DNA of 44,434 nt from Pseudomonadota bacterium (lineage in GTDB: Bacteria; Pseudomonadota; Gammaproteobacteria; Burkholderiales; Burkholderiaceae_C). The DNA lies in assembly GCA_021805825.1 (NCBI GenBank), contig JAJZEC010000030.1, positions 1-44,434 of the forward strand. Direction: 5' to 3'. The notes below the pieces were generated by a model, which saw only the letters and a program-made list of their open reading frames with translations, made no database searches and had not been told where the DNA came from. A program made the translations under genes and the position numbers. This document shows positions 1-44,434 of this stretch, one piece after another. Positions within the stretch are counted from its first letter, which is position 1. Each line of letters opens with the position of its first letter.

Positions 1-283
1 AGTGGCGCATGCGCAGACGCGGATGGCCGAAGCGCTGCTGATACAGGTCGGGACCGCCCAGCCAGCCGCTGAGGAACCAGTACAGCTTGTCGCGCGAGCC
101 GTCGAGGCTCGAAGGGTGGATCGCGCGCAGCTGGGCGTAGACCGGCTCCAGATCCATCAGATCGTAGAAGCGATCGACCAGCGCGCGCACGCCGGCGGAG
201 CCGCCCAGCAGTTCGTAGGGCGTCGCCGCGGTCGGGGAAGCATCGGCCCCGGAGCGGGCCGTGGTGGGTTCGGAAGGATTCAT
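1..283 (-). CDS. Truncated haemoglobin (group II), 3' end outside window
   Basis: Reading the minus strand from an ATG at 283 gives 94 residues before the window edge, so the C-terminus is missing. The peptide contains YELLGGSAGVRALVDRFYD, LRAIHPSSLDGSRDKLYWFL, SGWLGGPDLYQQRFGHPRL and ends in RMRH. These are hallmarks of group II truncated haemoglobins (GlbO/trHbO-like), small haem proteins that bind O2 and are often linked to oxidative or nitrosative stress. The His in the RFGHPRLR stretch is the expected region of the proximal haem ligand. It is the third minus-strand gene after prfC and the FtsX-type permease, about 145 bases downstream of the latter, so it may be co-transcribed or have its own promoter in 284-428. 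The family call is confident; the physiological role is not shown by the sequence. Confidence 0.85.
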   Translation of the reverse strand, partial: MNPSEPTTARSGADASPTAATPYELLGGSAGVRALVDRFYDLMDLEPVYAQLRAIHPSSLDGSRDKLYWFLSGWLGGPDLYQQRFGHPRLRMRH

Positions 284-428
284 GATCGTCTGCAACGGTG
301 CCGCGCGACGCGCTCGGCCGCGCCGGCTGCCGCCATTGTGCCCGCCGCCGGCGGGGCGCCGTTGCGCCTGCGCAAGTTTTCGTGGGCCCGCTGGGCGGGC
401 GGGGCTCAGCCGGGATCCCGCGGCGCCA

Positions 429-2942
429 TCAGGACAAGCCGCGCAACAGCCGCAGCGCGGGCGTGCGCAGCACCCGCCGCAGGCTCAGCCAGCCCGCGGC
501 CAGCGCCAGCAGCGCGCCCCCGAGCGCTCCCAGCGCCAGCCACCAGGGCGGCGGCAGCCAGTGGAAGGCGAACACCCGGCGCGCCAGCAGCCAGGCCGCC
601 GCTTCGGCGCCAAGCGCACCCAGCAGGCCCGCGAGCAGGCCGGTCAGCAGCAGTTCGGCCGCCATGACCCGGCGCAGCAGGCGGTCGGAGGCACCGAGCA
701 CGCGCCACACCGCGGTGTCCCGCTCGCGCTCGCGCCGCCCGAGAAGCAGGCTGGCCGCCAGCACCACGAGGCCGGCACCGATGGCGAAGCCGAACAGCAG
801 CTGCACCGCCGCGCCGACCTGGGCGAGCATGTGGCGCAACTGGCGCATCAGTGCGCTGAAATCGATGATCGTGATGTCGGGAAAGCGCCGCTGCAGCCCG
901 GCGTCGAAGGCGTCGCCCAGGCGCGCCGGCTGGTGGAAGGCGGCCAGCCAGGTGTAGGGCTGGTGCCGCAGCGCGGCCGGCGGCGCGAGCACGAAGAAAT
1001 TGGCGTGCATCGAATTCCAGTCGACCCGGCGCAGGCTGGTGATGGTGGCGCTCCACGACGAGCCGGCGATGTCGAAGCGCAGGCGATCGCCGAGCTTGAG
1101 CCGCAGCGCGCGCGCGATGCCCTGCTCGACCGACAAGCCACGCGCAGCGGCCCCCGCGGTGGCCTGCCAGGAACCGGCGACGATGCGGTTGCCGGGCGGC
1201 AGCCGGGCACTGCTCGACAGGTTCATCTCGCGCTCGATCAGGTTGCGGGCGCGCGCCTCCCGGTAGTCACGCGCGAACACCGCATGACCGTTCACCGCCA
1301 CCAATCGCGCGCGCACCATCGGATACCAGTCGAAGCCATGGATGCCCGCCTCCCGCAGCGCGGCGCGAAAGGCATCGCCTTGCGCAGGCTGCACGTTGAT
1401 GACGAAGCGGTCAGGGGCATCGTCGGGCAGCGAGGACTGCCAGCCGGCCAGCAGCCCCTGGCGCAGCATGCCCACGAGCAGCAGGGCCATCAAGGCCAGC
1501 CCGAGGGCGGTCATCTGCACGACCACCGGTGCGCCGCGCGCCGCCAGTTGGCGCGCGGCCAGCGCGAGCACGCCCGGCCGTCCCTGCGCCAGGCGCCACA
1601 GCAGCGGCAGCGCAGCCGCCGCCAGCCCGGCCAGCAGCAGGCCAACGACGACAAAGGCTCCCAGGCTCAGCCCGGCCAGCTCGGCATTGCCCGACAGCAG
1701 CACCAGCAGCAGGCCGAAGCAGGCGGCACCCAGCGCCGCCTGCAGCGGCGGCCCGGCCGATCCTGCGAGCTGCTGGCGCAGCACGCGCAGCGGCGGCACG
1801 CCAGCCAGCCGGGCCAGCACCGGCAGCGCGAAGCCCAGGAGCAGCGCGGCCATGCTGCCCAGCGCCAGCGCCACCGGCTGCCAGCCCACGGGCCCGAGCT
1901 GGGAGGCGCTGACCCACTGCCGCAGCATGCCGAGCAGCAGCGCCTGCAGGCCCAGGCCGCCGAGGCTGCCGAGCAGTGTGGCACTGGCACCCAGCACCGC
2001 CAGTTCGGCCAGCACCAGGCCGAGCACGCCACGCCGCGTCAGCCCCAGGGCCTTCAGCAAGGCCACCAGCGCCTGGCGTCGGCGGGCAAAGTCGCGTGCC
2101 GCCACCGCCACGGCGACCGCCGCGAGTACCGCGACCAGCAAGGCCACCAGCCGCAGGTAGTCGCCGCCACGGCGCAGGTTGCGGTCGAAGCCGTTGCCGT
2201 CGGCCTGCGGGCTGTGCAGGCGCAGGCCGCGCAATTGCTGCGCGCGGATGCGCGCGCGCGCCCAGTCCGCGTAGGCCGCCAGGGCCTGCGCAGGGCCGTC
2301 CAGTGCGAGGCTGTAGTCGACGCGGCTGGCGGGCTGGATCAGCGCGGTGGCGGGCAGGTCGGCCGCGTTCATCAGCACCCTGGGAGCCAGCCCGGGAATG
2401 CCCGGGCCGCGATCCGGTTCGCCGACGTCCAGCGCGGCGATGCGCAGGCCGCTGCGGCCGAGCTCGATCGGGCCCTGCGCCGGCGCGCCGAGACGGCGCG
2501 CCAGTTGCGGCGCCACCCACACCGTGCCGGGCGCGGGAATGGGCGTCGTCGGCAGCGCCATGCCCGGCGCCGGCGGGCGCAGCTGCAGCCGCCCGAGCAA
2601 GGGGTAGCCTTCCGACACCGCCTTCACCGCCACCAGCTGGCTGCGTCCCTGCGCGCCCGGCCCCAGCGCCATGCTGGCGAACAGCGCGCTGCTGGCATGG
2701 CGCAGCCCGAGCGCGCGCGCATGGGCGAGGAACTCCGGAGGCAGCGGATGGTCGCCCTGCAGCACGAGCCGCCCGCCCAGCAACTGCGCGGCGTCACGCT
2801 GCAGCCCTGCGTGCAGGCGCTGGGCGACGAAACCCACGCCGGACAGCGCGGTGGCGGCGAGCAGCAGCGCCAGCCAGATCAGCCCGAGCTGGGCCGAACG
2901 CAGTTCGGCCCCCAGCAGTCTGGCGTAACCCAGCGGGCGCAT
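429..2942 (-). CDS. FtsX-family ABC transporter permease (YbbP-like)
   Basis: An 837-residue membrane protein starting MRPLGYARLLGAELRS. There is one N-terminal transmembrane helix (about 20-40), a large non-membrane domain (to about 230), a central block of several hydrophobic helices (about 240-480), a second periplasmic domain and three to four C-terminal helices. This is the duplicated FtsX/MacB_PCD architecture of YbbP-type permeases of about 800 residues, thought to move lipophilic molecules or to act mechanically on the envelope. Such permeases normally pair with a YbbA/LolD-type ATPase, but none is present next to it here: the upstream neighbour is prfC (15 bases away, same strand). 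The ATPase must be encoded elsewhere, or beyond the window past the haemoglobin gene. Substrate unknown. Confidence 0.85.
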   Translation of the reverse strand: MRPLGYARLLGAELRSAQLGLIWLALLLAATALSGVGFVAQRLHAGLQRDAAQLLGGRLVLQGDHPLPPEFLAHARALGLRHASSALFASMALGPGAQGRSQLVAVKAVSEGYPLLGRLQLRPPAPGMALPTTPIPAPGTVWVAPQLARRLGAPAQGPIELGRSGLRIAALDVGEPDRGPGIPGLAPRVLMNAADLPATALIQPASRVDYSLALDGPAQALAAYADWARARIRAQQLRGLRLHSPQADGNGFDRNLRRGGDYLRLVALLVAVLAAVAVAVAARDFARRRQALVALLKALGLTRRGVLGLVLAELAVLGASATLLGSLGGLGLQALLLGMLRQWVSASQLGPVGWQPVALALGSMAALLLGFALPVLARLAGVPPLRVLRQQLAGSAGPPLQAALGAACFGLLLVLLSGNAELAGLSLGAFVVVGLLLAGLAAAALPLLWRLAQGRPGVLALAARQLAARGAPVVVQMTALGLALMALLLVGMLRQGLLAGWQSSLPDDAPDRFVINVQPAQGDAFRAALREAGIHGFDWYPMVRARLVAVNGHAVFARDYREARARNLIEREMNLSSSARLPPGNRIVAGSWQATAGAAARGLSVEQGIARALRLKLGDRLRFDIAGSSWSATITSLRRVDWNSMHANFFVLAPPAALRHQPYTWLAAFHQPARLGDAFDAGLQRRFPDITIIDFSALMRQLRHMLAQVGAAVQLLFGFAIGAGLVVLAASLLLGRRERERDTAVWRVLGASDRLLRRVMAAELLLTGLLAGLLGALGAEAAAWLLARRVFAFHWLPPPWWLALGALGGALLALAAGWLSLRRVLRTPALRLLRGLS

Positions 2943-2957
2943 GGCGGAGGCGGCTCC

Positions 2958-4595
2958 TCAGGCCACGAGATCGGTCTGGAACACCCGGCCGGCGTGCTCG
3001 CGCAGGGCGTGGAAGGCCACCTGCGGCCAGCGCTCCTGCAGAACCCGCAGTTCGGCAGCGTGCGCCAGCAGCACGGCCGGAGCGTCGACCACGTCGTGGG
3101 CGATGCGGTGGGCGTTCTCGTCGAGGAAGCGCTTGAAGTCGCGCTCGTCCTCGCAGTGCACCCAGCGCGCGACTCGGTAGGGGGTGGGCGCCAGCCGCGC
3201 GGCGACGTTGTATTCCCCGCGCAGGCGGTGCAGCACGACATCGAACTGCAGAGCCCCCACCGCGCCGAGCAGCAGGCTGCCGCCGAGTTGCGGGCGGAAC
3301 ACCTGGATCGCCCCCTCCTCGCCGAGTTGCATCAGCCCGGTGCGCAATTGCTTGCTGCGCAGCGGATCGGCGATCTCGACGGCCTGGAACAGCTCGGGGG
3401 CGAAGAAGGGCAGGCCGGTGAACTGCAGGTTGTCGCCCTCGCTCAGGGTGTCGCCCAGGCGCAGGGTGCCGTGGTTCGGAATGCCGATGATGTCCCCGGC
3501 CCACGCCTCCTCGAGCAACTCGCGGCGCTGCGACATGAAGGCCACCACGGTGTTCGGCCGGATGTCCTTGCCGCTGCGCACCACACGCAGCCGCATGCCG
3601 CGGCTGAACTGCCCGGAGCACACGCGCACGAAGGCGATGCGGTCGCGATGCGCCGGATCCATGTTGGCCTGGATCTTGAACACCAGGCCGCTGAAGCGCG
3701 GCTCCTCGGGGCGCACCACGCGCTGCAGCGCCGGCCGCGGCTGCGGCGCCGGCGCCAGGTCGACGAGGGCGTCGAGCACCTCGCGCACGCCGAAGTTGTT
3801 GATCGCCGAGCCGAAGAACAACGGCGACTGGCGGCCAGCGCGAAAAGCCTCGACGTCGAGCTCGGCGGTGGCCTCGCGCAACAGCTCGAGCTCCTGCTGC
3901 GCGCGCTCGTCGTCGGCCCCGAAGCGCCGCGCCAGCTCGGGGTTGCGCAGGCCTTCGATGATCTCGTCGCCGGAGTCGTCGAGACGATCCTCGCCGGCGC
4001 GGAACACCCGCATGCGGTCGCGCCGCAGATCGAGCACACCGTGGAAGTTCTTGCCCATGCCGACCGGCCAGCTCAGCGGCACGGCGTCCATGCCCAGGTG
4101 GCGTTCGATCTCGTCCATCAGATCCAGCGGCGCGCGCACCTCACGATCCATCTTGTTGACGAAGGTGATGATCGGCGTGTTGCGCGCGCGGCAGACCTCG
4201 AGCAGCCGCAGCGTCTGCGCCTCCACGCCGTTGGCGGCGTCGATCACCATCAATGCCGCATCGACTGCGGTCAGCACGCGGTAGGTGTCCTCGGAAAAGT
4301 CCTGGTGGCCCGGGGTGTCGAGCAGGTTGATCACGCAATCGCGCCACTCCATCTGCATCACCGACGAAGCCACCGAGATGCCGCGCTGCTTCTCGATCTC
4401 CATCCAGTCCGAGGTCGCGTGGCGGCTGGCCTTGCGCGCCTTCACCGAGCCGGCGATCTGGATCGCCCCGGAGAACAGCAGCAGCTTTTCGGTCAGCGTG
4501 GTCTTGCCGGCGTCGGGGTGGGAGATGATGGCGAAGGTCCGCCTGCGCCGGATGGCCCGGTCGGCGTCGTGGAGGGCAGTGCTGCTGGTGGACAT
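2958..4595 (-). CDS. prfC: Peptide chain release factor 3 (RF3)
   Basis: A 545-residue translational GTPase that removes RF1/RF2 from the ribosome after termination. The G1 loop is SHPDAGKTT (residues 25-33), G3 is DTPGH (93-97) and G4 is NKMD (147-150), followed by elongation-factor-like domains II and III. A conserved RF3 phrase, TRKASRHATSDWME-like (SVKARKASRHATSDWME), lies at about 50-66. E. coli RF3 is 529 residues, so length is normal. I chose the ATG at 4595 (MSTSSTALHDADRAI) because RF3 homology begins just after it; a further in-frame start exists at 4640. It is the first of three minus-strand genes (prfC, FtsX permease, haemoglobin) and diverges from the peptide transporter operon. 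Confidence 0.95.
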   Translation of the reverse strand: MSTSSTALHDADRAIRRRRTFAIISHPDAGKTTLTEKLLLFSGAIQIAGSVKARKASRHATSDWMEIEKQRGISVASSVMQMEWRDCVINLLDTPGHQDFSEDTYRVLTAVDAALMVIDAANGVEAQTLRLLEVCRARNTPIITFVNKMDREVRAPLDLMDEIERHLGMDAVPLSWPVGMGKNFHGVLDLRRDRMRVFRAGEDRLDDSGDEIIEGLRNPELARRFGADDERAQQELELLREATAELDVEAFRAGRQSPLFFGSAINNFGVREVLDALVDLAPAPQPRPALQRVVRPEEPRFSGLVFKIQANMDPAHRDRIAFVRVCSGQFSRGMRLRVVRSGKDIRPNTVVAFMSQRRELLEEAWAGDIIGIPNHGTLRLGDTLSEGDNLQFTGLPFFAPELFQAVEIADPLRSKQLRTGLMQLGEEGAIQVFRPQLGGSLLLGAVGALQFDVVLHRLRGEYNVAARLAPTPYRVARWVHCEDERDFKRFLDENAHRIAHDVVDAPAVLLAHAAELRVLQERWPQVAFHALREHAGRVFQTDLVA

Positions 4596-4782
4596 CGGGC
4601 ACTCGGCTGGGTGGTTGCGGGCCCGCAGCGGCAAGCCCACCGAACCTTTCAGTGTATATCTATCGCGGGCCGTGCGGAGCGGTTCGCCACGGCTGGCGGC
4701 GCCATGCCTCCGCCCAAGGAATCATTTCCGACATTCAGTGGGGGAAAGCTCCTGTCGGATGCAATCGGTTACATGCCCGACT

Positions 4783-4810
4783 TATAGTGGACTATCGATG
4801 CTTTGCATCG
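4783..4810 (+). promoter_or_regulatory. Possible -10 box and inverted repeat in the leader of the peptide transporter operon
   Basis: The 245-base gap between prfC and the transporter contains TATAGT at 4783-4788, similar to a sigma-70 -10 element. Directly after it is a perfect 6-bp inverted repeat, CGATGC-TTT-GCATCG (4796-4810), about 30 bases before the ATG at 4841. No convincing -35 hexamer is seen at the right distance. It could be an operator or a small leader hairpin. Function is inferred only from position. Confidence 0.3.
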
Positions 4811-4840
4811 GCCGCCGTGCCAACCGCCGAGCCAACCGCC

Positions 4841-6490
4841 ATGCCCGAAGCCCACTGCTCCTCGTCACGACGCGCCCCGCGCGCCGCCCATAGGGTCCTG
4901 CTGGCCCTGGCCGCGCTGGCCGGGGTTCTCGGCAGCGCCTGGGCGGCGGCGCCCGCCGGCCCCAAGGCCCTGGTCTACTGCTCGGAGTCCAACCCGGTGG
5001 GCCTGCAGCCGGCGCTGCAGTCCGACGGCGCGAGCTTCGATGCCAGTTCGCGCGCGCTGTTCTCCCGCCTGGTCGTCCAGCAAGCGGGCAGCGCGGCGCT
5101 GGTTCCCGGCCTGGCCACCGCGTGGGAAGTCTCGCGCGACGGCCGCACCTACCTGTTTCATCTGCGCGAGGGGGTTCGCTTCCATAGCAATTTCGGCTTC
5201 CAGCCCACGCGTGCCTTCAATGCCGACGACGTGGTGTTCACCTTCGCCCGCATGCTCGACCCCGCGCACCCCTACCACCAAGTGTCCAACGGCAGCTACG
5301 TGTACTTCCACAGCATGGGGCTGAACCGCGCGCTGCGCTCGATCGACAAGGTCGACGACCATACGGTGCGCTTCGTGCTGCGCGAGCCCAATGCCGCCTT
5401 CCCGGCCGACCTGTCGATGGACTTCAGCTCGATCAACTCGGCCGAGTACGCAGCGTGGCTGGCCGCCCGCGGCCGCAAGCAGGATCTGGATCTCAAGCCC
5501 ATCGGCACCGGGCCTTTCGAGCTGGTTTCCTATCAGCCCGATGCGATGCTGCGCTACCGTGCCTTCGCCGCCTACTGGCGGGGCCGCCCGCCGCTCGACC
5601 AGCTGGTGTTCGCGATCGTTCCCGACGCCTCGGTACGCTGGGCCAAGCTGCGCGCCGGGGAATGCCAGATGATGGCTGCGCCGAACCCCGCCGACCTGCC
5701 GGCGATGCGCGCCGATCCGTCGATCCGCCTGGCTCCTGGTGGACCGGCGCTGAACGTGACCTACGTGGCCTTCAACACCCAAAGGCCCCCGCTGAACGAC
5801 CTGCGGGTGCGCAAGGCGCTGTACCTGGCCATCGACAAGAAGACCATCGTCGACGCCGTGTACGGCGGGCAGGCGGTGCCGGCGGTGAACCCGCTGGCGC
5901 CAGCGGTGTGGGGCTACGACCCCAGCATCGCCGACCTCCCCCACGACCCCGCCGGCGCGCGCCGGTTGCTGGCCGAGGCCGGCTACCCCAAGGGGCTCGA
6001 TCTGGAGCTTTCGGCGATGTCGATCGCCCGCCCCTACCTGCCCGATGCCCGGCGCATGGCCGTGATGATCCAGTCCGACTGGGAGCGCATCGGCGTGCAT
6101 GCCCGCGTCAGCACCTTCGAGTGGGGCGAATACCTGCGGCGCCTGGCTTCGGGCAGCCATCAGGCCGCGTTGATGGGCTGGAGCGCCGACAACAGCGACC
6201 CTGACAATTTCCTCGGCACCCTGCTGAGCTGCACAGGCGTGCACACCCAGCAGAATCCGGCGAATTTCTGCGACGCCCGGTATCAGGCGCTGGTCGACAG
6301 TGCGCTGCGCACCACCGACCGGGCCCAGCGCGCGCGCCTGTACGCGCAGGCCCAGCAGCGCTTCCACCTCCTGCTGCCCTGGGTGCCGATGGCCCATACC
6401 ACGCTGCTGGTGCCGATGTCGGTGCGGGTGCGCGGCTATGTCGCATCGCCGGCCGGGGTGCACGACTTCTCCACCACCCGCATCGACTGA
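4841..6490 (+). CDS. dppA: Peptide ABC transporter, periplasmic substrate-binding protein (family 5)
   Basis: A 549-residue solute-binding protein. The N-terminus MPEAHCSSSRRAPRAAHR is followed by a hydrophobic stretch ending in AWAAA, a typical Sec signal peptide with cleavage near residue 36. The mature part shows SBP_bac_5 features: SEGPKALVYCSESNPVGLQ-like start, GLATAWEVSRDGRTYLFHLR, VRFHSNFGF, FNADDVVFTFARMLDP and GTGPFELVSYQ. The ATG at 4841 was chosen because it places the signal peptide correctly; the reading frame is open further upstream. It is the first gene of a five-gene plus-strand operon with two permeases and two ATPases, the dppABCDF order. Dipeptide or oligopeptide uptake is the family expectation; haem, glutathione or other peptide-like ligands cannot be excluded. 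Confidence 0.9.
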   Translation: MPEAHCSSSRRAPRAAHRVLLALAALAGVLGSAWAAAPAGPKALVYCSESNPVGLQPALQSDGASFDASSRALFSRLVVQQAGSAALVPGLATAWEVSRDGRTYLFHLREGVRFHSNFGFQPTRAFNADDVVFTFARMLDPAHPYHQVSNGSYVYFHSMGLNRALRSIDKVDDHTVRFVLREPNAAFPADLSMDFSSINSAEYAAWLAARGRKQDLDLKPIGTGPFELVSYQPDAMLRYRAFAAYWRGRPPLDQLVFAIVPDASVRWAKLRAGECQMMAAPNPADLPAMRADPSIRLAPGGPALNVTYVAFNTQRPPLNDLRVRKALYLAIDKKTIVDAVYGGQAVPAVNPLAPAVWGYDPSIADLPHDPAGARRLLAEAGYPKGLDLELSAMSIARPYLPDARRMAVMIQSDWERIGVHARVSTFEWGEYLRRLASGSHQAALMGWSADNSDPDNFLGTLLSCTGVHTQQNPANFCDARYQALVDSALRTTDRAQRARLYAQAQQRFHLLLPWVPMAHTTLLVPMSVRVRGYVASPAGVHDFSTTRID

Positions 6491-6536
6491 ACAGCCGCAG
6501 CCCCCTACCCGCCCCGCGCTGGCCGATGGAAACCCG

Positions 6537-7547
6537 ATGATTGCCTACGTTCTACGGCGCTTGCTGCTGCTCTTGCCCGCGCTTGCCGGCCTGAGCCTGC
6601 TGAGCTTCGCGCTGATCCACCTGATCCCCGGCGACCCGGTGGAGGCGATGGCCGGCGCGCGCGGGCTCGACGCCGGCGAACACCTGCGCCTGCTGCGCCA
6701 GCTCCGGCTCGACCTGCCGCTGCCGCAGCAATTCCTCCACTACCTGGGCGGAGTGCTCGGCGGCAGCTTCGGCACCTCCTACTTCACCCACAACGCGGTG
6801 CTCGCCGAATTCCTGCAACGCCTGCCGGCCACGCTGGAGCTGAGCGCGGCGGCGATGCTGCTGGCGATCGCCGTCGGACTGCCGGCCGGGATCGCCGCCG
6901 CGCTGCACCGCGGGCGCTGGCCGGATCATGCGTTGATGAGCGCCTGCCTGGCCGGCAACGCGCTGCCGGTGTTCTGGTGGGGCATGCTGCTGATGCTGGT
7001 GTTCTCGGTGCAACTCGGCTGGACACCGGTGTCGGGACGGCTGTCCCCGCTGCTGTGGGTCGAGCCGCGCAGCGGCTTCCTGCTGTGGGACGCGTGGCGG
7101 GCCGGTGACTTTGCCGCCCTGGGCGACGCCTTGCGCCACATGCTGCTGCCGGCCGTGGTGCTGGCCACCGTGCCGCTGGCGGTGATCGCGCGCATGACGC
7201 GCTCGGCCTTGCTCGAGGTGCTCGGCGCCGGCTACGTGCGTGCCGCGCGCGCCCGGGGGCTCTCGCCGCGCAGGGTAGTGTGGGTGCATGCGCTGCGCAA
7301 CGCCTTGCTGCCGGTGGTCACGGTCACCGGGCTGCAGATCGGCACCCTGCTGGGTGGCGCGATCCTGACCGAGACCATCTTCTCCTGGCCGGGAATCGGG
7401 CAGTGGATGGTGCAGGCCATCCACCTGCGCGACTATCCGGTGCTGCAGGGCGCCGTGCTGCTGGTCGGCGCGATGGTGCTGGTCGTGCATCTGCTGGTCG
7501 ACCTCAGCTATGCCCTGCTCAACCCGCGCATCCGCCATGAATCCTGA
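6537..7547 (+). CDS. dppB: Peptide ABC transporter permease, DppB-like
   Basis: A 336-residue inner-membrane protein starting MIAYVLRRLLLLLPALAG. The first transmembrane helix is followed by the family phrase LIHLIPGDPVEAMAG and a short extracytoplasmic segment. Further helices and the permease EAA loop follow, around YVRAARARGLSPRRVVWVHA, which docks on the ATPases. The C-terminal LTETIFSWPGIGQWMVQAI motif is typical of DppB/OppB. The start lies 46 bases after the binding-protein stop, and its end overlaps dppC by 11 bases, indicating translational coupling. Length is normal for the family. Confidence 0.92.
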   Translation: MIAYVLRRLLLLLPALAGLSLLSFALIHLIPGDPVEAMAGARGLDAGEHLRLLRQLRLDLPLPQQFLHYLGGVLGGSFGTSYFTHNAVLAEFLQRLPATLELSAAAMLLAIAVGLPAGIAAALHRGRWPDHALMSACLAGNALPVFWWGMLLMLVFSVQLGWTPVSGRLSPLLWVEPRSGFLLWDAWRAGDFAALGDALRHMLLPAVVLATVPLAVIARMTRSALLEVLGAGYVRAARARGLSPRRVVWVHALRNALLPVVTVTGLQIGTLLGGAILTETIFSWPGIGQWMVQAIHLRDYPVLQGAVLLVGAMVLVVHLLVDLSYALLNPRIRHES

Positions 7548-8424
7548 AGCCGCCGAGGCTCCGGCCGCGCCCATGCGCTGGCCCCTGCTGCGCCACCTCG
7601 CACGCAATCCGGGCGGGCGCATCGGGGCGCTGATCGCCCTGCCGGTACTGCTGTGCGCGGTGCTGGCGCCCTGGCTGGCGCCGCACCCGCCGCTGGCACA
7701 GCAGCCGGGGTACATCCTGCATCCCCCGGCCTGGCTGGCCGGCGGCAGCTGGGCGCATCCGCTGGGCACCGACAGCGTGGGGCGCGACCTGCTGTCACGC
7801 CTTCTGATGGGATGCAGGCTCTCGCTGCTGACCGCCTGCGCGGTGGTCGCCTTCTCGATGCCCACCGGCGTCGCGCTGGGGCTGCTCGCCGGCTACTGCC
7901 GCGGCTGGGTGGACGCCCTGGTGATGCGCGCGGTCGACATCCTGCTCGCCCTGCCCGGGCTGCTGCTGGCCATCGCGATGGTCGCCGTGCTCGGGCCCAG
8001 CCTGCGCAACGCCGTGCTCGCCACCGTGCTCGTCGCGCTGCCCGGCTACGTGCGCCTGGCACGGGCCTCGGTGCTGGCCGAGGCCGGCAAGGACTACGTC
8101 ACCGCCACCCGCATGACCGGAGCCGGCCCGCTGCACCTGATGCTGCGCACCCTGCTGCCGAATGCGCTGGCGCCGGTCATCGTGCAGGCCACGCTGGGCT
8201 TCTCGACCGCGGTGATCGAGGTTGCCGCGCTGGGTTTCCTCGGGCTGGGCGCGCAGCCACCGAGCCCCGAATGGGGCACGATGCTCGCCGAGTCGATGGC
8301 CTTCCTGCAAAGCGCCTGGTGGGCGGTAGCCTTCCCGGGACTGGCGATCTTCGTCACCGTGCTGGCCTGCAACCTGATCGGCGATGCCCTGCGCGACGCC
8401 CTCGACCCCAGGCTGCGCAACTGA
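7537..8424 (+). CDS. dppC: Peptide ABC transporter permease, DppC-like
   Basis: A 295-residue permease, second membrane subunit of the importer. It has an N-terminal cytoplasmic tail and transmembrane helix, then HPLGTDSVGRDLLSRLLMG (about 70-90), a signature of the DppC/OppC N-terminal region. The EAA loop is near KDYVTATRMTGAGPLHLMLR, and GFLGLGAQPPSPEWGTML is another strong DppC motif. The ATG at 7537 (MNPEAAEAP) overlaps the end of dppB by 11 bases, and I prefer it over an earlier in-frame start at 7510 inside dppB. The next gene, dppD, begins 7 bases after its stop. Confidence 0.92.
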   Translation: MNPEAAEAPAAPMRWPLLRHLARNPGGRIGALIALPVLLCAVLAPWLAPHPPLAQQPGYILHPPAWLAGGSWAHPLGTDSVGRDLLSRLLMGCRLSLLTACAVVAFSMPTGVALGLLAGYCRGWVDALVMRAVDILLALPGLLLAIAMVAVLGPSLRNAVLATVLVALPGYVRLARASVLAEAGKDYVTATRMTGAGPLHLMLRTLLPNALAPVIVQATLGFSTAVIEVAALGFLGLGAQPPSPEWGTMLAESMAFLQSAWWAVAFPGLAIFVTVLACNLIGDALRDALDPRLRN

Positions 8425-8431
8425 GCCCGCG

Positions 8432-9480
8432 ATGCCCGAGACCGCCATGCCTGGAGGCACGCAGGGCCCGATGCTGCTGGCCGTCGAGCGATTGTCGCTG
8501 CGGCTGCCGGCCACGCCTGCGCCGGCGCGCGTGCTGCGCGACGTCAGCCTGCAACTGCGCCCGGCCGAGGTGCTGGGCGTCGTCGGGGAATCCGGCAGCG
8601 GCAAGAGCATGACCGCGCTGGCGCTGATGGATCTGCTCGAGCCGGGCGCGCAAGTGCAGGCCGCGCGCATGGACTTCGCCGGCGCCGACCTGCTGCGCAT
8701 GCCCGCCCGGGATCGCGCGGGGCTGCGCGGCGGCGCGATGGCGATGATCTTCCAGGAGCCGATGAGCAGCCTGAATCCGGCCTTCACCGTAGGCTGGCAG
8801 CTCGATGAATGCTTGCGGCTGCACGGCGGCGGCGATCGGCGCGAGCGCCGCGCCCGCGCGCTCGAACTGCTGCGCCAGGTCGGCATCGCCGCACCGGAGC
8901 AGCGCCTGCGTGCGTGGCCGCACCAGCTTTCGGGGGGCATGTGCCAGCGCGTGATGATGGCCATGGCGCTGGCCGGGAACCCGCGGCTGCTGATCGCCGA
9001 CGAGCCCACGACAGCCCTCGACGTGACCATCCAGGCGCAGATCGTGCAATTGCTGCTCGAGCTGCAGGCGCATCGGGGCATGGGCCTGCTGTTCATCAGC
9101 CACGACCTCGCGCTGGTCGCGCAGTGCGCGCACCGCGTCAGCGTGCTCTACGCAGGCGAGGTGGTCGAAAGCGGCGGGGCCGCGCAGGTGCTGGGCACGC
9201 CGCGCCATCCCTACACCGAAGCCTTGCTGGGCGCACTGCCGGAGCGCTGCGGCGGCGCGCGCAGGCTGCGCGCGCTGCCCGGCCTGGTTCCCGCGGCCGC
9301 CGCGGAGCTGCCCGGCTGCCGCCTGGCGCCGCGCTGCCCGCGTGCCCGCCGTTTCTGCCATGCCCACGCTCCGGCGCTGGGCGGCGACGCGCAACAGCCT
9401 GCGCGCTGCTTCTTCCCCCTGCACGGGACGCCGGCACCCGTCCTCGCCGACGCGGGAGCCGGCGCCATGCGGCCATCCTG

Positions 9481-9481
<1 letters not shown>
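8432..9481 (+). CDS. dppD: Peptide ABC transporter ATP-binding protein, DppD-like
   Basis: A 349-residue cytoplasmic ATPase that powers the importer. Visible motifs are Walker A GESGSGKSM, the Q-loop FQEPMSSLNP, the ABC signature LSGGMCQRV, Walker B LLIADEPTTALD and the switch His in LFISHDLALV. The C-terminal oligopeptide-transporter extension carries the expected cysteines (CRLAPRCPRARRFCHAH), which in DppD/DppF-type ATPases can bind an Fe-S cluster. The ATG at 8432 is 7 bases after dppC, and its TGA overlaps the dppF ATG (TGATG), so the two ATPases are probably translated in a coupled way and form a heterodimer. Confidence 0.92.
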
Positions 9482-10626
<1,145 letters not shown>

Positions 10627-10638
10627 AGGGCCGATCGC

Positions 10639-12213
10639 CTACGCCGCCGCGGCCTGCGCCGCAACGGCGATCGGTGCCGGCGTCGGAGGCGCAGCGCCAG
10701 CGGTCGCATGCAGCAGCGCGGCGGCTGCGCGCAGCGCACCGGTCGCGCGCGCGCCCAGCCATGCGCGCAGCGCGACGGCATCGCCATCGGCCCGCAGCTG
10801 GCGCAGCATGCGGTCGCCATCGTGCCAGTCGCCCAGGCGATCCTGCAGCGCGGTGGCCAGCCGCCGCAGTGGCGGCAGGGCCTCGGCCCGCTGGCCGCCA
10901 GCCAGTGCTCCCAGGCGCTCGCAGGAAAGCCGCAGGCGCTTCGAGGCAATGCGCAGCGCATGCAGCTGCGCCGTCTGCTGCGCCGACAGCTGCTCGGCGA
11001 CCACGTCCGACCGCAGCAGCTGTCGGCAATCGCGCAGCGCCCGCTTCCAGCGCCGGGTGTCTTCGCGCAGCGCGCGCCGTCCCAGCCGGCGCAGCGCGTC
11101 GGATCCGCTGTCGCCGCGCAAGGCGCAGCAGCCGCAGCGGCCCAGCGCCAGCAGCAGGCGCCCGAAGCGCGCGCCGAGCAGGTAGGCGCGCAGCACGCGC
11201 AGCGCCTGCATGCGTCGTCGCTGCAAGGCCTGCAGCCTGCGTGCCGCCGCCGCGCGCGCGGCCGCCGACTCGACCTGCTCCAGCCAGTGGCGCTCGACAT
11301 CGATATCGCGCACCAGGCCGGCGAGCTGGTGCGCCCAGCGCAACTCACCGCGCAGCCACGGCGCGGCGCCCGGCGGCAGATCCTGCGCCAACCAGCGCAG
11401 CGCGGTGCGCAGCCGGCGCAGCACGACGCGGAACTGGTGCACGCAATGCGCATCGTCGCCCTGCGCGATGTGCTCGGCCCACACCGCGAGCTGCGCGCAG
11501 GCCGTCTGCAGCCACTGTTCCATCGCCTGCTGCAGGCTGCTGCGGGGCGCTGGCGCGCCGGGTTCGGCGGGCGCCTCGGGCAGCCCGCCCGCGCGCAGCG
11601 CGGCGGCGCGCTGCGCCTTGTGCACCGGGCTGAGCAGCAGCGGCAGATCCTGCGCCAGCGTCCACGCCAGATCCCAGGCCGCGTCGAAGCTGCCCTGCAA
11701 CACTTCGATTTCCAGCTCGCACAGCGCGGCCTGCGGCGAGCCGGAGGCCTGCGGAGCCACGCAGCGACCGCGATCGATCGCGAGCTCCAGACGCGTGCCC
11801 TGCCAGTCGAGCAGCCAGCGGCTGCGCAGGAACTCGGTGCCCAGGATCGGCAGCAGCTGCTCGGGCGCGAAGGCCAGCGCGCGCAACGGGGTGTCGCTCA
11901 GAGCCTGCCGCAGATCCTGCGCACCCAGCTGGTCGCAGGCCGGGCTGTCCAGCGCCGCCCACTCCCATTCCCCGCGCTGGCTGCCGAGTGCATCGCCAGG
12001 AGCGCTCTTGACCGTCAGCACCCGCCCCGGCTCGCCATCGCGCAGGCGCAGCGCCAGTCCCGCGGCGGCGAGTTCGCCGCCCGGCGTGTCGAAGTACCAG
12101 CTGCGCAGGCTGCGCCGCGGCAGGCGCTGTGCCAGGCGCAGCAGCGGGTGACGCGCCAGTTGCGGCAGCGCCCCGCGCGGGATACGGAACTTGAGTTCGC
12201 GCTCGGTTCCCAT
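10639..12213 (-). CDS. CYTH and CHAD domain protein
   Basis: A 524-residue soluble protein. The N-terminal CYTH domain starts MGTERELKFRIP, containing the ExExK-like metal and triphosphate-binding signature (ERELKF), and continues with RSWYFDTPGGELAAAGLALRLRDG and LTVKSA (to about 200). The second half is a CHAD domain: helical, rich in His, Arg and basic residues, with VHQFRVVLRRLRTALRW (about 255-275) and LHALRIASKRLRLSCE (about 400). CYTH domains hydrolyse inorganic triphosphate or related compounds, and CHAD domains bind polyphosphate, so polyphosphate-related function is the family expectation. The ATG at 12213 begins exactly at the CYTH motif. It follows ETF-QO by 26 bases on the same strand and may be co-transcribed. 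Confidence 0.9.
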   Translation of the reverse strand: MGTERELKFRIPRGALPQLARHPLLRLAQRLPRRSLRSWYFDTPGGELAAAGLALRLRDGEPGRVLTVKSAPGDALGSQRGEWEWAALDSPACDQLGAQDLRQALSDTPLRALAFAPEQLLPILGTEFLRSRWLLDWQGTRLELAIDRGRCVAPQASGSPQAALCELEIEVLQGSFDAAWDLAWTLAQDLPLLLSPVHKAQRAAALRAGGLPEAPAEPGAPAPRSSLQQAMEQWLQTACAQLAVWAEHIAQGDDAHCVHQFRVVLRRLRTALRWLAQDLPPGAAPWLRGELRWAHQLAGLVRDIDVERHWLEQVESAAARAAAARRLQALQRRRMQALRVLRAYLLGARFGRLLLALGRCGCCALRGDSGSDALRRLGRRALREDTRRWKRALRDCRQLLRSDVVAEQLSAQQTAQLHALRIASKRLRLSCERLGALAGGQRAEALPPLRRLATALQDRLGDWHDGDRMLRQLRADGDAVALRAWLGARATGALRAAAALLHATAGAAPPTPAPIAVAAQAAAA

Positions 12214-12239
12214 GCCTGCACCTCCCGCGCCAGCCGTCG

Positions 12240-13916
12240 CTACATGCCCACGTAGTTGGGACCGCCGCCGCCCTCGGGCGCCACCCAGACGATGTTCTGC
12301 GTCGGATCCTTGATGTCGCAGGTCTTGCAGTGCACGCAGTTCTGCGCGTTGATCTGCAGTCTCTGCGCCCCGGCGCCGTCCTCGACGAACTCGTAGACCC
12401 CGGCCGGGCAGTAGCGCTGCTCGGGGCCGGCGTAGCGCGCCAGGTTCAGCTGCACCGGGATCTGCGGATCGCGCAGCCGCAGGTGCGCGGGCTGGTTCTC
12501 CTCGTGGTTGGTGTTGCTGAGGAACACCGACGACAGGCGATCGAAGCTGAGCTTGCCGTCCGGCCTGGGATAGTCGATGCGCGGCATGTCCTGCGCCGGT
12601 TGCAGCGCTTCGTGGTCGGGGCGGGTGGAGTGCAGGGTCCACGGCACCTTGCCGCGCAGCAGCCACTGCTCGACCCCGGTCATCAGCACGCCGACCGTGC
12701 GCCCCATCTTGAACCAGTGCTTGAAATTGCGCGCGCGGTGCAACTCCTCGTGCAGCCAGGAAGCCTCGAAGGCCTTCGGGTACTCCTGCAGGGTGTCACC
12801 GCGCCGCCCCTCGCCGAGCGCGGCGGCGATCGCCTGCGCGGCCAGCATGCCCGACTTGATCGCCGCATGGCTGCCCTTGATGCGCGAGGCATTCAGGAAG
12901 CCGGCTTCGCAGCCGACCAGACAGCCGCCGGGGAACACCAGCCGCGGCAGCGCCAGCAGCCCGCCGGCGGTGAGCGCCCGCGCGCCGTAGCCCACGCGCC
13001 GTCCACCCTCGAAGAACGGGCGCAGCGACGGGTGGGTCTTCATGCGCTGGAATTCCTCGAAGGGACTGAGCCAGGGGTTGCGGTAGTCGAGTCCGACGAC
13101 CAGGCCCACCGCGACCTTGCGGTCGTCGAGGTGGTAGAGGAAGCCCCCGCCATAGGTGGATCCATCCAGCGGCCAGCCCGCCGTGTGCAGCACGCGCCCG
13201 GGGCGTGCCTGCTCGGGCGCGACCTCCCACAGCTCCTTGATGCCGATGGCATGGCTCTGCGCGTCGCGCCCGGCATCCAGCGCGTAGCGCTGCAGCAGCT
13301 CGCGGCCGAGCTGGCCGCGCGCGCCCTCCGCAAACACCGTGTAGCGGGCCTGCAGTTCCATGCCGAGCTGGAAGCTGGCGGTCGGCTGGCCATCCTTGCC
13401 CACGCCCTGGTTGCCGGTGGCCACCCCGCGCACGGCGCCGGCCTCGTCGTAGAGGATCTCGGCGGCTGCGAATCCGGCAAAGATTTCCACCCCCAGCGCC
13501 TCGGCCTGCTGCGCCAGCCAGCGCACGAGCTCCCCGAGGCTGATCACGTAGTTGCCGTGGTTGCGAAAACACGGCGGCTGCAGGGCCGCCGGCACCGCGC
13601 GATGCCCGCCGGCACCGAGGAACCAGAACAGATCCTCGGTCACCGGCTGGCGCAGCGGCGCGCCCTGCTGCTGCCAGTCGGGCAGCAGCTCGCCCAGGGC
13701 CCGCGGGTCCATCACCGCGCCGGACAGGATATGCGCTCCCGGCTCGGAGCCTTTTTCCAGTACGCAGACCGAGATGTCGCTGCCCGCGCGCTGCGCAAGC
13801 TGCTTCAGGTGGATGGCGGTGGCCAGGCCGGCCGGCCCGGCGCCGGCGATCACCACGTCGTATTCCATGGCCTCGCGTGGGCCGTAGTCCTGCAGCCATT
13901 GCTCCGGGGTGGACAT
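12240..13916 (-). CDS. Electron transfer flavoprotein-ubiquinone oxidoreductase
   Basis: A 558-residue membrane-associated flavoprotein that passes electrons from acyl-CoA dehydrogenases, through ETF, to ubiquinone. The FAD-binding motif VIAGAGPAGLATAIHLKQ is near residues 23-40, and ILSGAVMDPRAL and GGGFLYHLDDRKVAVGLVVG are conserved ETF-QO phrases. The C-terminal ferredoxin-like domain has NAQNCVHCKTCDIKDPTQNI, carrying Cys ligands for the 4Fe-4S cluster, and the protein ends PNYVGM, as these enzymes do. I chose the ATG at 13916 with GGAG 8 bases upstream; an in-frame GTG directly precedes it. It diverges from icmF and is the electron sink expected for the acyl-CoA dehydrogenase at 18.5 kb. 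Confidence 0.94.
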   Translation of the reverse strand: MSTPEQWLQDYGPREAMEYDVVIAGAGPAGLATAIHLKQLAQRAGSDISVCVLEKGSEPGAHILSGAVMDPRALGELLPDWQQQGAPLRQPVTEDLFWFLGAGGHRAVPAALQPPCFRNHGNYVISLGELVRWLAQQAEALGVEIFAGFAAAEILYDEAGAVRGVATGNQGVGKDGQPTASFQLGMELQARYTVFAEGARGQLGRELLQRYALDAGRDAQSHAIGIKELWEVAPEQARPGRVLHTAGWPLDGSTYGGGFLYHLDDRKVAVGLVVGLDYRNPWLSPFEEFQRMKTHPSLRPFFEGGRRVGYGARALTAGGLLALPRLVFPGGCLVGCEAGFLNASRIKGSHAAIKSGMLAAQAIAAALGEGRRGDTLQEYPKAFEASWLHEELHRARNFKHWFKMGRTVGVLMTGVEQWLLRGKVPWTLHSTRPDHEALQPAQDMPRIDYPRPDGKLSFDRLSSVFLSNTNHEENQPAHLRLRDPQIPVQLNLARYAGPEQRYCPAGVYEFVEDGAGAQRLQINAQNCVHCKTCDIKDPTQNIVWVAPEGGGGPNYVGM

Positions 13917-13929
13917 CACTGGGTCTCCA

Positions 13930-13951
13930 ATTCAGGTGCCGATTCAGGTGC
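13930..13951 (-). repeat. Direct repeat ATTCAGGTGC x2 upstream of the ETF-QO gene
   Basis: ATTCAGGTGC occurs at 13930-13939 and 13942-13951, a 12-base period, just ahead of the ETF-QO ribosome-binding region. On the coding strand it reads GCACCTGAAT twice. It may be a duplicated regulator site or a slippage product; position is the only evidence for function. Confidence 0.4.
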
Positions 13952-14046
13952 AGTTGCCCACTGGGCTTGCCGGCGCGATTGTAGGCCCCCGTGGGCAAAA
14001 AAGCACGATCGTTCGATTCATTCCCTTGCGCGGGCGCAGCCTTGGC

Positions 14047-14077
14047 GCGGCGCAGCCGCCGGTTGTGGCTGCGCCGC
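14047..14077 (+). promoter_or_regulatory. Perfect 11-bp inverted repeat in the icmF 5' region
   Basis: GCGGCGCAGCC (14047-14057) and GGCTGCGCCGC (14067-14077) are exact reverse complements separated by 9 bases, so the RNA could form a very stable stem-loop about 65 bases before the icmF ATG. It is not followed by a T-run in the icmF direction. Weak promoter-like hexamers (TTGTGG at 14063, GACAAT at 14086) overlap it. A palindromic ACGATCGT at 14005-14012 lies in the same 225-base divergent gap. Operator, attenuator or structural role cannot be told apart from sequence alone. Confidence 0.4.
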
Positions 14078-14141
14078 GATCCGGTGACAATGCTTCGCTG
14101 GGGCGCGCCGGCACGACATCGGACGCCCGCGGGAGACGACG

Positions 14142-17100
14142 ATGACCGATCTTTGCACCCAGCACCAGGCCCTGGCCGACTACCGACCGCGCAACAAGGT
14201 GCGGCTGGTGACGGCCGCCGCGCTGTTCGACGGCCACGACGCGGCGATCAACATCATGCGGCGTCTGCTGCAGTCGCGGGGCGCCGAGGTGATCCATCTG
14301 GGGCACAACCGCTCGGTCGACGAGATCATCGACTGCGCACTGCAGGAGGACGTGCAGGCGATCGCGATCAGCTCGTATCAGGGCGGTCACATGGAATATT
14401 TCCGCTATGCCATCGACCGCCTGCGCGCACTGGGCGCGCCCGAGGTGCAGCTGTTCGGCGGCGGCGGCGGGGTGATCCGGCCGGAGGAGATCCGCGCCTT
14501 GCAGGAGGCGGGGGTCGCGCGCATCTACAGCCCCGAGGACGGCCAGCGCATGGGGCTGCAGGGGATGATCGGCGACATGCTGATGCGCTGCGACGTGGAT
14601 CTGTGCGAGCAGTCCGTGCCGCCGGCGGCGGGCCACGGTGGTCAGGCATGGCGCGCACTGGCGCGACTGATCACCCGCCTGGACAACGGCGAGGTCGGCG
14701 ACGAGGAGCGCGCGCAGCTGCGCCGCGCGGCGCAGGCCTTGCGCGTGCCGGTGCTGGGCATCACGGGCACCGGAGGTGCGGGCAAGTCGAGCCTGACCGA
14801 CGAAATCATCCGCCGGCTGCGCCTGGATCACGACGACGCCCTGCACATCGCCCTGATCAGCATCGATCCCTCGCGCCGGCGCAGCGGCGGCGCGCTGCTC
14901 GGCGACCGCATACGGATGAATGCCATCCAGCCATGGCGCGCCGGGCCCCGGGTCTACATGCGCAGCCTGGCCACCCGCGCCTCCGGTGGCGAGCTCAGCG
15001 CGGCGCTGCCCGAGGTGCTGGCGGCGCTGAAGGTCGCCGGCTTCGACCTGATCATCGTCGAGACCTCGGGCATCGGCCAGGGCGACGCGGCCATCGTGCC
15101 GCTGGTCGACCATGCACTGTATGTGATGACCCCGGAATTCGGCGCCGCCAGCCAGCTCGAGAAGATCGACATGCTGGATTTCGCCGCGCTGGTGGCGATC
15201 AACAAGTTCGACCGTCGCGGCGCGCTCGACGCGCTGCGCGAGGTCTCGCGCCAGGTGCAGCGCAACCGCGAGGCCTTCGATCGCCCGCCGGATTCGATGC
15301 CGGTCTTCGGAACCATCGCCAGCCGTTTCAACGACGACGGGGTCACGGCGCTGTACCAGGCACTGCGCGAGCTGCTGCAACAGGCCGGGCTGCCGGTACG
15401 CGCGCCGCGCCTGGCGCGCGTCGAACTGCGCCACAGCAGCGACCAGCACCCGCTGATCCCCGGCGCCAGGCTGCGCTACCTGGCCGACATCGCCGACACC
15501 GTGCGCGGCTACAAGGGCGAGGCGGCGCGGCAGGCGCAACGCGCGCGCCAGGTGCAGCAGCTCGATGCCGCCGCGCGCATGCTGCAGGAAAGCGATGGCG
15601 AGGCGGCCGCGCCGCAGCGCTTGCGCGAGCTGGCCGCGCACCACGCCGGGCAACTCGATCCGCGGGCACGCCGGCTCCTCGAACAGTGGCCGGCACTGCG
15701 CCAGGCCTATGCAGGCGAGGAACTGGTGCAGGAGGTGCGGGGCCGCGCTGTGCGCACCCGCATGATCCACACCACCCTGAGCGGAACGCGCATCCCCAAG
15801 GTCGCGCTGCCGCGCTTCGAGGATCATGGAGAGCTCCTGCGCTGGCTGCTGCTGGAGAACCTGCCCGGGCATTTTCCCTTCACCGCCGGATGCTTCGCCT
15901 TCAAGCGCGAGGACGAGGATCCGACCCGCATGTTCGCCGGCGAAGGCGACCCGCAGGCGACCAACCGGCGCTTCCACCTGTTGAGCCGCGACATGCCGGC
16001 GCGCCGGCTGTCGACCGCATTCGATTCGGTCACGCTGTACGGCTGCGACCCCGATCTGCGGCCCGACATCTACGGCAAGATCGGCAACTCCGGGGTCAGC
16101 GTGGCAACCCTGGACGACATGCGCCAGCTCTACGAGGGCTTCGACCTCTGCGATCCCTCGACCTCGGTGTCGATGACCATCAACGGTCCGGCGCCGACCG
16201 TGCTGGCGATGTTTCTGAACACCGCCATCGACCAGCAAGTGCGGGCCTTCGCCGCGCGCGAGGGCCGTGAACCCGACGCCGACGAGACCGCGCGGCTGCG
16301 CGCGCAGGCCCTGGCGCAGGTGCGCGGCACGGTGCAGGCCGACATCCTCAAGGAAGACCAGGGCCAGAACACCTGCATCTTCTCGACCGAGTTCTCCCTG
16401 AAACTGATGGGGGACATCCAGGAATATTTCATCCGCCACAAGATCCGCAACTTCTACTCGGTGAGCATCTCCGGCTACCACATCGCCGAGGCCGGCGCGA
16501 ACCCGATCTCGCAGCTCGCCTTCACCCTGGCCAACGGATTCACCTACGTCGAGGCCTACCTGGCGCGGGGCATGCGCATCGACGACTTCGCACCCAACCT
16601 GAGCTTCTTCTTCAGCAACGGAATGGATCCCGAATACTCGGTGCTCGGCCGCGTGGCGCGGCGCATCTGGGCGGTGGCCATGCGCGAGCGCTACGGTGCC
16701 GACGAGCGCAGCCAGAAGCTGAAATACCACATCCAGACCAGCGGCCGCAGCCTGCACGCCCAGGAAATCGCCTTCAACGACATCCGTACCACCCTGCAGG
16801 CGCTGATTGCCATCTACGACAACTGCAACAGCCTGCACACCAACGCCTACGACGAGGCCATCACCACCCCCACCGCGCACAGCGTGCGGCGCGCGCTCGC
16901 CATCCAGCTGATCATCAACCGCGAATGGGGATTGGCGAAGAACCAGAACCCCAACCAGGGCGCCTTCATCATCGACGAGCTGACCGAACTCGTCGAGGAG
17001 GCGGTGCTCGCCGAGTTCGAGCGTCTCGCGGAGCGCGGCGGCGTGCTGGGCGCGATGGAGACCGGCTACCAGCGCAGCCGCATCCAGGAGCAGAGCCTGC

Positions 17101-17420
17101 ACTACGAGACCCTGAAACACACCGGAGAACTACCGATCGTCGGGGTCAATACCTTCCTCGACCCCGAGCCCGAGGAAGCGCCGGAACTGCGGCTGGCGCG
17201 GTCCGACGAGCAGCAGAAGCGCGCGCAGCTGCAGCGCCTGCAGGAATTCCAGCGCAGGCACGCCGAGCAGGCGCCGGCCATGCTGCAGAGCCTGCGCGAC
17301 ACCGCGCTGGCGGCGGGCAATGTGTTCGAGGTGCTGATGGACGCGGTGCGGGTGTGCTCGCTGGGTCAGATCACCGAGGCGCTGTTCGAGGTCGGCGGCC
17401 AGTACCGGCGCAACATGTAG
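14142..17420 (+). CDS. icmF: Fused isobutyryl-CoA mutase (B12-dependent, with G-protein chaperone domain)
   Basis: A 1092-residue protein with the IcmF domain order. An N-terminal cobalamin-binding domain carries [10 protein letters not shown] (His32 the likely lower cobalt ligand). A MeaI-type GTPase domain follows, with G1 loop GTGGAGKSS (Lys215) and [11 protein letters not shown]. The C-terminal part is the (beta/alpha)8 mutase substrate domain, with [50 protein letters not shown] and [12 protein letters not shown]. IcmF interconverts isobutyryl-CoA and n-butyryl-CoA, and some members act better on isovaleryl/pivalyl-CoA; substrate here is undetermined. GGGAG lies 7 bases before the ATG at 14142. 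Its last 55 bases overlap, tail to tail, the end of the CoA-transferase gene. Length matches the family (about 1090). Confidence 0.95.
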
Positions 17421-18544
17421 GCACGCGCCTGCCGCGGCGGCAGGCCCCATGCGCTGCACAGCGCGGCGTCGGCCTCGGCCTCGCGCGGCGCCCGCGGCAT
17501 GGCCGCCGGCGTGGCACTGAAGCGCGGTGCCGGAGCGCACTGGAGCAGGCCCTGCAGTTCGACAAAGGTGGCGCGCGCCCGGTGGTGGGGGTGCTGGGGC
17601 GCCTCCTCGCCGTCGAGCACCGGGCTGACGCAGGCATCGCTGCCGGCGAAGCATGCGCACCAGGCGTCGCGCGTGCGGGTGGCGAACACCTGCGCCAGGC
17701 GCGCGCGGCGCTGCGGCCACAGGCTGCGATCCATGGCATCGCGGAACTCCTCCTCGGGCAGCCCCAGCCCCTGCAGCAGTTGGCGCTGGAAGGCCGGCTC
17801 GATGGCGCCGACCGCGACATGGCGTCCGTCGGCGCAGGCGTAGGTGGTGTAGAAGTAGGCGCCGCCATCGAGCAGGTTGCTGCCGCGCGATTCGCTCCAC
17901 TGTCCCATCGCGCGCAGGGTATGGATCATCGACCCGAGCAGCACGCAGCCATCGCTCATCGCGCAGTCGACGACCTGGCCGCGCCCGGTGGCGCGCGCGT
18001 GCAGCAGCGCGGCCAGCACCCCGAAGGCCAGCATCATGCCCCCGGCGCCTCCATCGGCCACCAGGTTCAGGGGTACCGCCGGCGGCAGCGCGGGATCGCC
18101 GATGGCGTGCAGCATTCCCGAAAGCGCAAGGTAGTTGATGTCATGCCCGGCGCGCGCGGCCAGCGGGCCCTGCTGCCCCCAGCCGGTCATGCGGCCATAG
18201 ACCAGGCGCGGGTTCTCCGCCAGGCATTCCTCGGGCCCCAGTTCCAGTCGTTCCATGACCCCGGGGCGCAGGCCTTCGATGAGGATGTCGGCGCTGCGCA
18301 CCAGCGTGCGCGCGGCCTGTCTGGCTTCGGCTTGTTTCAGATCCAGCCGCAGCACGCTGCGGTTGCGCCGCAGGATGTCGCGCTCGGGGTCGAACACCTG
18401 CGCGGCATCGGCCGCCGGGCGCTCGATGCGCAGCACCTGCGCGCCGAGATCGGCCAGCAGCATACCGGCCAGCGGCGCCGGGCCGAGGGCGGCGAACTCG
18501 AGCACGCGCACCCCCTGCAGAGGCCCCTGCGCGACCGCCTGCAT
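17366..18544 (-). CDS. CaiB/BaiF family CoA-transferase (alpha-methylacyl-CoA racemase-like)
   Basis: A 392-residue family III CoA-transferase/racemase protein. The N-terminal [34 protein letters not shown] and [11 protein letters not shown] are conserved. The expected active-site region is [13 protein letters not shown], where the Asp of the GHD motif is seen in both racemases and transferases; [19 protein letters not shown] and [13 protein letters not shown] follow. The pattern is closest to alpha-methylacyl-CoA racemases, which epimerise 2-methyl-branched acyl-CoAs, and this suits a neighbour like icmF. The ATG at 18544 is 4 bases after the acyl-CoA dehydrogenase stop. The last 18 codons lie within the icmF coding region on the other strand, and this tail is not an obvious family C-terminus, so it may be a stop-codon read-on extension. 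Confidence 0.88.
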
Positions 18545-18548
18545 GGCC

Positions 18549-19685
18549 TCAGCCCGCGGCCAGCGCGCGCCCGATGAGCATGCGCTGGATGTCGTTGGCG
18601 CCCTCGTAGATCTGGCACACCCGCACATCGCGGTAGATGCGTTCGACCGGGAAGTCCGCCACGTAGCCGTAGCCGCCGTGGATCTGGATGGCGTCCGAGC
18701 ACACGGACTCGGCGATCTCCGAGGCGTACATCTTGGCCATCGAGGCCTCCTTCAGGCAAGGCTGCCCGGCATCCTTGAGCATGGCCGCGCGCCACACCAG
18801 CAGGCGCGCCGCGTCCAGGCGGGTGGCCATGTCCGCCAGGCGAAAGCTCACGGCCTGGTGCTCGACCAGCGGTTGCCCGAAGGACTTGCGCTGGCGCGCA
18901 TAGTCGAGCGCGGCGTCGAAGGCCGCGCGCGCCATGCCCACCGCCTGCGCGGCAATGCCGATGCGCCCGGTCTCCAGGTTCGACAGTGCGATGCGGTAGC
19001 CGTCGCCGGCGCTGCCGAGCAGGGCGTCGCCCCCCACGCGGCAATCCTCGAACACGATCTGCGCGGTGTCGGAGGCGCGCTGCCCGAGCTTGTGCTCCAG
19101 CCGCGCGACCACGTAGCCCGGGGTCGAGGTCGGCACCAGGAAGGCCGACAATCCCTTCTTGCCGGCGGCCTTGTCGGTGACCGCGATGACAATGGCCACG
19201 TCGGCATGCTTGCCGGTGGTGATGAACTGCTTGACCCCATGGATGACCCAGCCGTCGCCGCTGCGCTCGGCACGCGTGCTGATGGCCGATGCGTCGGATC
19301 CTGCCTGCGGCTCGGTCAGGCAGAAGCATCCCAGCGCCTGGCCCTGCGCCAGCGCCGGCAGCCATCTGCGCTTGTGCTCCTCGCTGCCGAAGCGCAGGGT
19401 GATGCCGCAGGCCAGCGAATTCTGCACGCTGACGATGGTCGAGGTCGCGCCGTCCCCGGCGGCGATCTCCTCCAGCATCAGCACCAGGCTCATGGTGTCG
19501 AGGCCGGCGCCTCCCCAGGCCTCCGGCACCGTCACGCCCATCGCCCCCAATTGCCCCAACTCCCGAAGGGCTTCAAGGGGAAAGCGCTCCGCGCGATCCC
19601 ACTCGGCGGCAAAGGGCGCCAGGCGCTCGCGTGCGAAGTCCCGCATGGAATCGCGGATCAATTGCTGTTCCGGGTTCAGCAGCAT
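18549..19685 (-). CDS. Acyl-CoA dehydrogenase (short/branched chain type)
   Basis: A 378-residue flavoprotein that makes the alpha-beta double bond in an acyl-CoA and passes electrons to ETF. Conserved phrases are CFCLTEPQAGSDASA, VIHGVKQFITTGKHAD, RIGIAAQAVGMARAAFD, ALDYARQRKSFGQPL, IQIHGGYGYVADFPVERIYRD and the C-terminal VCQIYEGANDIQRMLI. The Glu in YEGA is the catalytic base in SCAD-type enzymes. The ATG at 19685 (MLLNPEQQLIRDS) matches family starts. It sits between the acyl-CoA synthetase (94 bases upstream) and the CoA-transferase/racemase (4 bases downstream), forming a small catabolic operon. Confidence 0.94.
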   Translation of the reverse strand: MLLNPEQQLIRDSMRDFARERLAPFAAEWDRAERFPLEALRELGQLGAMGVTVPEAWGGAGLDTMSLVLMLEEIAAGDGATSTIVSVQNSLACGITLRFGSEEHKRRWLPALAQGQALGCFCLTEPQAGSDASAISTRAERSGDGWVIHGVKQFITTGKHADVAIVIAVTDKAAGKKGLSAFLVPTSTPGYVVARLEHKLGQRASDTAQIVFEDCRVGGDALLGSAGDGYRIALSNLETGRIGIAAQAVGMARAAFDAALDYARQRKSFGQPLVEHQAVSFRLADMATRLDAARLLVWRAAMLKDAGQPCLKEASMAKMYASEIAESVCSDAIQIHGGYGYVADFPVERIYRDVRVCQIYEGANDIQRMLIGRALAAG

Positions 19686-19779
19686 GGTCGTGTCCTTGGT
19701 GTCGGGAGCCTCGCGCAAGCCCGGCGGGCTGCGGCCGCGCAGGCCCTGGCGCTGCGCGGCCTGTCGACGATACAGGCTT

Positions 19780-21423
19780 TCAGTCGATCGCGCTGCGCGA
19801 GCCCGCGCGCTCGCGCAGCACGAACTTCTGGATCTTGCCGGTGGAGGTCTTCGGCACCTCGCCGAACACCACCTTCCGGGGCACCTTGAAGTGCGCCAGC
19901 ATGCCGCGGCAGAAGGCGATCAGTTCGTCCGCGCTGACCTGCGCGCCCGGCTTGAGTTCGATGAAGGCGCAAGGAACCTCGCCCCACTTGGCGTCGGGCT
20001 GCGCCACCACCGCGGCGGCCAGCACCGCAGGATGCCGGTGCAGCACATCCTCGACCTCGATGGAACTGATGTTCTCGCCCCCGGAAATGATGATGTCCTT
20101 GCTGCGGTCGGTGATCTTCACATAGCCGTCGGGGTGCACGACCGCCAGGTCGCCGGTGTGGAACCAGCCGCCGGCGAAGGCCTCCGCGGTGGCCGCGGGG
20201 TTCTTCAGGTAGCCCTTCATCACCACGTTGCCGCGGAAGCACACCTCGCCGATGGTGCGTCCGTCGGCGGGAACCGGCTGCCCGGTCGAGGCGTCGAGCA
20301 CGGCCACCGCCTCCTGCAGCGGATAGGGCACCCCCTGACGCCCGTTCAGGCGCGCGCGCTCCTCCAGCGACAGTTGCTCCCACTGCGGCTGCTTGGCGCA
20401 CACCGCGGCCGGCCCGTAGACCTCGGTCAGTCCGTAGACATGGGTCAGGTCGATGCCCACCGATTCGCAGCCCTCGATCACCGCCGCCGGGGGCGCGGCG
20501 CCGGCGATCATCCCCGCCACCTTGTGGCTGATGCCCTCGCGCAAGGCCGCCGGGGCATTGACCAGCAGGTTGTAGACGATCGGCGCACCGCACATGTGGC
20601 TGATCCTGTGCTCGCGAATCAGCGGATAGATCAGCGCTGGGTCGACCCGCCGCAGGCAGACGCTGCTGCCGGCCACCAGCGCCATCGTCCAGGGGAAACA
20701 CCAGCCGTTGCAGTGGAACATCGGCAGCGTCCACAGGTACACCGGATGGTGCGGCAGGGTCCACGCGATCACATTGTTGGCCGCGTTGAGGTAGGCGCCC
20801 CGGTGGTGGGTGACCACCCCCTTGGGGTTGCCGGTGGTTCCCGAGGTGTAGTTCAGCGCGATGGCGTCCCATTCGTCAGCCGGCAGTTGCCAGACGTAGT
20901 GCTCGTCGCCTTCGGCCAGCAACTGCTCGTAGTTCAGCTCGCCCAGCGGCGCCTCGGGCGGCGCCGCGTCGTCGTCGACCTGCACCACCAGCGGTCGGCG
21001 GCTGCCGAGCATGGCCAGCGCCTTGCGCAGCACCGGGAAGAATTCGCGGTCGGCCAGCAGGATCCTGGCCTGACCATGGTCGAGCATGAAGGCGATGGCT
21101 TCGGCGTCCAGTCGGGTATTCAGGGTATTGAGCACGGCACCGCACATCGGCACCCCGAAATGCGCCTCGAACATCGCCGGCACGTTGGGCAGCATCACCG
21201 CCACCGTGTCGCCGCGCCCGATCCCGCGCGAAGCCAGCGCGCTGCCGAGTTGCCGGCAGCGACGGTAGGTCTGCGCCCAGTTCTGGCGCAACCCGCCATA
21301 GAGGATCGCGGTGGCGTCGGGGAACACCTGCGCGCTGCGGGCCAGAAAGCTCAATGGCGACAGCGCGACATGGTTGGCCGGATTCTTGTCCAGCCCGAGT
21401 TCATAGGGATTCGCTGGGTTCAC
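19780..21423 (-). CDS. AMP-forming acyl-CoA synthetase
   Basis: A 547-residue ANL-superfamily ligase that activates a carboxylic acid with ATP and CoA. Motifs are the phosphate loop LNYTSGTTGNPKGVV, the HPVYLWTLPMFHCNGW region, VYGLTEVYGPAAVC, GWFHTGDLAVVHPDGYVKI, DRSKDIIISGGENISS and the catalytic Lys near STGKIQKF at the C-terminus. The subfamily resembles medium-chain or branched acyl ligases. I chose the GTG at 21423 (VNPANPYELGLDKNPANHV) because family homology starts there and AGGA lies 8 bases upstream; ATGs at 21492 and 21501 would add about 25 unrelated residues. It is the first gene of the synthetase-dehydrogenase-transferase operon. Confidence 0.92.
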   Translation of the reverse strand: MNPANPYELGLDKNPANHVALSPLSFLARSAQVFPDATAILYGGLRQNWAQTYRRCRQLGSALASRGIGRGDTVAVMLPNVPAMFEAHFGVPMCGAVLNTLNTRLDAEAIAFMLDHGQARILLADREFFPVLRKALAMLGSRRPLVVQVDDDAAPPEAPLGELNYEQLLAEGDEHYVWQLPADEWDAIALNYTSGTTGNPKGVVTHHRGAYLNAANNVIAWTLPHHPVYLWTLPMFHCNGWCFPWTMALVAGSSVCLRRVDPALIYPLIREHRISHMCGAPIVYNLLVNAPAALREGISHKVAGMIAGAAPPAAVIEGCESVGIDLTHVYGLTEVYGPAAVCAKQPQWEQLSLEERARLNGRQGVPYPLQEAVAVLDASTGQPVPADGRTIGEVCFRGNVVMKGYLKNPAATAEAFAGGWFHTGDLAVVHPDGYVKITDRSKDIIISGGENISSIEVEDVLHRHPAVLAAAVVAQPDAKWGEVPCAFIELKPGAQVSADELIAFCRGMLAHFKVPRKVVFGEVPKTSTGKIQKFVLRERAGSRSAID

Positions 21424-21500
21424 GGCTAGGGTCCTGTTTCGCTGCACATGCAGCCAGAACCACCATGCTAAGCCAGCGCCAGGGCTGCGCATCGCGCGCA

Positions 21501-21535
21501 TGCCGGGCCGGGGCGCATGGCGCCCCGGCCCGGCA
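21501..21535 (-). terminator. Very stable hairpin just after ahpF
   Basis: TGCCGGGCCGGGGCGC and its exact complement flank a three-base loop (ATG), giving a 16-bp uninterrupted GC-rich stem that starts 3 bases past the ahpF stop codon. There is no T-run in the minus direction, so it is not a textbook intrinsic terminator. It could stop transcription by itself or protect the ahpCF mRNA 3' end. It separates ahpCF from the acyl-CoA synthetase operon on the same strand. Confidence 0.6.
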
Positions 21536-21538
21536 GCT

Positions 21539-23122
21539 TCATGCTGCTTCGGCGTGCTCGGCCTGCTGCGCGGGCAGACGGATCAGGTAGTCGAAGGCGC
21601 TGAGCGCGGCCTTCGCGCCCTCCCCCATCGCGATCACGATCTGCTTGAACGGCGTGGTCGTGACGTCGCCGGCCGCGAACACCCCGGCAACCGAGGTCGC
21701 GCCACGGGCTTCGACCTCGACTTCGCCGCGCGCCGAAAGGGCCACCGTGCCGCGCAGCCACTCGGCGTTGGGCAGCAGGCCGATCTGCACGAACACGCCG
21801 TCGAGATCCAGGCGCTGCGAAGTGCCGGTGGCGCGGTCGGTGTACAGCAGGCCGCCGACCTTGGCACCATCGCCTACGACCTCGGTGGTCTGCGCCCGTG
21901 TGATGACCCGCACGTTGGGCAGGCTGCGCAGCTTGCGCTGCAGCACTTCGTCGGCGCGCAACTGGGGATCGAACTCGAGCAGGGTCACGTGCGCGACGAC
22001 CCCGGCGAGGTCGATCGCCGCCTCCACCCCCGAATTGCCGCCGCCGATCACGGCCACGCGCTTGCCCTTGAACAACGGACCGTCGCAGTGCGGGCAGTAG
22101 GTGACCCCCTTGTTGCGGTATTCCTGTTCCCCGGGGACGTTCATGTTGCGCCAGCGCGCGCCGGTGGCCAGCACCACGCTGCGCGCACGCAAGGTGGCGC
22201 CGTTGGCCAGCCGCACCCCGACCGGCTCGCCGGATTCGCCGGGCAGCAACTCCTGCGCCTGCTGCCCACGCAGGATGTCGACCTCGTAGGCCTGCACATG
22301 CTGCTCCAGCGCGGCGGTCAGCTGCGGGCCTTCGGTATGCGGCACCGAAACCAGGTTCTCGATGGCCAGGGTATCGGCGACCTGACCGCCGATGCGCTCG
22401 GCCAGCATCCCGGTACGGATGCCCTTGCGCGCGGCGTAGATGGCGGCCGCCGCGCCCGCCGGCCCGCCGCCCACGACCAGCAGGTCGTACACAGGACGGG
22501 CATCGAGCGCGCGCGCCTCGCGCTGCGCGGCCTGGCTGTCGAGCCGGGCGACGATCTGCTCCAGGCTCATGCGTCCCTGGTCGAAGGGCTTGCCGTCGAT
22601 GAACACGCTGGGCACGGCCATCACCTGGCGCTGCTCGACCTCCTGCGGGAACAGCGCGCCATCGATCGCCACGTGGCGGATGCGGGGGTTGAGCACACTC
22701 AGGGTGTTCAAGGCCTGCACGGTGTCCGGGCAGCTGTGGCAGGACAGGGACATGAAGGTCTCGAACTTCCAGTCGCCCTGCAGCGCGCGCACCTGATCGG
22801 CCAGCTCGGGCGACACCTTCGGCGCATAGCCCCCGACCTGCAGCAAGGCCAGCACCAGGGAGGTGAACTCATGTCCGAGCGGGATGCCGGCGAAGGCCAC
22901 CTCGACATCGCTGCCGCTGCGCACGATGCGGAAGGAAGGCCGACGCGCATCGTCGCCATCCTCGCGCAGGCTGAGCAGCGGGCTCAGCGAAACGATTTCC
23001 CGCAGCAGCTCGCGCAATTCGGCGGACTTCGGGCCCGCATCCAGCGAGGCCACGAGCTCCACCGGCTGCTCGAGCTTGCCCAGGTAGGAATGCAAGGCAT
23101 TCCGCAGATCGGCTTCCAGCAT
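21539..23122 (-). CDS. ahpF: Alkyl hydroperoxide reductase subunit F
   Basis: A 527-residue NAD(P)H-dependent flavoprotein disulfide reductase that recycles AhpC. The N-terminal tandem thioredoxin-like domain has the redox centre SCHSCP (about residue 130). After a linker comes the TrxB-like part with FAD motif [19 protein letters not shown], the second redox centre YCPHCDG (about 345), the NAD(P)H-binding [17 protein letters not shown] and [15 protein letters not shown]. coli AhpF is 521 residues. The ATG at 23122 is favoured over the adjacent one at 23125 because AGGAG is then 6 bases upstream. It follows ahpC by 76 bases on the same strand, the usual ahpCF operon. Confidence 0.96.
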
Positions 23123-23198
23123 CATCGGCTCCTGTGGATGCATCCAACAAGCCACGGCAAGCGCCAGGCGCCCGCCGCGGAACTGCGGCGGAACGCGC

Positions 23199-23762
23199 TC
23201 AGATCTTGCCCACCAGATCCAGCGAGGGCTTCAGCGTCTTCTCGCCTTCCTTCCACTTCGCCGGGCAGACTTCGCCCGGGTGGCTGGCCACGTACTGCGC
23301 GGCCTTGACCTTGCGCAGCAGTTCGGAGGCATCGCGCCCGATTCCGTTGTCATGGATTTCGCACAGCTTGATCTGACCTTCGGGGTTGATCAGGAAGGTG
23401 CCGCGCAGCGCCAGGCCCTCTTCCTCGATCATCACGTCGAAATCGCGGGTGATGCGCCCGGTGGGGTCGCCGATCATCACATACTGCACCTTGCCGATGG
23501 CCTCCGAGGTGTCGTGCCAGGCCTTGTGCGAGAAATGGGTGTCGGTCGACACGCTGTAGACCTCCACGCCGAGCTTCTTGAATTCCGCGTAGTGGTCGGC
23601 GAGGTCTTCCAGCTCGGTCGGGCACACGAAGGTGAAGTCGGCCGGATAGAACACGACCACCGACCAGTGGCCCTTGAGCGTCTGCTCGCTGACTTCGAAG
23701 AACTTCCCGTTCTGGAACGCCATCGCGCGGAAAGGCTTGACTTCGGTATTGATCAGGGACAT
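23199..23762 (-). CDS. ahpC: Alkyl hydroperoxide reductase subunit C (peroxiredoxin)
   Basis: A 187-residue typical 2-Cys peroxiredoxin, the same length as E. coli AhpC, that reduces H2O2, organic hydroperoxides and peroxynitrite. The peroxidatic cysteine is Cys47 in [12 protein letters not shown]; the resolving cysteine is Cys166 in [31 protein letters not shown] is the usual N-terminus. The ATG at 23762 has AGGA upstream; an additional in-frame ATG at 23771 is less likely. It is the first gene of the ahpCF operon, and the regulator (OxyR would be expected) is not in this window. Confidence 0.97.
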
Positions 23763-23811
23763 TGGTGACATTCCTCAGCAGAGTGGATGAGACTGCATCG
23801 TAGCCAGCGGG

Positions 23812-23850
23812 TCTTGATATATCCAATTGATTTTTGGGATCATGACCATT
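23812..23850 (-). promoter_or_regulatory. AT-rich likely promoter/operator region of ahpCF
   Basis: In otherwise GC-rich DNA, the stretch around 23814-23835 is AT-rich and contains two adjacent palindromes, GATATATC and CAATTG. It lies about 50-70 bases upstream of the ahpC start. GATATATC includes a reasonable -10-like TATATC on the minus strand. OxyR sites are AT-rich repeats, so this is a plausible target, but the match to the OxyR consensus is not good enough to claim it. Confidence 0.4.
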
Positions 23851-23968
23851 GTCAGGGGCTATGGAAGATCCATCATCGCGCGCCGCGGGCGGCGGCGCCT
23901 TGTCGTGGAACAATGCGGGCCACGGTGCCTGGCTGCGGTGGGCCGCAGTGTGCGCACGGCCAGCTTCC

Positions 23969-24787
23969 ATGACCCTGTTCCCGATGCCCCGACGGCGCCT
24001 TCGTCCGCGTGCCCTGCCCGCGCCGCTGGCGGTGGCCGCGGCGCTGTCGCTGGCCCTGCACCTGGGCCTGCTGTGGCTGCCCCTGCCGCATCCGCAGGCG
24101 GGCCCACCGCAAGCGGCCCGGCCGACGGCCGCGCTGTCGGTACGCCTGGTGCTCGCACCAGCGCCGCGGCCGAGCGCCGCGCCGGCACCCCGCGCAGCCG
24201 CGCATGCGAAGAGCGGCCGCCAAGCGGCGGCCGCACACCCCGGCAGCGGGCTGTCGACGCACGCAGCAACACCGACGGTGATGCATCGCGCGGCGCCTCC
24301 CGCGCCCCGAGCGCTGCCGCAGCAGCGCGCCCAGTCCGGAATGCGCGCAAGGCACGCCGCCGCAGCGCGGCCCGCTGGCAGCGCGGGAGCCCCACCCACG
24401 CGGCACCCGCACACCCTGCCGCTGCTGGAGGACAGGCAGCCACGGACACACGCCCGGCCCGGCGCACCGGCAGCGTCCGACGTGCCGCAAGCGCATCCAG
24501 GCGAAGAAACCCCTGCGGCGCCCGGGCCTGCCGTCTACGCGGCCAGCGTGCTGTGCACCCACCAGGAGCCACCGCGCATGCCCGACCGCGCGATCGCGCA
24601 AGGCCTGGCCGGCACGGTGGTCGCGCAAGCGCTGCTCCGACGGGGGCGCCTGCATGACGTGGTCATCGTCTCCGGCCCGGAGGTCTTCCACCAGGCGGTG
24701 CTGCAGGCACTGCGCAGCTACCGCTGCACCGAGCTTCCCGGCCCGCCGGTGCGGGTGCAGCAGTCCTTCCGCTTCGATGCGCACTGA
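23969..24787 (+). CDS. TonB-family (energy transducer-like) protein
   Basis: A 272-residue protein: short basic N-terminus (MTLFPMPRRRLRPR), one transmembrane helix (about 17-37), a long Pro/Ala-rich periplasmic linker (about 45-190) and a C-terminal TonB-like domain (about 200-270) with EPPRMPDRAIAQGLAGTVVA and FHQAVLQALRSYRC. TonB proteins couple the proton gradient, through ExbB/ExbD, to outer-membrane transport. ExbB/ExbD and a receptor are not nearby, so the partner is unknown. I chose the ATG at 23969, which places the charged residues directly before the helix; the frame is open to 23849. It diverges from ahpC. Confidence 0.75.
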   Translation: MTLFPMPRRRLRPRALPAPLAVAAALSLALHLGLLWLPLPHPQAGPPQAARPTAALSVRLVLAPAPRPSAAPAPRAAAHAKSGRQAAAAHPGSGLSTHAATPTVMHRAAPPAPRALPQQRAQSGMRARHAAAARPAGSAGAPPTRHPHTLPLLEDRQPRTHARPGAPAASDVPQAHPGEETPAAPGPAVYAASVLCTHQEPPRMPDRAIAQGLAGTVVAQALLRRGRLHDVVIVSGPEVFHQAVLQALRSYRCTELPGPPVRVQQSFRFDAH

Positions 24788-24836
24788 AGGCTTACGCTGC
24801 GCGATGCGCGGCGAGGAGTCCTTGCGGAACGCCGCA

Positions 24837-25307
24837 TCAGGAAACCCCGTAGGCGATGTACACCGCGGCCAGCGCGGCCAGCAGGCAGACCACGAACACC
24901 ACGCTCAAATGAGTGCGCAGCCGCAGGTACCAGCGCGGCAGCGTGCGCACGCGCGCCAAGCGCTGATCCTGCAGCCGCTGTACGAGCATGCCGGCGACCA
25001 GCAGCAGCGTGGCCCAGGGCCGCGGCGCGAGCAGCGCCACCCAGGCCACCAGACAGGGCACCACGCTCCACGCGAACATGCGCTCGGCGAAGCCCTGTGG
25101 CAGCGGCGGTGCATCGACCAGCGCGAGCCCCCAGTGCACGGCACCTACAAAGCTGAGCACCAGCGCCGCGTAGGCGAGCAGCGCCGGGTGCAACCAGCTC
25201 TGCCATCCGGGAACCACCCACATCGCGGCGGCGATCAGCAGCAGCGGCAGGGTTCCGGCGTAACCCAGGCGGGAGGCAACGGCGGATCGTGGAGTGGGTT
25301 CGGCCAT
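24837..25307 (-). CDS. DUF3429 membrane protein
   Basis: A 156-residue membrane protein with about five hydrophobic segments. It starts MAEPTPRSAVASRLGYAGTL and contains SFVGAVHWGLAL and PRWYLRLRTHLSVVFV, which resemble the DUF3429 family seen in many Proteobacteria. Function is unknown. It is convergent with the TonB-like gene (49 bases) and divergent from the HDOD gene. The 246-base gap to the HDOD gene (25308-25553) contains no other gene that I can see. Confidence 0.8.
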   Translation of the reverse strand: MAEPTPRSAVASRLGYAGTLPLLLIAAAMWVVPGWQSWLHPALLAYAALVLSFVGAVHWGLALVDAPPLPQGFAERMFAWSVVPCLVAWVALLAPRPWATLLLVAGMLVQRLQDQRLARVRTLPRWYLRLRTHLSVVFVVCLLAALAAVYIAYGVS

Positions 25308-25553
25308 CGTGGGAGTCGGGAAGGAGGGATTTGGCGCAGCGCTCGATCAACCCTGATTTGTACAGGGTTCGGACCGCTCGCGCACGATCTCCGCGCCATG
25401 CACCCTGCCGATGCACGGATTTGCGCCGGCCACCGCCTGCGGCAACGGCCTCCGGGATCGCGGGATGGCGCGTCGCGGCGTGCTTGGTTACAGTTGCGAG
25501 TCAGCCGGCGGCAGCCGACCCGGCTTTCACACGGCGAAAGGAGCGGTGTTCCG

Positions 25554-26528
25554 ATGGGTCTGCTGGATCTGGCGCGACGGTTGTTGCGCGTCCCCGCCGA
25601 AGCGACGACCGGATTGCGCGAGCCTGCGGCCCGGCCGGACAGGGCTGCACAGCACCCGTGGGATCCGCAGCGCGCTGCGCACGCGCAGCCGCCCGCGGCA
25701 CCGCAGGCCGCCCCGGCCGATCCGCAGCCGCCGAACCTGCCCGCCGCCTGCCTGTTCTTCTCCTATGCGACGGGCCGAGCCTGCGGCACCGGGCAGGCGC
25801 TGAACCCCGCCGAACGCGCGGTACTGGAGGAACTGGAGCGGTTGCTGCAGGAGCCGCAACGACTGTCGTCGTGGATCCCGCGCCCGCCGGCGGTGCTGCC
25901 GCGCCTGCTGGCCTGCCTGCGCGAGGACGATTCCTCGCTGCGCGAAGCCTGCGCGGTGCTGCAGGAGGATCCCTACCTGGCCACCGAAGTGCTGCGCCTG
26001 GCCAATTCGGCGCGCCACCAGCACGGCAACCCGGTCACCGACCTCAAGCGCGCAGCCGTGCGCCTGGGCTTCGACGGCCTGCGGCGCGCCATCAGTTCGA
26101 GCCTGGTGCGCCCGCTGTTCGATGTCCGGCGCGAACCGATGCTGGCGCAGGCGCTGCCGCGGCTGTGGACGCATGCGCAGAACAAGAGCGACTGGTGCCG
26201 GCGCATTGCCACGCAGCGAGAGGTCGATGCCTTCGATGCCTACCTCGCCGGCCTGACCCACAACCTCGGCTGGATCGGAGCCCTGAAGGCGCTGGAGCGC
26301 TCGAGCAGTTCAACCGCGCCCGGCTTCAGCAGCGCCTTCGTGGAGGCCCTGAACCGATGCAGCGAACGCATGTTCGCCTGCAGCGCCGAGCGTTGGGCGA
26401 TCAACAGCGCGCTGTCCGGGCTGGGCAGCGCGCTGCGCAGCCATCCCTTGCGCGAATGCCCGCAACCGCTGGCCCAGGTGCTGTCGCAGGCCGACGAACA
26501 GGCGACCCGGGAACTCGCAGCAGGCTGA
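25554..26528 (+). CDS. HDOD domain protein
   Basis: A 324-residue soluble protein. After a Pro/Ala-rich N-terminal region (about 15-65) comes an HDOD domain (about 105-300): RPPAVLPRLLACLREDDSSL, LQEDPYLATEVLRLANSA, AAVRLGFDGLRRAISSSLV and YLAGLTHNLGWIGALKAL. HDOD proteins lack the metal-binding His-Asp set of true HD phosphohydrolases and usually act as adaptors in signalling, motility or cyclic-di-GMP networks. AAGGAG lies 10 bases before the ATG at 25554. It ends 22 bases from the end of the convergent rpfG-like gene, a location that suggests, without proving, a link to Rpf signalling. Confidence 0.82.
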   Translation: MGLLDLARRLLRVPAEATTGLREPAARPDRAAQHPWDPQRAAHAQPPAAPQAAPADPQPPNLPAACLFFSYATGRACGTGQALNPAERAVLEELERLLQEPQRLSSWIPRPPAVLPRLLACLREDDSSLREACAVLQEDPYLATEVLRLANSARHQHGNPVTDLKRAAVRLGFDGLRRAISSSLVRPLFDVRREPMLAQALPRLWTHAQNKSDWCRRIATQREVDAFDAYLAGLTHNLGWIGALKALERSSSSTAPGFSSAFVEALNRCSERMFACSAERWAINSALSGLGSALRSHPLRECPQPLAQVLSQADEQATRELAAG

Positions 26529-26550
26529 GCAAGGCCCCGCGCGGCCGCGC

Positions 26551-27603
26551 TCACTGAAAGCTGTTGCGCACTTGCTGGATGGCCTGCGCGTCGGCCAGGA
26601 AGGCCTTCACGAACTCCGGGTCGAGTTGCTTGCCGGCCTGCTCGCGCAGGTAGGCGGTGGCGCGCTCATCGCTCCATTTCTCCTTGTACGGACGCTTGGA
26701 GGTCAGTGCGTCGAACACATCGACGACGGCCAGGATGCGCGCCGAGACCGGAATCTCCTGGCGCGCCAGGCCGTCGGGGTAGCCTGCGCCGTCGAAGCGC
26801 TCGTGGTGCGAGCGCGCGATCTGCGCGGCGACCATCAGCGGCTCCGAATCCCCGCCCTCGAGCATCGCATGGCCGATCAGGGTGTGCCGGCGCATGATGT
26901 CCCACTCGTCCTCGGTGAGCGCGCGCTGGGCGAGCAGGATGCGGTCGGGAATCGCGACCTTGCCGAGGTCGTGCAACGGGGCGGCGACCTCGAGCATGCT
27001 GGCATAGCCCTCACCCAGCCCGATGCGGCGCGCCAGCAGCGCGGAATAGCGCCCGATGCGCCCGAGGTGGGCGCCGGTATCGGTGTCGCGTTGCTCGGCC
27101 ACCTTGGCCAGCCGGGTCAGCGTCTCCAGCTTCTTGCGCTGCAGGTCGGCCACCGCACTCTCGACCTGACCCTGCAGATCCCGGGCATGCTGCAGCATCG
27201 CGAGTTGGTAGCGCCGCATCTTCAGCAGGTTGCGGCAGCGCGCAGCGCACTCCCGGTAGTCCAGCGGCCGGCTGAGGTAGTCGCTGGCCCCGGCATCGAG
27301 CGCGTCGTAGCGCACCTGCACATCGTCGATCGCCGTCACGCAGATAATCGGCGACTCTTTCAGATGCTCGATGCTCCGAAGTTTCCGGATCATTTCGACG
27401 CCATTCATCTGCGGCATACGGTAATCGGTCAGAACGAGGTCGATCTCGTTTTGCCCGGCATATTCGATGGCACGCAGGGGATCGACGAAGGTCTCGATGC
27501 GCGCTTCCGGACAGAAACCCTTCGCGATTTCCGCAAGCAGGCGACAATTCGTGGCCTGATCGTCCACGATCAGGATCGAGGGTTGCCGCGTCCAGCGATC
27601 CAT
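26551..27603 (-). CDS. rpfG: RpfG-type response regulator, REC plus HD-GYP cyclic-di-GMP phosphodiesterase
   Basis: A 350-residue two-domain regulator. The N-terminal receiver domain starts SILIVDDQATNCRLL, with phospho-acceptor Asp60 in LVLTDYRMPQMNG. A coiled linker follows (about 125-165). The C-terminal HD-GYP domain has PLHDLGKVAIPDRIL (His211-Asp212), HHERFDGAGYPDGL (Gly274-Tyr275-Pro276) and ILAVVDVFDALTSKRPYKEKW. This layout and length match Xanthomonas RpfG, which degrades cyclic-di-GMP when phosphorylated by RpfC. AGGAGG is 6 bases upstream of the ATG at 27603, so I prefer it to the ATG at 27621. It diverges from the acp-KS-rpfF set, and the matching RpfC is at 35.4-37.6 kb, both supporting the name. 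Confidence 0.9.
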   Translation of the reverse strand: MDRWTRQPSILIVDDQATNCRLLAEIAKGFCPEARIETFVDPLRAIEYAGQNEIDLVLTDYRMPQMNGVEMIRKLRSIEHLKESPIICVTAIDDVQVRYDALDAGASDYLSRPLDYRECAARCRNLLKMRRYQLAMLQHARDLQGQVESAVADLQRKKLETLTRLAKVAEQRDTDTGAHLGRIGRYSALLARRIGLGEGYASMLEVAAPLHDLGKVAIPDRILLAQRALTEDEWDIMRRHTLIGHAMLEGGDSEPLMVAAQIARSHHERFDGAGYPDGLARQEIPVSARILAVVDVFDALTSKRPYKEKWSDERATAYLREQAGKQLDPEFVKAFLADAQAIQQVRNSFQ

Positions 27604-27728
27604 TCCGGCCTCCTGATTCATGGCCTGGATCCGATGCCTGGCGTTGCCGCACAGCCTGCGCATTCGCACCCGCCGCGCAGCGATCGACCCTTGATGGGCG
27701 ACATCGCCCTGCTCCTGATTAAGCGCGC

Positions 27729-27757
27729 TTGTGCTGCCACACCGACTGGGCTAGCAT
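27729..27757 (+). promoter_or_regulatory. Possible promoter for acp-KS1-rpfF1
   Basis: TTGTGC (27729-27734) and TAGCAT (27752-27757) are 17 bases apart, 32 bases before the acp ATG. Matches to sigma-70 hexamers are partial (TTG of the -35, four of six in the -10). This is the 186-base divergent gap between rpfG and acp, which must contain promoters for both, unless rpfG has a promoter elsewhere. Confidence 0.3.
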
Positions 27758-27789
27758 GGTCGGAGCCGACCCACCACAGGGAACCTTTC

Positions 27790-28056
27790 ATGTCCGGATC
27801 CTGGAACGAACAAAGTATCATCGACGCGATCAAGGATATTGTTCAGAAAAGCTTCGATATCGATTTGAAGGACGCCGATGCATCGATGCCCGTGCGCGAC
27901 AGCGGACTCGACTCGATCGCCGTGTTCAATGTCATCATGAGCCTGGAGGATCTGGTCGGCAAGCAGATGGACGACATCGACCTGCCGAAGGATCCCACGT
28001 TGCACGACGTCGCGGTCATGGTGATGAAAAACCTGCAGGAACCTGCGCATGAATGA
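27790..28056 (+). CDS. Acyl carrier protein dedicated to the DSF cluster
   Basis: An 88-residue acidic, helical protein. The phosphopantetheine attachment site is Ser42 in VRDSGLDSIAVFNVIM, a variant of the DSL motif of ACPs. Helix-rich N- and C-terminal parts (SIIDAIKDIVQKSFDID, LHDVAVMVMKNLQEP) fit an ACP fold, and length is normal. It is not the housekeeping AcpP (the motif DSLDxVE is absent). AGGGAA lies upstream of the ATG at 27790, and the gene overlaps the ketosynthase start by 8 bases. From the context I infer that it carries the acyl chain for KS1 and RpfF1, since RpfF enzymes use 3-hydroxyacyl-ACP. Confidence 0.88.
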   Translation: MSGSWNEQSIIDAIKDIVQKSFDIDLKDADASMPVRDSGLDSIAVFNVIMSLEDLVGKQMDDIDLPKDPTLHDVAVMVMKNLQEPAHE

Positions 28057-29281
28057 GGTGGTCGTCACCGGCGTCGGCGTGATCTCCCCCATCGGAGGAT
28101 CGCCCGACGAAGTGCGCGAGGCGCTGTGCGCATCGCGCTCCGGTGTCGACATCTTCCGCTCCGAGGAACTCTCGCGGCCCTTTCCGGTCGCCCGCGCGCC
28201 CGGCGATTTGCTGGCCGGTTTCACGCGCCTCGAACTTCCTTTCCTCGATCGTACTACCCGAATGGCGCTGCTTGCCGCACGTCAGGCCGCCGAGGACTGC
28301 GGTATCGTCGATTTTTCCGCGCTGGGGGAACGCGCGGGTCTGTTTTATGGCACCGTGCGTGGCGGGGGCGCCACGGAGTGGGAGGGTTTGCGTCAGTTCT
28401 ACTCCGGCCGCAAGATCGCCAGGCCCTACGTGCTGATGGGCTGCATGGCCAATGCGGCGGCCTCCTTCATTTCGATCCGGCACCAGATCCTGGGCGTCAC
28501 CGCCTGCCACAGCACGGCCTGCACCTCGTCGGCCTCGGCCATCGTCGATGCCTGCCGGCAGCTGCGCTGCGGCGAACTCGATATCGCGCTGGCCGGCGGC
28601 GCCGAGGCTGCGCTGTGCAGCGAATTCCTCAGCGCGTGGGACGGCTTGCGCGCGCTGGCCCAGGTCGATGCCGGCGACCCCGCGCGCAGTTGCAAGCCCT
28701 TCTCCTCCGCGCGCAGCGGCCTGGTGCTCGGGGAAGGCAGCGTGTTCCTGGCGCTGGAGACGCGGGCGCATGCACGCGCCCGCGGCGCGCGCGTGCTGGC
28801 TGTGCTCGAAGGCTGGGGTCTGGCTTCCGACGCACACCATATCGGAGCCCCGCATGCCCGCGGCCAGGTCGCGGCGATGGGCGCGGCGCTGCGCAGCGCC
28901 GGCGTCACGGCGGGTGAACTGGATTATGTGAATGCCCATGCGACCGCCACCCGCGGCGGCGACCCGGTGGAGGTGGGCGCGCTGCGCGAAGTGCTGGGCG
29001 AGGCGGCGGCCACCGTTCCGGTGAGTTCGACCAAGGCCCTGCACGGCCACATGCTGGGCGCGGCCAGCGCCATGGAACTGCTGGTGTGCCTGCTGGCGAT
29101 CCGCGACGGATTCATCCCGCCCACCGCAGGATTGCAGGATCTCGACCCCGCATGCGACGGGCTGCTGCATGTGCCGCGGCTGCTGCAGCCGCGGCGCGTG
29201 CGTCGCGCGCTGTCGCTGTCGGCGGGCTTCGGCGGCTTGAACGCCGCGCTGATCCTGCGCGCCGAACAGCCGACGCACTGA
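28049..29281 (+). CDS. Beta-ketoacyl-ACP synthase, FabF-type (KS1 of the DSF cluster)
   Basis: A 410-residue thiolase-fold condensing enzyme that would extend an acyl chain with malonyl-ACP. The Cys-His-His triad is intact: Cys158 in STACTSSA, His297 in NAHATATRGGDPVE, His334 in SSTKALHGHMLGA. The usual C-terminal GFGGTN loop reads GFGGLN. It is clearly related to the second ketosynthase at 37.6 kb (shared SSTKALHGHMLGA, NAHATATR, ALAGGAE, SLSAGFGG). It overlaps acp by 8 bases and precedes an rpfF-like gene by 141 bases, which makes a dedicated role in signal synthesis likely. A housekeeping FabF would be near fabG/acpP, which are absent here. Confidence 0.9.
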   Translation: MNEVVVTGVGVISPIGGSPDEVREALCASRSGVDIFRSEELSRPFPVARAPGDLLAGFTRLELPFLDRTTRMALLAARQAAEDCGIVDFSALGERAGLFYGTVRGGGATEWEGLRQFYSGRKIARPYVLMGCMANAAASFISIRHQILGVTACHSTACTSSASAIVDACRQLRCGELDIALAGGAEAALCSEFLSAWDGLRALAQVDAGDPARSCKPFSSARSGLVLGEGSVFLALETRAHARARGARVLAVLEGWGLASDAHHIGAPHARGQVAAMGAALRSAGVTAGELDYVNAHATATRGGDPVEVGALREVLGEAAATVPVSSTKALHGHMLGAASAMELLVCLLAIRDGFIPPTAGLQDLDPACDGLLHVPRLLQPRRVRRALSLSAGFGGLNAALILRAEQPTH

Positions 29282-29422
29282 GCCGCACCGCGCGCGGTCC
29301 GCCCGCGCAGGGCGTCAAGATTCCGGCGCGCGGCGGCTTCCAGCCGTTGGCACGCACCTTGCTTGACAGGAACCGGCAGCGCGATCCGCGCGCCGCCACG
29401 TCCTTTTGCAGGGTCGCGCGCC

Positions 29423-30316
29423 ATGATGCCCACGGAAACCCCGCCTCATATTCAGGCTCCGGTATTCTCGGAGCCACCTCCATCGCTGAACACGCATTAC
29501 GAAAAGGCCGCATCCACATTATGGATCGGCTTGCAGCAGGATGCGCATCGCATCCATCACATGTCGGCGGATGTCCTGCAGCGTCTGCGTGGCCTCGTGC
29601 AGCAGGTGGCAGAAAGCGATTTTCACTGGCAGGGCGCAGGGCCCGATTTTCCGGTGCATTACGCCGTGCTGCACTCCGAACATCGAGAATATTTCAACCT
29701 GGGTGCCGATCTGAGCCATGTCCTGGAATGCATCCGCCGGCAGGACGGCGGATCGCTGCGCCGTTATGCCATGCAAACGATGGACGCCATGTTTCTGTGG
29801 GGTACGGCGTGGAACCATGCCGCGACAACCTTGGCCCTGGTGCAGGGGCGCGCACTCGGAACGGGCTTCGAGGCGGCCTTGGCCGCTGATTATCTGATTG
29901 CCGAGGATGGCGCCGAATTCGGTTTCCCGGAAATCCTGTTCGGGCTTTTTCCCTGTGGCGGCGCGCTGAGCCTGCTCGGCCGCCGCATCGGACTCGCCCC
30001 TGCCGAGCGTCTGCTGCGCAGCGGCAGGCTGTATGGCGCCGCCGAGTTGATGGAGATGGGTGTGATCGACCATCTCTGCCCCGCCGGGCAGGGCGAGGCC
30101 GCGGCACGCGCCTTCATCGACGAGCATGCCACCCGCCGCAAGGCGCGACTCGCCGTGCAGCGCGCCCGCGCGCGCCTGCACCCCCTGGACTACGCCGAAC
30201 TGGCCGCCGAGGCGGCCGACTGGGTCGAGGTCGCCCTGCAACTCAATGAAGAGCAGCAAAGGCTGTTGCACACCCTGGCGCGCATGCAGCACAGCGACCT
30301 CGCCGCCTTCCACTGA
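29423..30316 (+). CDS. rpfF: RpfF-type DSF synthase (enoyl-CoA hydratase/crotonase family), copy 1
   Basis: A 297-residue crotonase-fold protein. Key RpfF phrases are HYAVLHSEHREYFNLGADL, TTLALVQGRALGTGFEAALA, FGFPEILFGLFPCGGALSLL and MEMGVIDHLCPAGQGEAAAR. The two glutamates known to be catalytic in Xanthomonas RpfF (Glu141, Glu161) correspond to Glu150 and Glu170, with the same 20-residue spacing. RpfF dehydrates 3-hydroxyacyl-ACP to the cis-2-enoyl form and releases the free acid (DSF) by thioesterase action. The ATG at 29423 has AGGG 9 bases upstream; 29426 and a TTG at 29363 are alternatives. It lies downstream of acp-KS1 and is clearly related to, but distinct from, the second copy at 38.9 kb. 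Confidence 0.9.
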   Translation: MMPTETPPHIQAPVFSEPPPSLNTHYEKAASTLWIGLQQDAHRIHHMSADVLQRLRGLVQQVAESDFHWQGAGPDFPVHYAVLHSEHREYFNLGADLSHVLECIRRQDGGSLRRYAMQTMDAMFLWGTAWNHAATTLALVQGRALGTGFEAALAADYLIAEDGAEFGFPEILFGLFPCGGALSLLGRRIGLAPAERLLRSGRLYGAAELMEMGVIDHLCPAGQGEAAARAFIDEHATRRKARLAVQRARARLHPLDYAELAAEAADWVEVALQLNEEQQRLLHTLARMQHSDLAAFH

Positions 30317-30357
30317 AACGGCCGGCGCGGCGCGGGCAGCGCCGCTACCATCGGCGC

Positions 30358-31242
30358 ATGCTCAAGACCCTGATCCGCCGCCGCGCCCGTGCGCTGGTCG
30401 GTGGCGACGGCTCGGCCCCGCTGGCCTTCCTGCAACCGCGCGGCGACCCCGGCCTGTTCGGCCCGCAGTCGGAGGTCTGGAAGGTGCACGCCGACCTGTT
30501 GCCGATGATGATCGGCGGGGTCGGCGCGCTGGTGCTGCAATCGCTGCACCCGCTGGCGCTGGCCGGGGTGTGGGATCACTCGGGCTTCCGCCAGGATCTG
30601 CGCGGACGGCTGGCGCGCACGGCGACCTTCATCGCTGCCACCAGCTACGGCGGCAGCACGATGGCCGAGCAGGCGCTCGACCGCGTGCGCGCCATCCACG
30701 CGCGCGTTCGCGGCGTGCATGCGGACGGCAGGCTCTACCGGGCCGACGATCCGCATCTGCTGTACTGGGTGCACCTGGCCGAATGCTGGAGCTTCCTGCG
30801 CTGCCACCGGGCCTTCGTCGACCCCGGCATGTCGCGCGCACGCCGCGACTGCTACTACGCCGAGATGACCCTGGTCGCGCGCCGCCTCGGCTGCGAGCCG
30901 GCAGCCCTGCGCGGCGGGCGCATCGCCTGCACCGAGGAGCAGGTGCACGCCGACCTGCTGGGCTACCAGGCCGAACTGGAGTATTCGGCGCGCTCGGCCT
31001 TCGTGCTCGACCTGCTGCAGAACACGCCGCTGGCGCCCGGCAACCCGGCGCTGCAACGGCTGCTCGTGCAGGCCGCGCTGGCCCACCTGCCCGCCTGGGC
31101 CCACCCGCTGCTGCGGCGACCCGCGCCGGGCGCATGGCAGCGCCACGCGCTGCGCGCCGCAGTGGTCGCCGTCGGGGCGCCACTGCGCTGGGCGCTCGAT
31201 GACGGAGTCGCAGCCTGCGCCCGCCAGCGCGTCGGCGTCTGA
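30358..31242 (+). CDS. DUF2236 (MpaB/latex clearing-like oxygenase family) protein
   Basis: A 294-residue protein. Diagnostic phrases are EVWKVHADLLPMMIGGVGAL, LHPLALAGVWDHSGFRQDL, RTATFIAATSYGGSTMAEQA, HARVRGVHADGRLYRADDPHLLYWVHLAECWSFL and AEMTLVARRLG. These are characteristic of the DUF2236 family, which includes MpaB-like enzymes and haem-containing latex-clearing oxygenases. The conserved His residues (HxxW-like positions) fit a haem ligand but this is inferred. The gene starts 41 bases after rpfF1 and ends with a strong terminator, so it may be the last gene of the acp-KS1-rpfF1 transcript. No specific substrate can be proposed; an oxygenase acting on a fatty acid signal is possible but speculative. 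Confidence 0.82.
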   Translation: MLKTLIRRRARALVGGDGSAPLAFLQPRGDPGLFGPQSEVWKVHADLLPMMIGGVGALVLQSLHPLALAGVWDHSGFRQDLRGRLARTATFIAATSYGGSTMAEQALDRVRAIHARVRGVHADGRLYRADDPHLLYWVHLAECWSFLRCHRAFVDPGMSRARRDCYYAEMTLVARRLGCEPAALRGGRIACTEEQVHADLLGYQAELEYSARSAFVLDLLQNTPLAPGNPALQRLLVQAALAHLPAWAHPLLRRPAPGAWQRHALRAAVVAVGAPLRWALDDGVAACARQRVGV

Positions 31243-31270
31243 GCGCAGCCGCGGCGCGGCTGCGCTTATT
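31243..31270 (+). terminator. Intrinsic terminator after the DUF2236 gene
   Basis: GCGCAGCCGC (31243-31252), a three-base loop GGC, and GCGGCTGCGC (31256-31265) form a perfect 10-bp hairpin immediately after the TGA. It is followed by TTATT. This looks like a Rho-independent terminator and separates the DSF set from the downstream sulfite-reduction operon. Confidence 0.72.
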
Positions 31271-31367
31271 CCGCTGGGGTCTATCGGTATGACAAATGGG
31301 TCGTTGGCCCGGCGCGGCCGGCTGCCTAGGATTCGATCACACCGCATGACCGGTTGCGAACGCATCC

Positions 31368-33068
31368 ATGTACCAATATTCCGACTTCGACCGCCGTTTC
31401 CTGCGCGCCCGGGCTGCGCAATTCCGCGATCAGTTGCAGCGCCATCTGGCCGGCGAACTCGGCGATGACGAGTTCAAGCCGCTGCGGCTGCAGAACGGCT
31501 GGTACATCCAGCGCCACGCTCCGATGACCCGCATCGCCATCCCCTACGGCGAACTGCGCGCCGAGCAGTTGCGCGCGCTGGCCGGCATCGCCGACGAATT
31601 CGACCGCGGCTACGCCCACTTCACCACGCGGCAGAACGTGCAGTTCAACTGGATCGCCCTGCCGCGCGCGGCCGACGTCATGGATCGCCTGGCCGACGTC
31701 GACATGCACGGCATCCAGACCAGCGGCAATTGCGTGCGCAATATCGCCAGCGACGTGTTCGCCGGCATCGCAGCCGACGAACTCGTCGACCCTCGGCCCT
31801 TCGCCGAAATCCTGCGCCAGTGGAGCACCCTGCATCCGGAGTTCGCCTATCTCCCCCGCAAGTTCAAGATCTCCCTCAATGGAGCGCTGGAGGATCGGGT
31901 GGCTGCCGGCTGGTACGACATCGCACTGCACGCGGTGCGCGACAGCGCCGGCAACGCGGGCTGGAAGGTGCAGGTCGGGGGCGGCATGGGGCGCACGCCG
32001 ATGATCGGCCGCATCGTGCGCGAATTCCTGCCGTGGCAGCACCTGCTGCTCTATGTGGAGGCGATCCTGCGCGTCTACAACAGCTACGGCCGGCGCGACA
32101 ACCTCTGGAAGGCACGCATCAAGATCCTGGTGAAGGCCGAGGGCGAGCGATTCGTCGAGGCCGTGGAGCGTGAATTCGACGCCATGCTCGGCGAGGATGC
32201 GCTGGGCCCGGCGCATGTGATCACCGAAGCCGAGTTGCAGCGGGTGGCCGCGCAGTTCGCGCCCCCCGCCGGGCTGCGTGAGCTGCCGCCGGCCACGCCC
32301 TTGCCGGCCGGCGAGCCGGCCTATGCCCGCTGGCTGCAGCGCAACGTGCACGGCCATCGCTGGCCGGCCTACCGCGCGGTGACGCTGTCGCTGAAGCGCG
32401 CCGGGCAGGCCCCCGGGGACGTGACCTCGGCGCAGATGCGGGCCGCGGCGGATCTCGCCGACGCCTTCAGTTTCGGCGAACTGCGCGTCAGCCACGAACA
32501 GAACCTGCTGCTGCCGTGGGTGGAGGCGCAGCGCCTGCCCGAACTGTGGCGGCAGGCGCGCGCACACGGCTTCGCCACCCCCAACATCGGGCTGCTCACC
32601 GACATCATCTGCTGCCCCGGCGGCGATGTCTGCGCGCTGGCCAATGCACGCTCGATTCCGATCGCCGCGGCGATCACCGAGCGCTACGACGATCTGGACA
32701 TCCTGCACGACATCGGGGACATCGCGCTGAACATCAGCGGCTGCATCAATTCCTGCGGCCACCACCACAGCGGGCACATCGGGGTGCTGGGCGTCGACAA
32801 GGACGGCGCGGAGTGGTACCAGGTCACGGTGGGCGGGGCCGACGGATCGCACCGCGGCCCGCCGGCCGGCCCCGGACGCATCATCGGCCCGGCCTTCGCC
32901 GCCGACGAGGTTCCCGACGTGGTGCAGGCACTGATCGAGATCTATCTCGCCCGACGCACCGCGGGCGAGCGCTTCGCCGCCTGCGCGCGCCGCATCGGCG
33001 TCGAACCCTTCCGCGCCGCCGCCGATGCGGTGCGGCGCAGCACCGCGAACCTGGAGAATCCGACATGA
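31368..33068 (+). CDS. cysI: Nitrite/sulfite reductase haemoprotein (CysI-type)
   Basis: A 566-residue siroheme and 4Fe-4S enzyme, expected to reduce sulfite to sulfide in assimilation. Two ferredoxin-like halves are seen: an N-terminal YAHFTTRQNVQFNW and RNIASDVFAG, with IQTSGNCVRN contacting siroheme, and a C-terminal cluster motif DIICCPGGDVCALA followed by SGCINSCGHHHSG (the C-x5-C and C-x3-C ligands). Nitrite reduction is possible within the superfamily, but the following DUF934 and SUMT genes are typical of sulfite-reducing operons of this type. It overlaps the DUF934 gene by 4 bases (ATGA). The 125 bases upstream include a terminator and probably the promoter. Confidence 0.92.
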   Translation: MYQYSDFDRRFLRARAAQFRDQLQRHLAGELGDDEFKPLRLQNGWYIQRHAPMTRIAIPYGELRAEQLRALAGIADEFDRGYAHFTTRQNVQFNWIALPRAADVMDRLADVDMHGIQTSGNCVRNIASDVFAGIAADELVDPRPFAEILRQWSTLHPEFAYLPRKFKISLNGALEDRVAAGWYDIALHAVRDSAGNAGWKVQVGGGMGRTPMIGRIVREFLPWQHLLLYVEAILRVYNSYGRRDNLWKARIKILVKAEGERFVEAVEREFDAMLGEDALGPAHVITEAELQRVAAQFAPPAGLRELPPATPLPAGEPAYARWLQRNVHGHRWPAYRAVTLSLKRAGQAPGDVTSAQMRAAADLADAFSFGELRVSHEQNLLLPWVEAQRLPELWRQARAHGFATPNIGLLTDIICCPGGDVCALANARSIPIAAAITERYDDLDILHDIGDIALNISGCINSCGHHHSGHIGVLGVDKDGAEWYQVTVGGADGSHRGPPAGPGRIIGPAFAADEVPDVVQALIEIYLARRTAGERFAACARRIGVEPFRAAADAVRRSTANLENPT

Positions 33069-33553
33069 TGCGCTTCCTGGCCGCCGGAGCCGACCTCTGG
33101 ACCTCGACCGACGAGCCCGCCATCGCGCCGCGCCTGCTGCTGCGGCCCGAGCAGTGGCAGGATGTGGCCGCCGCATGGCCGCAGGAACTGGAGGTCGGAC
33201 TGCTGCTGGACAACACCGTCGACGTGCAGCGCTGCGAGCTGCCGCTGCATCGCTTCGCCAGCATCGCGCTGCGCTTCCCGAAGTGGACCGACGGGCGCGC
33301 CTACACCCAGGCCCGGCTGCTGCGCCACCGGCTGCGCTGGCAGGGGGAACTGCGTGCGGTCGGCGACGTGGTGGTCGACATGGCGCTGCAACTGTGGCGC
33401 ACCGGATTCGACGTGGCGCAGCTGCGCGCCGGGCAGGATCCGCAGGTGGCGCGACGTGCTCTGGCCTTCTTCGAGCAGCTGCCACCGGCGCCTTTCTACC
33501 AGGGCGACGCGCGCGAGCCGCGGCCGCTGTTCCTGCGCAGGCAGGCCGCATGA
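33065..33553 (+). CDS. DUF934 protein, sulfite reduction accessory
   Basis: A 162-residue protein starting [34 protein letters not shown] and [21 protein letters not shown] are strong DUF934 signatures (FPxFxDGRGfSxA and the following LRavGdv phrase). DUF934 genes regularly lie next to cysI and cysH in beta- and gammaproteobacteria, and a role as an electron-transfer or assembly partner of sulfite reductase is suspected but not settled. It overlaps cysI at its start and cobA at its end, each by ATGA, so all three are translationally coupled. Confidence 0.9.
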
Positions 33554-34302
33554 GCGGTCGCGTGGCGTTCATCGGCGCCGGCCCCGGCGCCGCCGACCTG
33601 ATCACCCTGCGGGGCGCGCGCCTGCTGGCGCAGGCCGGCGTGGTGCTGGCCGACGCCCTGGTCGACGGCGCCTTGCGCGAGCTGGCGCCGCAGGCGCGCT
33701 GGATCGACGTCGGCAAACGGGGCTTCCGCGTCAGCACCAGCCAGGCACGCATCCATGCGCTGCTGCTGCGGGCCGCGCGCACGCATGCGCTGGTCGTGCG
33801 GCTGAAGGGGGGCGACCCCAGCCTGTTCGGCCGCCTCGACGAGGAACTGGAAGCGCTGGCCGAGGCCGGCATCGACTGCGAGGTCGTGCCCGGGGTCAGC
33901 GCGGCGCTGGCCGCCGCTGCCGACACCCGGAGGCCCCTGACCCGCCGCGGCCGCGCGCGCAGCGTGGCCTTCAGCACCGCGATGACCCGCGAGGGCGCGG
34001 TGTGCGCGCGCCGCAGTGCCGACACCGAAGTGTTCTACATGGCCGGCCAGCAACTGGCCGCCCTCGGCCGCGCCCTGCGCCTGGCCGGCTGGGACGGCGC
34101 CACACCGGCCAGCGTGGTGTCGCGCGCCGGCTGCGCCGACAGCCTGCACAGCAGCCACCGCATCGACCTGCTGGCGCAGGCCGCCTTGCTGCACGCCGGG
34201 CGCCCGACGGTGGTCATCGTGGGCCCCGGCGCCGAGGCGCTGCGCGAGACGCCGGCGCAGCCGCCGAGGGCCGCCACCGCTTCCTCCCTCGCCCATCCCT
34301 GA
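33550..34302 (+). CDS. cobA: Uroporphyrinogen-III C-methyltransferase (SUMT)
   Basis: A 250-residue SAM-dependent enzyme that makes precorrin-2, on the way to siroheme. The glycine-rich [58 protein letters not shown] and [15 protein letters not shown] are conserved SUMT motifs. The region [16 protein letters not shown] differs from the usual LTHR-type sequence, so the enzyme is somewhat divergent. It immediately follows the siroheme-using CysI and DUF934, which explains its location. There is no CysG-type dehydrogenase/ferrochelatase domain, which must be supplied elsewhere. Confidence 0.88.
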
Positions 34303-34307
34303 AACCC

Positions 34308-35408
34308 ATGGATCTGCATCTCGACCCCGCCATCCCCAGCCTCGCCGCGCAACATGGCGAGCCCATCGAAACCGACGCCCTGATCGTCGGCGCCGGCCCC
34401 GTGGGCCTGTTCCAGGTGTTCGAACTCGGCCTGCTGGACATCCGCGCGCATGTCATCGACAGCCTGCCGCATGTGGGCGGCCAGTGCGTCGAGCTCTATC
34501 CCGACAAGCCGATCTATGACATCCCGGCGGTTCCGGTGTGCACCGGTCAGCAACTGACGGACAACCTGCTGAAGCAGATCGAGCCCTTCCGGCCGACCTT
34601 CCACCTCGGGCAGGAAGTCGTCGAGCTGCGCCGGCGCGACGACACCCGCTTCGACGTCGTCACGTCCAAGGGCACGCGCTTCATCACCCGCACGGTGTTC
34701 GTGGCGGCCGGCGTCGGCAGTTTCCAGCCGCGCACCCTGAAGGTCGAAGGCATCGAGGCCTTCGAAGGCAGCCAGTTGTTCTACCGCGTGAAGGATCCCT
34801 CGCTGTTCCAGGGGCGCGACCTCGTCGTCGTCGGCGGCGGGGACTCGGCCCTCGACTGGGCGCTGCATTTCGCCACCAGCCAGCAGCACCGCGCGCAAAG
34901 CGTCACGCTGCTGCACCGTCGCGAAGGTTTCCGCGCCGCGCCGGCCTCGGTGGCCCGGATGCACGCGCTGTGCGAACGCTACGAAATGCAGTTCCTGGTC
35001 GGGCAGATCACGGGCTGCGAACCGCGCGACGGGCGGCTGGCCGAGGTCAAGGTCAGCGGCAGCGACGGCGTTACCCGCAGGCTGCCGCTGGACATGCTGC
35101 TGGTGTTCTTCGGCCTGAGCCCCAAGCTCGGCCCGATCGCCGAGTGGGGTCTGGCGCTGGAACGCAGGCAGCTGGTGGTCGACACCGAGACATTCCAGAC
35201 CAGCGAACGGGGAATCTTCGCCGTCGGCGACATCAACACCTATCCGGGCAAGAAGAAGCTCATCCTGTCGGGCTTCCACGAGGCGGCGCTGGCCGCCTTC
35301 GGCGCCGCCGACATCGTGTTCCCGGGACGCAAGACCCACCTGCAGTACACCACGACCAGCCCGAAGCTGCACAAGGTGCTGGGGGTCGAGACGCCAGTGT
35401 TCGACTGA
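34308..35408 (+). CDS. Ferredoxin/flavodoxin-NADP reductase, TrxB-like type
   Basis: A 366-residue FAD and NADP enzyme resembling TrxB-type ferredoxin-NADP reductases (YumC/FNR2-like), which lack the CxxC of thioredoxin reductase. Motifs are the FAD-binding [43 protein letters not shown]-binding [17 protein letters not shown], and [20 protein letters not shown]. The C-terminal tail ends GVETPVFD. It starts 5 bases after cobA and very likely belongs to the same operon, where it could supply reduced ferredoxin to the sulfite reductase. This is an inference; no separate flavoprotein CysJ is present. Confidence 0.9.
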
Positions 35409-35424
35409 GCAGGCACCAGCCTGC
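35409..35424. terminator. Short hairpin between the FNR gene and rpfC (convergent)
   Basis: GCAGGC-ACCA-GCCTGC is a perfect 6-bp inverted repeat with a four-base loop directly after the FNR stop and 22 bases past the end of rpfC. There is no T-run on either side. It may act as a weak bidirectional terminator. Confidence 0.35.
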
Positions 35425-35446
35425 CGGAAAGACGACGCGCCGGGAG

Positions 35447-37591
35447 TCAGAAACCCGACGCGGCCCGCTCCTCGGTGCGCACGATGTCGTCGATGGCGGC
35501 GAAAGTGGCCGCCGCCGTCTCGCGCAGGTCGGACACGATGCGGCTGGAGGTGGCCTCCAGGGTGTCGTCGTTGGCGCGCATCAGGGCCTGCGCCAGGGTC
35601 GCCAGGCGGACGGCACCGATCTCGTTGCCCACGCCCTTCAGCGCATGGGCGCCCGCGCGCACGTCCTGCATCGAGCCCTCCTGGAAGGCAGCGCAGATGC
35701 CGTCGATCGAGCGCGTCATGTCGCTGCGCGCGCGCTTGAGCATGTCGCCGAGGAAGTCCCTGCTGACTCCGATGTCGCGCAGCCTGCCGATCACCGTCTG
35801 GTCGATGTAGATCACGGACACCGGGCGCAGCCGCGGAGCCTGACTGGCTGCCGTGCCGTCCTGCAGCGCCAGCGCCGCGGCCTGAGCCCCCTGCGCCGCG
35901 CCGGCCTGATCCAGCGCCCGCCGCAGTTCGCGCACGCTGATCGGCTTGGTCAATACGCCCAGCGCCCCCGTCTCCAGCAGCTTGCGCTCGGTCAACAGCG
36001 TGGCGTCGGCGGTCAGGAACCATGCCGGCGCGGGCTCGGCGTGGCCGAAGCGGTAGGTCTGCAGCACCTGCGCGCCATCCATGTCGCCGAGGTTGTAGTC
36101 GAGGATCAGCAGGTCGAAGGACTGTTCCCCCGCCAGGATCTCCAGCGCCACCGATCCACTGGAGGCCGTGACCACGGTGTGCCCGTCGCGCGCGATCAAT
36201 TCCTTGAGCAGGAACAGATTGGTGGAATTGTCGTCGACCAGGAACACCCGCAGCGGCCGGGCCGCGGGCGGTTCGGGCGCCAGCGTCTGCTCCGAGACCA
36301 CGCCCAGCACGGCGTCACCCTCGAATTTCTCCAGCCGCAGGTCGAACCAGAAATGGCTGCCGCTGCCCAGGGTGCTGCTCACCCGCAGCGATCCGCCCAT
36401 CAGTTCCACCGCCTGCTTGCTGATCGCCAGCCCCAGCCCCGAGCCTTCCTCGGAGTTGACGCGCCCGTGCACCTGCACGAAGGGATTGAAGATCTTCTCC
36501 AGGTTCTCCTCGGAAATCCCGGTTCCGGTGTCCTGCACGCTGAAACGCACGGTGTAGTCGCGCGGGGTTTCGGTAAGCAGCACGGCATGCACCGTGACAC
36601 TGCCGACATCGGTGAATTTCACCGCGTTGCCGGCAAAGTTGATCAGCGTGCGCGACAGCCAGCGGCTGTCCATCAGCACCGGAAGGGTCAGGCGCGGATC
36701 GACCGTGCACTGCAGCATCAGCCCCTTGCCGCGGGCGCGGTTCTCCAGCGAGGCACACACGACCTGGATCTGGCTTTCGATCGTCTTGGGCTCCAGATGC
36801 AGAACCATCTTGCCCAGGCTGAAGCGACTCTGGTCGATGAGATCGTTGATATCGGCCAGCAGATGCGCGCCCAGGTTGCGGATGGTGCGCGCCAATTCCC
36901 TGGCACGGTTCGTGCTTGCCTCTGACTCGATGAGTTCAGCCGCATTCGAGATCCCACCCAGCGGAGTCCGCAGTTCATGACTTACCCGCGCCATCAATTC
37001 ACTCTTCGCACGGCTTTCGGTTTCCGCGAAACGAATCGCGGCATGAACCTGGCGCGTCAATTCTCCGGCATACAGGGGAACGATCACCACCGCGAGGATC
37101 GCAGAACCCCAGGCGATCATGTGATCCAGCCAGTAGGGGGAGACAACCGGAACCAGGCAGACGAAGAACACGGAAGCCGCCTGGGAAACCAGAAGGATTT
37201 CACGGCGTCCGGTGCGCAGGCCATAGCCGATGGTCGAGAAGTTGTACAGGGGCGTGAACAGGATGCCGTATTTTCCGGTCACCAGTTCCCATGCGAACAC
37301 CATGCTGGCGTCGAGTACCGCGGTCGCCACCAGGGAAATCGTCGGCGGCCGCGACCGGGATCCGCGCAGAAACAGATAGACGCCTCCGGCGTACGCCACA
37401 TGCACGACCCCGACCGCGAATTCCCAGCGCGTCAGCACGCCGAAGGCCTGGCCCAGCGCGAAACCCAGCGTCACGCAACTCGACACCAGTATCAGACGCA
37501 AGCGCGCCTGCACCACCAGGGCGGCCCGGCTGTCCACTTCGGGAGCTCGGGTGGCGGCACGGGAAAGGCCGGATGTCTTGGTCTGCCGCAT
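35447..37591 (-). CDS. rpfC: RpfC-type hybrid sensor histidine kinase
   Basis: A 714-residue hybrid kinase. The N-terminal sensor has about five transmembrane segments (residues 30-180), containing YGILFTPLYNFSTIGYGLRT and VSPYWLDHMIAWG, a close match to the RpfC 5TM sensor of Xanthomonas. A HisKA domain has phospho-acceptor His205 in ARVSHELRTPLGGI, then HATPase with NAVKFTDVG, DTGTGI and GSGLGLAISK. The receiver has LILDYNLGDMDG (Asp498) and the C-terminal Hpt domain has AHALKGVGNEIG (His649). RpfC is the DSF receptor that phosphorylates RpfG. The start is ATG 37591; no clear ribosome-binding site precedes it. It diverges from KS2 with only 32 bases between start codons. Confidence 0.9.
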   Translation of the reverse strand: MRQTKTSGLSRAATRAPEVDSRAALVVQARLRLILVSSCVTLGFALGQAFGVLTRWEFAVGVVHVAYAGGVYLFLRGSRSRPPTISLVATAVLDASMVFAWELVTGKYGILFTPLYNFSTIGYGLRTGRREILLVSQAASVFFVCLVPVVSPYWLDHMIAWGSAILAVVIVPLYAGELTRQVHAAIRFAETESRAKSELMARVSHELRTPLGGISNAAELIESEASTNRARELARTIRNLGAHLLADINDLIDQSRFSLGKMVLHLEPKTIESQIQVVCASLENRARGKGLMLQCTVDPRLTLPVLMDSRWLSRTLINFAGNAVKFTDVGSVTVHAVLLTETPRDYTVRFSVQDTGTGISEENLEKIFNPFVQVHGRVNSEEGSGLGLAISKQAVELMGGSLRVSSTLGSGSHFWFDLRLEKFEGDAVLGVVSEQTLAPEPPAARPLRVFLVDDNSTNLFLLKELIARDGHTVVTASSGSVALEILAGEQSFDLLILDYNLGDMDGAQVLQTYRFGHAEPAPAWFLTADATLLTERKLLETGALGVLTKPISVRELRRALDQAGAAQGAQAAALALQDGTAASQAPRLRPVSVIYIDQTVIGRLRDIGVSRDFLGDMLKRARSDMTRSIDGICAAFQEGSMQDVRAGAHALKGVGNEIGAVRLATLAQALMRANDDTLEATSSRIVSDLRETAAATFAAIDDIVRTEERAASGF

Positions 37592-37623
37592 CAAGGGTTT
37601 GGAAATCTGCTCGGAAAACAGCT

Positions 37624-38889
37624 ATGAAAGAAGTGGCAATCACCGGAATCGGGGTTCATTCCCCGATCGGCCTCGACGCAGCGAGCGTGCTCGACAGCCT
37701 GCTGGAGTTGCGCAGCGGCATCCGCCGCATCGACAGTCCGGCGACCGGCAAATCCTACGCCGTGGGCCTGATCGAACAGGACTTCAGCGCGCGCTTCACC
37801 AAAATGGAACGACCACTGCTGGATCGTATCGCACAACTCGCGGTACTGGCCGCCCAGCAGGCCTCGGAAAACGCCGGTATTGTCAACTATGCCACATTCG
37901 GTGCGCGCGCGGGCCTGTTCTTCGGCACCGCGCGTGGCGGACTGACCACGGAATGGTCTGCATCGCGGGAATTCAGCGAAACACCGAGGAAGACAGCCAG
38001 CCCATATTGCCTGATGGGTTCGATGCCGAATGCCGGCGCGGCGCAGATTTCGATCCGCCAACAAATCGTCGGCCCGGTTGTCACGCATACGGCGGCCTGC
38101 GCCTCGTCGGGGCTGGCGATTGCCGATGCCTGCCGCCACATCGGGTGCGGGGAAATCGACATCGCCTTGGCCGGAGGGGCCGAATCGACGGTGCAACCCG
38201 ATGTCGCACCGGTATTCCTGCGCCTGTGGGACGCCCTGCGCGCACTGGCCGATGTGGCCGAAGACCCCGCCACCAGTTGCCGACCCTTTGCCCGCGGCCG
38301 CAGCGGCCTGGCCCTGGCCGAGGGGGCCGCCTTCCTGGTACTGGAGTCGGTGGAGCATGCGCAGGCACGCGGCGCGAACATTCTCGGCTATGTCTGCGGC
38401 ACCGCCGTCACGGCCGACGCCTACCACATGGGAGCCCCGCACCCTCGGGGGCAGGCCGCGGCCATGCGCATGGCGCTGCGCTCGGCCGGCATCGAAGCCG
38501 GGGACATCGACTACATCAACGCCCACGCGACCGCCACCCGCGAGGGGGACGGCGTCGAGGCGGCGGCCATCCGGGAGGTGTTCGGCGCGGAGGTCTCGCG
38601 CATTCCGGTGAGTTCGACGAAGGCGCTGCACGGACACATGCTGGGCGCCACCAGCGCGATGGAAGCCCTCGTCTGCCTGCTGGCAGCACGCCACGAGTTT
38701 CTTCCGGCCACCGCCCATCTGGACGAAGTCTCGGCCGATTGCGAGGGGCTGCACCATATCCGCTCCGTCGAGCGGGGCCGGCCGATCCGCTATGCCATGA
38801 GTCTGTCGGCCGGCTTCGGCGGCACCAACTCGGCCCTGGTCATCCGCCCCCACCATCCGAACCCCAGCGTCCGAGGATCTGCGACATGA
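37624..38889 (+). CDS. Beta-ketoacyl-ACP synthase, FabF-type (KS2 of the DSF cluster)
   Basis: A 421-residue condensing enzyme paralogous to KS1. The triad is complete: Cys159 in HTAACASSGLA, His301 in NAHATATREGDG, His338 in SSTKALHGHMLGA. The C-terminal loop is the usual GFGGTN. N-terminal KEVAITGIGVHSPIGLDA and GLFFGTARGGLTTEW also match KS1 in layout. Its stop overlaps the ATG of the second rpfF by 4 bases (ATGA), so KS2 and RpfF2 are almost certainly made together, which supports a dedicated role in signal synthesis. GGAAAA lies upstream of the ATG at 37624. Any promoter must lie within the first part of rpfC, on the other strand, or in the 32-base gap. Confidence 0.9.
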   Translation: MKEVAITGIGVHSPIGLDAASVLDSLLELRSGIRRIDSPATGKSYAVGLIEQDFSARFTKMERPLLDRIAQLAVLAAQQASENAGIVNYATFGARAGLFFGTARGGLTTEWSASREFSETPRKTASPYCLMGSMPNAGAAQISIRQQIVGPVVTHTAACASSGLAIADACRHIGCGEIDIALAGGAESTVQPDVAPVFLRLWDALRALADVAEDPATSCRPFARGRSGLALAEGAAFLVLESVEHAQARGANILGYVCGTAVTADAYHMGAPHPRGQAAAMRMALRSAGIEAGDIDYINAHATATREGDGVEAAAIREVFGAEVSRIPVSSTKALHGHMLGATSAMEALVCLLAARHEFLPATAHLDEVSADCEGLHHIRSVERGRPIRYAMSLSAGFGGTNSALVIRPHHPNPSVRGSAT

Positions 38890-39815
38890 GCAACCAACTT
38901 GCCGAGCTGCGCGCGGTGCGCGCGCCCCTGGCCGGCCTCCACCCCCAGATTCCCGGCAGCGCACCGGCACGCCCGGCACTCGGCCGCATCCGTGTCGATC
39001 ACGAGGCCTCGAGCTCCACCGTCTGGGTGCACATGCAAGCGGGCGCAGGCCAGCCCCTGAACTTCTCGCTGCCGATGCTCGACTCCTTCGATCAGGCCTT
39101 CGCGCGCTGGGAATCCAATGGCTGCCGCTGGGAAAGCATCGACGGACAACTGCATCCGGTGCAGTACGCGGTGCTGTGCTCGACGCATCCGCTGTACTTC
39201 AACCTCGGCGGCGACCTGGCGCATTTCAAGGACTGCATCCGCAGGCAGGACTTCGACGGCCTGCGCAGCTACGCGTTGCGCTGCATGGCCCTGATCCACC
39301 GCTGGGAGGCCCAGGTTTCGCGGCATGCCACCACGCTGTCCCTGGTGCAGGGCCGGGCGCTCGGCGGCGGCTTCGAGTCGGCGCTGTCGTCGGACTATGT
39401 GATCGCCGAGGAGCAGGCGGAGTTCGGCCTGCCCGAGATCCTGTTCGGCCTGTTCCCCTGCTCCGGCGCGATGCCGCTGCTGGCCCGCCGCATCGGCGCG
39501 GCGCGCGCGGCCACGCTGATGACCAGCGGCAGGATCTACAAGGCCTCCGAGTTGCTCGACCTCGGAGTGATCGACGCCGTGTGCCCGCGTGGCTGCGGGC
39601 AGGCCGCGGTGCGCGCCTTCATCGCCGAGCATGGTCGCGCGCGCCTGGCCCGCCAGGCACTGCAGCGCGCGCGGCGCCGCATGCTGCCTCTGGATCTGCA
39701 GGAAATGAACGCGGTCGTCGAGGACTGGGTCGACGCCGCCCGCCAGATCAGTCCGAGCAACCTGCGGGTGCTGGAAACCCTCAGCCGCATGCAGGGCAGC
39801 GAATTCGCGCATTGA
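38886..39815 (+). CDS. rpfF: RpfF-type DSF synthase (enoyl-CoA hydratase/crotonase family), copy 2
   Basis: A 309-residue crotonase-fold protein. Features are TVWVHMQAGAGQPLNFSLPM near the N-terminus (this part resembles Xanthomonas RpfF more than copy 1 does), YFNLGGDLAHFKDCIRRQDF, LVQGRALGGGFESALSSDY, FGLPEILFGLFPCSGAMPLL and LGVIDAVCPRGCGQAAVRAF. The catalytic pair corresponds to Glu164 and Glu184, 20 residues apart as in RpfF. It is translationally coupled to KS2. The two RpfF copies share motifs but differ enough to be ancient paralogues rather than a recent duplication. The substrate chain length and cis/trans product are not readable from sequence. Confidence 0.91.
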   Translation: MSNQLAELRAVRAPLAGLHPQIPGSAPARPALGRIRVDHEASSSTVWVHMQAGAGQPLNFSLPMLDSFDQAFARWESNGCRWESIDGQLHPVQYAVLCSTHPLYFNLGGDLAHFKDCIRRQDFDGLRSYALRCMALIHRWEAQVSRHATTLSLVQGRALGGGFESALSSDYVIAEEQAEFGLPEILFGLFPCSGAMPLLARRIGAARAATLMTSGRIYKASELLDLGVIDAVCPRGCGQAAVRAFIAEHGRARLARQALQRARRRMLPLDLQEMNAVVEDWVDAARQISPSNLRVLETLSRMQGSEFAH

Positions 39816-39818
39816 TCG

Positions 39819-39852
39819 GCTGGCCCGCCCGCAGGATGCGGCGCGGGCCAGC
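39819..39852. terminator. Inverted repeat between rpfF2 and the convergent hydrolase gene
   Basis: GCTGGCCCGC (39819-39828) and GCGGGCCAGC (39843-39852) are perfect complements with a 14-base loop, starting 4 bases after the rpfF2 stop in the 72-base convergent gap. No T-run follows, so termination efficiency is uncertain. Confidence 0.4.
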
Positions 39853-39887
39853 GCGCGGGCGGGCATCCGGCACGCGATTCCCGTGCA

Positions 39888-40763
39888 TTACGCGCACGAC
39901 GGCCTGGTGCCGGGCATCGCGGCCGACGAGGAATCCCGGCAGGCCGCCACCTCGTCGATGAACCGGCCCAGCTCGCGCAGCAGGGGCACGAAGGGGCGCA
40001 GCACGATGCCCAGCGCGCCCAGGATCAGGACATGCCCCAGGCGCCGGTAGCGCAGAACATGCACCGGGCTGCCCACCCCGCGCAGGCGCTTGGCCATGCG
40101 CTCGGTGTTGCCAGGGTCGACCACCCTGTCGTCGACGCTGACGGCCAGCAGCATCGGAGGATGCCCACCCTGCACGAAATGCACGGGCTGGCTGAGATGG
40201 CGGTCATGTGCTGGGAAGACCTCCTCGAGCACGGGATCGCGCAAGGGCAGGAAATCGTAGGCACCGCCCAGCCCGATCACCCCGGCGATGGAATCCGTCG
40301 CGAGCTCGCGGGCCCGCAGGTACGACCCATCCGTGGCCAGCAGCGTGGCCATGTGCGCGCCCGCGGAGTGCCCCATGAGGAACACGCGCCGGGGATCCGC
40401 CCCGAATTCGGGCGCGTGCGCGCGCGCCCAGGCGAACGCGGCCGCCGCGTCGTGCACGAAATCGGGAAACTTCGCCTGCGGGTACAGGCGGTAATCGGGC
40501 ACGACGGTCACGCAGCCGCGCGTGGCCAGCGCCTGCCCGACAAAAAGGTAGTCGCTGCGCGATCCGCTCTGCCAACTGCCCCCGTGGAAAAACACCACCA
40601 GGGGCCTGGAGGCTTGCGCGCAAGGCTCCCGCGGCATGTACACGTCCAGGCGTTGCCGCGGATGCCCTCCATAGGCCACGTCCCGCAGCCGGCGCAGCCC
40701 CCTGCGGGGCGTGAGGGCATTGAGCAGTCTGACCGGACGCAGGGCCTGGAACATGGCGGTCAT
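39888..40763 (-). CDS. Alpha/beta hydrolase (esterase, HSL/BD-FAE-like)
   Basis: A 291-residue hydrolase. The oxyanion-hole motif VVFFHGGSWQSGS and nucleophile elbow FLMGHSAGAHMA (Ser in GHSAG) identify an HSL-like esterase. Acid and His candidates are in SVDDRVVD and RLGHVLIL near the C-terminus. The N-terminal VAYGGHPRQRLDVYMP is typical of carboxylesterase-like or kynurenine formamidase-like members. Substrate is unknown. The ATG at 40763 is used; 40754 is an alternative. It follows the FAD-protein gene by 27 bases on the same strand, likely one operon. Confidence 0.85.
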   Translation of the reverse strand: MTAMFQALRPVRLLNALTPRRGLRRLRDVAYGGHPRQRLDVYMPREPCAQASRPLVVFFHGGSWQSGSRSDYLFVGQALATRGCVTVVPDYRLYPQAKFPDFVHDAAAAFAWARAHAPEFGADPRRVFLMGHSAGAHMATLLATDGSYLRARELATDSIAGVIGLGGAYDFLPLRDPVLEEVFPAHDRHLSQPVHFVQGGHPPMLLAVSVDDRVVDPGNTERMAKRLRGVGSPVHVLRYRRLGHVLILGALGIVLRPFVPLLRELGRFIDEVAACRDSSSAAMPGTRPSCA

Positions 40764-40790
40764 CGTAGTGCCCCGGTCGCGGCCATGGGT

Positions 40791-41807
40791 TCAACCCAGC
40801 GCATCCGCCAGGGCCCGCCCGCTGCGCCAGGCGCCCTCGATGCGCCCGCCGGCCAGCCAGTCGCCCGCCAGTCCCAGCCCGGCCTGCGCCTGCCAGATCA
40901 TGCCGGGCGCCGGCTCCCGCGCGCCGCGCGCGTACAACCAGCGATGCACCGTGACCTGGCGCGGCGTCCCGCGGGCTCCGAGGTCGGCAAAGGCCTCCAG
41001 CATCCATGCGCCGACCTCGGCGGGTGAAGCGTCGATGTGCGCACGGCTCCAGTCCGGCCCGGCGTGCAGAACCCAGCAGCAAGGCCCCTGGCGGCCCGGC
41101 TTGCGGTGATCGGCACAGACCCAGGACAAGGGGCCCTGGTTGACGAAGGCGCCCTCCACCTCCGGCAGAGGATCCGCGTCATACACCGCCATCGCGCACC
41201 AGCAGGGCTCCATGGGATCCGGCTCGGTGCCGCCGGCGAGCTCGGGGTCGATGGGCTGGATGAGGGCGCGGGCCTGCGCAGGCGGAAGGGCCAGCAGCAC
41301 GCTGTCGAAACTCTCCCCGTGCCAGCCATGCTCGCCGCTGCGCAGGGCCCAGCCCCCTTCCCCGCGACGCAACTCGGTCACCGTGTGCCACAGCCGCAGA
41401 TCCAGCCCCTGCGCCAGCCAGCGCCCCAACGCCGACATATGCGGCATCCCCACATAGCGCTGCGGCGCGGGCGCCGGCCTCGGCCCGCGGGGCGCCGGCC
41501 CGAACACCCGCAGGCTGGGGAACCATGGCTGGCACACGCCGGCTGCGCACCATTGCGCCACGGCCTGGGCGAACTCCGGCGTGCGGGCGGTGAAGTACTG
41601 CGCCCCGTGATCGCAGGACCAACCATCCTCCCGCCGGGTCGCCGCGCGGCCGGACGGGCCCCGGCTCTTGTCGAACAGCGTGACGCGGTGCCCGCGCTCG
41701 CTCAGGCGCCGGGCGCAGCTCAGTCCCGCGATGCCGGCACCCAGCACCGCGACCCTGCGCCGTGGATCCTGCGCGACGCCTCCATCCTGGCTCGAGGTCT
41801 GGTTCAC
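40791..41807 (-). CDS. FAD-dependent amine oxidase-like (renalase-type) protein
   Basis: A 338-residue flavoprotein. The N-terminal dinucleotide motif VAVLGAGIAGLSCARRLSER (about 19-38), then GRAATRREDGWSCDHGAQYF and MPHMSALGRWLAQGL, fit the bacterial renalase-like/NAD(P)-binding Rossmann family (COG3380). C-terminal GLGLAGDWLAGGRIEGAWRSG closes the FAD site. The reaction is unknown; bacterial renalase-like proteins oxidise isomeric forms of NAD(P)H, and this could do the same. The start is a GTG at 41807; no strong ribosome-binding site is visible. Confidence 0.82.
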   Translation of the reverse strand: MNQTSSQDGGVAQDPRRRVAVLGAGIAGLSCARRLSERGHRVTLFDKSRGPSGRAATRREDGWSCDHGAQYFTARTPEFAQAVAQWCAAGVCQPWFPSLRVFGPAPRGPRPAPAPQRYVGMPHMSALGRWLAQGLDLRLWHTVTELRRGEGGWALRSGEHGWHGESFDSVLLALPPAQARALIQPIDPELAGGTEPDPMEPCWCAMAVYDADPLPEVEGAFVNQGPLSWVCADHRKPGRQGPCCWVLHAGPDWSRAHIDASPAEVGAWMLEAFADLGARGTPRQVTVHRWLYARGAREPAPGMIWQAQAGLGLAGDWLAGGRIEGAWRSGRALADALG

Positions 41808-42376
41808 TTACTTGATAGATCCTGCACCGTGCTGCAAGCTTTCACGAGATGGCCTGCCATCCGCGGACTCCGGGGCCGCGAGCTGCCAGCGCCACGCGCC
41901 GGCATGCCGAAACGCTCGAACAATCCCTGATCGATATGCTCGTGCACCTCCGCTCCGAATCTTGCACACCCCGACCAGACCCGTGCTCACGCAATCGATG
42001 ATGCCATGGGTATCGCCGAAGGTGAACTGCGCACCCGGCGTCGAATCCCCGTTGGGTAAACCGGCCACGTTGTACTGCCTGAACTTCGACCGCCCTGGCG
42101 GAAAACAGCCACCCCGGCCCGACGCGAACCACCCGGGTTCCACGCGAAGCCGGGAGGTTGCATGCTGGCGCGTCGCCTCGGATAGGCTTGGGGTGTTGGC
42201 TCGACGCGGTGCAGACCAACGCGCCAGGCGAGGCACCGACCAGGGAAACGTCCCAATGGCCACTGCAACTCAAGGGCCTTCATCGAACCGGGCTGCCCAC
42301 GGCTGGATCGGCACCAGGCGCCCGGATCGCAAGAGCTGCCTTCGGCGGCAACAGTCGCAACCCACACTGGAGAACG
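41808..42376. other. 572-base stretch without a recognised gene
   Basis: Between the divergent FAD-protein and dienelactone hydrolase genes no reading frame gives a recognisable protein. A minus-strand frame over about 41815-42263 is open for 151 codons and contains a coding-looking piece (GDSTPGAQFTFGDTHGIIDC), but I cannot assign it to a family; it could be a gene remnant or chance in GC-rich DNA. The region must hold promoters for both flanking genes. GGAG at 42369-42372 is the ribosome-binding site of the hydrolase. The surrounding mobile-element debris makes a decayed gene plausible. Confidence 0.5.
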
Positions 42377-42379
42377 ATG

Positions 42380-43072
42380 ATGAGTGGAATGATCAGCTAC
42401 GCACGGCCGGACGGCAAAGCCTCCAGCGGTTACATGGTGGAGCCGGCTCAGGGCAGCAAGGCGCCCGGGGTCGTGGTGATCCAGGAATGGTGGGGCCTCG
42501 ACGGCCAGATCCAGGGCGTCGCCGAAAAGCTGGCCGCCCGAGGTTATCGGGCGCTGGTTCCCGACCTCTATCGCGGCAAACTCGCGCTGGAGGCGAAGGA
42601 AGCCGAACATCTGATGAACGGCCTGGATTTCGCCGATGCAGCCAGTCAGGACATTCGCGGCGCCGTGCAGTACCTCAAGGCCACGGGCAGCCCGAAGGCC
42701 GGCGTGATGGGCTACTGCATGGGCGGCGCACTGACCCTGCTTGCCGCGGTTTTCGTTCCTGAAAGCGACGCCAACGCGACGTGGTACGGCTATCCGCCAC
42801 TCGAATACATCGACGCCGGCAAGATCAAGGCGCCGCTGCTCGGCCACTGGGGCACCCAGGATCAGTTCTTCGCCATCGGCGGCGTGGACACTCTGGAAGA
42901 AAGGCTCAAGGCCGCGAACGCGAAGTACGCGTTCTACCGCTACGACGCCAAGCATGCGTTCGCGAACGAGGAATCCGACGCGCGCAACATGCCGCCGCTC
43001 GGCTACCACCCCGAGGCCGCGAAACTCGCGTGGGATCGGACGATGGCGTTCTTCCAGGCCAATCTCCGCTGA
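42380..43072 (+). CDS. Dienelactone hydrolase family protein
   Basis: A 230-residue alpha/beta hydrolase of the dienelactone hydrolase family. The nucleophile is Cys113 in MGYCMGGALT (the DLH G-x-C-x-G-G motif). VVVIQEWWGLDGQIQGVAEKLAARGYRALVPDLY is a strong family phrase, and DAKHAFANE contains the catalytic His. Classical DLH opens dienelactones in the chlorocatechol pathway, but many homologues have other substrates; no aromatic pathway genes are nearby. GGAG is 7 bases before the ATG at 42380; an adjacent ATG at 42377 is possible. Confidence 0.9.
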   Translation: MSGMISYARPDGKASSGYMVEPAQGSKAPGVVVIQEWWGLDGQIQGVAEKLAARGYRALVPDLYRGKLALEAKEAEHLMNGLDFADAASQDIRGAVQYLKATGSPKAGVMGYCMGGALTLLAAVFVPESDANATWYGYPPLEYIDAGKIKAPLLGHWGTQDQFFAIGGVDTLEERLKAANAKYAFYRYDAKHAFANEESDARNMPPLGYHPEAAKLAWDRTMAFFQANLR

Positions 43073-43099
43073 AGCCGGGCCGCTCGACGCAGCCATGGC

Positions 43100-43357
43100 G
43101 TGCGGTGGCGGCGCACGGGCCGACGCAAGGACTTCCAGCGCCGCACCGAGGCGACGATCATGGGCGAGAACGGAGTGCTGCCCGAAGTCATCGAGCGCTG
43201 CCTGAACCACAAGGAACCGAGCAAGCTCATCCGCACGTATCAACGACAGGAACGGCTGGCCGAACGGCGGGCGGCGTGGAACGTCCTTGGCGACGTGCTG
43301 GACAAGATCGTCAATGGCGTGCCGCGCAAGGTTGTGCCGATCGCAGCAGCGGCGTGA
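43100..43357 (+). pseudogene. C-terminal remnant of a tyrosine recombinase (phage-type integrase)
   Basis: An 85-codon open frame with KDFQRRTEATIMGENG, VLPEVIERCLNHKEPSKL and IRTYQRQERLAERRAAW matches the C-terminal catalytic part of phage-type integrases: the box-II Arg region, the LNH motif and the Tyr nucleophile (in RTYQRQ). The N-terminal DNA-binding and core domains are missing, and the box-II motif looks altered (QRRTEAT instead of a HxxRRTAAT-type sequence). No full-length recombinase precedes it, since the dienelactone hydrolase ends 28 bases upstream. I interpret it as a broken remnant of an integrated element. Confidence 0.7.
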
Positions 43358-43376
43358 GCCAGCGCGCCGGAAGGTC

Positions 43377-43400
43377 TCTGGTTCGAGCCCGGGTCGGCGA
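43377..43400 (+). other. tRNA 3'-end-like sequence (possible att site remnant)
   Basis: TCTGG-TTCGAGC-CCGGG can fold as a tRNA T-arm: TTC and A at the invariant loop positions and a closing G-C pair. It is followed by a 7-base segment TCGGCGA where the acceptor 3' strand would be. No 5' half of a tRNA is present in the preceding sequence. Because it lies directly after an integrase remnant, it could be the att duplicate left by integration into a tRNA gene. A chance match is possible. Confidence 0.35.
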
Positions 43401-43527
43401 CCCTATCAGGGCCCGAACCTGAACTCAGGACGCCCCTGATCTGCCTGGGTCGGTTCGCCCACCGGGGCCAGATCACTTGCATGATCCTCCGGAACCTCCG
43501 CTACGTCGCTTGAATACGCGTCCGGCC

Positions 43528-43609
43528 TAGTGTCGTGAGTTAGAAATTCATTGAATTATTTTCGCTTTTTGGAGTCCATCGTGTATGGTGATCACACGGT
43601 GAGGCTGAG
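43528..43609 (+). mobile_element. Probable left end of an IS630-type insertion sequence
   Basis: The DNA becomes sharply AT-rich around 43540-43575 (AGAAATTCATTGAATTATTTTCGCTTTTTGG region), unlike the flanks. IS630-family elements insert at TA dinucleotides, and TA at 43528-43529 lies at the start of this stretch. The transposase ATG is at 43610. The matching right end cannot be found because the transposase is broken. Confidence 0.45.
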
Positions 43610-44365
43610 ATGAGCGGAAGACCGAAGGCGCCCTTGGTGTTGACCGAGGCGGAACGCAAGGAACTCGTGGCGCTGACCCTGCGGCGCAAGACGGCGCAGG
43701 CGCTGGCCTTGCGGGCGCGCATCGTGCTGGCGTGCGCGCAGGGCGAGGACAGTCGGGTGGTGGCCGCGCGTCAGCGCGTGAGCGAGCAGACCGTGTGCAA
43801 ATGGCGCGGTCGTATCGTCGCGCAACGCGTGGAAGGGCTGCTGGACGCGCCGCGCTCGGGGGCACCGCGAAGCATCGATGATGCGCGAGTGGACGCGGTG
43901 ATCGCGCGGACGCTGGAGAGCGTGCCCAGCGGGGCCACGCACTGGAGCACGCGCACGATGGCCCACGCGATGGGCATGTCGCAGACGGCGATTTCGCGTA
44001 TCTGGCGTGCCTTCGGCTTGCAGCCCCATCGCCAGGAGACGTTCAAGCCGTCGACGGATCCGATGTTCGTCGACAAGGTACGCGACATCGTCGGCCTGTA
44101 CCTGGATCCACCGCGCAGGGCCATGGTGCTGTGCGTGGACGAGAAGAGCCAGATCCAGGCGCTGGATCGAACCCAACCGATGCTGCCGTTGGGGCCTGGG
44201 ATGGCCGAGCGGCGCACCCACGACTATGCCCGGCACGGCACGACCACGCTGTTCGCGGCGTTGGACGTCGGTCTCTGGTGGGGGGACGGAGCGGCGATTT
44301 CCATGGCTTTCGCCCTCATCACGCCGCCTGCGGACGCAATGCGGCCAAGGAGCGCAGCCGCGTGA
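43610..44365 (+). pseudogene. IS630-family transposase, truncated at its C-terminus
   Basis: A 251-codon frame. The N-terminal half is a helix-turn-helix region ([34 protein letters not shown]). [36 protein letters not shown] and [19 protein letters not shown] are typical of IS630 transposases. The Asp in VDEKSQ is the first catalytic acid. Homology stops after LFAALDV at about 44269, and the last about 30 codons ([14 protein letters not shown]...) are unrelated. The second Asp and the last acid of the DDE/DDD triad are therefore missing, and the protein should be inactive. The downstream sequence carries another transposase on the opposite strand, so a second IS probably interrupted this one. 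Confidence 0.82.
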
Positions 44366-44434
44366 GGTTGTAGGCCGCCATCGTCAGGGTCAACAGCTGG
44401 TCGACTTTCTCCAGGCCCTGCACCATGACCTGGC
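44319..44434 (-). mobile_element. C-terminal end of a second transposase (IS4/IS5/IS1182-like), partial
   Basis: Read on the minus strand from the window edge, 37 codons end at the TGA at 44319: QVMVQGLEKVDQLLTLTMAA, then [17 protein letters not shown]. This GLxKVxxLxTLxxAAYNLxR pattern is typical of the C-terminus of DDE transposases of the IS4/IS5/IS1182 kind. Only the tail is inside the window. Its terminal inverted repeat should lie within 44270-44318, just where the IS630 homology stops. Family assignment is tentative. Confidence 0.6.

Follow-up and report, generated by a model that had tools for sequence, protein, structure and literature searches.

The rpf locus described here probably encodes a distinct DSF-type (Rpf) quorum-sensing system, in which the signal synthase RpfF is accompanied by a dedicated ketosynthase (KS), a dedicated acyl carrier protein (ACP) and an RpfC sensor of matching clade. 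The locus lies in a 44,434-bp stretch of DNA (referred to as the window in the rest of the text) from a genome whose genus includes Thiomonas sp. FB-6. Present in a group of environmental bacteria, it appears to be a form of an established signalling system that has not yet been described, and titles and abstract openings of the open-access literature on RpfF and DSF, their neighbours and their hosts contained no report of a KS or ACP gene beside rpfF. Because the catalytic residues are kept and the acyl pockets are changed, we read the locus as a DSF-type system whose KS and ACP would supply a non-standard 3-hydroxyacyl-ACP.

Gene content of the rpf locus

Open reading frames and Pfam domains placed rpfG, rpfC, an ACP gene, two KS genes and two rpfF genes where the earlier note had described them (Table 1). 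The ACP and KS1 genes overlap by 8 bp and the KS2 and rpfF2 genes by 4 bp, and rpfF1 could instead begin at an in-frame TTG (29363). The ACP gene, RpfC and RpfG are each present once and shared by the two KS-RpfF pairs. The proposal of an ACP and KS dedicated to a signal operon holds for the presence of the genes and fails for a single operon spanning the locus, since unrelated genes (30358 to about 35408), including an MpaB-type oxygenase and a sulfite/nitrite-reductase-like gene, separate two cassettes. Likewise, the two pairs are present in the window but are not the general state, being found in 4 of 28 genomes of the genus, with the second KS of G024 cut by a contig end.

Table 1. Features of the rpf locus in the window
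Feature	Position	Strand	Evidence
RpfG-like response regulator	26551..27669	-	Pfam Response_reg (REC) + HD; HD-GYP motif read in translation; start codon uncertain
Divergent gap, rpfG/acp, 120 bp	27670..27789	.	Coordinates
Cassette acyl carrier protein, GLDS(I) phosphopantetheine site	27790..28056	+	Pfam PP-binding 30.5 bits
KS1, FabF-like ketosynthase, rpf-linked clade	28049..29281	+	Both Pfam ketoacyl-synthase domains; TIGR03150 326.6 bits; Cys-His-His-Lys present
RpfF1, DSF-synthase-like crotonase, G86A and G138T at oxyanion-hole positions	29423..30316	+	Pfam ECH_1; nearest solved structure 3m6m RpfF, E 1.7e-35
RpfC-type hybrid kinase, type B	35447..37594	-	Pfam HisKA, HATPase_c, REC, weak Hpt
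Gap between divergent rpfC and KS2 starts as called, 29 bp, starts uncertain	37595..37623	.	Coordinates
KS2, FabF-like ketosynthase, rpf-linked clade	37624..38889	+	Both Pfam ketoacyl-synthase domains; TIGR03150 355.1 bits
RpfF2, DSF-synthase-like crotonase	38886..39815	+	Pfam ECH_1; 3m6m E 3.4e-48

The REC and HD-GYP architecture previously read in the rpfG-like gene was recovered, and its product matches at 60-88% the RpfG encoded beside KS-type RpfF across the genus. RpfG proteins with an HD-GYP domain are of the c-di-GMP phosphodiesterase type. The HK-REC-Hpt layout claimed for RpfC was borne out by HisKA, HATPase_c and REC, with Hpt falling below the Pfam cut-off (23.4 versus 24.6 bits), and, with regard to the five transmembrane helices read by the earlier note, a rough hydropathy profile showed three peaks in the window protein and five in the Dokdonella relative. 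This RpfC is the genome's only match to an RpfC-A query at E <= 1e-60, and one RpfC is lost in the window. No rpfB adjoins the cassettes of Thiomonas; in two loci (L052 and L057) a ligase-like gene is located some 5 kb away, and a ligase gene of the window (19783-21501) is 30% identical to the gene in rpfB position of Rudaea.

A separate RpfF class linked to a ketosynthase

The top four phmmer matches of both RpfF1 and RpfF2 among solved structures were DSF synthases. The predicted model of RpfF2 (pLDDT 88.9) returned DSF synthases as its top 12 Foldseek matches, with 3m6m, 3m6n, 7zq7, 5fus and 6dgn above all other crotonases. In a rooted tree of 48 hand-chosen RpfF rows and seven general crotonases, all RpfF formed one clade at 74/82 only, and a clade referred to here as KS-class RpfF (50 distinct sequences, both window copies included) was recovered inside it at 98/94. 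The earlier note had made its signalling interpretation depend on the crotonases falling within RpfF, and sequence matches, the tree and, for RpfF2, the fold all place them there. Assignment to the general crotonases of polyketide or beta-branching gene sets was discarded, as the nearest relatives are RpfF and 26 of the 29 named KS-class loci encode an RpfC. Counting against our main reading, RpfF1 and RpfF2 missed the NCBI RpfF equivalog NF053515 (143.5 and 182.9 versus 550 bits); both passed the broader NF006452 (238.8 and 272.2 versus 177 bits).

For comparison with canonical RpfF, 124 distinct sequences were considered, two of which (<240 residues) were dropped throughout; removal of 11 near-duplicates left a tree of 111 rows. 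One long-branch RpfF, that of L207, was assigned to neither group; it carries Met170 and Arg134 and has no adjacent KS. Alignment confirmed the two catalytic glutamates announced for both rpfF-like genes: E141 and E161 (Xcc numbering) are kept in 50 of 50 KS-class RpfF, both window copies included, as is Trp258, which like Met170 is a reported candidate for contact with the precursor. Position 170 is Met in 71 of 71 canonical RpfF and in none of the 50 KS-class proteins (T29 S16 N3 G2). According to PMC9864630, residue 170 may touch the precursor. Met170 is not an accepted defining feature of DSF synthases; its replacement argues for another acyl chain. Pocket positions in RpfF and KS were assigned from alignments rather than from ligand-bound structures.

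Searching genomes for the KS-rpfF gene order revealed a KS gene on the same strand within 400 bp upstream of 47 of the 50 KS-class RpfF genes, compared to 0 of 71 canonical ones, 65 of which had 1.5 kb or more available upstream. The three exceptions are G003, in which a KS lies 2.8 kb away, L077 and L079, the last having neither KS nor RpfC in the 2.5 kb upstream of RpfF. No KS or ACP was found in 30 further high-scoring RpfF loci from one family (2.8-3.9 kb each, genomes partly overlapping the 71). Within the genus, KS and RpfF co-occur in the same 21 of 28 genomes and are both absent from the other 7. The upstream counts and this joint presence indicate that the KS-RpfF link is not due to chance. 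The ACP, which together with the KS is a conserved part of the rpf locus, was detected in 22 of 29 named loci. Short or cut contigs account for five of the seven loci without it, in L083 and L085 an ACP is not next to the pair, and L204 likewise yielded none. RpfC of KS-class loci forms a single clade in a quick tree (SH-aLRT 100), the three named loci without it being on short or cut contigs; this favours the earlier note's inference of sensing through RpfC-RpfG. Among the conserved neighbours of KS-class loci there was no fabD, fabG, fabZ or thioesterase gene. This counts against the main reading, and some steps of the pathway must therefore still be provided by general fatty-acid synthesis.

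The phosphopantetheine motif GLDS is invariant in 14 of 14 aligned sequences, that of the window included, and the cassette ACP reached at best 28.1 bits with AcpP models (cut-offs 65 to 72); the housekeeping acpP of the genome is on another contig. The KS of rpf-linked loci form one clade with 100/100 support in two trees, one of 72 of 75 sequences and the other of 67 hand-thinned rows with 13 of 25 non-rpf relatives; the KS of L057 and that of L101 were each left out of one KS set. All 45 rpf-linked KS retain the catalytic residues Cys, His, His and Lys. The tree and the TIGR03150 FabF equivalog cut-off (493.75 bits), which neither KS1 nor KS2 reaches, rule out a plain FabF copy, and the genome's own housekeeping fabF sits outside the rpf locus. 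The column of FabF I108 holds R25 N9 G5 S2 A2 I1 in rpf-linked KS (44 of 45 listed; R, N, G or S in 41 of 45), versus I15 V1 in 16 FabF and I11 M8 L6 in 25 near non-rpf KS; change at this column is not unique, as seven other KS show M2 L2 S1 F1 C1. Column 266 is Gly in 45 of 45 rpf-linked KS versus Thr in 16 of 16 FabF, and at the gate neighbour, column 392, Phe is replaced by Ala or Cys. Trp at column 197 (aligned with FabF F202) was dropped as a specific marker because it also occurs in 25 of 25 non-rpf relatives. The rpf-linked enzyme is thus predicted to work like a KS, yet is not FabF.

The nearest non-rpf KS relatives in our searches belong to Burkholderiales ACP-KS operons. None of the 25 has an RpfF within 1.5 kb, a few of their loci give weak, partial RpfC- or RpfG-like matches, and both loci inspected (L299 and L304) carry an alpha/beta-hydrolase gene upstream. 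A broad KS search of 300 genomes of the order and 398 of the phylum returned mostly other ACP-KS pairs, and no listed match apart from the two KS of the window exceeded 500 bits with the profile used. With G000 the sole genus member among the listed matches, and no more than six or four candidates scored per genome, the broad samples give no firm prevalence.

The same cassette was found in Burkholderiales and Lysobacterales. In the latter, KS, RpfF, RpfC and ACP genes stand in place of canonical rpfF-rpfC in the acnA-rpfB...rpfG-lysS-prfB frame, or beside it. In L206 the cassette lies between rpfB and rpfG, L088 has the order prfB-lysS-rpfG-ACP-KS-rpfF-rpfC-PilZ-rpfB-acnA, and L203 carries it beside a canonical rpfF-rpfC pair in a tandem locus.

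Proposed pathway and rival explanations

Pocket changes and gene linkage suggest that the cluster may make its own acyl chain and that the product could be a non-standard DSF, as the earlier note had anticipated. General FabD would place malonyl on the dedicated ACP, the KS would join malonyl-ACP to a chosen acyl primer, and general FabG would reduce the product to 3-hydroxyacyl-ACP. RpfF would then dehydrate this to cis-2-enoyl-ACP and hydrolyse it to a free cis-2-enoic acid, which the cognate RpfC would sense, with RpfG lowering c-di-GMP. We infer this order of reactions, that RpfF draws on the dedicated ACP, and an acyl chain different from those of DSF and BDSF. Since RpfF is reported to cleave many acyl-ACPs, acting as a thioesterase (PMC6361424), a likely benefit is insulation, a private ACP sparing the housekeeping acyl-ACP pool. 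A much more speculative scheme, which we think has little chance of being correct, is a serial assembly line in two-pair genomes: RpfF1, with its altered oxyanion-hole positions, would make cis-2-enoyl-ACP and release it poorly, KS2 would extend it, FabG would reduce it, and RpfF2 would dehydrate it again and release a conjugated 2,4-dienoic acid read by RpfC. If true, this would yield a signal of a new chemical kind.

The KS could instead act after RpfF, extending cis-2-enoyl-ACP towards a cis-unsaturated membrane or secreted lipid, with RpfC and RpfG as regulators and an end product that need not be a signal. FabB acts after FabA, and the KS-RpfF pairing is similarly like a dehydratase-ketosynthase pair; moreover, G138 is altered in RpfF1 of 4 of 4 two-pair genomes, which could weaken release from the ACP given that G86 and G138 have been tied to thioesterase activity (PMC9040811). 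However, both residues are unchanged in 46 of 50 KS-class RpfF and, according to the DspI paper, backbone NH groups act at these positions, so that a side-chain change need not abolish function. The matching RpfC and the cassette's replacement of rpfF-rpfC in the rpf frame fit a signal, and we regard this lipid route as unlikely. To a similar degree we doubt that KS and ACP build the acyl part of some other small molecule under DSF control while RpfF uses general 3-hydroxyacyl-ACP. Related KS occur without RpfF in Burkholderiales, and in 20 of the 25 an ACP-like gene lies no more than 1.5 kb away, which indicates that ACP-KS modules have other lives; the hydrolase gene of both inspected loci is in line with this. 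Yet KS-class loci hold no further conserved biosynthetic gene besides the rpfB-position ligase, the KS is next to RpfF in nearly all of them, and RpfF pocket residues differ in the KS-class clade alone.

A non-condensing KS, serving as malonyl-ACP decarboxylase, primer-maker or scaffold recruiting RpfF to the ACP, would agree with the changes at the I108 column and column 392 if these reflect an acyl substrate that is very short or absent, but the invariant catalytic tetrad is that expected of condensing enzymes, making such a role quite improbable. Ordinary fatty-acid genes brought near RpfF by chance or hitch-hiking are favoured by nothing other than the unrelated genes between the two cassettes; the contrast of 47/50 with 0/71, the joint presence and absence across the 28 genus genomes and the single cassette common to two orders leave this explanation almost no room, and, as far as sequence goes, refute an accidental link.

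Under the preferred reading of a DSF-type system, a synthase equipped with a KS and ACP of its own would be a second solution to specificity and waste, and predicts signals outside the DSF/BDSF set. Position 170 and the upstream KS provide a simple sequence marker to sort genes annotated as RpfF, and L203, with both kinds side by side, offers a natural test of what sets the signal acyl chain.

Comparison with known systems

The nearest non-rpf KS relatives, the Burkholderiales operons, share the ACP-KS arrangement, but lack a nearby RpfF and keep I, M or L at the I108 column. FabF (KAS II) shares the sequence family and the Cys-His-His-Lys set with rpf-linked KS, which differ by their own clade, 326-355 bits against 493.75, and changed acyl-pocket and gate positions. 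The RpfF/RpfR (BDSF) systems of Burkholderia and Cronobacter have the same synthase fold, 5fus and 6dgn being among the top matches, but the sensor here is RpfC-RpfG rather than RpfR, and KS and ACP are present.

In Stenotrophomonas maltophilia, too, the rpf locus exists in two variants of synthase and sensor, rpf-1 and rpf-2, and RpfF and RpfC are strictly paired (PMC4517397). The variants differ mainly in the N-termini of both RpfF and RpfC, and the passages of that paper used here name no KS; on this evidence rpf-2 is probably not the same as the cassette. With the Xanthomonas rpf system, the locus shares RpfF E141/E161, a hybrid kinase RpfC with REC and an HD-GYP RpfG, and the Lysobacterales relatives keep the canonical gene frame of that family. 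In Xcc, DSF precursors are reported to come from general fatty-acid synthesis (PMC4542539, PMC5941067), as does the substrate of known DSF synthases, which also cleave other acyl-ACPs (PMC4542539, PMC6361424). In contrast, the locus studied here includes an ACP and a KS of its own, its RpfF and RpfC belong to clades of their own, Met170 is replaced and, in Thiomonas, the cassette has no rpfB beside it.

Gene sets in the window and identity of the crotonases

The genes that the earlier note had read in positions 26551-39815, namely rpfG, rpfC, an acyl carrier protein (ACP) gene and two pairs of a FabF-like ketosynthase (KS) and an RpfF, are all present and form two sets, A and B, with unrelated metabolic genes in between (see table). 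The acp and KS1 genes overlap by 8 bp and KS2 and rpfF2 by 4 bp, suggesting that each of these pairs is co-translated. The housekeeping acpP and fabF genes of this genome lie on another contig. The divergent genes rpfC and KS2, with starts as called, are just 29 bp apart (37595-37623), the TTG start of rpfC being doubtful. A further gene of the window codes for a fusion of B12-binding, MeaB GTPase and methylmalonyl-CoA-mutase-type parts, a layout that we take to be that of IcmF (isobutyryl-CoA mutase).

Coordinates of the rpf gene sets and of other features discussed in the text
Feature	Position	Strand	Arrangement
Set A, rpfG-like	26551-27669	minus	divergent from acp
Set A, acp	27790-28056	plus	divergent from rpfG-like
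Set A, KS1	28049-29281		after acp, same direction
Set A, rpfF1	29423-30316		after KS1
Set B, rpfC-like	35447-37594	minus	divergent from KS2
Set B, KS2	37624-38889		divergent from rpfC-like
Set B, rpfF2	38886-39815		after KS2
HDOD gene	24654-26528		adjoins rpfG-like
Fusion protein gene	14142-17420
ACP-KS1-RpfG set, locus L280	9805-12509		no adjacent rpfF; KS2-rpfF-rpfC elsewhere in the same genome
ACP-KS1-RpfG set, locus L281	1577-4283		no adjacent rpfF; KS2-rpfF-rpfC elsewhere in the same genome
Divergent RpfF relative, locus L207	8073-8867		no KS beside the gene

Nearly every sequence test made identifies both crotonases as RpfF. For both, sequence comparison with solved structures ranks the DSF synthases 3m6m, 7zq7, 6dgn and 5fus first (best E values of 1.7e-35 for RpfF1 and 3.4e-48 for RpfF2), and the same four are the best matches of a predicted RpfF2 model (pLDDT 88.9), at 8.5e-21 or better compared to 7e-15 for the remaining crotonases. 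The catalytic residues E141 and E161 are kept in all 50 RpfF of the KS-linked class (KS class; numbering of Xcc RpfF). The earlier note had made its signalling reading hinge partly on phylogeny, which places the crotonases inside RpfF: when seven general crotonases served as the root, the 48 RpfF rows all fell on one side, moderately supported (74/82), with the KS-linked ones, 20 rows, as one clade nested within them (98/94). RpfF1 and RpfF2 both score below the cut-off of the NCBI RpfF equivalog, in keeping with a clade that has diverged.

Linkage of KS, ACP and RpfF and exchange of the cassette

In 28 genomes of the genus, RpfF above the family cut-off and rpf-type KS of at least 706 bits (next full KS, at most 392) co-occur in the same 21 genomes, and the same 7 lack both. 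Fifteen of the 21 carriers have rpfC-rpfG divergent from acp-KS-rpfF; rpfC of set A is absent from the window's genome and from G012, and in four genomes (G003, G006, G020 and G021) the arrangement is altered or incomplete. G020 and G021 retain the ACP-KS1-RpfG set without rpfF1 and carry KS2-rpfF2-rpfC elsewhere; KS and ACP are thus maintained independently of an adjacent rpfF.

A scan of 84,980 species genomes, from which the best 80 of 553 relatives were kept and which thus gives a lower bound, yielded 29 KS-linked and 51 canonical (Xanthomonas-type) loci, several of the 29 being from genomes also sampled in the genus or Luteimonas-family surveys. Among these best 80, the KS-linked class occurs in Thiomonas, Sulfuritalea, Herminiimonas and other Betaproteobacteria, and also in Dokdonella, Rudaea, Luteimonas and Lysobacter sp. 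Root690. RpfC is present at 26 of the 29 loci. The three loci without it are on short or truncated contigs; among these, L079 has neither KS nor RpfC within its 2.5 kb upstream. ACP is present at 22 of the 29, and follows rpfC in the Lysobacteraceae loci L102-L104 and in L206. Of 50 distinct KS-class RpfF, 47 have a same-strand KS upstream at a distance of under 400 bp, compared to none of 71 canonical ones.

The RpfF-linked KS form a single clade (45 rows, 100/100), which persisted after addition of near non-rpf KS (33 rows, 100/100), and so do the matching RpfC (34 of 87 rows, SH-aLRT 100 in a quick tree). The KS-class RpfF clade holds 42 of 111 tree rows, 39 with an upstream KS; the 3 without one cluster together.

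The canonical Lysobacteraceae frame reads acnA-rpfB-rpfF-rpfC-rpfG-lysS-prfB (e.g. L210, L211 and L212). At L206, KS-rpfF-rpfC-ACP occupies the rpfF-rpfC slot of this frame, and the Rudaea locus L088 reads prfB-lysS-rpfG-ACP-KS-rpfF-rpfC-PilZ-rpfB-acnA, acnA being preceded by one small gene. Synthase, sensor, KS and ACP move as a unit, whereas rpfG, rpfB and the frame are unchanged, and this is the strongest hint that the cassette fulfils the role of rpfF-rpfC with a different signal. L203, from the Luteimonas family, carries canonical rpfF-rpfC and a KS-type cassette in tandem in one rpf locus, thereby providing a natural test bed. Dokdonella immobilis, Luteimonas salinisoli and a Herminiimonas MAG have an additional canonical RpfF on a different contig.

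RpfF was found in 86 of 119 Luteimonas-family genomes (89 hits). Six of the nine hits below 300 bits belong to the KS class (G067, G068, G069, G079, G097 and G132); those of G181, G095 and the second of G084 do not. No same-strand upstream KS was found in the 34 neighbourhoods inspected, 30 of them spanning about 1.5 kb on each side, among the 80 hits of at least 337 bits. The RpfF relative at L207, which is very divergent and has Met170 and Arg134, lies in a genome with a canonical rpf locus and has no KS beside it.

Acyl pockets and genomes with two KS-RpfF pairs

Pocket positions were mapped by alignment. Position 170 of RpfF is Met in all 71 canonical sequences and T, S, N or G in all 50 of the KS class, in which Gly169 is replaced by Cys in 48 of 50 and Trp258 is kept; Met170 and Trp258 are possible contacts of the DSF precursor according to a passage of PMC9864630. 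KS active-site residues are intact in all 45 rpf KS. The column of FabF Ile108, described in part of PMC7138838 as an acyl-pocket gating residue and whose change to Phe in Bacillus FabF is located in the acyl-binding pocket (PMC3996569, in part), holds R25 N9 G5 S2 A2 I1 in 44 of the 45 rpf KS, the Arg rows being mostly from the window's genus and so not independent. It holds I15 V1 in 16 housekeeping FabF, I11 M8 L6 in 25 near non-rpf KS and M2 L2 S1 F1 C1 in seven further KS, so that the position is variable outside the rpf KS as well. All 45 rpf KS have Gly at column 266 versus Thr in 16 of 16 FabF, and the residue preceding the GFGG loop is F in FabF and all 32 non-rpf KS, but A or C in all but one of the 45 rpf KS.

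Two KS-RpfF pairs occur in four of the 28 genus genomes: the window's own, G012, G022 and G024, in which the second KS is cut by a contig end. G022 has a separate RpfC for each pair, and in G024 RpfC of set A alone was found. In both the window's genome and G012, the HDOD gene ends beside rpfG; since relatives carry rpfC of set A between these two genes, this rpfC appears to have been deleted in both genomes.

In RpfF1, G138 is replaced in all four two-pair genomes and G86 in three, changes found in no other KS-class RpfF. Three of the four copies form one clade (the remaining copy, L066, was not in the tree because it is a near-duplicate), and the changes may go back to a single event. Positions 86 and 138 are oxyanion-hole positions by comparison with DspI (PMC5834635, in part), and the backbone NH at the changed positions could still serve. 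A passage of PMC9040811, which cites the DspI paper, holds G86 and G138 responsible for thioesterase activity; the word thioesterase is absent from the available main text of the DspI paper. Loss or change of product release is thus possible, and RpfF1 may have become a different enzyme, may release its product poorly or may be a copy in decay.

Proposed pathway and comparison with known DSF systems

The sequences establish the components, their linkage, the cassette exchange and the intact active sites, and the earlier proposal of a dedicated and distinct DSF/Rpf-type system is well supported. In the pathway that we infer, the dedicated KS and ACP would build a special 3-oxoacyl-ACP, which general FabG would reduce, no dedicated reductase gene having been seen among the neighbours of KS-class loci. 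RpfF would then dehydrate the chain and release a cis-2-enoic acid, to which the cognate RpfC-RpfG would respond.

An ACP-like gene lies near 20 of the 25 Burkholderiales non-rpf KS related to rpf KS (L292-L316), and an alpha/beta-hydrolase gene lies beside the KS in both loci inspected. From these arrangements around the nearest non-rpf KS found, our guess is that an ACP-KS module was brought into the rpf locus and that RpfF assumed the releasing step.

Searches of an open-access library found no report of a KS-ACP-linked DSF/Rpf variant. RpfF cleaves other acyl-ACPs too, according to part of PMC6361424. Unlike the dedicated KS-ACP supply proposed here, the precursors of Xcc RpfF come from the general fatty-acid cycle, as stated in passages of PMC4542539 and PMC5941067.
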